40,770 nucleotides of DNA from Desulfuromonas sp. TF (GTDB lineage: Bacteria; Desulfobacterota; Desulfuromonadia; Desulfuromonadales; ATBO01), in contig NZ_KI421424.1 in NCBI RefSeq assembly GCF_000472285.1, positions 124,442 to 165,211 on the forward strand, in the 5' to 3' direction. Below the pieces are notes generated by a model that searched no databases, had not been told where the DNA came from, and saw nothing but the letters and a program-made list of their open reading frames with translations. Made by a program: the position numbers and the translations under genes. Of the stretch, positions 1 to 40,770 are shown piece by piece. The first letter of the stretch is position 1. Each line of letters begins with the position of its first letter.

Positions 1-1
1 G

Positions 2-46
2 CAGCTCCTGAAGGACATGACGCTGCCCGTCCTGATGTCGCACTGA
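2..46 (+). CDS. Universal stress protein, C-terminal end only (partial)
   Basis: Only the last 14 codons and a TGA stop are inside the window. The encoded tail ends in LPVLMSH, and many UspA-family proteins end in a strand of the type LLxxMTxPVLMSH. The assignment rests on this tail alone, so it is tentative. The gene appears to end before the promoter region of the C1 operon, leaving about 165 bases between them. Confidence 0.5.
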   Translation, partial: QLLKDMTLPVLMSH

Positions 47-92
47 CGTCCCTGGTCGGTTGACCCGACGGGTGGTTTTTACATTTATCCAC

Positions 93-120
93 TTGACAAA
101 ATAACAGCGTTATATAAGAC
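93..120 (+). promoter_or_regulatory. Promoter region of the corrinoid/C1 operon with putative GntR operator
   Basis: A consensus -35 hexamer TTGACA lies at 93-98. An A/T-rich segment that could hold the -10 lies at 111-120 (TATAAG or TAAGAC), though the spacing is 14-16 rather than 17, so the -10 is not sharply defined. Overlapping it at 102-118 is TAACAGCGTTATATAAG, which contains the palindrome TTATATAA. It matches a motif found just after the -10 of the gntR gene (10307-10326, minus strand). This suggests, by inference, an operator where a GntR/FCD protein would block RNA polymerase. Confidence 0.5.
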
Positions 121-133
121 TGTATGCAGCATC

Positions 134-164
134 GAATTCATTGGTGAATTCACGGTAGAATTCA
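134..164. repeat. Three direct repeats GAATTCA at exact 12-bp spacing in the operon leader
   Basis: GAATTCA occurs at 134, 146 and 158, so three identical heptamers sit one helical turn and a bit apart. The middle copy is inside a perfect 10-bp palindrome GTGAATTCAC (144-153). The repeats are between the promoter and the first gene. They could be a second regulator-binding array or an RNA structural element. No function can be assigned from the sequence alone. Confidence 0.6.
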
Positions 165-214
165 AAGAATCATCATCGACTCCAGGGTGCTGTCGATAGG
201 GATTGGGTAAGCCG

Positions 215-1648
215 ATGAGAAGTGTGCGTCACTGGTCGGTTCGTCATGCACGGAGCATGGAGCTCTTCTACAAGGGCTTTTGCCGGATCTTGCCGTTGCT
301 GCGGGCCGGTCTCTCATTGCTGGGCCGGAAACGCTCAGACCGCTTATTGGCAGCCGTAGAAAGCAGGTTGAAGGGGATCCTTTTCGATTGCCGGATGTGC
401 GGACAGTGTGTGCTCTCCGCGACCGGCATGGCGTGTCCCATGAACTGCGCAAAGCGGCTGCGCAACGGCCCCTGCGGCGGCGTGACTGCCGAGGGTTGCT
501 GCGAGGTCCACACGGACATGCCTTGTGTCTGGCTGGAAGCGTTCAAAGGTGCCGGGCAGATGGCCATGCATACGGAGATCGCCAGGATACAGCCTCCCGT
601 CGATTACAGCAGGGAGGGTTCTTCCAGTTGGCTCGAGATTGTACTGGGCGAAAAATGTACCCCTGCCGAAAATCAACCTCCAGCACCCTCACCGCCGGAA
701 CGGCAGCCGGCGGCCTTCGAGCAGGCCTGCCGGTCGGGGCGTTTCCTGGTGACGGCGGAAATTTCCCCTCCCGATTCCGTGGATCCCCAGGACCTGTTGA
801 TAAGGGCCGGACACTTTCGCGGGCTGGTCGATGCCGTCAATGTGACCGACAGTGCCGGCGCCAATTGCCACATGTCGAGTCTGGCCGCCTCGACAATCCT
901 TGCCGCCGGCGGATATGCCTCCGTTTTCCAGACCGGTTGCCGTGACCGCAATCGGATTGCCATCCAGGCCGATCTCGTGGGAGCGGCTGCGCTTGGAGTC
1001 CGCAACCTGCTTTGCCTGACGGGCGACGACGTCAAATCCGGTGATCACCCCCAGGCCCGTCCGGTGTTTGACCTCGACGCCGTCTCCCTCCTGGAGATCG
1101 CCAGCGGCATGCGCGATCGTGGCGAATATGCTTCGGGACGACGCTTGTCCTCGATCCCGAACCTGTTCCTTGGCTCTACGATCAGTCCTTTCGTACCGAC
1201 ACTCGAATCCCGTCTCGTGAACCTGGAGAAGAAGATCGAGGCGGGCGCACAGTTTATCCAGACCCAGTTCTGTTTCGATCTCGAAATGTTCAAGAAATTC
1301 ATGGTCGAAGTGCGGGCGCGCGGGCTCGAGCAGCGCTGTCGGATCCTGGTCGGGGTCGGGCCGCTGGCTTCGGTGCGCGTCGCCCGCTGGCTGAACGGCA
1401 ATGTGCCGGGCGTGGTGATTCCTGACGGAGTGATCCGGCGTATTGAACAGGCAAATGATCCGAAGCTGGAAGGAAAGAAGATCTGCATCGAGACCATCCA
1501 GGCCCTTCGGGAGATTGCCGGAGTTGCCGGTGTCCACTTGATGGGTCACCGCAACGAACATGTTCTCGCTGAAATTATTGTTGAATCGGGTGCCGCGCAG
1601 CGTGTTCAAACGGCCGCCGATCCCTCCCGGCGCCTCCGTGTCGGATAA
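215..1648 (+). CDS. Fused MetV-like/MetF methylenetetrahydrofolate reductase
   Basis: This protein interconverts methyl- and methylene-tetrahydrofolate, here probably oxidising methyl-THF produced by the downstream methyltransferases. Residues about 40-105 form the cysteine-rich MTHFR_C (MetV-like) domain, with C59, C62, C65, C74, C78 and C87 in the order CxxCGxC...CPMxC...GPCGG. Residues about 180-460 form a MetF-type TIM barrel (EISPPDSVDP, NVTDSAG, CLTGDD, QTQFCFD). In acetogens these two parts are usually separate proteins. ATG 215 gives 477 aa and keeps the SVRHARSMELFY segment, which I remember as common N-terminal to this domain. An in-frame TTG at 203 is an alternative; neither has a strong ribosome site. 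It is the first gene of the operon. It lacks an obvious NAD(P)H-binding partner domain, so the electron acceptor is unknown. Confidence 0.88.
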   Translation: MRSVRHWSVRHARSMELFYKGFCRILPLLRAGLSLLGRKRSDRLLAAVESRLKGILFDCRMCGQCVLSATGMACPMNCAKRLRNGPCGGVTAEGCCEVHTDMPCVWLEAFKGAGQMAMHTEIARIQPPVDYSREGSSSWLEIVLGEKCTPAENQPPAPSPPERQPAAFEQACRSGRFLVTAEISPPDSVDPQDLLIRAGHFRGLVDAVNVTDSAGANCHMSSLAASTILAAGGYASVFQTGCRDRNRIAIQADLVGAAALGVRNLLCLTGDDVKSGDHPQARPVFDLDAVSLLEIASGMRDRGEYASGRRLSSIPNLFLGSTISPFVPTLESRLVNLEKKIEAGAQFIQTQFCFDLEMFKKFMVEVRARGLEQRCRILVGVGPLASVRVARWLNGNVPGVVIPDGVIRRIEQANDPKLEGKKICIETIQALREIAGVAGVHLMGHRNEHVLAEIIVESGAAQRVQTAADPSRRLRVG

Positions 1649-1692
1649 GCAGTGGGCCTTGTTTTACCCAGTATCAGGAACCGAGGTGAATG

Positions 1693-2334
1693 ATGAGCGA
1701 CAAGGAAAAGCTGGTCGAACTGATTGCCGAGATGGAAGAAGAAGACGCCCTCGTCCTGGCGCAAGAGATGCTGGATGGCGGAGTCGATCCTCTGGTTGTG
1801 CTCGATCTCTGCCGCGAAGCCATGGATATCGTAGGAAAGCGTTTTGAGGAAGGGGAATATTTCCTTCCCGAGTTGATCCTGGCCGGGGAGGTGCTCGACC
1901 AGATCGGCGCCATGACGAAGCCGTTGATCCAGCAATCGCCGGACAGCCCGTCGCGGAAGCTTGGACGGGTGTTGATCGGGACTGTGCATGGCGACCTGCA
2001 CGACATCGGTAAAAACATCGTCACCTTCATGCTCGACATCAACGGTTTCGAGGTGAAGGACATCGGGATCGATGTCCCGGTGGCCAGATTCATCGAAGAA
2101 ATCAAGGCGTTTCAGCCGAATGTCGTCTGCTTGAGCGGCTTCCTGACGCTGGCCTTCGATTCGATGAAAGAGACGATCGAGGCGATCGAGGCTGCCGGCA
2201 TGCGTGACAAGCTGAAGATTCAGATCGGCGGCGGCCAGATCGATGAGACAATCCGCGCCTACACCGGCGCCGATGCTTTCGGATTGAATGCGGTGGATGC
2301 CGTGACCTACAGCCGCAAATGCATGGGGGAGTGA
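1693..2334 (+). CDS. Methyltransferase corrinoid (cobalamin-binding) protein
   Basis: This is the methyl-carrying corrinoid protein of a two- or three-component methyltransferase system, similar in layout to MtaC, MtbC or MttC. Residues about 5-85 are the helical B12-binding-2 cap. Residues about 90-210 are the Rossmann B12-binding domain with the DxHxxG motif (D-L-H-D-I-G, around residue 101), in which the histidine is the lower axial cobalt ligand. The later SGFL and IGGG segments contact the nucleotide tail in the family. A GAGGTG ribosome site at 1683-1688 is too close to ATG 1690, so ATG 1693 is preferred. It sits 4 bases before the URO-D-type methyltransferase gene, its probable partner. 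Confidence 0.92.
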   Translation: MSDKEKLVELIAEMEEEDALVLAQEMLDGGVDPLVVLDLCREAMDIVGKRFEEGEYFLPELILAGEVLDQIGAMTKPLIQQSPDSPSRKLGRVLIGTVHGDLHDIGKNIVTFMLDINGFEVKDIGIDVPVARFIEEIKAFQPNVVCLSGFLTLAFDSMKETIEAIEAAGMRDKLKIQIGGGQIDETIRAYTGADAFGLNAVDAVTYSRKCMGE

Positions 2335-2338
2335 TGTC

Positions 2339-3583
2339 ATGACTGACCAGACCGGGCCCGCACGTTATGCAGAGAAAATGCAGCGCATCCTGGATGCGGT
2401 CGCGCTGCGCCAGACGGATCGCGTTCCGACCGCGTTTCAAGCCTCGTTCTGGCTCGCCCGCTATGGCGGCATTACCAATCGCGAGCTGATGTACGACTAC
2501 GACAAGGCCTGCGAGATCTTGCAGCGGGTTCTGCTCGAACTCGATCCGGACCTGTACTACCCGGTCCATGTCACGACCCTCGGCCCGGTTTGCGAGAAGA
2601 TCGGTTTCAAGCAGATCGAGTGGCCCGGGCACGGAGTCGGCGACAACCAGCCCTTTCAATACATCGACCGCGAGTACATGACGGCCGACGAATACGACGA
2701 CTATATCTTCGACCCGACCGGTTATTACCTGGGCAAGTATCTGCCGAGGATCGCCTCGGCCTTCGAAGGAATCGAGGAGTTGCCGAAGTTCGCCGGACTC
2801 TACTATCACCAGCTGGTGGTCAATATGCGTCATTTCGGCAATCCCGGAGCCGTCCGGGCTCTGGCCGCCCTGCAGGAAACGGCGGCGGAAGCGCAGCGCC
2901 TGGCCGAACACCGGGCGGCTTTCACCAGGAAGATGGCGGATCTGGGCTATCCGGCCTCGCATGCGGTCGGCACCAATGCTCCCTTCGATTACTTCGGTGA
3001 TTTCTTCCGGGGCGCCAAGGGGATCCTCACAGACATGCGACGCCGCCCGGACAAGCTGCTCGAAGCCATGGACAAGGCGCTGGTGCTGCTCCTGCGCCAT
3101 GCGATCGCCGGCGCCAAGGCGAGCGGCAACAACTTCGTGTTCATCCCCATCCACTGGGCGCCCGATTCCTTCATGTCCCAGGATCAGTTCAAGAAGTTCT
3201 GGTGGCCGCAGTTCAGGCAGATGCTGCTCGGCCTGATTGAAAACGACCTGATCCCCGTCTGCCTCTGGGAGTCGGTCTGTACCAAGCGTATGGAAGTGAT
3301 CGGCGACATCCCGGCAAAAAAAGCGATTTACTGGTTCGAGCGCAGCGACCTGGTCGAAGCCAAGGAGGTGCTGGGCGATGTCGTCTGCCTGCGCGGCAAC
3401 GTCTCTCCATCCTTGATGGCCACGGGAAACCCGGAAGAGGTGGATGCGGCCTGCCGTCGCCTGATTGAGAATGTCGGCAAGGACGGGGGCTTTATCCTGG
3501 ACTGCGCCTTCGGCGTCCCCGATGAAAGTCCGTTGGAGAATGTAAGGGCGCTGTACCGGTCGGTGCATAAGTATTCGGCCTGA
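2339..3583 (+). CDS. URO-D-fold corrinoid methyltransferase
   Basis: The 414-residue protein has the uroporphyrinogen decarboxylase fold shared with the methyltransferases MtaA, MtbA and CmuA. Its place beside a corrinoid protein points to methyl transfer, not haem synthesis. The C-terminal family segments are present (GNVSPSLMATG; FILDCAFGVP followed by SPLENVRALYRSV). The usual zinc-binding His-X-Cys of MtaA/MtbA-type enzymes is not seen: the corresponding stretch near residues 304-312 reads PVCLWESVC. One cysteine remains in the FILDCAFG segment, the usual place of the third ligand. It is either the substrate-specific methyltransferase of the pathway or a divergent member with different metal use. 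A purine-rich ribosome site (GGGGGAGTGA) precedes ATG 2339. Confidence 0.85.
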   Translation: MTDQTGPARYAEKMQRILDAVALRQTDRVPTAFQASFWLARYGGITNRELMYDYDKACEILQRVLLELDPDLYYPVHVTTLGPVCEKIGFKQIEWPGHGVGDNQPFQYIDREYMTADEYDDYIFDPTGYYLGKYLPRIASAFEGIEELPKFAGLYYHQLVVNMRHFGNPGAVRALAALQETAAEAQRLAEHRAAFTRKMADLGYPASHAVGTNAPFDYFGDFFRGAKGILTDMRRRPDKLLEAMDKALVLLLRHAIAGAKASGNNFVFIPIHWAPDSFMSQDQFKKFWWPQFRQMLLGLIENDLIPVCLWESVCTKRMEVIGDIPAKKAIYWFERSDLVEAKEVLGDVVCLRGNVSPSLMATGNPEEVDAACRRLIENVGKDGGFILDCAFGVPDESPLENVRALYRSVHKYSA

Positions 3584-3591
3584 GGAAGACC

Positions 3592-4260
3592 ATGGCAGTT
3601 GTTGCCGACATCGATCTGTCCAGGGCTTTTGCCGCCGCGATGAAGCGGCCGCGGGCCGCGGGGCCCGCGCTGAAGGCCCGGCAGGAGTCCCTGTCATTGA
3701 TCGTATCCGAGTCACTGGTTGCGCCGAAGTGCAGCTTTCGGAACATCGCATCGAGGGAGCTCCTCGGCACCCCTGCAGAGCTCCTTCTAGGGGATGGGGC
3801 CTTGCAGGCGCCGGGAGTTGAAGCCGTTGGCGGGTTGAACGGAGTCACGGCCGTGGCCTGCACCCTGGGTCCCGCCCTTGAACAGCGGGTTTCCACTCTA
3901 TGTGTCGAGCGCAAGTTGTCCCTGGCGCTTGCCCTGGATGAACTGGGCAATGAACTGCTGATTTACACCGTGCGCCTTGCCGCACGGAAAGTGCGGGGCG
4001 AGGCCCGGCGGCTGGGCTTATCGACGGGCGACATGCTGACGCCGGGCGGTCGGGGCCTTTCCCTTGATCAGCAGGCCAAGGTTGTCGGGCTGGCCGGGGG
4101 TGAACAGATCGGGATTACCGTCACGCAAAAGGGGATGCTCTGGCCCGTGAAGTCGCGGTCCATTCTGGTGAACGTCGGCAAAGGACTTACAGCGAAGCCT
4201 TGGCGCAGGCGCTGTGACACCTGTTCTTCGAGGGAACAATGCAGGTATCGGACGCGTTGA
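3592..4260 (+). CDS. Stand-alone B12-dependent methionine synthase activation-like domain protein
   Basis: The 222-residue protein resembles the activation domain of cobalamin-dependent methionine synthase (MetH), which binds S-adenosylmethionine for reductive re-methylation of inactive cobalamin. Recognisable parts are ACTLGPALEQRV, LALALDELGNELL, RLGLSTGDMLTPGGRGLSLDQQ and the strand GITVTQKGMLWPVKS. No methionine synthase catalytic domains are present. The C terminus has a CX2CX5C motif (CDTCSSREQC) not typical of MetH, which may bind metal or an Fe-S cluster. The GAGGAA ribosome site is 5 bases before ATG 3592. The end overlaps the RACo-like gene by 22 bases, so the two are probably translationally coupled and act together in corrinoid repair. 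Confidence 0.8.
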   Translation: MAVVADIDLSRAFAAAMKRPRAAGPALKARQESLSLIVSESLVAPKCSFRNIASRELLGTPAELLLGDGALQAPGVEAVGGLNGVTAVACTLGPALEQRVSTLCVERKLSLALALDELGNELLIYTVRLAARKVRGEARRLGLSTGDMLTPGGRGLSLDQQAKVVGLAGGEQIGITVTQKGMLWPVKSRSILVNVGKGLTAKPWRRRCDTCSSREQCRYRTR

Positions 4261-6047
4261 CAAAAGAGCCGACCCGACGGGTGGTCCATTTCGCCGGCCT
4301 GGACCTGGTCATCGAAGTCGTCGGGGGGGAGACCCTTCTGCAATGTGCTCGGCGGACCGGTATGCGCATGGTCGGCGCCTGCGGCGGGGAGGGCGCCTGC
4401 GGCAGTTGCGCGTTCCGGATTATTTCCGGAAAGGTTGAATTCCTGGATGGAGATGTCGATGATCGGCTTTCTTTCGAGCAGGGCAACCAGTGGATGCGTG
4501 CCTGCCGGATTCGGCCGGTCACGGACTGTGTCGTGGAGGTGGCGCCCCGAGCTTTCGCCCAGGTCGTCCGAACCGATGCCGAAGCGGACGATGACGACGC
4601 GGCATTTCCATTCTCCCCTCTCGTCTCCTCCTTTGATGTCGAGATGGCTCACCCAGCCTTGGCGGAGAACGGTGGCGACTTTGAACGCCTCCTGAACACT
4701 CTCGGCAAGGAACGGATCCGGTGCTGCGACCTCGGCGCCCTGCAGCAACTGCCGCCCATGCTGCGTGAGAACGACTGGCGGCTGCGTGCCTGTGAACGCG
4801 ATGGTGAGCTGCTCGGCGTGATTCCGGTCGGGAAGCGGCTGCTTGGGCTTGCCGTTGATCTCGGCACCACCAATGTGGCGGCATACCTTATCGACCTGGA
4901 AACGGGAGCACGCCTGGCGAGCCTCGGCCTTGAAAATCCCCAGGTGGCTTATGGCGCCGACCTGATCAGCCGGATGAACCATGCAATCCGCCTGAGTGGA
5001 GGTCAGCGCGAGCTGCAAAGGGCCGCGGTCGAGGCGATCACCACTCTGGCCACGGACCTTTGCAGCGCCGTTTCGGCAAGCCCCGACGAAATCGCCGATA
5101 TCACCCTCTGCGGCAATACGGCCATGCATCATCTCCTGCTGGGTCTGCCGGTGTCGCAGCTGGGACGCGCCCCCTTTGTTCCGGCGGCCTGCACGGCCCT
5201 CGACATCAAGACCCGCGACCTCGGAATCTCCGTCCTTCCGGGAGCCTATCTGCATGTCCTGCCCAACATCGGCGGCTTTGTCGGCGGAGACCATGTCGCA
5301 ACGCTGCTCGCCACGGAAAAGCACTGGACGGAGGGGACGAGCCTTATTGTCGATGTCGGAACAAACACGGAAATTTCACTGATTCATCATGGCACGATCG
5401 TCACTGCCTCCACGCCCTCGGGGCCGGCGCTCGAAGGCGGAAACATTTCTTCGGGGATGCGTGCCGCCCATGGCGCGATCGAGCGGGTCCGATTTTCCTC
5501 CGGCGACCTGCAGTTGGAAGTGATCGGAGGCGGCATCCCGGTGGGAATCTGCGGCTCGGGTGTGGTCGATGCGCTGGCGGCACTGAGCAGGGCGCAAATC
5601 ATCGACCGGCGCGGGCGCATCTGCCTGGGCCATCCCGCCGTCAGGGAGGCCGGCGACAGACGCGAATGCCTGCTGGCCCCGCAGGTGGCCTTCACCCAGG
5701 AGGACGTGCGTGCAGTCCAGCTGGCCAAGGCGGCGATTCGCGCTGGGATCGATCTGCTCATCCGGGAATACGGACTGGTCGAGTCGGATATAGATCGGGT
5801 GGTGATCGCCGGAGCGTTCGGTGTTTACCTCGACGTGCGGAGTTGTATCCGGATCGGGATGTTCCCCGACATCCCCCGGGAGCGGTTTACGCAGGTCGGC
5901 AACGCCGCCGGCGCCGGGGTGCGGATGACGCTGACTTCACGGGACGCCCGTGAAAAGGCCGGGGAGCTGGCGGTGCGCTGCCGTCATTTCGATCTGAGCA
6001 CCCAGCCGGACTTCCAGAAGGTTTTCATGAAACGGATTGGTCTATAA
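4239..6047 (+). CDS. RACo-type reductive activator of corrinoid proteins (2Fe-2S ferredoxin plus DUF4445)
   Basis: This ATP-dependent activator returns accidentally oxidised Co(II) corrinoid to Co(I). Residues about 14-105 are a plant-type 2Fe-2S ferredoxin domain with C48, C54, C57 and C89 (CGGEGACGSC ... RAC). A linker follows. From about residue 205 comes the ASKHA/DUF4445 ATPase-like region, with VDLGTTNVAAYLIDL, VDVGTNTEISLI and VVIAGAFGVYLDVRS as phosphate- and adenosine-binding segments. The length of 602 aa is typical of RACo/RamQ relatives. It lies between the SAM-type activation-domain protein and the methyl-THF methyltransferase, as expected for a corrinoid C1 operon. The electron donor is not encoded nearby. 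Confidence 0.92.
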   Translation: MQVSDALTKEPTRRVVHFAGLDLVIEVVGGETLLQCARRTGMRMVGACGGEGACGSCAFRIISGKVEFLDGDVDDRLSFEQGNQWMRACRIRPVTDCVVEVAPRAFAQVVRTDAEADDDDAAFPFSPLVSSFDVEMAHPALAENGGDFERLLNTLGKERIRCCDLGALQQLPPMLRENDWRLRACERDGELLGVIPVGKRLLGLAVDLGTTNVAAYLIDLETGARLASLGLENPQVAYGADLISRMNHAIRLSGGQRELQRAAVEAITTLATDLCSAVSASPDEIADITLCGNTAMHHLLLGLPVSQLGRAPFVPAACTALDIKTRDLGISVLPGAYLHVLPNIGGFVGGDHVATLLATEKHWTEGTSLIVDVGTNTEISLIHHGTIVTASTPSGPALEGGNISSGMRAAHGAIERVRFSSGDLQLEVIGGGIPVGICGSGVVDALAALSRAQIIDRRGRICLGHPAVREAGDRRECLLAPQVAFTQEDVRAVQLAKAAIRAGIDLLIREYGLVESDIDRVVIAGAFGVYLDVRSCIRIGMFPDIPRERFTQVGNAAGAGVRMTLTSRDAREKAGELAVRCRHFDLSTQPDFQKVFMKRIGL

Positions 6048-6062
6048 ATTCGAGGAGTAATC

Positions 6063-6941
6063 ATGCAGAAATTTAAGCTCAACGTCCTGGGCGAAAGAAT
6101 CAACCCGGGTTTCAAGAGTACCCGTGCCCTCTTTGAAAATGAGGACTTTGCCGGCATCCAGGCTCTCGCTGTCAGGCAGGTGGAAGCCGGCGCCTTTGCC
6201 CTGAACGTCAACGCGGGCACCCGGGCCATGAAAGATCCGCAGTTCATGGCGGAAGTGATCCGGGCGATCCAGGCGGCGGTTTCCGTGCCGCTCTCCTTTG
6301 ATTTTCCAAACGCCGAGGTCCAGGAAGTCTGCCTCAAGGCTTACGACCAGGAAAAGGCGGGCGGGGAGCTGCCGATCATCAACTCCATTGCCGAAACCCG
6401 CTGGGAGCTGATGGACCTTTTGAAAATCCGCCCGTTCCGGGTCATTCTCATGGGGACCGAGCGCCTCGAGGACGGCGTCGGCACGCCGAATAAAACCGGC
6501 GAGGAAATAGCCGCCACGGCCAGGCGGTCAAGCCTTCGCCTGGTGCGCGACCACGGCCTGCGCCTCAGCGACGTGTTTGTCGATATTTCCGTCAGCGCCC
6601 TGATCGCCGATACGACGGGGATGACCCGTGCCACCCTCGAAGGGATCCGTCTGATCGGCAGCGACCCTGATCTGGCCGGCATCAATATCTCCGGCGGACT
6701 CAGCAATATCGGCCAGCAGCTGCCGAGCAAGGCCGCCGATGGTTCAGCTCTCAAGGAGCAGCTCGAATGCGCTTTTCTGACCGTTGCCGTTCCGGCCGGC
6801 ATGAATACGGTGCTGGGCACGCCCTGGAAAGAATACGGACCGTTGCCGGAAGACAACTACGTGATGCAGACCTTCCGCGACTTTATCGAACTCACCGGGG
6901 GCAAGGCGCTCCGCCAGGTGCGGAGGTTTTACCGGTCATGA
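6063..6941 (+). CDS. Methyltetrahydrofolate:corrinoid methyltransferase (pterin-binding family)
   Basis: This 292-residue TIM-barrel protein of the dihydropteroate synthase-like family transfers a methyl group between a corrinoid protein and tetrahydrofolate, as AcsE and MtgA do. Visible family elements are LNVLGERINPGF at the N terminus, ALNVNAGT near residue 50, IINSIAE near 105 and DISVSALIADTTG near 180, which line the pterin pocket. A clear GAGGAG ribosome site precedes ATG 6063. In this operon it probably moves the methyl group from the corrinoid protein to THF, feeding the MetF-type enzyme at the start of the operon. The stop overlaps the next start (ATGA). Confidence 0.9.
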   Translation: MQKFKLNVLGERINPGFKSTRALFENEDFAGIQALAVRQVEAGAFALNVNAGTRAMKDPQFMAEVIRAIQAAVSVPLSFDFPNAEVQEVCLKAYDQEKAGGELPIINSIAETRWELMDLLKIRPFRVILMGTERLEDGVGTPNKTGEEIAATARRSSLRLVRDHGLRLSDVFVDISVSALIADTTGMTRATLEGIRLIGSDPDLAGINISGGLSNIGQQLPSKAADGSALKEQLECAFLTVAVPAGMNTVLGTPWKEYGPLPEDNYVMQTFRDFIELTGGKALRQVRRFYRS

Positions 6942-8170
6942 GCCGCCATTATGCCATTGTCGCCGTCAGCTACTTCGACGGCGAAAAATATTTTCCGGAC
7001 GGTCCCTATACAATGGTCGTTGAAAACGGCAACATCACCGATGTTGCGGCAGGCGATTTCACGGACGCACTGGAGAAACGGAAGATCCCGGTTCGGCGCG
7101 CCCCCTTCCTGATGCCGGGGTTGGTGGAAGCCCATTGTCATCTTTTCCTCGATGGCGGGCAGCTCGAGTTCCAGGCACGCAGCGAATACCTGAACGCAAC
7201 GAACGATGAAATGCAGGAAGTGGCCCGGGCCAATGTCGCGGCAAACCTGGCGGCCGGAGTGACCCTGGTCGTGGATGCCGGTGACCGCTACGGAATCAAC
7301 CACGCCATTCGCAGCGAGTCCCGAACCGTGACGGTGCGTTCGGCCGGGCTGGGACTGCGGCGGCCCGGCCGCTACGGCAGTTTCATGGCACGGGAAGTGG
7401 CCGGCCATACCGAAATCGAAGCGGCCGTGCGCGAGATCGGCAAGACGGCGGACGAACTCAAGGTGATCCTGACCGGCATCATCGATTTCGAAGCAGGGGG
7501 TGTGAAGGGAAAACCCCAATTCAACGAGGAGGAATTGCGTCTTATCGTGAGCCTGGCGCGCCGACAGGGGCTGCGCACCTTTGTCCATTGCAGCGGAATC
7601 GATGGCCTCGAAACCGCAGTGGCCGCAGGCGTGGACTCCATCGAACACGGCTTTTTCATGACCCGTGAGGTGCTGCAGGGGATGGCTGAGCAGGGGATCG
7701 CCTGGGTGCCCACCTTTTCGCCGGTCCACTTCCAGTGGCAGCATCCTGAAATTGCGGGATGGAACGGACAGACGGTCGCTAACCTGCGTCGGATTCTCGA
7801 TTCCCATCTTGAGCATGTCGGGCTGGCCGCGGAGCTGGGAGTTCCGCTGATTGCCGGCTCGGATGCCGGCAGCCATGGGGTGCGGCACGGAGCGGCTCTG
7901 ATCGACGAGCTCGATTTTTTTGCCCGGGCGGGCCTTCCCATGGAAGACATCCTGCGCGCGGCAACATCGCTGCCGCGCCAGCGTTGGGGAGTCGCCCCGG
8001 CTAGGTTGGCGGCCGGGCAACAGGCAGAGTGCGTGGCTCTTGCAGGCAGCCCGTTTGATGATCCTGTTCACCTCCACCATCTTGTGGAGGTTTTCAGGGA
8101 AGAAATCGTCTCAAAGGAACATTGTGCAGGGAATCCCGAAAAGAAGCTCCTGCGCAGTGCTGCCGGCTGA
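6938..8170 (+). CDS. Metal-dependent amidohydrolase family protein
   Basis: The 410-residue protein has the amidohydrolase (imidazolonepropionase-like) fold. The metal ligands are visible: H66-C-H68 in MPGLVEAHCHLF, H217 in FVHCSG, H237 in SIEHGFF and D309 in GSDAGSHG. The substrate is unknown. Cyclic amides, hydantoin-like rings and other C-N bonds are typical for the family. ATG 6938 is chosen because it overlaps the preceding stop and has CGGAGG upstream; a longer in-frame reading runs back into the methyltransferase gene and is not credible. Its place at the end of a methyl-corrinoid operon suggests that it opens or deacylates the methylated substrate before or after demethylation. Confidence 0.88.
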   Translation: MSRHYAIVAVSYFDGEKYFPDGPYTMVVENGNITDVAAGDFTDALEKRKIPVRRAPFLMPGLVEAHCHLFLDGGQLEFQARSEYLNATNDEMQEVARANVAANLAAGVTLVVDAGDRYGINHAIRSESRTVTVRSAGLGLRRPGRYGSFMAREVAGHTEIEAAVREIGKTADELKVILTGIIDFEAGGVKGKPQFNEEELRLIVSLARRQGLRTFVHCSGIDGLETAVAAGVDSIEHGFFMTREVLQGMAEQGIAWVPTFSPVHFQWQHPEIAGWNGQTVANLRRILDSHLEHVGLAAELGVPLIAGSDAGSHGVRHGAALIDELDFFARAGLPMEDILRAATSLPRQRWGVAPARLAAGQQAECVALAGSPFDDPVHLHHLVEVFREEIVSKEHCAGNPEKKLLRSAAG

Positions 8171-8216
8171 ATGATTCGCCGCGGTCGGGAACAGCTCTAC
8201 AACGGTGCTACATCGT

Positions 8217-8245
8217 CTGGGGGGGCATTTTCCTCCCCGGATTTT
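8217..8245 (+). terminator. Possible rho-independent terminator after the C1 operon
   Basis: CTGGGG (8217-8222) can pair with CCCCGG (8235-8240), with one G-T wobble, and ATTTT follows at 8241-8245. The stem is short and the T tract is weak, so partial read-through into the binding-protein gene is plausible. Confidence 0.35.
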
Positions 8246-8247
8246 CC

Positions 8248-8263
8248 CCTAGGGGCCCCTAGG
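8248..8263. promoter_or_regulatory. Perfect 16-bp palindrome upstream of the binding-protein gene
   Basis: CCTAGGGGCCCCTAGG is perfectly self-complementary, with no spacer. It lies 20 bases before the ATG at 8284 and just upstream of the ribosome site AAAGGAGA. It could be an operator for a dimeric or tetrameric repressor, or a hairpin in the mRNA leader near the ribosome site. No promoter could be assigned with confidence. Confidence 0.5.
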
Positions 8264-8283
8264 AGTCACAAAAGGAGATTGCC

Positions 8284-9498
8284 ATGAAAGGAAGAACGCC
8301 CGTAATGACACGAATTCGCAGCAGGATGAAAAGCCGTTTACTGGTCATTGTCTGTGGGGTGCTTATGCTTTGGGCCGGCCAGGCTGCTGCAGCCTCAGAC
8401 ACGGTCAAGATCGGCCTGGTCCTCCAGCTGACCGGGCCCTTTGCGGATTCCGGGCGCCAGATGACCAACGCCATCAAGGCCTACATGGCTCAGCATGGCG
8501 ATACCGTCGCCGGAAAGAAAATAGAGCTGATCTTCAAGGATGTCACCGGCCCGGTACCGGCGGTAGCGAAGCGGCTCTGCCAGGAGCTCGTGGTGCAGGA
8601 CAAGGTGGATTTCATCGCCGGCTTCGGCCTCACCCCCGATGCGCTCGCCTGTGCGCCGGTCGCCACCGAAGCGAAGACTCCCCTGATCGACATGCTGGCC
8701 GCGACCTCGATCATCACCACCAAGTCCCCCTACATCGTGCGAACCTCCCTCACCCTTCCCCAGGTCTCGGCGCCGATGGCGCAGTGGGCGTACGACAACG
8801 GCTACCGGAAGGCCTACACCCTGGTGGCCGATTACGGCCCGGGGCACGACGCCGAGAAGGCGTTCCAGAAGGCCTTCAAGGCCAAGGGAGGCGAGATCGT
8901 CGGCGAAGTGCGCGTCCCGCTGAAGAACCTGGAGTTCGCACCCTACATGCAGCGCATCAAGGACAGCACTCCCCAAGGCCTCTTCGTGTTCCTCCCGACC
9001 GGGCAGATGGGGATGGCCTTCATGAGGTCCTTCGAGGAGCGCGGTCTGAAGGAGGCGGGAGTGACCCTGCTCGCCACCGGTGACCTTCTCGACGACGGTG
9101 CCATGGATTCGATGGGGGATGCCACTTTGGGGGTGATTTCGACCTATCATTACTCGGCCGCCCATGAATCCCCCGAAAATGCCGCCTATCTGGAGGCCTA
9201 TCGGAAAATCGATCCGAACACGCGTCCTAACGGTCATGCCATCGGCGCCTACGACGGCATGTCGGCCATCTATACCGTAATCAGGGAGCTGAACGGGAAG
9301 ATCGACGGGGACAAGGCCATGGAGATCCTCAAGGGGCTGAAAATAGCGAGTCCCCGCGGCCCGATCTACATCGACCCCGAGACGCGCGACATCGTCCAGA
9401 ACGTCTACGTGCGTGAAGCCAAGAAGGTGGGGGACAAGGTGTACAACATCGAATTCGCTACCATCGAGAACGTCAAGGATCCGGGGAAGGAGCTCTGA
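8284..9498 (+). CDS. Periplasmic ligand-binding protein, LivK-like (ABC transporter substrate-binding family)
   Basis: The 404-residue protein has an N-terminal signal peptide: a basic start, a hydrophobic stretch around residues 19-32, and cleavage after the QAAAA segment. It then has a type I periplasmic-binding fold of the branched-chain amino acid/amide class (VKIGLVLQLTGPFADSGRQ; VDFIAGFGLTPDALA; YTLVADYGPGHDAEKAF; GAYDGMSAIYTVI). It would capture a small amide or amino-acid-like ligand outside the inner membrane. No permease or ATPase genes (LivHMGF) are present in the window, so it either uses a transporter encoded elsewhere or works as a sensor. Its location between the C1 operon and the GntR regulator suggests it binds the substrate of that pathway. 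Confidence 0.9.
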   Translation: MKGRTPVMTRIRSRMKSRLLVIVCGVLMLWAGQAAAASDTVKIGLVLQLTGPFADSGRQMTNAIKAYMAQHGDTVAGKKIELIFKDVTGPVPAVAKRLCQELVVQDKVDFIAGFGLTPDALACAPVATEAKTPLIDMLAATSIITTKSPYIVRTSLTLPQVSAPMAQWAYDNGYRKAYTLVADYGPGHDAEKAFQKAFKAKGGEIVGEVRVPLKNLEFAPYMQRIKDSTPQGLFVFLPTGQMGMAFMRSFEERGLKEAGVTLLATGDLLDDGAMDSMGDATLGVISTYHYSAAHESPENAAYLEAYRKIDPNTRPNGHAIGAYDGMSAIYTVIRELNGKIDGDKAMEILKGLKIASPRGPIYIDPETRDIVQNVYVREAKKVGDKVYNIEFATIENVKDPGKEL

Positions 9499-9530
9499 TA
9501 CCGCTCAAGATGATGATTTAAGAGGAATGT

Positions 9531-9617
9531 TTCACCACGGAGTCACGGAGGAAATCAAAAGATTCAGGTTTTCTCCGTGTCTCCGTGTCTCCAGTGAGCG
9601 GAGCGAACGGGTGGTAA
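9531..9617. repeat. Intergenic inverted repeat with 8-bp internal period (CACGGAGN family)
   Basis: The left arm has CACGGAG at 9536 and 9544. The right arm has the complement CTCCGTG at 9573 and 9581. The two copies in each arm are 8 bp apart, and the ends ACCAC/GTGGT also pair. The element lies between two convergent genes and could act as a bidirectional terminator. A relative is at 35131-35198. Such hairpins are scattered between genes in many related genomes, from memory. Confidence 0.65.
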
Positions 9618-9626
9618 AAAGATAGG

Positions 9627-10268
9627 TCAGAAGTAGATGGAGTCGACGAACTCCTTGGTCGCCGCGGCATGGGTGCAGATGGCCCGCTTCGCCCGCTCCG
9701 CGTCGCGCTGCCGGAAGGCCTCGAGAATCTCTTCATGTTCCGCAAAGGCATGGGTATACCGGTCGCCGAAGAAATTGCTGATTCTGCGGCGCATGAAAAA
9801 GCGCTGATACACTTCCCTGTAAGCTTCGGATAGATAAGGACTCCCCGCCAGGTCGACAAAACAAGAGTGGAAGCTCAGGTCAAGCATGAATCGCAGCTCC
9901 CGCTTGTCAATGTCCCCCGCCCGCTTGAAATCCTGCGCTTTTTTTTCCAGTTCCTTCATTTTCGCCGGAGTCAGATTCTCGATCGATTTCGGCAGCGCGC
10001 CCAGTTCGAGAAGCACCCTGAAGTCGTGAAGGCTGTCCAGCTCTTCCTTTGAATACTGGTGTATCGTATAGCAGCTCTGGCGGGGCGCATAGTCCACGAA
10101 CCCCTCTTTCGACAGCATGATGAGGGCCATCTTGACCGGAGTCCGGCTCACCCCGAGTTTCTCGGCCAGCTCGGTGATAACTATCCGTTGGCCAGGAACG
10201 ATGTCAAAATTCAGCATCATGTCCTTGATCTGCTGATAAACTTTGTACTCAAGACTCTGATCGGGCAT
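9627..10268 (-). CDS. GntR-family transcriptional regulator, FCD (FadR) subfamily
   Basis: The 213-residue protein has an N-terminal winged helix-turn-helix (residues about 7-72: GQRIVITELAEKLGVSRTPV, then ALIMLSKEGFV). A C-terminal all-helical FCD ligand domain follows (about 80-205). Probable metal/ligand residues lie in DLSFHSCF, AEHEEILEAFRQRD and CTHAAATKEF. Regulators of this class usually repress a nearby catabolic operon and release DNA when a small organic acid or amino acid binds. The gene converges on the binding-protein gene. A motif shared by its own promoter and that of the C1 operon suggests autoregulation and control of that operon. Confidence 0.9.
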   Translation of the reverse strand: MPDQSLEYKVYQQIKDMMLNFDIVPGQRIVITELAEKLGVSRTPVKMALIMLSKEGFVDYAPRQSCYTIHQYSKEELDSLHDFRVLLELGALPKSIENLTPAKMKELEKKAQDFKRAGDIDKRELRFMLDLSFHSCFVDLAGSPYLSEAYREVYQRFFMRRRISNFFGDRYTHAFAEHEEILEAFRQRDAERAKRAICTHAAATKEFVDSIYF

Positions 10269-10306
10269 CCGTGGACCTCTTTATGTCGGTTCCGCAGGTC
10301 TAACTG

Positions 10307-10354
10307 CTTATAATAAGACGCTGTTACTATACGGTTTCTCCACCGCCGATGCAA
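10307..10354 (-). promoter_or_regulatory. gntR promoter with putative autoregulatory operator
   Basis: On the minus strand a -35 TTGCAT (10354-10349), a 17-base spacer and a -10 TATAGT (10331-10326) are visible. The motif TAACAGCGTCTTATTATAAG (10326-10307) immediately follows and would cover the transcription start. It contains a perfect palindrome CTTAT-T-ATAAG. A close copy overlaps the C1 operon promoter at 102-118. The arrangement is what one expects for self-repression by the GntR protein. Confidence 0.6.
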
Positions 10355-10457
10355 GGAAGTTTGCCTGAACCAACCACCCATTTGTAAACAGAGAATAACG
10401 GAGCGTCTATTGAGGTCCTTTTAGAGGCCGCAAGCGTGCCCGTCGCGATTTTTCCAA

Positions 10458-11987
10458 TCAGCGTGTCTTCCGATCCAGGCTCCGATACTGAATCGCCTCG
10501 GCCAGGTGCGCCTGTTTGATCTGCTCCTCCCCGACCAGGTCGGCGATAGTCCTCGCCACCTTGAGGATGCGGGTGTACGTTCGGGCGGAGAGCCCGAGGC
10601 GGTCGGTGACCATCTCGAGGAGCTTCTGTCCCTCTTCGTCCACCGGACAGAAGCGGCGGATGTGGCGGGCCTGCATCTGGGCGTTGGCGTGGAGACTGAA
10701 CTTCGCGAGGCGCTCGCGCTGGATCTGGCGGGCCCGGCCTACCCGCCCCCGGATTTCGGTGCTCGGCTCGCCGTCGCGGGGGTCGGCGAGCTCTCGGTGA
10801 CGGATGCGGGGGACCTCGACTTGCAGGTCGATGCGGTCGAGGAGCGGCCCGGAGAGGCGGGAGCGGTAGCGCTGGATCATCGGCGGGGTGCAGGTGCAGT
10901 CGTGCTTCGTGTCTCCGAGAAAGCCGCAGGGGCAGGGGTTCATGGCCGCCACCAGCATGAAGGAGGCGGGGTAGGTGAGGCTCTGCACGGCGCGGCTGAT
11001 GGTCACATGTCCATCCTCCAGGGGCTGCCGCAGCATTTCGAGAATGTTTTTCTTGAACTCGGGGAGCTCGTCGAGGAACAGGACCCCGTTGTGGGCCAGG
11101 GAGACCTCGCCGGGCCTGGGAACGGTGCCGCCGCCGATGAGCCCGGCGTCGGAGACGGTGTGATGGGGGCTGCGGAAGGGGCGAACGGCGACGAGGGCGT
11201 CTTGGCGCGGCAGCAGGCCGACGATGGAGTGGATCTTGGTCGTCTCAAGGGATTCGGGAAAGGACAGGGGAGGGAGGATGGTGGGGAGCCGCCTGGCCAA
11301 CATCGTCTTGCCGCTCCCGGGAGGGCCGACCATCAGGAGATTATGCCCTCCGGCCGCGGCGACTTCGAGGGCGCGCTTGACGTTTTCCTGGCCGCGCACT
11401 TCGGCGAAATCCTCGACGTGGACGGCAGCTCGGGCGAACAGGTCGAGGGCGTCGACCCGGCAGGGGGCCAGCTCTTTTTCGCCGGTTAGAAAGGCGACCA
11501 CTTCGCCGAGATCGCGAACTCCGTAGACCGGCAGGGAGTCGACGATCGCCCCTTCGGGGGCATTCTCTTCGGGCAGGATGAGGGCGGTGACGCCCCAGTC
11601 CTTGGCTGCCACGGCAACCGGCAGGGCGCCCTTGACCGGTTTGATGCGGCCGTCAAGGGAGAGCTCCCCCATGAAGACGAAGCGGCCTTCGCGGGCGGGC
11701 TTGAGGGCGCCGGTGGCCGTGAGCAGGCCGACTGCCATGGGAAGGTCGAAGGCGGCGCCATCCTTGCGGATGTCGGCCGGCGCCAGGTTGATGGTGATGC
11801 GCCGGGCGGGAAATTCGTAACCCGAGTTCTTGATCGCCGACTTGACCCGGTCCTTGCTCTCCTTGACCGCCCCCTCGGGCAAGCCGACGGTGGAAAACTG
11901 CGGCAGCCCCTGGGCGATATCGACTTCCACTTCCACCGGATAGGCGTTGATCCCGATCAACGCTCCGGAAAGTACCTTGGCCAGCAT
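10458..11987 (-). CDS. comM: ComM/YifB-family Mg-chelatase-like AAA+ ATPase
   Basis: The 509-residue protein matches the ComM/YifB family: an N-terminal ChlI-like domain ([19 protein letters not shown] to about residue 170), an AAA+ module with Walker [16 protein letters not shown] and Walker [11 protein letters not shown], a cysteine cluster ([15 protein letters not shown]), and a C-terminal Mg_chelatase_C domain ([17 protein letters not shown]). In Vibrio, ComM is a hexameric helicase promoting branch migration during natural transformation; in other bacteria the role is less clear. The start has a GGGGG-rich ribosome site directly upstream. It lies 34 bases downstream of trxB and is probably co-transcribed with it. 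Confidence 0.93.
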
Positions 11988-12021
11988 AATCCCCCTCCTG
12001 ATTGTCTTTTACGAGTATTTC

Positions 12022-12948
12022 TTACAGCCCCTCCAGGTATTTCTCCGCCATAATGGCGGCCACGGCGCCGTCTCCGACGGCGGTAGCGATCTGTTTGAGG
12101 ATCTTCTTGCGTACGTCGCCGGCGGCGAAAACGCCCGGCATGGAGGTGCGGCATTCGGCATCCGTCAGGATATAGCCATCCTCATCGAGATCGAGAACCT
12201 CTGCGATAAAATGGGCCTTGGGGGTGACGCCGATGGCAACGAAGAGGCCCTGCAGATCAAGGCAGCGTTTTTCGCCGCTGACCGTATCCTTCAGTTCCAC
12301 CGCCTGAAGACCCGAGGCGTTCCCTTCGGCCCTCACGACGGTAGTGTTCCAGAGAATCTCTATCTTGTCATGGGCAAACAGGCGCTCCTGGAGGATCTTT
12401 GTCGCCCGGAGCTCGTTCCGGCGGTGAATGACATAGACCTTGCTGGCGAAGCGGGTGAGGAACAAGGCCTCCTCGGCGGCCGTGTCGCCTCCACCGGCGA
12501 TGGCCACGGGCACTTCGCGGAAGAAGGCGCCGTCGCAGGTGGCGCAGTAGGAGACGCCGCGGCCGGTGAGTTCGGTTTCGCCCGGAACGCCGAGCTTGCG
12601 CGGTTCGGCTCCGGTGGTGATGATCACGGTGCGGGCGCGGACTTCCTTGCCGTCGACGGTCAGGACTTTCTCCCGGCCTCGGTCTGAAAGGCTTTCCACC
12701 TCACCATATTCAATTTCCAGCCCGAATTCCTGACAATGTTCCTGAAAGCGCACCATCAAGTCGGGGCCGTCAATGCCCCCGGGAAAACCCGGGTAGTTTT
12801 CTACCTTGGTGGTGGTCATCACCTGACCGCCCATGATCATACGCTCCACCAGAAGAGTCCTGAGCTGGGCGCGGGAGGTATAGAGACCGGCGGTGAGGCC
12901 TGCCGGACCGCCGCCGATGATGACGACGTCATAAAGGGACTGGGACAT
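12022..12948 (-). CDS. trxB: Thioredoxin reductase
   Basis: This flavoprotein transfers electrons from NADPH to thioredoxin. The 308-residue chain has the FAD-binding GGGPAG motif (residues 12-17), the redox-active pair C135-A-T-C138, the NADP-binding GGGDTA near 157 and the C-terminal FAD segment GVFAAGDVR. Its length is typical of the low-molecular-weight bacterial enzyme. It is divergent from the CDF exporter gene, with 160 bases between their starts, and is followed by comM on the same strand. Confidence 0.95.
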   Translation of the reverse strand: MSQSLYDVVIIGGGPAGLTAGLYTSRAQLRTLLVERMIMGGQVMTTTKVENYPGFPGGIDGPDLMVRFQEHCQEFGLEIEYGEVESLSDRGREKVLTVDGKEVRARTVIITTGAEPRKLGVPGETELTGRGVSYCATCDGAFFREVPVAIAGGGDTAAEEALFLTRFASKVYVIHRRNELRATKILQERLFAHDKIEILWNTTVVRAEGNASGLQAVELKDTVSGEKRCLDLQGLFVAIGVTPKAHFIAEVLDLDEDGYILTDAECRTSMPGVFAAGDVRKKILKQIATAVGDGAVAAIMAEKYLEGL

Positions 12949-13108
12949 GGTTGCTGCTCCTTGAGGAAATTAAGGCCAAACCATAGCACAGGCTGATTCA
13001 AATGGGAACCGGTTGCGGCTGGACGAAAAGAAAGGGAGCGGGACGAACATACACCCTTGATTCGGCGGAGGGCACGGTCTAGAATAGGCACAGACCGGGA
13101 GGCCGCGC

Positions 13109-14074
13109 ATGACCGAATCAGAACATCTTGACCGGAGCATCAGCCGCGGTTTCGGCATAGCCATCGCGCTGACTGCCATCACCCTGGTGGCGGAGACGAT
13201 CGGCGGCTTCTGGACCAACTCCCTGGCCCTGCTCTCCGATGCGGCCCATGTCTTCATGGACCTCTTCGCCCTGATCCTGTCCCTGATGGCCATTAAACTG
13301 GCCACCCGGCCGGCCACCGACCGGCGCACCTACGGATGGCATCGGGCGGAGATCTTCGCCTCGCTCATCAACGGCCTGACCCTGATTTTCATCGCCTTCG
13401 GCATCCTCCATGAAGCATGGGGCCGCTTCCAGCATCCCGAGGCGGTCAAAAGCAAGGAGATGTTCATCATCGCCACAGTCGGGCTGGTGATGAACCTGGT
13501 CGCCGCCGGGCGTCTGCACGGCCATGCCCACGACGACCTCAACGTCCGCAGCGCCTTCCTCCACGTCCTCGGCGATGCCGCGGCCTCGGTGGGCGTGATC
13601 ATCGGCGGCGTGATCATGCTCTTTACGGGATGGTATGTGCTCGATGCCCTGATTTCCGTAGGGATCGTTCTCATCATCGCCTGGGGATCCGTCCGCCTCA
13701 TCCGGGAGGCGGCCCACATCCTTCTGGAGGGAGTCCCGGCGGGAGTGGATATCAGCGAAGTCGCTGAGAAGATGCGGGCGGTGGAAGGGGTGAACGATGT
13801 GCACCACCTCCATGCCTGGTCGATCTGCTCCCACATCTCCGCCCTGTCGGCCCATATCGACATCCTTCCCGAGTACCGGCTGCGTCAGGGGGAGATTATC
13901 GGCGAGATCGAAACCATGCTGGACGATGATTATCACATCACCCACTCCACCCTGCAGGGGGAGTGTTCTCGATGCGTCACCGGGCCGGTGATCCAGCAGT
14001 TGAAGCATCGTCCTCGCCGCTCCAGCCTCTGCTCCCACGGCCACGGCGGACATGATCACGGCCACAGCCCCTGA
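13109..14074 (+). CDS. Cation diffusion facilitator (CDF/CzcD-like) metal exporter
   Basis: The 321-residue inner-membrane protein exports divalent metal such as zinc, cobalt or cadmium in exchange for protons. It shows the CDF layout of six membrane segments, with the metal-site residues in ALLSDAAHVFMDLFAL and HVLGDAAASVGVIIGG. A cytoplasmic domain follows (GVNDVHHLHAWSIC), then a His-rich tail (SHGHGGHDHGHSP). The metal specificity cannot be told from the sequence. It is divergent from trxB and has its own promoter region in 12949-13108, where I could not define boxes with confidence. Confidence 0.93.
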   Translation: MTESEHLDRSISRGFGIAIALTAITLVAETIGGFWTNSLALLSDAAHVFMDLFALILSLMAIKLATRPATDRRTYGWHRAEIFASLINGLTLIFIAFGILHEAWGRFQHPEAVKSKEMFIIATVGLVMNLVAAGRLHGHAHDDLNVRSAFLHVLGDAAASVGVIIGGVIMLFTGWYVLDALISVGIVLIIAWGSVRLIREAAHILLEGVPAGVDISEVAEKMRAVEGVNDVHHLHAWSICSHISALSAHIDILPEYRLRQGEIIGEIETMLDDDYHITHSTLQGECSRCVTGPVIQQLKHRPRRSSLCSHGHGGHDHGHSP

Positions 14075-14138
14075 TCAACGGGGAAGGTATTCCATAGGTT
14101 ATCGCATTCTCCTCACCATCGCTCGAGCCTGAACCGTT

Positions 14139-14492
14139 ATGAAGCGTATTGTCCCAGCACTGATCTGGACCTCTCTTTTCCTCGTACTTTTAGCGGGAGT
14201 GGACCAGTTTTTTCTCCGCGTTCCAACCACCGTGCCGATCCTGACAGAGGTGCGCGCTTTCTATCTCGATTTCCGCAGCCGCCTTGCCCTTCTTGGCGGA
14301 TGGAGGCAGGAACTCACCCTCGAGTCGGTGATCGAGGAGACCGCCGCCGAGCCCCTCCTCCGTTCTCCCCGCTCCGGTGGGAGCGCTCCCCGTTACCTTT
14401 ATGCCGACCGCCGGGGCGAACTGCATTTTGCGGACACTCTGAAAGAGATTCCCCCGGAATATCGCAAGGAAGCCCAATCTCTGGAAAATTAG
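14139..14492 (+). CDS. Small membrane-anchored protein with DUF4124-like tail
   Basis: The 117-residue protein has one N-terminal hydrophobic segment (residues about 5-26), which may be an uncleaved anchor or signal peptide. Its C-terminal motif (YLYADRRGELHFADTLKEIPPEYR) resembles DUF4124 (YxxxDxxGxxHFTDxxxxIPxxYR), found in many periplasmic proteins of Proteobacteria. Its function is unknown. The stop overlaps the stop of the convergent amidase gene by 4 bases. Confidence 0.75.
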   Translation: MKRIVPALIWTSLFLVLLAGVDQFFLRVPTTVPILTEVRAFYLDFRSRLALLGGWRQELTLESVIEETAAEPLLRSPRSGGSAPRYLYADRRGELHFADTLKEIPPEYRKEAQSLEN

Positions 14493-15280
14493 GGCAGTTT
14501 TCCGTATACTTCCGGCCGCCGGTCCTTGAAGCAGGGGATCTGAAAACGGTAGGTGGCCATCTCCTCGAAATCGAAAATGGCGAAGAGTTCGGTCTCGGTT
14601 TCGCCTCCCTCGGCCAGAATTACCCCGCGCGACGAGAGGAGCAGACTCGTTCCGAAGAAGTCGAGCTTCCCCTGGATGCCGCAGCAGTTTGCCGCCGCCA
14701 CGAACAGCTGGTTTTCAATGGCTCGGGCGAGCAGCAGGGTGCGCCAGTGATCCTGCCGGGGTTTCGGCCATTCGGCGGGAAGACAGACGATCTCGGCTCC
14801 TTCCAGGGCCATCTTGCGGAACAGCTCGGGAAACCTCAAATCGTAGCAAATAGCCACACCGAGGCGACCGACTGAAGTGGAAATCACCAGCGACTCGTCC
14901 CCGGCACCGAGGAAGCGGTCTTCCCCCATCATGGAGAAGAGGTGCATCTTGCGATAGCCGGCGAGCACTTCTCCTTTGTCCACGACGTAGGCGGTGTTGT
15001 AGATGACGCCGTTTTCCTTCTCCGCCAGGCTCCCGACGACGACCATGCCGAGTTCGGCGCTGGCTTTCTGCAGGGCCGTCAAAACCCGCGGGGTCTCTTC
15101 AGCAAGTTTGGCAAGGTGTTTGTATGCATAGCCCGTGCTCCACATCTCGGGCAGGACGGCCAGTCGGGCATCGCGCTGACGAACCCGTTTCAACGCGGCG
15201 AGGACATGGTTCAGATTGGCATCGACATCCCCCATGGTGATGTTGAACTGGATGGTTGCGGCGCAAACTTTTCGGAACAT
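14489..15280 (-). CDS. Carbon-nitrogen hydrolase (nitrilase superfamily, omega-amidase-like)
   Basis: The 263-residue enzyme cleaves a C-N bond in a small amide, or in an omega-amide if it is like Nit2. The Glu-Lys-Cys catalytic triad is visible as E45 (VLPEMW), K111 (YRKMHLF) and C145 (VAICYDLRFPE). ATG 15280 is chosen because a strong AGGAAGG ribosome site lies 8 bases upstream and the family's usual N terminus (VCAATIQFNITMGD) starts there. An upstream ATG at 15343 would add 21 untypical residues. The gene is divergent from the antiporter operon. Confidence 0.9.
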   Translation of the reverse strand: MFRKVCAATIQFNITMGDVDANLNHVLAALKRVRQRDARLAVLPEMWSTGYAYKHLAKLAEETPRVLTALQKASAELGMVVVGSLAEKENGVIYNTAYVVDKGEVLAGYRKMHLFSMMGEDRFLGAGDESLVISTSVGRLGVAICYDLRFPELFRKMALEGAEIVCLPAEWPKPRQDHWRTLLLARAIENQLFVAAANCCGIQGKLDFFGTSLLLSSRGVILAEGGETETELFAIFDFEEMATYRFQIPCFKDRRPEVYGKLP

Positions 15281-15599
15281 GATGAAATCCTTCCTCTTTG
15301 AAAATATAAAAAAACGTTCTATTTTATGCGAAGCTAGGATCAAGGCTCATGCAAAACATGTAATTATACGTCAAGCATCTCCGTCCTGCAAGCTGACCGC
15401 AGTCGGATTTTCTTGACCCAGGGCCGGAGTCATGTTAAAAAACGGCTTATTTTAATGTTCTCCCGGGTCGTTGTTCAGCAATATCGGATTTACAGCGGAA
15501 AGCGCTCCTGATGAGGACTTGCCGTCTTCTGCCGAGAGGGTGCGTTCAGGAGACAAAAACCTGTTTTTTTTCTGACTTGTTTTGCAGGGGTTGCCGATC
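15281..15599. other. 319-base intergenic region between the divergent amidase and antiporter genes
   Basis: No coding potential was recognised here. The A/T-rich parts at 15301-15330 and 15435-15460 probably hold the two promoters. A possible plus-strand pair is TTGACC (15413-15418) with TTAAAA (15435-15440), 16 bases apart, for the antiporter operon. The long 5' leader of about 150 bases before MrpE holds no fold that I could name. Confidence 0.4.
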
Positions 15600-16079
15600 A
15601 TGGCCAAAATAGCCGCTTTTTTTGTCATGCTTGCCTTCTGGGTGATCATGTCGGGGATGTTCGATCCCTTCCATCTGACCCTTGGCGTTATCTCCTGCCT
15701 GCTGGTCGCCTGGTTCAGCCATTCCCTGCTTTTCTACGGAGACAGCCGGGGCTGGGGAGGCGGTATTCTCGGCGTGATCCTCTATCTGCCCTGGCTCTTC
15801 TGGCAGATCGTGCTGGCCGATCTGCAGGTGACCTACCTTGTTTTGCACCCCCGCATGCTCGACCTCATCGATCCCCAGCTGGTCCGGTTCCGAACCACCC
15901 TCAAAAGGCCGATTTCCAAGGTGACCCTGGCCCAGTCGATCACCCTGACCCCCGGAACGATTACCGTCAGCATTCACGAGGACGAATTCACCGTCTATGC
16001 CCTGACCCGGAGCACCGCCGAAGGCTTACCCGGCGAGATGGAGCGGCGCGTGGCGGCGGCCCTGGAAGGGGGTGCATGA
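15600..16079 (+). CDS. mrpE: Mrp/Mbh antiporter subunit E (MrpE/MbhA-like)
   Basis: The 159-residue membrane protein belongs to the MnhE/MrpE family. It has two to three N-terminal membrane segments (AAFFVMLAFWVIMSG; LGVISCLLVAWF; GVILYLPWLFWQIVLAD) and a conserved C-terminal soluble part (TPGTITVSIHEDEFTVYALT). ATG 15600 is preferred over the upstream TTG at 15582 because AGGGG lies in the right position before it. It is the first gene of a twelve-gene operon that overlaps start-to-stop at most junctions. Confidence 0.88.
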   Translation: MAKIAAFFVMLAFWVIMSGMFDPFHLTLGVISCLLVAWFSHSLLFYGDSRGWGGGILGVILYLPWLFWQIVLADLQVTYLVLHPRMLDLIDPQLVRFRTTLKRPISKVTLAQSITLTPGTITVSIHEDEFTVYALTRSTAEGLPGEMERRVAAALEGGA

Positions 16080-16366
16080 TGGAACAGCTCTTTCTGGCCG
16101 GAGGCATCGCCCTGGTGCTTCTCATGATGCTGTCGCTGATCCGGGTGATCGCCGGACCTACGATCCTCGACCGGATCCTCGGCGGCAGCGTCATCGGCAC
16201 CAAGACCACCGTGCTGCTGCTTTTTATCGGCGTCCTTTATGACAATGTCGGCATGTTCGTCGACATTGCCATCGCCTATGCCATGCTCAACTTCATCGCC
16301 ACCCTGGCGGCGACCAAGTTTTTCCTGCGCCGCAAGAGCGTTAACCTTGAAGACCTGGAGTCGTAA
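16076..16366 (+). CDS. mrpF: Mrp/Mbh antiporter subunit F (MrpF/MbhB-like)
   Basis: The 96-residue protein has three membrane helices and the family signature IRVIAGPTILDRILGGSVIGTK, typical of MnhF/MrpF. In known Mrp complexes this subunit helps form the sodium or proton path with subunits A, E and G. The start overlaps the mrpE stop (ATGA); ATG 16079 is a possible alternative start. Confidence 0.9.
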   Translation: MMEQLFLAGGIALVLLMMLSLIRVIAGPTILDRILGGSVIGTKTTVLLLFIGVLYDNVGMFVDIAIAYAMLNFIATLAATKFFLRRKSVNLEDLES

Positions 16367-16375
16367 GGAGGCTGT

Positions 16376-16699
16376 ATGTCCGTTGTCGCCGCCCTGCTGA
16401 TCGTTGCCGGCCTCTTCTTCTTCGCCATCGGAGTCCTCGGCATCCTGCGCTTCCCCGATTTCTACACCCGCCTGCACGCCGCCGGCAAATGCGACTCGCT
16501 GGCCGCGGTGCTGGTGGTGCTGGGCATCGCCCTGTTCAATCTGCAGGAGTTTTCCGGCGCCAACCTGCTGGTCAGCATCAAGATCATGTTCGTTGCCGCC
16601 TTCGTCTTCGTGGCCAGCCCCACAGCCACCCACGCGATCACCGAGGCGGCCCTGGTGATCGGCGTCGAGCCCTGGACAAAGGAGAAGAAACAGCGATGA
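16376..16699 (+). CDS. mrpG: Mrp/Mbh antiporter subunit G (MrpG/MbhC-like)
   Basis: The 107-residue, three-helix membrane protein matches the PhaG/MnhG/MrpG family. It has the characteristic segment GILRFPDFYTRLHAAGKCDSL and the C-terminal SPTATHAITEAA. A GGAGG ribosome site lies just before ATG 16376. It follows mrpF by 9 bases and overlaps the next start. Confidence 0.92.
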   Translation: MSVVAALLIVAGLFFFAIGVLGILRFPDFYTRLHAAGKCDSLAAVLVVLGIALFNLQEFSGANLLVSIKIMFVAAFVFVASPTATHAITEAALVIGVEPWTKEKKQR

Positions 16700-16941
16700 T
16701 CTGGCAGCTCGATCTGCTCATACTCGCCCTGGTGGTGATCTGCGCCCTGGCGGTCATCAGCGTCCGGGATCTGCTTTCGGCGACCGTCATCTTCGGCGTC
16801 TACAGCTTCCTCATGTGCCTGCTCTGGGCGGAGATGGGAGCCGTCGACGTGGCCTTCACAGAAGCGACGGTCGGCGCCGGCATCAGCACCGTCCTCTTTA
16901 TCGCCGCGATTCTGCGGACCAGCCGAAGGAGCAAGGATTGA
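16696..16941 (+). CDS. DUF4040/MbhD-like subunit (split part of the MrpA C-terminal region)
   Basis: The 81-residue membrane protein (MIWQLDLLILALVVI... AEMGAVDVAFTEATVGAGISTVLFIAAI) matches the MbhD/DUF4040 domain, which in true Mrp antiporters is part of the large MrpA subunit. ATG 16696 overlaps the mrpG stop. Longer readings of this frame extend back inside mrpG and are not real. The conserved acidic and polar residues in DVAFTEATVG are likely part of the ion path. Confidence 0.85.
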   Translation: MIWQLDLLILALVVICALAVISVRDLLSATVIFGVYSFLMCLLWAEMGAVDVAFTEATVGAGISTVLFIAAILRTSRRSKD

Positions 16942-17210
16942 AAGCGCTCGCACTGTTGGCCACCGCGATTACCGGTGCCATTCTGCTCTACGGCACCAAA
17001 GATTTCGCCGCCTGGGGAGACCCCGCCTCGCCTGCGAGCACCCATCTCTCGCCGGTCTACATCGAACGGGCGGTGGAGGAAACCCACGTGCCCAACATCG
17101 TGACGGCGGTGCTCGGCGATTACCGGGGATACGACACCATGTTCGAAACGGTGGTCATCTACTGCGCCGGCCTGGCGGTGGTCAGCGTGCTGCGGAGGAC
17201 CAAGGAATGA
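16938..17210 (+). CDS. MbhE-like subunit (second split part of the MrpA C-terminal region)
   Basis: The 90-residue protein resembles MbhE, the hydrogenase subunit E family. It has an N-terminal membrane helix, a loop containing NIVTAVLGDYRGYDTMFETVVIYCAGL and a second helix. That segment is the same motif as in the MrpA/MnhA C-terminal domain. The start is a TTG at 16938 overlapping the previous stop. The order MbhD-MbhE directly before MrpB is that of the membrane-bound hydrogenase operon. Confidence 0.82.
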   Translation: MKALALLATAITGAILLYGTKDFAAWGDPASPASTHLSPVYIERAVEETHVPNIVTAVLGDYRGYDTMFETVVIYCAGLAVVSVLRRTKE

Positions 17211-17686
17211 AGCTGCTGCAGGAGCGGGCGCGGACCCGGGCGGTGGGCGAGAGCCTGATTATCCAGACCGCGGTGCGGGTGATGGTTCCCTTCGTCCAGA
17301 TCTTCGGTCTCTACATCGTCGTGCACGGCCATTACAGCCCGGGCGGCGGCTTCCAGGGCGGAGTTGTTCTCGGCGCCTCTTTCATCCTCCTGGCGCTGGC
17401 TTTCGATCTGAAGACCTCGATCCGCCACTTCTCCGAGCGGATCAACAACCGGCTCGGCAATGCCGGAGCCCTGATTTATACAGGGACGGCAGCCCTGTGC
17501 GCCATTATGGGCGGGCTCTTTCTCGATTACAGCGCCCTGGACGCGATCATTCCCCTGGGCCCGATCGAGTGGCGCTCCTTCGGCATCTTTCTGGTCGAGG
17601 TCGGCGTCGGACTGGCGGTGATGAGCATCATGGTATCGCTGTACTGGGATCTCGGCTCAGGCGGCGAACTCGACGAGGGGCTTTGA
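17207..17686 (+). CDS. mrpB: Mrp/Mbh antiporter subunit B (MrpB/MbhF-like)
   Basis: The 159-residue protein with four membrane helices matches the MnhB family: VRVMVPFVQIFGLYIVVHGHYSPGGGFQGGVVLG is the diagnostic region, split here by the usual glycine-rich turn. The start overlaps the previous stop, and a 1-base gap precedes mrpC. It is part of the ion-translocating core together with subunit C. Confidence 0.92.
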   Translation: MKLLQERARTRAVGESLIIQTAVRVMVPFVQIFGLYIVVHGHYSPGGGFQGGVVLGASFILLALAFDLKTSIRHFSERINNRLGNAGALIYTGTAALCAIMGGLFLDYSALDAIIPLGPIEWRSFGIFLVEVGVGLAVMSIMVSLYWDLGSGGELDEGL

Positions 17687-17687
17687 C

Positions 17688-18077
17688 ATGGAAGGACTGC
17701 TGGCGGAGATCGTCGCCAAATACAATTACTGGCTCTACGTCGTGCTGATGATGATCGGCTTCTACGCCATGATCGGCAAGCGCAACCTGGTCAAGAAACT
17801 GCTCGGCATGAACATCTTTCAGACCGCGATCATCCTCTTCTTCGTTTCGACCGGTGTCAAGCGCGGCGGCGGGATTCCGATTCTCGACAAATACGAGGTG
17901 CTCAAGCACGGCATCGATCCGGCAACCGTGGTCAATCCGCTGCCCCACGTGCTGATGCTGACGGCGATCGTCGTTTCGGTCAGCGTGACCGGTGTCGCTC
18001 TGGCCATCCTGCAGCGCATCTATCGGGAGTACGGCACTCTCGAAGAAGACGAAATCCTGGAGAAGATCGGAAAATGA
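17688..18077 (+). CDS. mrpC: Mrp/Mbh antiporter subunit C (NuoK-like)
   Basis: The 129-residue protein has three membrane helices and is homologous to NuoK and MnhC (MIGKRNLVKKLLGMNIFQTAIILFF; NPLPHVLMLTAIVVSVSVTGVALAI). The PLPHVLMLTAIVV segment is typical of MrpC. The C-terminal EEDEILEKIGK tail is charged. It overlaps the mrpD start by 4 bases. Confidence 0.92.
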   Translation: MEGLLAEIVAKYNYWLYVVLMMIGFYAMIGKRNLVKKLLGMNIFQTAIILFFVSTGVKRGGGIPILDKYEVLKHGIDPATVVNPLPHVLMLTAIVVSVSVTGVALAILQRIYREYGTLEEDEILEKIGK

Positions 18078-19552
18078 CGGCCACCAACCTGCATGTCTAC
18101 GTGCTCGCCGCGCCCCTGCTGATGGCCTTTGTGGTGAACCTGCTGGGCCGGACCAACCGCGGCTGGATCGCACCGCTGACCCTCGGCGCGCTGGCCTTTT
18201 CCACCGCGGGTTCGATCGCGGTGCTGGCGCGGGTTCTGCGTGAGGGGACGATCCGTTACACGGTCGGAAACTGGAGGCCCCCCTTCGGCATCGAGCTGGT
18301 GGTCGATCCGCTGAGCGCCCTGATGATGCTGCTGGTAGCGGCCGTTGCCCTTGTCGCGACCTTCTCCGCACTGAAAAGCGTGGAGCGGGAGCTGGCCGGG
18401 CGCGAATACCTCTTTTTTACTCTGTACCTGATCCTGATCGCCGGCCTCTTCGGCCTGATCCTCACCGGCGACGCTTTCAACCTGTATGTGCTGCTGGAGA
18501 TCACCTCCATCACCAGCTACGGGCTGATCGCCATGGGACGGGGACGAGCCGCGCTGGCGAGCTTCAACTACGTCATCATGGGATCGATCGGCGCCTGTTT
18601 CTACCTTTTGGGGGTCGGTTATCTCTACATCCTGACCGGTTCTCTGAATATGGCCGACATCGCCCGAATCCTCCCCGGACTCGGCCAGCCGGCGGCCCTG
18701 GCGACCTCTTTCGCTTTCATCATGGTCGGTCTCTGGGTCAAGATGGCTCTCTTTCCCCTGCACAACTGGCTGCCCAACGCCTATTCACTGGCTCCAACCG
18801 GCGCCGGCGTCATGGTTGCACCGTTGATGACCAAGGTGACCGTCTATCTGATGATCCGCGTCATCTTTTCAATTTTTACTCCCGATTATGCCTTCTTTCA
18901 TCACCCCGGCGTGGCATCGGCCATTGTCTGGGTGGCGGCCCTGGCGATCGTCTGTGCCTCGGCTCTGGCCCTCGCCCAGCGCGACCTGCGCCGGATGCTG
19001 ACCTACATTATCATCGCCGAGGTCGGCTATATGGTCGGCGGCGTCTGGCTGGCCAACGGCCAGGGACTGACCGGCGCCATCCTGCACATCGTCAATGACG
19101 CGCTGATGACCCTGTGCCTTTTCCTGGTGGCCGCGGCGATCCTTCACCGCACCGGCAGTCTCGCCTTCGATTCGCTGCAGGGCCTCTATCGCAGAATGCC
19201 TGTCACGATGGCGGCCTTTACCGTGGGGGCCTTCTCGATGATCGGTGTTCCCCCGACCTGCGGATTCTTCAGCAAATGGTATCTGATCCTCGGGGGGATC
19301 GAAGCGGGCCAGTGGGGCTACGTCGCGGCGCTGATCTTCAGCAGCCTTGTCAACGCGGTGCTCTTTTTCCGCATTATCGAAATCGCCTATTTCCGCAAGG
19401 AGGAAGGCGGGCATGGCATGCTGACGGTGCAGGAGGCGCCGATGATGATGCTCAACCCGCTGATCGTGACCGCTATCGCCCTGCTGCTGGTCGGCTTCGG
19501 CTCGGGACAGCTCGTCGGAGTGATCCGCCTGGCGATTCCCGCAGGGTTTTAA
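18074..19552 (+). CDS. mrpD: Proton-conducting subunit D, copy 1 (MrpD/MbhH-like)
   Basis: This 492-residue NuoN/M-type antiporter subunit has about 14 membrane helices. Key charged residues of the proton path are visible: E142 in LLEITSITSYGL (TM5) and K223 in WVKMALFPLHNWLPNAY (TM7), plus a lysine in MTKVTVYLMIRV (TM8). The QRDLRRMLTYIIIAEVGYM and GFFSKWYLI segments are standard for the family. It is the eighth gene of the operon and completes the set equivalent to MbhA-H. Confidence 0.92.
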   Translation: MTATNLHVYVLAAPLLMAFVVNLLGRTNRGWIAPLTLGALAFSTAGSIAVLARVLREGTIRYTVGNWRPPFGIELVVDPLSALMMLLVAAVALVATFSALKSVERELAGREYLFFTLYLILIAGLFGLILTGDAFNLYVLLEITSITSYGLIAMGRGRAALASFNYVIMGSIGACFYLLGVGYLYILTGSLNMADIARILPGLGQPAALATSFAFIMVGLWVKMALFPLHNWLPNAYSLAPTGAGVMVAPLMTKVTVYLMIRVIFSIFTPDYAFFHHPGVASAIVWVAALAIVCASALALAQRDLRRMLTYIIIAEVGYMVGGVWLANGQGLTGAILHIVNDALMTLCLFLVAAAILHRTGSLAFDSLQGLYRRMPVTMAAFTVGAFSMIGVPPTCGFFSKWYLILGGIEAGQWGYVAALIFSSLVNAVLFFRIIEIAYFRKEEGGHGMLTVQEAPMMMLNPLIVTAIALLLVGFGSGQLVGVIRLAIPAGF

Positions 19553-19614
19553 CAGAAGAGGCGGGCGGCGCCGCGGGCCCGTTCGCCACTCCCCTTTACC
19601 GAACAAGAGAGATC

Positions 19615-21081
19615 ATGGCGTACCAACATTCCATCTGGCCACTGGCCGCGATTCTCGTCTCGCTGCTCGGCACCGTTCCGATCATGGTGTCGGCCCGCCG
19701 TCCCAATCTGCGGGAGAGCTGGACGGTTCTGATCGCCGTCGCCAAGTTCGGCATCATCGCATTGATGCTGCCGGCCGTGCTGGCCGGGGGCGGGTTCGTC
19801 TTCACTCTCGCCGAGGTCTTACCGGGGGTGCCGATTCAGCTGAGAGTCGATCCTCTGGGAATGTACTTCGCCCTGATCGCATCCTTCCTCTGGATCTTCA
19901 CCTCCATCTACTCCATCGGCTACATGCGCTCCCTGAAGGAGCACGATCAGACCCGCTATTTCGCCTCCTTCGCCATAGCCATTTCGGCGACCATCGGCGT
20001 CGCCTTCTCGGCCAATCTGCTGACCCTCTATCTCTTCTACGAGATGCTTTCGCTCTCCACCTACCCGCTGGTAACCCACGAGCAGAATGACGAGGCCCGC
20101 CGCTCGGGACGCAAGTACCTTACCTATATTCTCGGCACCTCCATCGGATTTGCGCTGCCGGCGATGCTCATCACCTACGCCTCCGCCGGCACCCTCGACT
20201 TCACGCCGGGGGGCATCATGACCGGAGCAGCCTCTCCCGCCACCATAGGCCTGCTGCTGGTTCTTTTCGTTTTCGGTTTCGCCAAGGCCGGGATCATGCC
20301 CTTTCACGGCTGGCTCCCCGCAGCCATGGTCGCTCCCACGCCGGTCAGCTCCTTTCTGCACGGCGTGGCGGTGGTCAAGGTCGGGGTGTTCTCCATCCTG
20401 CGGGTCATTTTGGATATTCTGGGACCCGATCTGCTGCGCCAGCTCGATTACGGCGTCGCCCTGACCTACTTCGTCTCGATCACCATCCTGGTCGCCTCTC
20501 TGGTCGCCCTGACCCAGGACAATCTCAAGCGGCGGCTGGCCTATTCGACCATCGGCCAGCTCTCCTACATGGTGCTTGGCGCCGGCATGCTCTCGGCGGC
20601 CGGAATGACCGGCGGAGTCATGCATATCGCCATGCACGCCTTCGGCAAGATCACCCTCTTCTTCTGCGCCGGCGCGATCTATGTCGCCAGTCACAAGAAA
20701 TACATCAGCGAGATGGACGGCCTGGGGCGGCAGATGCCCGTCACCTATATGGCCTTCTTCCTCGGTTCGCTCAGCATCATCGGCATGCCGCCCCTGGGGG
20801 GGTTCATCAGCAAATGGAATCTGGTCATCGGCGCGGTGGAAGCCGATCAGCTGGTCCTGGTGGTGGTGCTCCTGGTGAGTTCGCTGCTCAACGCCGCTTA
20901 TTTTTTTCCGATCGTATACCGGGGTTTTTTCGCCGCTCCGGCCGCAGGGGTGTCGAGCGGCATCAAGGAAGCGCCGATTTTCTGCCTGCTGCCGCTGACC
21001 GTGACGGCGCTCTGTTCGGTGGCGCTCTTTTTCTACCCTACAGTTTTTCTGCAGCTGATTCAGAAAGCGCTCTTCCCCTAG
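19615..21081 (+). CDS. Proton-conducting subunit, copy 2 (MrpD/NuoM-like)
   Basis: This 488-residue paralogue of subunit D has about 14 membrane helices, with E143 in FYEMLSLSTYPL and K224 in FAKAGIMPFHGWLPAAM at the usual TM5 and TM7 positions. ATG 19615 is used because it begins at the normal NuoM-like N terminus; the longer open frame runs back into copy 1 in another frame. The 62 bases before it contain no promoter that I can see, so it is probably co-transcribed. Confidence 0.9.
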   Translation: MAYQHSIWPLAAILVSLLGTVPIMVSARRPNLRESWTVLIAVAKFGIIALMLPAVLAGGGFVFTLAEVLPGVPIQLRVDPLGMYFALIASFLWIFTSIYSIGYMRSLKEHDQTRYFASFAIAISATIGVAFSANLLTLYLFYEMLSLSTYPLVTHEQNDEARRSGRKYLTYILGTSIGFALPAMLITYASAGTLDFTPGGIMTGAASPATIGLLLVLFVFGFAKAGIMPFHGWLPAAMVAPTPVSSFLHGVAVVKVGVFSILRVILDILGPDLLRQLDYGVALTYFVSITILVASLVALTQDNLKRRLAYSTIGQLSYMVLGAGMLSAAGMTGGVMHIAMHAFGKITLFFCAGAIYVASHKKYISEMDGLGRQMPVTYMAFFLGSLSIIGMPPLGGFISKWNLVIGAVEADQLVLVVVLLVSSLLNAAYFFPIVYRGFFAAPAAGVSSGIKEAPIFCLLPLTVTALCSVALFFYPTVFLQLIQKALFP

Positions 21082-21107
21082 ACTGATCCCGGCCCCGGAG
21101 ATTGCAC

Positions 21108-21242
21108 ATGAAGCCACATCACGAACAGGAAGAAAAGATGATCCTCGCCCACGATCCGGTGGACGGCTACCGCCCCGTCTTCAATATAATTTTTACCGTG
21201 GGCGTGCTCTATCTGGCCTATATCCTCTTTACCACCCTGTAG
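21108..21242 (+). CDS. Small single-helix membrane protein (44 aa)
   Basis: The short frame encodes 44 residues: a charged N-terminal half (MKPHHEQEEKMILAHDPVDGYRP in two parts) and one membrane helix (FNIIFTVGVLYLAYILF). It fits between copies 2 and 3 of the D-type subunits, with 26 and 10 bases to its neighbours. I do not recognise a family. Position, frame and composition suggest a small accessory subunit of the membrane complex. Confidence 0.65.
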   Translation: MKPHHEQEEKMILAHDPVDGYRPVFNIIFTVGVLYLAYILFTTL

Positions 21243-21252
21243 GGAGAGGACG

Positions 21253-21564
21253 ATGAAGAAAAAATCACAGAAGAAAAAACCGCAAATCCGGGAAAAGGAT
21301 TTCAAGCACCAGGTCGACATCGATGAAGAACTCGCGATGTTCGACAAGCCGCAGAACGTCAAACGTCTGCTTTATGGGTTTTACACCTGCGTCGTTCTGC
21401 TGCTGCTGGTCGATCTCGCTTATCATAAACACGCCATTTTCCCTTGGGAGGGAAAATTCGGCTTCTATTCGGTCTACGGTTTCGTTGCCTGCGTGGTGCT
21501 GGTGCTGGTGGCCAAATATATCCTGCGCCCCATGGTGATGCGCAAAGAGGACTACTATGATTAA
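21253..21564 (+). CDS. Small two-helix membrane protein of the antiporter operon
   Basis: The 103-residue protein has a very basic N terminus (MKKKSQKKKPQIREKDFKH), then two membrane helices (about residues 42-60 and 74-92), and ends KEDYYD. A GGGAGAGGA ribosome site precedes ATG 21253, and the end overlaps the next start by 8 bases. The function is unknown. By position it is probably a structural subunit of the D-type complex. Confidence 0.75.
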   Translation: MKKKSQKKKPQIREKDFKHQVDIDEELAMFDKPQNVKRLLYGFYTCVVLLLLVDLAYHKHAIFPWEGKFGFYSVYGFVACVVLVLVAKYILRPMVMRKEDYYD

Positions 21565-23332
21565 CGCCCTTCCTCCGGCCGTTATCCTGATTCTAGGGGC
21601 GCTGGCGGTTCCTTTTCTCAAGGGACGGATCCGGCAGGCCTGGATGCTGCTGCTGCCGGTACTCAGCTTTATCAACCTCCTCGCCATCCCTGAGGGGAGC
21701 CATTGGGCCGTTTCCTTCATGGACTATGAACTGGTCTTCGGCAAGATGGACCGGCTCAGTCTGATTTTCGGCTATATCTTCCATCTGGTGGCGTTCATTG
21801 CCAATCTGTACGCCCTGCATGTCGAGGATGACGTGCAGAACGTGGCGGCGCTGGTCTATGCCGGCGCGGCGCTGGGGGTGACCTTTGCCGGCGACTTCTT
21901 TTCCCTCTTCGCCTTCTGGGAAACCCTGACCATCTCCGCCACCTTCCTGATTCTGGCCCGGCGCACTCCGGGGGCCCTCGGAGCAGGCTTCCGCTACTTC
22001 ATGGTGCATGTCGCCGGCGGGCTCTGCCTGCTGGCCGGAATCATCATCCACGTCCAGCAGACCGGCAGCGCCGAGTTCGGCTTTATCGGTCTCAATGGAC
22101 TGGCCTCCCATCTGATTTTTCTCGGCTTCGGCGTCAACTGCGCCTGGCCGCTGCTGCACAACTGGCTGACCGACGCTTATCCCGCGGCGACCATAACCGG
22201 GACCATCTTTCTCTCCGCCTTCACCACCAAGACCGCGGTCTATGTGCTGGCCCGCGCCTACCCAGGGACGGAGGCCCTGATCTGGATCGGGGCGATCATG
22301 GCCGGATTTCCCATCTTCTACGCCGTGATCGAAAACGACCTGCGCCGTGTGCTCGCTTACAGTCTGATCAACCAGGTCGGCTTCATGGTCGTCGGCATCG
22401 GCATCGGCACCGAACTGGCCGTCAACGGAGCGGTGGCACACGCCTTCAACGACATCCTCTTCAAGGGACTGCTCTTCATGACGATGGGGGCGGTGATGTA
22501 CCGTACCGGAAAGATCAATGCCACCGACCTGGGCGGACTCTACAAATCGATGCCCTGGACCTGCGCTTTCTGCATTGTCGGAGCCGCTTCGATTTCGGCC
22601 TTTCCCCTCTTCAGCGGGTTCGTGAGCAAGTCGATGGTCATGGAGGCCGCCGCCCACGGGGATATGCGCTTCATCTGGTTCATCCTGCTTTTCGCCTCGG
22701 CCGGGGTGTTCCACCACGCCGGGATCAAGATCCCCTTCTTTGCCTTCTACTCGCACGATTCGGGCCTGCGCTGCAAGGAGGCGCCGAGGCACATGCTGCT
22801 GGCCATGGGCCTGACGGCCTTTGCCTGCATCTTTATCGGCTCCTTCCCCCGCTTCCTTTATGACCTGCTCCCCTATGCCACGGACTATCAGCCCTATACC
22901 ACCTCCCATGTCCTGGCCCAGACCCAGCTCCTCTTCTTCTCCGCCCTGGCGTTCACCCTGCTGCTACTGTCGGGAATCTATCCTGCGGAGATCCGCTCCA
23001 TCAATATCGATTCCGACTGGGTCTACCGCAAGGGGGGAAGGGGATTCTATGCCTTGGCCGACAAGGCGTTCGGCGGCCTGAACAGCTGGTGCGACCGGAT
23101 CTTCGTACGACAGGTTCCGGAACTGCTGAGCCGGTTTTTCGCCGAGCCCGGAGGCAACGTCCAGAAGCACGGGCTGCGCCTGATGGCCGGAGCGGCCGGC
23201 GGCGACCGCGACCTCAGCGAGGAGGAGGCGATGATCGAGCGGCGCAGCAGAAGCGCGGCCTACCCGGTCGGCATCGGTGTGCTGCTCGCGGTCCTCTTCC
23301 TGGCTGTGATATCCTTTCTGTTCTTTGTTTAA
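21557..23332 (+). CDS. Divergent proton-conducting subunit, copy 3 (MrpD-like with C-terminal extension)
   Basis: This 591-residue NuoL/M/N-type protein has about 14 membrane helices, then a C-terminal extension of about 110 residues ending in an extra membrane helix (IGVLLAVLFLAVISFLFFV). E122 in FAFWETLTISATF is present. At the TM7 site, where copies 1 and 2 have Lys, the aligned segment reads GVNCAWPLLHNWLTDAY with N194, so the usual pumping lysine is missing. The TM8 lysine (FTTKTAVYVLARA) is kept. It is the last gene of the operon. The extension may be a lateral anchoring helix like that of NuoL, by inference. Confidence 0.88.
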   Translation: MINALPPAVILILGALAVPFLKGRIRQAWMLLLPVLSFINLLAIPEGSHWAVSFMDYELVFGKMDRLSLIFGYIFHLVAFIANLYALHVEDDVQNVAALVYAGAALGVTFAGDFFSLFAFWETLTISATFLILARRTPGALGAGFRYFMVHVAGGLCLLAGIIIHVQQTGSAEFGFIGLNGLASHLIFLGFGVNCAWPLLHNWLTDAYPAATITGTIFLSAFTTKTAVYVLARAYPGTEALIWIGAIMAGFPIFYAVIENDLRRVLAYSLINQVGFMVVGIGIGTELAVNGAVAHAFNDILFKGLLFMTMGAVMYRTGKINATDLGGLYKSMPWTCAFCIVGAASISAFPLFSGFVSKSMVMEAAAHGDMRFIWFILLFASAGVFHHAGIKIPFFAFYSHDSGLRCKEAPRHMLLAMGLTAFACIFIGSFPRFLYDLLPYATDYQPYTTSHVLAQTQLLFFSALAFTLLLLSGIYPAEIRSINIDSDWVYRKGGRGFYALADKAFGGLNSWCDRIFVRQVPELLSRFFAEPGGNVQKHGLRLMAGAAGGDRDLSEEEAMIERRSRSAAYPVGIGVLLAVLFLAVISFLFFV

Positions 23333-23358
23333 CCGGCCGGCGTTTTGCCGCAGGCCGG
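23333..23358. other. GC-rich hairpin after the antiporter operon
   Basis: CCGGCC (23333-23338) pairs with GGCCGG (23353-23358), and inner bases extend the stem. No T tract follows, so it is not a standard terminator. It could protect the 3' end of the operon mRNA or reduce expression of the following stress protein. Confidence 0.35.
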
Positions 23359-23374
23359 GATTGCGAGGTGAATC

Positions 23375-23827
23375 ATGAAAAAAGCCCTTATCGCCCTCGA
23401 TGACACCGTCCGCGGCCGGCGGGCCGGTGAATACGCCGCCGGGGTTGTTCCCGCCCTTGGCGACTGCGAGCTCGTTCTGCTGGTTCTGACCACCGGCGTG
23501 CCCGGTACGACGGAGCCCGCTGCGCCACCGGAGGTGCACGGCGACGAGGACCATCACCAGGAGCTGGTGCAGGCCGAAACGCTGGTCGGGGAAATCGCCG
23601 CCATGCTGCGCGAGCGCGGCGTCGCCCCGGAGCGGCTGCAGATGCGGATCAAACCGGTATGCCGCGGCGTCGCCCAGGATATCGTCGACGAGGCGACGGC
23701 GGCGGGCTGCGACACCATCATCATCGGACGCAGCGACGCCTCGCGGATGAAGGAGCTCTTCCACGGAAGCATCTCCGCCGAAGTCCTGCATAAGGTCGAG
23801 AACCAGACCGTCTGGGTGGTGGCCTGA
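23375..23827 (+). CDS. Universal stress protein (UspA family)
   Basis: The 150-residue cytoplasmic protein has the Usp fold: KKALIALDDTVRGRRAGEYAA at the N terminus and the C-terminal nucleotide-site region CDTIIIGRSDASRMKELFHGSISAEVLHKVENQTVWVV. The motif resembles G-x2-G-x9-G-S but is incomplete (GRSDASRMKELFHGS), so ATP binding is uncertain. Its place after the antiporter operon suggests a link to ion or energy stress. The gap of 42 bases allows co-transcription with it. Confidence 0.88.
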   Translation: MKKALIALDDTVRGRRAGEYAAGVVPALGDCELVLLVLTTGVPGTTEPAAPPEVHGDEDHHQELVQAETLVGEIAAMLRERGVAPERLQMRIKPVCRGVAQDIVDEATAAGCDTIIIGRSDASRMKELFHGSISAEVLHKVENQTVWVVA

Positions 23828-23837
23828 CCGCGCCCGG

Positions 23838-24971
23838 ATGGCCTCTCTTTACCTGCACGTTCCCTTCTGCCGCAAAAAATGCCCCTACTGCGATTTCTTC
23901 TCGGTACCGGGGCATTTGTCGTCTCTGGAGTCCTATCCCGCGTTGCTGATGCGCCACCTCGATCTTGCCGCCGACGGCGGAGAATGGGGCGGACCGATTG
24001 AGACCCTATTCTTCGGCGGCGGCACGCCTTCACTGCTTTCGCCGGAATCCATCGGCGAGATTCTTGCGCGGGCCGAAGATCGTTTCGGGTTTGCCGCCGA
24101 CGTGGAGATATCCCTCGAGGCGAATCCGGGAACCCTCACCGCCGCCTCCCTGGCCGGCTACCGCGCCGCCGGCGTCAACCGTCTCTCCTTGGGAGTTCAA
24201 TCCCTCGACCCGCGGAAGCTGGAACTCCTGGGGCGCATCCATTCCCCGGAGGAAGCGAAGGACGCCGCCACTTGGGCGAGGCGGGCGGGTTTCGCCAATC
24301 TCTCCTGCGACGTGATGTTCGCCCTCCCCGGGCAGACGGCGGGCGCGCTTCAGGCGGAACTCGACCGGTTCCTCGACCTGTCCCCCGACCATGTTTCCGC
24401 CTACGGACTGACGGTGGAGGAGGAGACGCCCTTTTACCATCTGCACCGCGCCGGCGGACTCGATCTCCCCGATGAGGACCGCTACGCCGAGCTCTTTTGC
24501 CTCGTCGACGAGCGGCTTGGCCGGGAGGGATTCCGTCATTACGAAATCTCCAACTACGCCCGGCCGGGGCGTGAGTGCCGGCACAACCTCCGTTACTGGC
24601 GCCGGCGCTCTTATCTGGGGGTCGGCGCCGGCGCTCATTCCTTCTGCGGGCGGGGCTGGGGGGAGCGGCGGGCGGTTCCTGCGGACCTTGCTCCTTATAC
24701 CGCTGCTCTTTCCAGGGGAGAAGATCCGGCGCAGACGCTGGAGACCTTCGATCGCCGCGGGGCCATGGCCGAGACCCTCTATCTCGGCCTGCGAACCGCC
24801 GAGGGCGTCGATGAGGGTGAATTCCGCCGCCGCTTCAGCGCCGGAGTGGAAGAGACATTTCCCGAGGCGCTGCGGAGGGCGGGAGATCGTCTGGTGCTGC
24901 GGGATGGCCGCTGGAGGATGGACCTTGAAGGATGGCTTCTTTTCGATCACATTATTACCGCTTTTCTCTGA
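23838..24971 (+). CDS. hemW: HemW, radical SAM family haem chaperone (coproporphyrinogen oxidase-like)
   Basis: The 377-residue protein is HemW-like. The radical SAM cluster motif is C11-RKK-C15-PY-C18, three residues apart as in the family, followed by the SAM-binding FFGGGTPSLL segment. A C-terminal HemN-like domain follows (AETLYLGLRTAEGVDEGEFRRRF). HemW binds haem and delivers it to proteins; unlike HemN it lacks the extra N-terminal residues needed for oxidase activity. It lies 10 bases after the stress-protein gene and directly before the heat-shock promoter. Confidence 0.93.
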   Translation: MASLYLHVPFCRKKCPYCDFFSVPGHLSSLESYPALLMRHLDLAADGGEWGGPIETLFFGGGTPSLLSPESIGEILARAEDRFGFAADVEISLEANPGTLTAASLAGYRAAGVNRLSLGVQSLDPRKLELLGRIHSPEEAKDAATWARRAGFANLSCDVMFALPGQTAGALQAELDRFLDLSPDHVSAYGLTVEEETPFYHLHRAGGLDLPDEDRYAELFCLVDERLGREGFRHYEISNYARPGRECRHNLRYWRRRSYLGVGAGAHSFCGRGWGERRAVPADLAPYTAALSRGEDPAQTLETFDRRGAMAETLYLGLRTAEGVDEGEFRRRFSAGVEETFPEALRRAGDRLVLRDGRWRMDLEGWLLFDHIITAFL

Positions 24972-25003
24972 GAAATTCCGCCATTTTCCTGCCGGGTTTG
25001 CCC

Positions 25004-25032
25004 TTGACAAAGCCCAGGGCCATTGTTATGTT
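25004..25032 (+). promoter_or_regulatory. Sigma70 promoter of the hrcA heat-shock operon
   Basis: TTGACA (25004-25009), a 17-base spacer and TATGTT (25027-25032) form a near-consensus sigma70 promoter. Transcription should start near 25039, just before the CIRCE element. Confidence 0.8.
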
Positions 25033-25040
25033 ATCTTCCG

Positions 25041-25067
25041 TTAGCACTCCCTCCCCTGGAGTGCTAA
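25041..25067. promoter_or_regulatory. CIRCE operator (HrcA binding site)
   Basis: TTAGCACTC at 25041-25049 and GAGTGCTAA at 25059-25067 are perfect inverted 9-mers separated by 9 bases, exactly the CIRCE consensus. It lies at the predicted transcription start, where HrcA would block transcription when chaperones are in excess. Confidence 0.97.
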
Positions 25068-25119
25068 GATTTTTCGACGGCCGGATTTTCCGGCTTGAGT
25101 TTTTTGGGGCGGTGAAGCG

Positions 25120-26160
25120 ATGAGCGAAGAGCTCAACGAAAGAAGTCGCCGGATTCTCGAGGCCATCATCGAGGACTACATCGGCACCGCCGAGCCGATC
25201 GGTTCACGGGCCGTGACCCGGCGGCATCATCTCAGCCTTTCTCCCGCCACGGTGCGCAACGTCATGGCCGATCTGGAGGAGATGGGATATCTCATCTCAC
25301 CCCATACTTCGGCCGGACGGGTGCCCACGGAAAAGGGATATCGCTTCTATGTCGATTCGCTTCTACGGGTCGGGCCGCTGACATCCCAGCAGCAGAAGAA
25401 GATCGAAGACTATTATTGCCGCAAGGGCATGCAGGCGGAAGAGCGGTTGCGGGAGGCGGGAAAAGTGCTCTCCGCCATCTCCAGATACACGGGGATCGTC
25501 ATGGCTCCCCGCTTTACCACAACGGTTTTTCGTCAGATCGAATTCATCCGGCTATCCCAGGGGAGAATTCTGGTTGTTTTTGTCTCCCGCTCGGGGTTGG
25601 TCCAGAACAAGATCATCGAAATCGACGAAGACATCGCCCCGCGGGAGCTGGAGCAGATTTCCGCTTATCTGAACCACACCCTCGGGGGACTCACCATCCA
25701 GCAGGTGAAGGAGCGGATCATTGAGGAGATGGCTAAGGAGAAAGCCCTCTATGACAAGCTTCTTCAGCGGGCTCTCAAACTTTCCCAGGAGGTTTTCCAG
25801 GAGGAAGCCGGGGAGCAGGTCTTCATCGAAGGGGCTTCGAACATTCTCGATCAGCCTGAGTTTGCCGATCTGGAACGGATGAAAAGGCTGTTTCGGACCT
25901 TCGAACAGAAAAGCCTTCTGGTGGAGCTGCTCGATAAGAGCCAGAGCGCCGAGGGAGTGAATATTTTTATCGGAAGCGACACGGAGTACAGCGGGATTTC
26001 CGGCTGCAGTCTGGTAACATCTACCTATTCCAGCAGTCGCGGAACCATCGGTTCCCTGGGCGTCATCGGCCCAACCCGCATGCCCTATTCGGTGGTAATC
26101 CCCATCGTCGATTACACGGCGCGGCTGCTCAGTCAGATTCTGGAACACGATTCGGAATAG
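25120..26160 (+). CDS. hrcA: Heat-shock repressor HrcA
   Basis: The 346-residue protein represses chaperone genes by binding CIRCE. It has an N-terminal winged helix (RSRRILEAIIEDYIGTAEPIGSRAV, shown in pieces by the family motif IGSRAVTRRHHLSLSPATVRN), a dimerisation segment and a GAF-like C-terminal domain (IFIGSDTEYSGISGCSLVTSTY). The start ATG follows a GGTGAAG site. It is the first gene after its own operator, so it is autoregulated. Confidence 0.96.
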   Translation: MSEELNERSRRILEAIIEDYIGTAEPIGSRAVTRRHHLSLSPATVRNVMADLEEMGYLISPHTSAGRVPTEKGYRFYVDSLLRVGPLTSQQQKKIEDYYCRKGMQAEERLREAGKVLSAISRYTGIVMAPRFTTTVFRQIEFIRLSQGRILVVFVSRSGLVQNKIIEIDEDIAPRELEQISAYLNHTLGGLTIQQVKERIIEEMAKEKALYDKLLQRALKLSQEVFQEEAGEQVFIEGASNILDQPEFADLERMKRLFRTFEQKSLLVELLDKSQSAEGVNIFIGSDTEYSGISGCSLVTSTYSSSRGTIGSLGVIGPTRMPYSVVIPIVDYTARLLSQILEHDSE

Positions 26161-26187
26161 ACCCTAAAAAGACAGGAGATTTGAAGA

Positions 26188-26802
26188 TTGCCTAAAAAGA
26201 AGAAGGAACAAGAAAATATCCCCTCGGCAGAAGGGGGAGCGCCGCAAGAGCTGAATGTAAAGGGAACCCGGGAAAAAGAAGGCGTCGAGGGCGAGGCCGG
26301 CGAGGGGCCTTCGCTGGAAGAGCAACTGGCCGCCAGCGTGGAAGAGGCGAAGAAGAACTGGGATCTTTACCTGCGCGAAAGGGCCGATCTGGAAAATTTC
26401 CGCAAGCGGGCGCAGCGCGACAAGGAAGATCTGGCCCGCTTCGCCAACGAAAAATTTCTCCGGGAGATACTGCCGGTGCTGGACAACCTGGAGCGGGCCG
26501 TCGACCATGCCCGTCAGAATCAGGGCGGCGGCGAAGGGCTGCTCGAAGGTGTGGAGATGACCCTCAACCAGCTCCAGCGGGTTCTGGAAAAGTTCGGCGC
26601 TACTCCCTTCGAATCGGTGGGGACGGCATTCGATCCTTCGCGGCACGAGGCCATCGGGCATGTGGAAAGCGCGGAACATGCGCCGAATATGGTCGCGCAG
26701 GAACTGCAGAAGGGTTATCTTCTCAGCGATCGACTGCTGCGGCCCGCCATGGTGATGGTGGCCAAGCCTGCTGCCGAGCCGAAAAAAGAGGAGCGCGGCT
26801 GA
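26188..26802 (+). CDS. grpE: Nucleotide exchange factor GrpE
   Basis: The 204-residue co-chaperone promotes ADP release from DnaK. Its N-terminal region is acidic and probably disordered. A long coiled coil (about residues 45-110; LYLRERADLENFRKRAQRD) and the C-terminal beta domain (DPSRHEAIGHVES ... GYLLSDRLLRPAMVMVA) follow. The start is TTG at 26188, supported by AGGAGA just upstream and by the usual short basic start PKKKK. It lies 27 bases after hrcA. Confidence 0.94.
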   Translation: MPKKKKEQENIPSAEGGAPQELNVKGTREKEGVEGEAGEGPSLEEQLAASVEEAKKNWDLYLRERADLENFRKRAQRDKEDLARFANEKFLREILPVLDNLERAVDHARQNQGGGEGLLEGVEMTLNQLQRVLEKFGATPFESVGTAFDPSRHEAIGHVESAEHAPNMVAQELQKGYLLSDRLLRPAMVMVAKPAAEPKKEERG

Positions 26803-26858
26803 CCGCTGCTTACGGATAAGTTAAAAAACGAAACCAGGAACAAAGGAGGATATAGATC

Positions 26859-28763
26859 ATGGGTAAAGTCATCGGAATCGACCTCGGCACCACCAATTCC
26901 TGCGTCGCCGTGATGGAAGGGGGGGAACCCGTCGTTATCGCCAACGCCGAAGGATCCCGCACCACTCCCTCCATGGTGGCCTTCACCGAGAGCGGTGAAC
27001 GTCTGGTGGGACAGCAGGCCAAGCGCCAGGGGGTAACTAATCCCGAGAACACTCTCTACGCGATCAAGCGCCTGATCGGCCGCAAGTTCGATTCGGACGC
27101 CGTGCGCAAGGACATCCAGATCAGCCCCTTCAAGATCATCAAGGCCGACAACGGGGATGCCTGGGTCGAGACGCGAGGGAAGAAGTTCAGCCCCTCCGAA
27201 ATCTCGGCCATGATCCTGCAGAAGATGAAGCAGACCGCCGAGGACTACCTGGGTGAGGAAGTCACCGACGCCGTGATCACGGTGCCGGCCTACTTCAACG
27301 ATTCCCAACGCCAGGCGACCAAGGACGCCGGCAAGATCTCCGGCCTCAATGTGCTGCGGATCATCAATGAGCCTACCGCCGCATCCCTGGCCTACGGCCT
27401 GGATAAGAAAAAAGAGGAAAAAGTTGCCGTATTCGACCTCGGCGGAGGCACTTTCGACATTTCCATCCTGGAGCTCGGTGAGGGGGTGTTCGAGGTCAAG
27501 TCGACCAACGGCGACACCTTCCTGGGCGGCGAGGACTTCGACCAGCGCATCATCGACTATGTCGCCGACGAGTTCAAGAAGGAGCAGGGAATCGACCTGA
27601 GAAGCGACAAGATGGCTCTGCAGCGTTTGAAGGAGACGGCGGAGAAGGCCAAGTGCGAGCTTTCCTCCTCCATGGAGACCGACATCAACCTCCCCTTCAT
27701 CACCGCCGATCAGACTGGGCCCAAACATCTCAACATCAAGCTGACCCGGGCCAAGCTCGAGAGCCTTTGCGCCGATCTGCTCGACCAACTGGTCCAGCCC
27801 TGCAAGACCGCACTCAAGGACGCCGGGCTCTCCCCTTCCGACGTCGACGAGGTCATCCTGGTCGGCGGGATGACCCGCATGCCGGCCGTGCAGAAGAGGG
27901 TGCAGGACATCTTCGGCAAGGTTCCCCACAAAGGGGTGAACCCCGATGAAGTGGTGGCCATCGGCGCCGCCATCCAGGCCGGCGTCCTCAAGGGGGAAGT
28001 CAAGGATGTGCTTCTCCTCGACGTCACCCCGCTGTCTCTGGGGATCGAGACCCTGGGCGGTGTAATGACCAAGCTGATCGAAAAAAATACCACCATCCCC
28101 TGCAAGAAGAGCCAGGTCTTCTCCACCGCCGCCGACAACCAGCCGGCCGTGTCGGTCCACGTTCTGCAGGGAGAGCGAGAAATGGCGCCCGACAACAAGA
28201 CCATCGGCCGCTTCGAGCTGGTGGGCATACCGTCAGCGCCCCGGGGCGTGCCGCAGATCGAGGTCACCTTCGATATCGACGCCAACGGCATTCTCCATGT
28301 CTCGGCCAAGGATCTCGGCACCGGCAAGGAGCAGTCGATCCGCATTACCGCCTCTTCCGGCCTCTCCGAGGAGGAGATCGAGAAGATGGTCAAGGACGCC
28401 GAGGCCCATGCCGTCGAGGACAAGAAGAAGCGCGAACTGATCGAGGTCCGAAACCAGGCCGACGGCCTAGTCTACACCACTGAGAAGTCCCTCTCCGAAC
28501 ACGGCGGGCAGGTCGATGAGGAAACCAGGAAAAATATCCAGGCCGCTATGGAAGACCTGAAAAAAGCCATGGAAGGAGACAGCGCCGAGGAGATCAAGGC
28601 CAAGACCGAGGAACTCGCCAAAGCCTCTCACAAGCTGGCCGAAGCCATTTACGCCAAGGCCCAGACGGCCGAAAGTGAAGCTGGTGCCCAGCCGGAAGGA
28701 GCGGCCAAGAGTGAAGACGTAGTCGAGGCCGAATTCGAGGAAGTCGATGAGGATAAGAAGTAA
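26859..28763 (+). CDS. dnaK: Molecular chaperone DnaK (Hsp70)
   Basis: The 634-residue chaperone has the N-terminal ATPase domain ([43 protein letters not shown]), a substrate-binding domain from about residue 385 and a helical lid. It ends in an acidic tail ([10 protein letters not shown]), as in other bacterial DnaK proteins. AAAGGAGG directly precedes ATG 26859. It follows grpE by 56 bases. Confidence 0.98.
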
Positions 28764-28769
28764 TTCATA

Positions 28770-28850
28770 CAGGCAAAAGGCCTGAGGGCTGAAAAACCGG
28801 CTGAGGGCGAAAGGCTAAGGGGAATAAAACCCTTTAGCCTTTTGCCTATT
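28770..28850. repeat. Intergenic hairpin repeat between dnaK and dnaJ (AAAGGCTAAGGG family)
   Basis: GGCGAAAGGCTAAGGG (28806-28821) pairs with CCCTTTAGCCTTTTGCC (28830-28846), with one bulged base and one wobble, across an A-rich loop. The upstream bases (GGCAAAAGG, GAGGGCTGA, GGCTGAGGG) are degenerate copies of the same word. The T tract is poor. It could lower dnaJ expression relative to dnaK. I remember similar repeats between genes in related genomes. Confidence 0.6.
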
Positions 28851-28894
28851 GCCCCGAGTCCATTTTTTACCCTGTTTATTGAAGGAAATTTATT

Positions 28895-30013
28895 TTGGCA
28901 AACGGCAGCAAGCGGGACTATTATGAAGTGCTGGAGGTCAACCGGAACGCCAGCGAAACGGAAATAAAGAAGGCCTACCGGCGCAAGGCCCTGCAGTTTC
29001 ATCCGGACAAAAATCCAGGGGACAAGGAAGCCGAAGAAAAGTTCAAAGAGCTCTCCGAAGCCTACGCTGTACTCTCCGACGGGCAGAAGCGGGCCACTTA
29101 CGACCAGTTCGGGCATGCGGGACTGGGCGGAGGCGGGTTCACTTCCGAGGGCTTCGGTTTCGGCGGCAGTCCATTCGAGGATATCTTCGGAGACATTTTC
29201 GGCGATATTTTCGGGGGCGGCGGAGCCCGCAGGGGACGGGGGAGACGCGGGGACGACCTGCGGTACAACCTTAATATCTCCTTCGAAGAGGCAGCCTTCG
29301 GTCTGGAAACCAAGGTCCAGATCCCCCGCCACCACCCTTGCGAGGCATGCGCCGGTTCCGGGGCGAAGAAGGGAACGAGTCCGAAGACCTGTCCCACTTG
29401 CAGGGGGGCCGGTCAGGTTCGCTACCAGCAGGGGTTCTTCTCACTGACCCGGCCCTGTCCGGACTGTGCCGGCGAAGGCAGGGTGATTGAAAACCCCTGT
29501 CCGGAGTGCCGTGGGACCGGAAGGGTGCGGAGCAAGAAATCAATCTCCCTTAAAATCCCGGCAGGGGTCGAAACGGGGAACCGCCTCAAGCTCTCCGGCG
29601 AAGGAGAAGCGGGAACCCAAGGGGGGCCTCCTGGCGACCTCTATGTCGTCATCAGTGTAAAGGAACACCCTCTTTTTCAGCGGGAAGGCCAGGACGTGAT
29701 CTGCGAGATTCCCGTCTCCTTTCCCCAGGCCGCCCTCGGGTGCGAATTCGAGGTTCCCACCCTGGAAGGGAAGGTCAAGCTGAAGGTTCCGGCCGGCACC
29801 CAGTCCGGCAAGGTGCTGAAGCTCTCCGGCAAAGGAATTCCCAACCTCCAGGGTTACGGACGCGGCGATCAACTGGTGGTGATCCGTGTGGAAACTCCCA
29901 CGCGGCTCACTTCCCGTCAGAAGGAGCTTCTTGAGGAATTCGCGCAGGAAGGTGGGGATACCCATCCACTGGGCAAGAGCTTCTTCGACAAGGTCAAGGA
30001 AATGTTCGGATAA
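28895..30013 (+). CDS. dnaJ: Chaperone protein DnaJ (Hsp40)
   Basis: The 372-residue co-chaperone stimulates DnaK. The J domain is at residues 7-75 with HPD at 36-38. A Gly/Phe-rich linker follows, then four CxxCxGxG zinc-binding repeats at about 148-210 ([32 protein letters not shown]) and the C-terminal peptide-binding domains. The start is TTG at 28895, preceded by GAAGGAAA. It is separated from dnaK by the hairpin repeat. Confidence 0.96.
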
Positions 30014-30043
30014 GCCGATCAATCCCTTGAAGCGGGAGAAATA

Positions 30044-31966
30044 ATGAAGCGCTTTGTTTGTTTTTGGCTGTTGTTTTTGTCTGCCGGGTTCTGTTTTTCG
30101 GCCCCGGCGCTTTCGGCTGCCGAATTCAGCTTCGGTCGCCAAAGTGGAGCGCTCGCTCAGGAGTCGGCCCTGCAGGAGGGCATCGACCTGCATGCGGCCG
30201 GCGAATTCGAGGAGGCGATTTCCCGGCTGCACAGCTTTCTTGTCCGTTTCCCCGAGTCCCCCCTTCTTCCCCGAGCCTATCTCTATCTCGCCCGCATCTT
30301 CCATGAACAGGGACAGCCCGAAAAGGCGCTCCTTTACCTGGACCGTATTCAGCCCGCGCAGCGGGGACCGGAGGCACAGCTGATCAGAGGCGTATCCCTG
30401 GTGCAGACCGGTTCGGCCGGCGAGGGAATGGCCATTCTTCGTTCTCTGGAAGAAAAAACATTGGGTGGGGACGATCAGGTGACGCGCCTTGTCGCCCTGG
30501 CCAAGGGGGCCGTTCAACTGGACCTTCCCCTGCAGGCGCTGGTTTTTCTCCATCAGGGGTACTCCCTGGGATACGGCGTGGAGGGAGAAGCGATTCAGCA
30601 GCAGGCCCATTCGATTCTGGTTGAAAAGCTGACCGATCTGGAACTCGCCGAGGCCGGATTCATGTTCCAAGGAACCTCCTTTGGCGCCGATGCGGTACTG
30701 CAGCAGGCGCAGCGCGCCTTGGCCAGAAACGAGGAGGCGGCGGCCCTGCGGCTGGTCGAGTCGGCCCTCGCAACTACGGCTCCCTTCTTCTATCGTGATC
30801 AGGCCGTTGCTCTCTGGGAGCGTCTTACCGGCGAGACATGGCTGCGGCGCGCCATCGGTGTGGTTCTCCCCCAATCCGGCCGTTTTGCCGCCTTTGGTGA
30901 GCTGGTCCGCCGCGGGATGGAGCTGGCGCAGCAGATCTATAATGCCAACAATCCCCCCGTCCGGTTTCTGTTCCGGGACAGCGGCGCCGATCCTGAAACG
31001 TGCGCCCGCACGGTTTCCGAATTGGCCAACCGGGACCGAGTCATGGCGATAGCCGGTCCTCTCACCGGAGGCGCCGCCGTTGCCGCCGCCGAGCGAGCCC
31101 AGCAGGAACGCGTTCCCCTTCTGACCATCTCTCCGCGGGAGGGTCTGCCTTTGATGGGAGAATTCGTCTTTCGCAACAGCCTGACCAGTCGTTTGCAGGC
31201 CAGGGCTCTGGCCCGCTATGCAGTTGAGGAAAAGGGGATGACCGGCTTCGGCGTACTTTATCCCGACAACAAACTCGGACGGGAGTTGACCGAGCTGTTC
31301 GCCGCCGAAGTCCTGAAGCGGGGTGGGCTGGTGGTGGCTCGGCAGAAGTATGCCGAAGATGCCACCGATTTCCGCCGCCAGATCAGGCTGCTCAAGGGCG
31401 AGGACCCTGATGCGCCTTTGGAGGAGAACACTCCGAAAACCGAGGAGGAACAACAGAAAGAGCTGACCCGACCCGATGTGCAGGCTTTACCGTCTGTGAA
31501 TTTCGATGCCCTGTTTATTCCCGATTACGCCGAGCGGGTCGGACTCATCGCCCCGCAGCTGGCTTATTACGGCATCGAGGATCTCCCTCTGCTGGGGATC
31601 AACGGCTGGAATTCGCCCGAACTCGTCCGCGTCGCCGGGCGATTCGTTGAGGGAGCCGTCTTCGTGGACGGATTTTTCCGCTACAGTCCCTATCCCTTCG
31701 TGGAGGAGTTCGTCAACCGTTATTTCGAAAAATACGGCGAAGAGCCCTCCATCCTCGAAGCTCAGGGTTTCGACGCGGCCAACATCCTTCTCACCCTGCT
31801 GAACCGCCCCGAGGTCCGGTCCCGAGAGGCCCTGCGCCTCTCCCTGGCCCAACTCAAGAACTACCCCGGCGTCACCGGCGGCACGACGTTCAACCTGCAG
31901 GGGGACGCAGATAAGGTCCTCTTTCTCCTGCAGATCCAGAACGGGAACGTTGTCCAGATCAATTGA
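30044..31966 (+). CDS. TPR plus periplasmic-binding-fold protein (penicillin-binding protein activator/LpoA-like)
   Basis: The 640-residue exported protein has a signal peptide (residues 1-25, cleavage near ALSAA-EF; no lipobox). A TPR-rich helical part follows (about 35-240: EEAISRLHSFLVRFPESPLLPRAYLYLARIF in repeats). Then a LivK-like type I binding fold runs from about 265 to the end (IGVVLPQSGRFAAFGELVRRGMELA; VMAIAGPLTGG; GVLYPDNKLG). The same domain order occurs in LpoA, which activates penicillin-binding protein 1A; LpoA is a lipoprotein, whereas this lacks the cysteine. A transport-related ligand role is the alternative. It starts 30 bases after dnaJ. Confidence 0.8.
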   Translation: MKRFVCFWLLFLSAGFCFSAPALSAAEFSFGRQSGALAQESALQEGIDLHAAGEFEEAISRLHSFLVRFPESPLLPRAYLYLARIFHEQGQPEKALLYLDRIQPAQRGPEAQLIRGVSLVQTGSAGEGMAILRSLEEKTLGGDDQVTRLVALAKGAVQLDLPLQALVFLHQGYSLGYGVEGEAIQQQAHSILVEKLTDLELAEAGFMFQGTSFGADAVLQQAQRALARNEEAAALRLVESALATTAPFFYRDQAVALWERLTGETWLRRAIGVVLPQSGRFAAFGELVRRGMELAQQIYNANNPPVRFLFRDSGADPETCARTVSELANRDRVMAIAGPLTGGAAVAAAERAQQERVPLLTISPREGLPLMGEFVFRNSLTSRLQARALARYAVEEKGMTGFGVLYPDNKLGRELTELFAAEVLKRGGLVVARQKYAEDATDFRRQIRLLKGEDPDAPLEENTPKTEEEQQKELTRPDVQALPSVNFDALFIPDYAERVGLIAPQLAYYGIEDLPLLGINGWNSPELVRVAGRFVEGAVFVDGFFRYSPYPFVEEFVNRYFEKYGEEPSILEAQGFDAANILLTLLNRPEVRSREALRLSLAQLKNYPGVTGGTTFNLQGDADKVLFLLQIQNGNVVQIN

Positions 31967-31983
31967 ATTGGGTCACAATGGAC

Positions 31984-32020
31984 AGAACGCCTCCGGACCT
32001 TATGCAGTCGGAGGCGTTCT
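31984..32020. terminator. Strong hairpin between convergent genes (likely bidirectional terminator)
   Basis: AGAACGCCTCCG (31984-31995) and CGGAGGCGTTCT (32009-32020) are perfect 12-base inverted repeats with a 13-base loop. They lie 18 bases after the TPR/binding-protein stop and 28 before the end of the convergent panE-like gene. No long T tract follows on either strand, so termination may be factor-aided. Confidence 0.7.
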
Positions 32021-32048
32021 AATGGGATTATTGCCGGAGGCAATGCGA

Positions 32049-32969
32049 TCACCGGTTCTCCCACGCCTCCAGCAGAGCATGCAGCATTCTCACCCGTACC
32101 ATCTCCACCCCCTTTTCCTCCGCCATCCGCAGTGGAATCCCGTAGATCGACTCCAGTTCCAGCGGTCGTCCCTCGAGCCGGTCGAGCATCATGCTGGGGC
32201 GGTAATCGCCCATAGGCTCGGTCAGCTCGAACATGCGGGAGATGAAGGAGACGGCGTCGATCGGCTCGGAGAGCCCCTGGGCATTGGCTGCCCGGATCAC
32301 TTCGGCCATGATTTCGGTTGCTTGGCGGCGTGTGGGCGGATGGGCCAGGAGGCGGTCGGTAGTCAGGCCCGTGAGGGCGCTCAGGCCGTTGAAGGGAATG
32401 TTCCACACCAGCTTTTCCCAGCGGGCCTTCATGAGGTCGGCAACCGCTTCGCATGGAACTCCGGCTGAATTGAACAGCCCCGCGACGATACCGGCCCGTC
32501 CGGAAAGGCCTCTGCCGAATTCGCCCAGGCGGATCGCTCCCTGTCCCAGATGATGGACCGTTCCCGGCTCCCCCCGGTTGGCGCAGAGAAACGCCACGCC
32601 TCCCATCACGCGACCGGTGCCGAAGGCCGCAGCCAGGACCTCCTCGTTCCCCAGCCCGTTCTGCAGGGTGAGCAGAGCTGTCTTCTTGCCCACCAGGGGC
32701 CGGACGAGATCCACCATCCGGCTGTTATCGAAGGTCTTGAGGCCGATCAGAACCAAGTCGGCCTCTCCCATATCCGCTGAATCCTGAAAGCACGAAACCG
32801 CGTCGAGGTGAAAATCTCCGCCTGGGGAGGTGACGTGCAGGCCTCCGGCGGAAACGGCCTGGAAATCGCGGCGAAGGAGGAATTCTACTTCCTGGCCGGA
32901 ACGGCGCAGCATGGCGCCGTAGTACAGCCCCAGAGCGCCGGCACCGATAACGGCGATATGCATCTTCAT
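32049..32969 (-). CDS. panE: 2-dehydropantoate 2-reductase family protein (PanE/ApbA)
   Basis: The 306-residue NADPH-dependent enzyme of the PanE family reduces ketopantoate to pantoate in coenzyme A synthesis. The Rossmann motif IAVIGAGALGLYYG begins the protein. LIGLKTFD, LLTLQNGLGNEE and KLVWNIPFNGLSALTG are the substrate and catalytic regions; K (WEKLVWN) and N are the usual catalytic residues. ATG 32969 is preferred over ATG 33017, which adds 16 residues before the fold. Some PanE relatives act on other 2-keto acids, so the symbol is tentative. Confidence 0.85.
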   Translation of the reverse strand: MKMHIAVIGAGALGLYYGAMLRRSGQEVEFLLRRDFQAVSAGGLHVTSPGGDFHLDAVSCFQDSADMGEADLVLIGLKTFDNSRMVDLVRPLVGKKTALLTLQNGLGNEEVLAAAFGTGRVMGGVAFLCANRGEPGTVHHLGQGAIRLGEFGRGLSGRAGIVAGLFNSAGVPCEAVADLMKARWEKLVWNIPFNGLSALTGLTTDRLLAHPPTRRQATEIMAEVIRAANAQGLSEPIDAVSFISRMFELTEPMGDYRPSMMLDRLEGRPLELESIYGIPLRMAEEKGVEMVRVRMLHALLEAWENR

Positions 32970-33185
32970 CTTCCCAACCACTCCTCGATTTCTTCTTGTC
33001 TGAGAGGGAGGATTCAATTCACTTCGGGCCGCAGTCGCAAACGGCGTTGATAATGGAGGACATGGCGATTCCTTTCAGCCGGTTAAGCGGACGGTTAAGC
33101 GAAAAATAATAACATAAGGCTTTTCGGCAAGTCAGGTGAAAAAAGCATCTCGATGGCTAAGTCCTTGTAAAATGGGCTATTGACC

Positions 33186-33214
33186 TTGACGAAAGGCCGA
33201 TGACGTGATATTCT
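33186..33214 (+). promoter_or_regulatory. Sigma70 promoter of the carD gene
   Basis: TTGACG (33186-33191), a 17-base spacer and TATTCT (33209-33214) fit a sigma70 promoter. A start near 33221 would leave a leader of about 20 bases before ATG 33242, which has a strong AAAAGGAGG ribosome site. Confidence 0.65.
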
Positions 33215-33241
33215 ATATTAATGCAAAAGGAGGCAAAACCC

Positions 33242-33724
33242 ATGTATAAAATTGGCGACATGGCTGTATACCCGACCCAAGGCGTTGGAATAATCGAGGC
33301 TATCGAAGCCAAAGAGTTCTCCGGTGAAAAGCATGAGTTCTACATCCTGCGCATTGTTGACAGCGACATGACCATTATGATTCCGGTGGACAATGCCTTG
33401 CAGGTCGGAATGCGCAACCTGATCGACAAGGATCGGGTGGCAGCGATTTACGATATCCTTGAGGAAAAACAGGAAAACGGCAACGCCATAGCTTCCTGGA
33501 GCCGGAGGCAGCGAGAGTACAACGAAAAGATCAGATCCGGCGACCTGTTCGAAGTTGCCGAGGTTCTCAGGGAATTGTACCTCATCAAGGAAGGCAAAGA
33601 CCTTTCCTATGGTGAGAAAAAAGTTCTGGATCTGGCCCGCAAGCTTCTGGTGAAGGAAGTTGCCTTGGCCGAAGGGGCAGAAGAGGAACAAGTGGTGAAA
33701 CGGGTCGAGCGTATTTTCAACTAG
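33242..33724 (+). CDS. carD: CarD family transcriptional regulator
   Basis: The 160-residue protein binds RNA polymerase beta through its N-terminal Tudor-like domain (YKIGDMAVYPTQGVGIIEAIEAKEF; residues 1-60) and contacts promoter DNA with a helical C-terminal domain (WSRRQREYNEKI; LYLIKEGKDLSYGEKKVLDLARKLL). It adjusts rRNA and other promoter strength. ATG 33242 has AAAAGGAGG at the proper distance; an in-frame ATG at 33221 is too near the transcription start. CarD next to ispD-ispF is an order I remember from Geobacter-type genomes. Confidence 0.93.
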   Translation: MYKIGDMAVYPTQGVGIIEAIEAKEFSGEKHEFYILRIVDSDMTIMIPVDNALQVGMRNLIDKDRVAAIYDILEEKQENGNAIASWSRRQREYNEKIRSGDLFEVAEVLRELYLIKEGKDLSYGEKKVLDLARKLLVKEVALAEGAEEEQVVKRVERIFN

Positions 33725-33745
33725 ACTCCACACCTCAGTTTTCGT

Positions 33746-33772
33746 GGCCGGGCTATTTCGCCCGGTCTTTTC
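33746..33772 (+). terminator. Rho-independent terminator after carD
   Basis: GGCCGGGC (33746-33753) and GCCCGGTC (33760-33767) form an 8-bp stem, with one wobble, around a 6-base loop. TTTTCC follows. It lies 22 bases after the carD stop. Confidence 0.8.
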
Positions 33773-33868
33773 CGTCTTGTCGCACTAGATTTATCCCCTT
33801 GTTTTCAACTGATTCGCGCCGCCCGGGCCGCGTCTGTTTTCGTGGGGGTCCCTCCCGCTCGGAGTCTC

Positions 33869-34603
33869 ATGAGTGTCACCGTTCTGATCCCCGCCGCCGG
33901 CATGGGGGCCCGCATGGGCGCCTCTGTCAACAAACAGTACCTCCTCCTGGCCGATCGCCCCGTTCTGGCTCATACCCTCGGACTGTTCGACCATCACCCG
34001 TCCATCGATCATATCTTTATCGTTTCTCCTGAAGAGGAAATCGACTACTGTCGTGCCGAGGTGGTGGAGCGTTTCGGTTTCACCAAGATCAGGGATCTCA
34101 TCCCAGGTGGCGCCGAGCGGCAGGATTCAGTGTACAATGGTCTTTCCGCCTGTGCCGCCTCCAACAGCGACATCGTCCTGATCCACGACGGGGTCCGCCC
34201 CTTTTTCCCTTACCATCGCATCAAAGACGTCGTGACCGCCGCCGGGCTAAACGGCGCCTGCGTTGTAGGGGTTCCGGTGAAAGATACCATCAAGGAGGTG
34301 GCGGAGGGGTTGATCCGAAACACGCCCGACAGGCGGCGCCTCTGGCAGGCACAGACTCCGCAGGCTTTTGTCTTCGGCCTCATCCGCGACGCTCACGAGC
34401 GGGCCAGGCAGGAGGGGTTCCGCGGAACCGACGACGCCTCTCTGGTCGAGCGTAATGGCCATCCCGTGGCGATGATTGAAGGCAGCTATCGCAACATCAA
34501 GATCACCACGCCCGAGGACCTGATTCTGGCGGAGGCATTCATCAGGATGCAGATTGAGAATGAAGGGCACGTTTCCGACACCGCTCCCCTCGGGGGCTTT
34601 TGA
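33869..34603 (+). CDS. ispD: 2-C-methyl-D-erythritol 4-phosphate cytidylyltransferase
   Basis: This enzyme of the MEP isoprenoid pathway joins CTP to methylerythritol phosphate. The 244-residue protein has the nucleotide-binding start VLIPAAGMGARMGASVNKQYLLL, with the catalytic Arg and Lys. VLIHDGVRPF and GVPVKDTIKEV are further active-site segments, and TTPEDLILAEA ends it. ATG 33869 has GGAG 4 bases upstream; a GTG at 33842 would add nine untypical residues. It is followed by ispF after 12 bases. Confidence 0.95.
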   Translation: MSVTVLIPAAGMGARMGASVNKQYLLLADRPVLAHTLGLFDHHPSIDHIFIVSPEEEIDYCRAEVVERFGFTKIRDLIPGGAERQDSVYNGLSACAASNSDIVLIHDGVRPFFPYHRIKDVVTAAGLNGACVVGVPVKDTIKEVAEGLIRNTPDRRRLWQAQTPQAFVFGLIRDAHERARQEGFRGTDDASLVERNGHPVAMIEGSYRNIKITTPEDLILAEAFIRMQIENEGHVSDTAPLGGF

Positions 34604-34615
34604 AAGGACGCTTTC

Positions 34616-35119
34616 ATGCGCATCGGCCACGGCTATGACGTGCACCGCCTGGTGACAGGACGGAAGCTTGTTCTGGGGGGAGTGGAGATCTCCCATGAAT
34701 TGGGCCTGCTGGGGCACTCGGACGCCGACGTGCTCCTTCACGCCATCTGCGACGCCGTCCTCGGTGCGCTTGCCGAGGGGGACATCGGCCGGCATTTTCC
34801 CGATACCGATCCCGCTTACCGTGGGATATCCAGCCTTAAACTGCTGCGAGAGGTGATGGCTCTGGCGGAGGGGAAGGGATTCGGAATCGGTAATCTCGAT
34901 GCCACGATCATCGCCCAGCAACCCAGGATGGCTCCGCATATCCGGTCGATGGTGGAGAATGTCGCCGAAGCCTGCCGCTGCGACATTGAGAGGGTGAACA
35001 TCAAGGCCACAACTACGGAAGAGCTGGGCTTCGAGGGGCGCGGCGAGGGGATTTCCTCCCATGCCGTGGTGCTGCTGCGCCCAATCCGGGTCGACGCAGA
35101 ACTGGAAGTCAGGGCTTAA
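34616..35119 (+). CDS. ispF: 2-C-methyl-D-erythritol 2,4-cyclodiphosphate synthase
   Basis: The 167-residue trimeric enzyme forms the cyclic diphosphate in the MEP pathway. Metal ligands are visible in [11 protein letters not shown] (D8 and H10) and the later [13 protein letters not shown]. The closing segment [27 protein letters not shown] is typical. It is co-transcribed with ispD. The next step, IspE, is not in the window. Confidence 0.96.
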
Positions 35120-35130
35120 TTAATAAATCA

Positions 35131-35198
35131 ACCACAGAGACACCGAGACACAGAGTTAAGATTCTAAATCTTTTAGATTTTTTCTGTGGCTCTGTGGT
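35131..35198. repeat. Intergenic inverted repeat with 8-bp internal period (CACAGAGN family)
   Basis: The left arm has CACAGAG at 35133, CACCGAG at 35141 and CACAGAG at 35149, spaced 8 bp. The right arm has TCTGTGG at 35183 and 35191. The outer nine bases ACCACAGAG and CTCTGTGGT are perfect complements, and an inner CTAAA/TTTAG pair at 35164-35176 closes a smaller hairpin. It is the same kind of element as at 9531-9617. It lies between ispF and glnS and may terminate ispF. Confidence 0.7.
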
Positions 35199-35245
35199 GA
35201 ATGGATAATCTTTAAATAACCGATAAAACCGACAAGGAAAACTCC

Positions 35246-36928
35246 ATGTCCACCACTGATTCGATGTCATCCTCCAATTTCATCCGCAACATCATTGCCG
35301 CCGACCTCAGTGCCGGGAAGAACGACGGCCGCATCATGACCCGCTTCCCTCCGGAGCCGAACGGCTTTCTCCATATCGGCCATGCAAAAAGCATTTGTCT
35401 TAATTTCGGCCTCGCTGCCGAGTACGGGGGCGTCTGCAACCTGCGCTTCGACGACACCAATCCGGTCAAGGAGGAGGACAAGTATGTCGAGGCCATCCAG
35501 GAGGATGTGCGCTGGCTCGGCTTTGACTGGGAGGACCGGATTTTTTACGCCTCCGACTATTTCGAGCGGCTGTACGATTTCGCCGTTCGCCTGATCAGGG
35601 ATGGGAAGGCCTACGTCGACGAACTCACCGCCGAGGAAATCCGCGCATATCGCGGCACGCTGACGGAGCCTGGGAAGAACAGCCCCTACCGCGGCAGGCC
35701 CGTGGAGGAGAATCTGGAGCTTCTGGAGCGGATGCGAACCGGAGAGTTCCCGGACGGCAGCCGGGTTCTGCGGGCCAAAATCGATATGGCGTCTCCGAAC
35801 ATGAACCTGCGCGATCCTGTCATGTACCGCATTCTCCACGCGGAGCATCATCGCACCGGCCGCAAATGGTGCATCTATCCGATGTACGATTTCGCCCACG
35901 GCCAGTCCGACTCCATTGAGGGGGTCACCCACTCCATCTGCACCCTGGAGTTCGAAGATCATCGACCTCTCTACGACTGGTTCATCGACCAGCTCGGCAT
36001 CCATCATCCCCAGCAGATCGAATTCGCCCGCCTCAATCTCAGCTATACGGTGATGAGCAAGCGCAGGCTGCTCGAACTGGTTACGGAGGGACGAGTCGAA
36101 GGCTGGGACGATCCGAGGATGCCGACCATCGCCGGGATGCGCCGTCGCGGCTACACTCCCGCGGCCATCCGCAATTTCTGCGAGCGCATCGGCGTCGGCA
36201 GAAGCGACAGCTGGATCGATATGGGGGTGCTCGAGGACTGCGTACGCGAGGACCTCAACGAATCGGCCCCGAGGGCCATGGCGGTGCTGCGCCCGCTGAA
36301 GGTGGTGATCGAGAACTATCCCGAGGGGGAGGTCGAGGTCTTCGAGGTGCCCAATCACCCGCAGAATCCCGAAATGGGGACGCGCAAGGTTCCCTTCTGC
36401 CGCGAGATCTTTATCGAAGCCGACGATTTCATGGAGGAGCCGCCGAAGAAATTTTTCCGTCTGGCGCCCGGCCGGGAGGTGCGCCTGCGCAGCGCCTACT
36501 TCATCCGGTGCGAAGAGGTGATCAGGGACGAACAGGGGGAGATCGTTGAGCTGCGCTGCACGTACGATCCTGCGACCCGGGGCGGCGGCGCCCCGGACGG
36601 GCGGAAGGTCAAGGGGACGATCCACTGGGTTTCATCCAGGCATGCCCTGGAAGCCGAGGTGCGCCTCTATGACCGTCTTTTCGTCCGGGCCAACCCCACC
36701 GGCGATAAAGAGACCGATTACCGGGACCATATCAATCCCGAGTCCCTGAAGCGATTAACGTCCTGCCGGCTGGAGCCGGGGCTGGCGCAGACGGCGCCGG
36801 GAACCCGCTATCAGTTTGAGCGGCTGGGCTACTTCTGTGTCGATACCGTCGACTCGGCGCCCGGAGCGCCGGTATTCAACCGCACCGCCACTCTGCGAGA
36901 TTCCTGGAGCGAAAACGGGAAGGGATAA
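35246..36928 (+). CDS. glnS: Glutaminyl-tRNA synthetase
   Basis: This 560-residue class I synthetase charges tRNA-Gln with glutamine. The HIGH motif lies in [17 protein letters not shown] (residues about 33-49) and the KMSKS-like motif is VMSKRRL near 270. The anticodon-binding beta barrels occupy the C-terminal part ([48 protein letters not shown]). Its length is close to that of the E. coli enzyme. Having GlnS suggests that Gln-tRNA is made directly, not only by amidation of Glu-tRNA. Confidence 0.96.
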
Positions 36929-36976
36929 AGCAGCCGCGAGAAGCCGCAGAGTTGATCACAGGATGCTGCAGCAGAA

Positions 36977-38866
36977 ATGAAGGCCGGGATGAAAGAACCA
37001 TTACACGTACTGATCGTCGATGAGGACCGGGAGCTGTGCTGCGCTCTTTCGGATATCATCGCCAGAGGCGGATACCGGGTCGAGTGCCTCTCGGGGAGAG
37101 ACCATCCGTATCAGGCCATCCGTGAAATGGCCCCCGACGTCGTCATCCTGGACATTTCCATGCCTGAGGCAAAAGGGATGGAGACACTGCGCCGTCTCGA
37201 TACCCTTCGCGGGCTCCGGAAAATTCCGGTGATCGTCACATCCCGCCAGGCGGAACTCGAATACGAGCTCCTGGATGCCTTCGACTTCCTGCCCAAGCCG
37301 GTGGAGGAACAGCGGCTTCTTGAAGATCTTTCTCTGCTCGCCTCCGGATCGCGTTCCGGGGCGCCGGCTTCCTCGCCTCTCCTGACTTCCGCTGAACGGT
37401 CCCTCTTCGAAGATTTCCTGGTCGTTCACAGCGGCCTGCATTTCGACCAGCGCAACAGCAAAATCCTGGAGCGAGGGCTGGTCCGCCGCATGCGGGCCGT
37501 GCATATCGATAATTTTCGCGACTACTTCGTTTATCTGGAAAAATATCAGGAGAGCCGACAGGAACTGAAAAAGCTTCTCGGACTTCTGACCGTCGGCGAG
37601 ACCTATTTCTTTCGCTACCTGCCCCATTACGAAGCCCTGATCGCAAGCGTTCTGCCTGAATTCATCGAACGAAACCGTCATGCTCGGAGCCTGCGCATCT
37701 GGTCGGCCGGCTGTTCTTCCGGCGAGGAGCCCTATTCCATCGCCATGGTGCTGCTGGAGCATTTTCCCCAGTTGGCCGACTGGGATGTGCACATCCTTGC
37801 CACCGATATCAACAAGCGAGCCCTTCGGCAGGCGCGCGAAGGGGTTTATCGGCCCCGGGCTCTGCGGGTGACCGAATCCCGCTATCGCGACAAGTATTTC
37901 CGCGACCTCGGCGGTGCTTTCGCGATCGACCGGCGGGTCAAGGAGATGGTTGATTTCTCTTTTCTCAACCTCCAGACCGGAGTTTTCCCCTCCGAAGTCA
38001 ACGACACGGCCGCGGTGGACATCCTGCTGTGCCGCAATGTCATGATCTATTTTCGCCTTCCCACGATAAAGCACATCGTGGAGAAGTTTTCCCAGTGTCT
38101 TCGTCCGGGGGGATATCTTTTCCTCGGACACGCCGAGACGCTGGCCTATATTTCCGACCGTTTTCAGCGGGTGCAGAATGCGGGGGGATTTTACTATCGG
38201 CTAAAGACAGGTGAGGCATCGCAAAAGCTTTCACCGCCCGGGATGAGCATGCCCGCCATCGCCCCTGTTTTATCGAAGGGCGCGCCTGAAGCTCCTCCGG
38301 CTCCGCTGCCTCTCTCTGAGCCCCGGCCAATACCTCCGGAACCCGCTCCTGCCAAGCCGGACCTTCAGTCCATTTATCAAAAAGCCGTGCAGGCTTTCAA
38401 TCGCGATGATTTCAAAACGGCCTCCCGGAATTACGACGAAATACTCCGGCACGATCCGCTTCACGTCGACGCCATGGTGGGGAAAGGCTTCATTCTGGCC
38501 AACCAGGGCTTGTACGATGAAGCGGTGGAATTTTTCGACCGGGCGGTGGCGGTGGATGACCTGCGTCCGGAGGCGTACTATCTGCGGGGACTGATTTTTG
38601 AAATGGCGGAGGATTACAGCGGAGCGGTATCGGAATACCGAAAGGCGCTTTTGCTGGACATGGAATTTGTCATGCCTCATTATAGCCTGAGCAAAATTTT
38701 CTGGCGTCAGGGGCGGATTCGGGATGCCCGTCGCGAATTGAACAATACCCGGCTCCTGCTGGAACAGACGGCCGACGAAGAGATCATTCCCTTTTCGTCG
38801 GGACTCACCCGAGCTGTTTTTCTGGAGGTCTGTCTTGAGGATGCGGCCAGGCTCGAAAGTATATAG
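36977..38866 (+). CDS. cheR: REC-CheR-TPR chemotaxis methyltransferase
   Basis: The 629-residue protein has three parts. Residues about 9-125 are a response-regulator receiver domain with D15, D17 and phosphoacceptor D59 (VVILDISMPEAKG) and the K of FLPKPVEE. Residues about 140-405 are a CheR SAM-dependent glutamate methyltransferase (TVGETYFFRY; IWSAGCSSGEEPYSIAMVLLE; ATDINKRAL; DILLCRNVMIYF). After a proline-rich linker, residues about 455-600 are TPR repeats. It would methylate chemoreceptors under control of phosphorylation. ATG 36989 is an alternative start. No CheA or CheB lies in the window. Confidence 0.92.
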   Translation: MKAGMKEPLHVLIVDEDRELCCALSDIIARGGYRVECLSGRDHPYQAIREMAPDVVILDISMPEAKGMETLRRLDTLRGLRKIPVIVTSRQAELEYELLDAFDFLPKPVEEQRLLEDLSLLASGSRSGAPASSPLLTSAERSLFEDFLVVHSGLHFDQRNSKILERGLVRRMRAVHIDNFRDYFVYLEKYQESRQELKKLLGLLTVGETYFFRYLPHYEALIASVLPEFIERNRHARSLRIWSAGCSSGEEPYSIAMVLLEHFPQLADWDVHILATDINKRALRQAREGVYRPRALRVTESRYRDKYFRDLGGAFAIDRRVKEMVDFSFLNLQTGVFPSEVNDTAAVDILLCRNVMIYFRLPTIKHIVEKFSQCLRPGGYLFLGHAETLAYISDRFQRVQNAGGFYYRLKTGEASQKLSPPGMSMPAIAPVLSKGAPEAPPAPLPLSEPRPIPPEPAPAKPDLQSIYQKAVQAFNRDDFKTASRNYDEILRHDPLHVDAMVGKGFILANQGLYDEAVEFFDRAVAVDDLRPEAYYLRGLIFEMAEDYSGAVSEYRKALLLDMEFVMPHYSLSKIFWRQGRIRDARRELNNTRLLLEQTADEEIIPFSSGLTRAVFLEVCLEDAARLESI

Positions 38867-38915
38867 AGAGGCCACCCTTAAGCGGCCGGACAGATAATGA
38901 AGAAAGAGTCGGACG

Positions 38916-39467
38916 ATGAAAGACCATACCTACCAGATCCAGGACGTTCTCAGGGAAATGCGGGAGGAATACTGGAGGGGAATCGAGGAGGCCGAAGAGG
39001 CCACGGCGTCTGAAACCCGCGATTTCGTGGTGATCCGCCTGGCCGGCGAACGCTATGGCCTTTCCGCCTCGGCAGCCCGCGAAGTTCTGCGGATGCCCCG
39101 CCTCATCCGCGTGCCGAGGATGGCCGACCATATCCGGGGGGTCATCAACCTGCGCGGAGAGATCGTTGCGGTCACCGACCTGCGTCCGATGCTGGGGTTG
39201 CCCGGAGAGGACCTCCCTGCCGGTGGGAGGCTGGTGGTGGTGGAGGCTGCCGGGCTGGTCACCGCCCTTCTGGCGGAACGGGTGGAAGGAATCCAAAGCA
39301 TCGCCGTCGATTCGATCGAACCGTGCACGGAAGGGCTGGCCGGATTTCCCCGGGAGGCGGTTACGGGACAGATGGTGGGGGAGGAAGGTCTGCTGGTCCT
39401 GCTCGATCTGGAGCATATCTTGTCGCGGTCGGAATTCGTGATCGATCAGAAGAGAGGTAGCGAGTGA
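38916..39467 (+). CDS. cheW: Chemotaxis coupling protein CheW
   Basis: The 183-residue scaffold links chemoreceptors to the histidine kinase CheA. A CheW domain spans residues about 42-175 (FVVIRLAGERYGLSASAAREVLRMP; HIRGVINLRGEIVAVTDLRPML). It has about 40 extra N-terminal residues, acidic and probably helical. It lies 49 bases after cheR and belongs to the same operon. Confidence 0.93.
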   Translation: MKDHTYQIQDVLREMREEYWRGIEEAEEATASETRDFVVIRLAGERYGLSASAAREVLRMPRLIRVPRMADHIRGVINLRGEIVAVTDLRPMLGLPGEDLPAGGRLVVVEAAGLVTALLAERVEGIQSIAVDSIEPCTEGLAGFPREAVTGQMVGEEGLLVLLDLEHILSRSEFVIDQKRGSE

Positions 39468-39508
39468 CGAATGGCGTTCAAGACGCCCTTGTCACTCGCC
39501 ATCCGTCT
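39460..39508. repeat. Nested hairpin repeat between cheW and the chemoreceptor gene
   Basis: GCGAGTGAC (39460-39468) pairs perfectly with GTCACTCGC (39491-39499), and inside it GGCGT (39473-39477) pairs with ACGCC (39483-39487). GACGAATGGCG (39466-39476) and CGCCATCCGTC (39498-39508) can form an alternative stem with one mismatch. The cheW stop codon lies inside the left arm. The element could end the cheW message or set a lower level for the receptor gene. Confidence 0.65.
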
Positions 39509-39545
39509 CGGTTTTTCAGCAGGCACTACTGAGTAAGGGGTTGTC

Positions 39546-40770
39546 ATGTTCGGGTGGGTTACAGATCGGATATCCAAGAAAATTGTCGTCTCCCTGGTCA
39601 TCGTCCTGGCGGTGATCATGGGGGTGTTTACCATTCTGCTGGTGAAAAAACGCGGAGAGGTTCTGCGGGAGCAGCTCCTGACCAAGGCCCGGGTGATGGC
39701 TCTGGTGGGGGCGAGAACCATGGAACAGATCCTCGAGGATGCCATCGCCAGCGGGCGGTTTACCAAGGAGCAGATCTTCGATACCGATTACCGGAAGATC
39801 ACTGAGGGTCCGCTTGCCGGGGCGACCATCCCCAAATACCACACTGCCTACGATACCTTTCTGGATCAGACCATCCAGAAAATAGAAGATACCATGGTCG
39901 AGGAGGACAGCATGGTCGTATTCGCCGCTCTGCTGGACCGAAACGGCTATGCGCCGACCCACAACAGCAAATTTTCCATGCCGCTCACCGGGAATCCGGA
40001 AATCGATCAGGCGCAGAACCGGACCAAACGCATCTTCAATGATCCGGTGGGGCTGGCTGCTGCCCGGTATACAGGCGAGGACGGGAACAAGATCCTGCGC
40101 CAGGTCTATCAGAAGGATACCGGAGAGACGGTCTGGGACATTTCGGCCCCGGTATTCGTGCGCGGGGATCACTGGGGCGCTTTCCGCGTCGGCATTTCCA
40201 TGAAGGAGATCGACGGTGAGATCGCGAAGCTGCGCAACACTGTCGGCCTCTCCATGCTGGCAGTACTGTTGGTCGCCTCCATCACCATCTATTTTGTCGT
40301 GGCGCGGATCACGACCCCGTTGAAGAGATTGACGGAGGTGGCGGACCGTATCGCCGGGGGGCAGCTCGACGAAACTATCGAAATCGACTCCAACGACGAG
40401 ATCGGCCGGCTGGCCAGCGCCTTCAACAAGATGACCCAGGTCATCGTCAAGAACCTCAAAAGTGAAATAGAAAGAAGCGATCGCCTTATACAGAGCGTCA
40501 AGGAGGCCATACAGCAGCTTTCCTCCAGCGCCAACGAGATCATGGCCATCTCCGCCCAGCAATCCTCAGGCGCCACCCAGCAGGCCTCGGCGGTGCAGGA
40601 GGCGACCACCACCAGCGAGGAGATCGCGGTGACGGCCAAGCAGGTGGCCGAAAACGCCATGCGGGTGGAAGCCCAGGCCGCCCAGGCCAGCGCCGCCTGC
40701 AACAACGGAGTCCAGGTGGTGGACAACGCCATCGCCGGAATGGGGAAGCTCAAGAACCAGGTCCAGAGCG
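39546..40770 (+). CDS. Methyl-accepting chemotaxis protein, N-terminal part (cut by the window end)
   Basis: The open frame runs from ATG 39546 to the right edge without a stop, giving 408 residues. Residues about 13-33 are a membrane helix. A periplasmic sensor domain of about 200 residues follows (Cache-like by layout, seen as ENxYAPTHN-type DRNGYAPTHNSKFS and APVFVRGDHWGAFRVGI). A second helix lies near 237-257, then HAMP (ITTPLKRLTEVADRIAGGQLDETIEI) and the start of the coiled-coil signalling domain (QQSSGATQQASAVQEATTTSEEIA). It would pair with the CheW and CheR encoded upstream. The ligand is unknown. Confidence 0.93.
   Translation, partial: MFGWVTDRISKKIVVSLVIVLAVIMGVFTILLVKKRGEVLREQLLTKARVMALVGARTMEQILEDAIASGRFTKEQIFDTDYRKITEGPLAGATIPKYHTAYDTFLDQTIQKIEDTMVEEDSMVVFAALLDRNGYAPTHNSKFSMPLTGNPEIDQAQNRTKRIFNDPVGLAAARYTGEDGNKILRQVYQKDTGETVWDISAPVFVRGDHWGAFRVGISMKEIDGEIAKLRNTVGLSMLAVLLVASITIYFVVARITTPLKRLTEVADRIAGGQLDETIEIDSNDEIGRLASAFNKMTQVIVKNLKSEIERSDRLIQSVKEAIQQLSSSANEIMAISAQQSSGATQQASAVQEATTTSEEIAVTAKQVAENAMRVEAQAAQASAACNNGVQVVDNAIAGMGKLKNQVQS

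Follow-up and report, generated by a model that had tools for sequence, protein, structure and literature searches.

Acetogens, with a few archaea, are the best-known hosts of corrinoid-dependent O-demethylation (described in part in PMC13222342 and PMC8359953). The O-demethylases of acetogens, such as MtvB of Moorella thermoacetica and OdmB and VdmB of Acetobacterium dehalogenans, combine a methyltransferase of the UroD superfamily (MT1) with a corrinoid protein, a second methyltransferase (MT2) and a RACo-type activating enzyme, and they pass the methyl group to tetrahydrofolate (THF) (partly after PMC13222342). The chloromethane dehalogenase CdmBCA of A. dehalogenans is likewise built from a URO-D-type MT1, a corrinoid protein and an MT2, but its substrates are haloalkanes instead of methoxy-aromatics, and the available part of PMC13222342 names neither a MetVF protein nor an amidohydrolase for it. 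According to the same text, CdmB belongs to the UroD superfamily, with MtvB, OdmB, VdmB and MtoB as near relatives; all four are URO-D-type MT1 proteins and aromatic O-demethylases. The type 1 mlp clusters of Kountz and Balskus also contain URO-D proteins, a corrinoid protein and a reductive activase; they differ in having two to three Mlp proteins near CoM methyltransferases and a proposed methyl-S/Se substrate (available text of PMC10418091). A literature search yielded no paper that we recognised as describing the cassette reported here; the study of anaerobic aromatic degradation in Sulfuritalea hydrogenivorans by Sperfeld, Diekert and Studenik (2018) may overlap with it.

Gene content and conservation of the operon

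The window, a stretch of 40,770 nucleotides from Desulfuromonas sp. TF, had been described in a preliminary way as carrying a methyl-corrinoid demethylation operon. Sequence and family searches found all nine named genes in the order given there. They include an MT1 and an MT2, a corrinoid protein with its activator, and an enzyme for methyl-THF oxidation, which supports a demethylation operon of that kind. The features are as follows.

134..163, no strand: two overlapping palindromes GAATTC-N6-GAATTC (134-151 and 146-163) upstream of metVF, candidate GntR/FCD operator
203..1648, + strand: metVF, MetV-like domain (DUF5981) fused to methylene-THF reductase (PF12225, E 2.4e-25; PF02219, E 2.7e-36)
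1690..2334, + strand: corrinoid protein, methyl carrier on cobalt (PF02310, E 2.5e-20; PF02607, E 1.3e-14)
2339..3583, + strand: URO-D-fold methyltransferase, proposed MT1 (O-demethylase) (PF01208, E 1.7e-23; CdmB 9rui, E 1.9e-38)
3592..4260, + strand: MetH-activation-like protein with a C-terminal CX2CX5C motif (profile A5 to 1j6r, E 1.8e-6)
4239..6047, + strand: RACo-type ATP-dependent corrinoid activator (PF14574, E 6.8e-75; PF17651, E 4.5e-49; Fer2, E 2.7e-10)
6063..6941, + strand: pterin-binding methyltransferase, proposed MT2 (methyl-corrinoid to THF) (PF00809, E 1.9e-9)
6938..8170, + strand: amidohydrolase, conserved core member (PF01979, E 1e-23, scored with an upstream start)
8284..9498, + strand: periplasmic aromatic-acid-type binding protein (PF13458, E 5.8e-64; 4ey3, E 1.2e-125)
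9627..10268, - strand: GntR/FCD regulator, convergent to the operon (PF07729, E 7e-23; PF00392, E 1.4e-12)

The genes from metVF (TTG start at 203, alternative ATG at 215) through those for the corrinoid protein, URO-D protein, MetH-activation-like protein, RACo and MT2 to the amidohydrolase gene form a seven-gene block with intergenic distances of -22 to +41 nt; the binding-protein gene follows after 113 nt, and gntR lies beyond it. The complete set of seven recurs at 32 of the 80 top-ranking URO-D relatives, so that the grouping is not due to chance. Four other Desulfuromonadia have a URO-D protein at least 76% identical to that of the window. Three of them keep all seven genes in identical order, while the fourth (G246, L013/L069) has six; metVF was not found there, with about 2 kb of contig present past the corrinoid gene. 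Homologous cassettes are otherwise found mostly in Alpha- and Betaproteobacteria, and carriers of the cassette with the amidohydrolase include Aromatoleum anaerobium (L077), Azospirillum sp. TSO22-1 (L088) and Paramagnetospirillum caucaseum (L105). In comparison with the acetogen systems, the operon adds metVF, the MetH-activation-like protein and the amidohydrolase, and its hosts are not acetogens.

The preliminary description had regarded the amidohydrolase, the binding protein and the regulator alike as belonging to the system. For the amidohydrolase, the comparison with homologous operons does not refute this view: its gene follows that for MT2 in 44 of 55 testable loci and is absent from 11 (two of the 57 loci with MT2 were set aside, as the contig ends there). 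Homologues of the binding protein (44-50% identical) lie near eight of the 80 URO-D relatives, and one of the 80 has a close homologue of GntR nearby; neither protein belongs to the conserved core.

The methyltransferase system and its probable substrate

The nearest solved protein to the URO-D protein is CdmB (9rui), followed by a uroporphyrinogen decarboxylase at 3.8e-7 and the MtaA-type 4ay7 at 0.0074. Through the published kinship of CdmB, the protein may also lie close to MtvB, OdmB and VdmB. A motif scan of the URO-D protein detected no H-x-C, the zinc motif of type 1 mlp and CoM-type methyltransferases, and in this respect, as in its distance from MtaA, it is unlike the proteins of type 1 mlp clusters. 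Among the nine genes, a family search found no MttB-type protein, and the URO-D protein remains, as had been proposed, the sole MT1 candidate. The corrinoid protein has two B12-binding domains with the DxHxxG motif at residue 102, the RACo protein carries a 2Fe-2S domain, and the nearest solved structures to MT2 are methyl-THF:corrinoid/FeS methyltransferases (2yci, 1.4e-12; 4o0q, 4.4e-10). With genes for MT1, MT2, the corrinoid protein and a reductive activase side by side, the operon has the gene set of a corrinoid/THF-dependent O-demethylase system. As a single sequence, the 222-residue MetH-activation-like protein gave no Pfam or NCBIfam match and nothing usable in other searches. A 32-sequence profile of its family (alignment A5, the window plus 31 of 51 listed loci) reaches the methionine synthase structure 1j6r; hmmscan of the 32 members gave Met_synt_B12 in two (best E 0.023), and the three cysteines of CX2CX5C are conserved in all 32 rows.

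By sequence and by fold, the binding protein is nearest to binders of benzoate derivatives. Its best phmmer matches are 4ey3, 4eyg and 4eyk (E 1.2e-125), and the best fold matches of its model are 4f06 (Z 53.2) and 4eyg (Z 52.2); structure titles name vanillic acid as ligand for 4eyg and 4-hydroxybenzoate for 4evs (RPA0985), which is strongly stabilised by that compound (available text of PMC3223731). It thus resembles the aromatic-acid ABC binders of Rhodopseudomonas palustris (4ey3/4eyg, 4f06, 4evs; E 1.2e-125 to 6.3e-100, Z 52-53) but is unlike them an orphan with no adjoining permease gene. Sister operons (L011, L012) have a TRAP binding protein in its place.

The surroundings of homologous cassettes point in the same direction. 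Genes for Rieske/VanA, VanB-like, LigA, LigB or PobA proteins lie in 14 of 33 cassette loci (628 kb) against one of 60 same-genome control regions (1031 kb; p 6e-7), the one exception (L209) also containing a 35% identical URO-D paralogue; without L119, L131 and L140 the count is 11 of 30 (p 1e-5). The control regions were placed at PurU matches and at lower-scoring matches of that model, which are presumably purN and fmt, and the seed sequences of the neighbour panel were drawn from the cassette loci themselves. LigA and LigB are assigned above curated cut-offs in L140, as is PobA in L131. The oxygenase of L140 matches VanA_C of Pfam at 6.8e-51, while NCBIfam gave no VanA name to the Rieske protein, and VanB was called from reductase domains only. 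Most of the Rieske matches are just 32-43% identical to a VanA-type seed (four of 14 reach at least 63%), and some may therefore not be vanillate demethylases. The association derives from relatives whose URO-D proteins are 50-61% identical; within the window itself, no Van, Lig or Pob gene adjoins the operon.

These gene associations support methoxy-aromatic demethylation, and we suggest that the operon probably encodes an oxygen-independent O-demethylase for methoxybenzoates of the vanillate type, linked to a route that oxidises the methyl group. Its most likely function is to strip methyl groups anaerobically from aromatic acids that derive from lignin, vanillate for example, and to oxidise them. 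The preliminary description had instead favoured a methylated C-N compound (an amide, amine or betaine) that the amidohydrolase would hydrolyse. The amidohydrolase fold family does work on C-N bonds, the corrinoid protein resembles MtbC and MtgC (at scores far below the family cut-offs), and many Liv-type binding proteins, seen among the lower fold matches, bind amino acids or amides. We nevertheless consider this substrate highly improbable: the binding protein is most like aromatic-acid binders, the cassettes are associated with vanillate and protocatechuate genes, none of the nine genes is of the MttB type, the amidohydrolase also occurs in a module without URO-D, and the known URO-D-type MT1 proteins MtvB, OdmB, VdmB and MtoB demethylate aromatics (available text of PMC13222342). 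Demethylation of chloromethane by a system like CdmBCA is also very unlikely. CdmB is the nearest solved relative and the two systems share MT1, corrinoid protein and MT2, but the match is remote, with a main stretch spanning residues 165-412, and an aromatic-acid binding protein and neighbouring vanillate and protocatechuate genes would make no sense for a gas.

In the methoxybenzoate pathway that we infer, direction of flow and individual enzyme activities included, the periplasmic protein would capture the aromatic acid for a permease encoded elsewhere. The URO-D protein would take the methyl group off the methoxy oxygen and load it onto Co(I) of the corrinoid protein, from where MT2 would pass it to THF; RACo, perhaps together with the MetH-activation-like protein, would re-reduce inactive Co(II). 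MetVF would oxidise methyl-THF to methylene-THF, which FolD and formate dehydrogenase, encoded beside several sister cassettes, could convert to formate and CO2. FolD lies near seven of 80 loci against none of 60 controls, and FdhA is above cut-off in L012 and L100. For the demethylated ring, the benzoyl-CoA pathway would be the next step; Oah/BamA (TIGR03200) is above cut-off in four of the five Desulfuromonadia carriers, among them the window's own genome, and not in G217.

If this is correct, the cassette extends corrinoid O-demethylation, joined to methyl oxidation, to Alpha- and Betaproteobacteria and Desulfuromonadia. VanAB, the aerobic vanillate O-demethylase, probably acts on the same substrate and adjoins some homologous cassettes (L131, L140), but it is an O2-requiring Rieske oxygenase of unrelated chemistry; hence one cell could switch its demethylation route with oxygen.

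The amidohydrolase and methyl oxidation

The six metal-ligand residues (HxH, Lys, two His and Asp, the pattern of binuclear-metal amidohydrolases) are conserved in all 41 aligned amidohydrolases, and the window's protein conforms to this type also in its fold (Z up to 44.3). The alignment (A3) comprises the window, L163 and 39 of 46 listed loci, four second copies from the same genomes and three others being omitted. Copy numbers, PurU and Fhs were assessed in 33 hand-chosen, different genomes, drawn from those 44 loci of the 80 relatives that have the amidohydrolase; the 11 loci omitted are four from Desulfuromonadia, one second locus of an included genome and six others.

The preliminary description had read the amidohydrolase as a clue to the substrate. 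We have dropped it as a sign of an amide, since it stays with a shared MetVF/RACo/MT2 module even in a G232 cassette copy without URO-D, and 32 of 33 genomes have one copy. The most likely reading is a core part with a predicted role in the shared one-carbon or cofactor section and not on the aromatic substrate.

Two reactions may be considered for it. An amidase that frees an aromatic or amino acid from an acyl-amino-acid conjugate before demethylation, or that acts on a folate-type amide, is possible but doubtful. The nearest folds, Xaa-Pro dipeptidase 2qs8 (Z 44.3), carboxypeptidase Cc2672 3mtw (Z 43.6) and ochratoxin A amidohydrolase ADH3 8ihs (Z 43.1), all cleave acyl-amino-acid amides, and G678 has three amidohydrolase places along with three URO-D proteins. 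However, the single copy persists in seven of the eight genomes with two to four URO-D proteins, and this, the G232 cassette and the fixed position after MT2 argue against a substrate-side role, though less against a folate-side one.

Hydrolysis of 10-formyl- or methenyl-THF, which might release formate and so finish the path from the methyl group, is a candidate that we regard as rather unlikely. In the five Desulfuromonadia carriers Fhs was not found and PurU was not above cut-off (weaker matches in all five, the best with 132 bits where the cut-off is 286); FolD lies immediately downstream in L163, L105, L117, L120, L142 and L144; and the G232 cluster L012 also holds a formate dehydrogenase. 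A family search gave no PurU match for the window's amidohydrolase, though another fold may catalyse the same reaction, and no relative in its fold group with known formyl- or methenyl-THF hydrolysis was found. Against this reading, 29 of the 33 other carriers have PurU above cut-off and five have Fhs, which weakens the case for a universal PurU replacement. A fuller proposal would make the amidohydrolase a core enzyme of oxygen-independent methoxyl metabolism that has so far gone unnoticed, a new kind of 10-formyl-/methenyl-THF hydrolase that closes the route from methoxyl to CO2 in bacteria without Fhs or PurU; the whole cassette would then have spread between Proteobacteria and Desulfuromonadia as a mobile means of respiring methoxyl groups from lignin. 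In our judgement this is unlikely. The cassette does turn a vague annotation as 'amidohydrolase' into a specific, testable gap.

On a URO-D tree, the amidohydrolase label changes 20 times against a shuffled mean of 35.1, a count that is not relied on, as contig ends inflate it. At L078, HutF (formimidoylglutamate deiminase, above cut-off) follows MT2 in the expected place of the amidohydrolase; as one case only, it is not counted as evidence. A HutF match at L111 lies far from the cassette, and there the amidohydrolase is present.

The regulator and the upstream palindromes

The probable targets of the GntR/FCD protein are the candidate palindromes upstream of metVF. No GAATTC-N6-GAATTC site was seen upstream of gntR itself, and a second motif common to the upstream regions of the operon and gntR (13 of 16 bases) was dropped, since the best among 30 shuffles did equally well. 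For the palindromes, two of 100 window shuffles reach four matches. The one genome with the close GntR homologue (L010/L067; 59% identical, at the operon end) has a site at the same place that matches in 17 of 18 bases, and L068 has a decayed copy of the palindrome.

Gene content, conservation and spread of the cassette

The preliminary description had named nine genes, and all of them are present: a seven-gene block with gene-to-gene gaps of -22 to +41 nt, whose sixth gene encodes a pterin methyltransferase (MT2), then the gene for a periplasmic binding protein, and a GntR/FCD gene in convergent orientation. The enzyme logic of the cassette is that of the known corrinoid O-demethylases. When searched singly, its fourth protein gave no family match; the profile of its family (32 relatives) matches the methionine synthase structure 1j6r (E 1.8e-6).

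Window 3592-4260: MetH-activation-like protein of 222 aa, with a near-C-terminal CX2CX5C motif whose three cysteines are kept in 32 of 32 relatives

Judged from its sequence, this motif could provide ligands for a metal or an iron-sulfur cluster. Together with RACo, the protein makes two activators within one operon, which was unexpected.

Relatives of the URO-D protein, the proposed first methyltransferase (MT1), occur in 5 of 277 genomes of the class (E up to 1e-40), including the 4.40-Mb genome in which the window spans C13:124442-165211, and the amidohydrolase occurs in the identical five among 271 (E up to 1e-50). Four of these carriers keep the order metVF-corrinoid protein-URO-D-222 aa-RACo-MT2-amidohydrolase; the fifth (G246) has six of the seven genes, and metVF was not found there despite about 2 kb of contig past the corrinoid gene. 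Phylum-wide, a URO-D relative (E up to 1e-30) is encoded in 40 of 395 genomes. Twenty neighbourhoods from this list were inspected, several on short contigs and with URO-D proteins about 35-46% identical; a corrinoid protein was found near the relative in 12 of the 20, and the cassette-type amidohydrolase in none.

From a wider genome scan, the best 80 of 450 URO-D relatives were retained as loci (L-numbers). Five of these are Desulfuromonadia, one is an acidobacterium, and the remainder are, by record title, mostly Alpha- and Betaproteobacteria; these last include Aromatoleum anaerobium, Azospirillum sp. TSO22-1, Paramagnetospirillum caucaseum, Sulfuritalea, Sterolibacterium, and Thauera phenylacetica, whose locus is interrupted by a contig end. 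The full seven-gene set is found at 32 of the best 80 loci, and URO-D alone or with the corrinoid protein only at 20, on contigs that are often short. Because the Desulfuromonadia form one small group amid Pseudomonadota rows on a quick, midpoint-rooted URO-D tree, lateral transfer of the cassette is suggested. By the title of a 2005 study from Mechichi, cited in PMC6486533, a nitrate-reducing Thauera reportedly degrades methoxylated aromatics anaerobically, and an anaerobic methoxy-aromatic physiology is therefore to be expected.

Probable substrate of the cassette

Three lines of evidence, namely the binding protein, the neighbours of homologous cassettes and the kinship of the URO-D protein, point to vanillate-type aromatic acids as the substrate. 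In phmmer searches, the binding protein matched 4ey3/4eyg/4eyk at E 1.2e-125 and 4f06 at 1.8e-102. Its structure model (pLDDT 86) superimposes on 4f06 (Z 53.2, rmsd 2.0, 364 aligned), 4evs (RPA0985 with 4-hydroxybenzoate; Z 52.9), 4eyg ('vanillic' in its title; Z 52.2, 54% identity) and 4ey3 (p-hydroxybenzoic acid; Z 52.0). The unlabelled protein 4zpj (Z 47.9) and RPA0668 with 4-hydroxybenzoate (44.9) follow, and binders of amino acids, amides and urea rank lower (Z 41.4 and below). RPA0985 and RPA0668 bind 4-hydroxybenzoate or benzoate, according to an excerpt of PMC3223731.

Upstream of the cassettes of Sulfuritalea (L140) and a member of the Rhodocyclales (L131) lie genes for LigA, LigB, PobA, a VanA-type oxygenase, a GntR protein and a VanB-like reductase identified from its domains alone, and downstream a TRAP binding protein. 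Curated cut-offs were passed by LigA and LigB of L140 and by PobA of L131, and the L140 oxygenase matches VanA_C at 6.8e-51. When any of Rieske/VanA, VanB-like, LigA, LigB or PobA was counted, at least one such neighbour was present at 14 of 33 cassette loci and in one of the 60 control regions, which were taken from the same genome set (Fisher p 6e-7), with panel seeds drawn from the cassette loci themselves, 10 of 14 Rieske matches 32-43% identical and possibly other oxygenases, and controls situated at housekeeping genes, where catabolic genes may be scarce. Removal of L119, L131 and L140 leaves 11 of 30 (p 1e-5); over the best 80 loci, the same panel scores 19. The sole positive control region, L209, also contains a URO-D paralogue.

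H-x-C is the motif of the MtaA group; unlike these proteins, the URO-D sequence of the window contains none. Its nearest solved protein is CdmB. An excerpt of PMC13222342 describes the close CdmB relatives MtvB, OdmB and VdmB as demethylating methoxylated aromatics, and CdmB itself as acting on haloalkanes. The metabolism of the hosts fits an aromatic-acid substrate, given that Oah/BamA of the benzoyl-CoA pathway scores above cut-off in four of the five Desulfuromonadia carriers, own genome included (none above cut-off in G217). In the own genome, a transporter is encoded at least about 12 kb away from Oah/BamA, and its permeases could work with the window's orphan binding protein.

L165 (G000:C10:225001-240000), 5807-10438: Liv-type ABC transporter, by eye a binding protein, two permeases and two ATPases

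As far as the literature searched shows, the fixed cassette with MetVF and amidohydrolase is new, with a possible overlap in Sperfeld et al. 2018; within the same scope, its distribution across Proteobacteria and Desulfuromonadia and its occurrence alongside aerobic vanillate genes are also new.

The amidohydrolase and the fate of the methyl group

The amidohydrolase gene lies directly 3' of MT2 on the same strand at 44 of the 55 loci with room for it, and six metal-ligand residues are kept in 41 of 41 aligned proteins. Of 33 genomes, 32 have a single copy (E up to 1e-40); the exception, G678, has it in three places, one of them partial. URO-D genes (E up to 1e-60) number two to four in eight of the 33, and seven of these eight keep one amidohydrolase. 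In Aromatoleum (L077), URO-D is on the opposite strand to the other six cassette genes, and a second cassette of genome G232 (L163) reads 222 aa-metVF-corrinoid-RACo-MT2-amidohydrolase-FolD without URO-D, although a URO-D gene (37% identity) is found about 11 kb upstream. The amidohydrolase is associated with the shared module and not with MT1. At L078, the usual amidohydrolase place directly after MT2 is occupied by a gene for HutF, a formimidoylglutamate deiminase (13030-14403; over cut-off).

Since metVF is part of the operon, methyl-THF oxidation is implied. FolD lies immediately 3' of the amidohydrolase at L163, L105, L117, L120, L142 and L144, and after a TRAP gene at L068/L012; it is near 7 of the best 80 loci versus 0 of 60 controls. 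The formate dehydrogenase alpha subunit exceeds its cut-off at L012 and L100, and L163 encodes a NuoF-like protein. A further gene of L163 suggests a dedicated folate supply.

L163, 17344-18201: GTP cyclohydrolase FolE2 (folate synthesis), within the G232 C1 cassette

The amidohydrolase is a candidate formyl-THF hydrolase. Among the five Desulfuromonadia carriers, the only class genomes counted, none has Fhs or PurU above cut-off (all five give sub-threshold, purN-sized PurU matches), and in G232 FolD and formate dehydrogenase accompany the cassette. However, PurU is above cut-off in 29 of 33 other carriers and Fhs is found in 5 of 33, and the closest folds (Z 43-44) are Xaa-Pro dipeptidase, carboxypeptidase Cc2672 and ochratoxin A amidohydrolase, which cleave acyl-amino-acid amides.

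Regulation and other methyl-corrinoid clusters

A repeated element precedes the operon and, from its sequence, is a good candidate for an operator at which binding would occur.

Window 134-151: GAATTC-N6-GAATTC, upstream of metVF, with an overlapping second copy at 146-163

No such site was seen upstream of gntR. The L067/L010 genome is the only one among the best 80 loci to encode a homologue of GntR that scores over 80 bits (59% identity), and there the site recurs in the same position with 17 of 18 bases identical. A decayed version is present at L068, and the bare pattern also occurs at one unrelated locus, L097.

MT1 modules seem to have been exchanged around one common C1 module. In G232 (C35; L071/L014), a satellite pair of corrinoid protein (81% identity) and URO-D (60%) adjoins a transporter gene, MFS-type in appearance, with the rest of the cassette absent. 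The own genome holds a second methyl-corrinoid cluster, which resembles the type 1 mlp clusters in the portion of PMC10418091 describing them.

L017 (G000:C10:40000-58000), 7169-12539: corrinoid protein, two URO-D proteins, a CobW-like-looking GTPase and RACo
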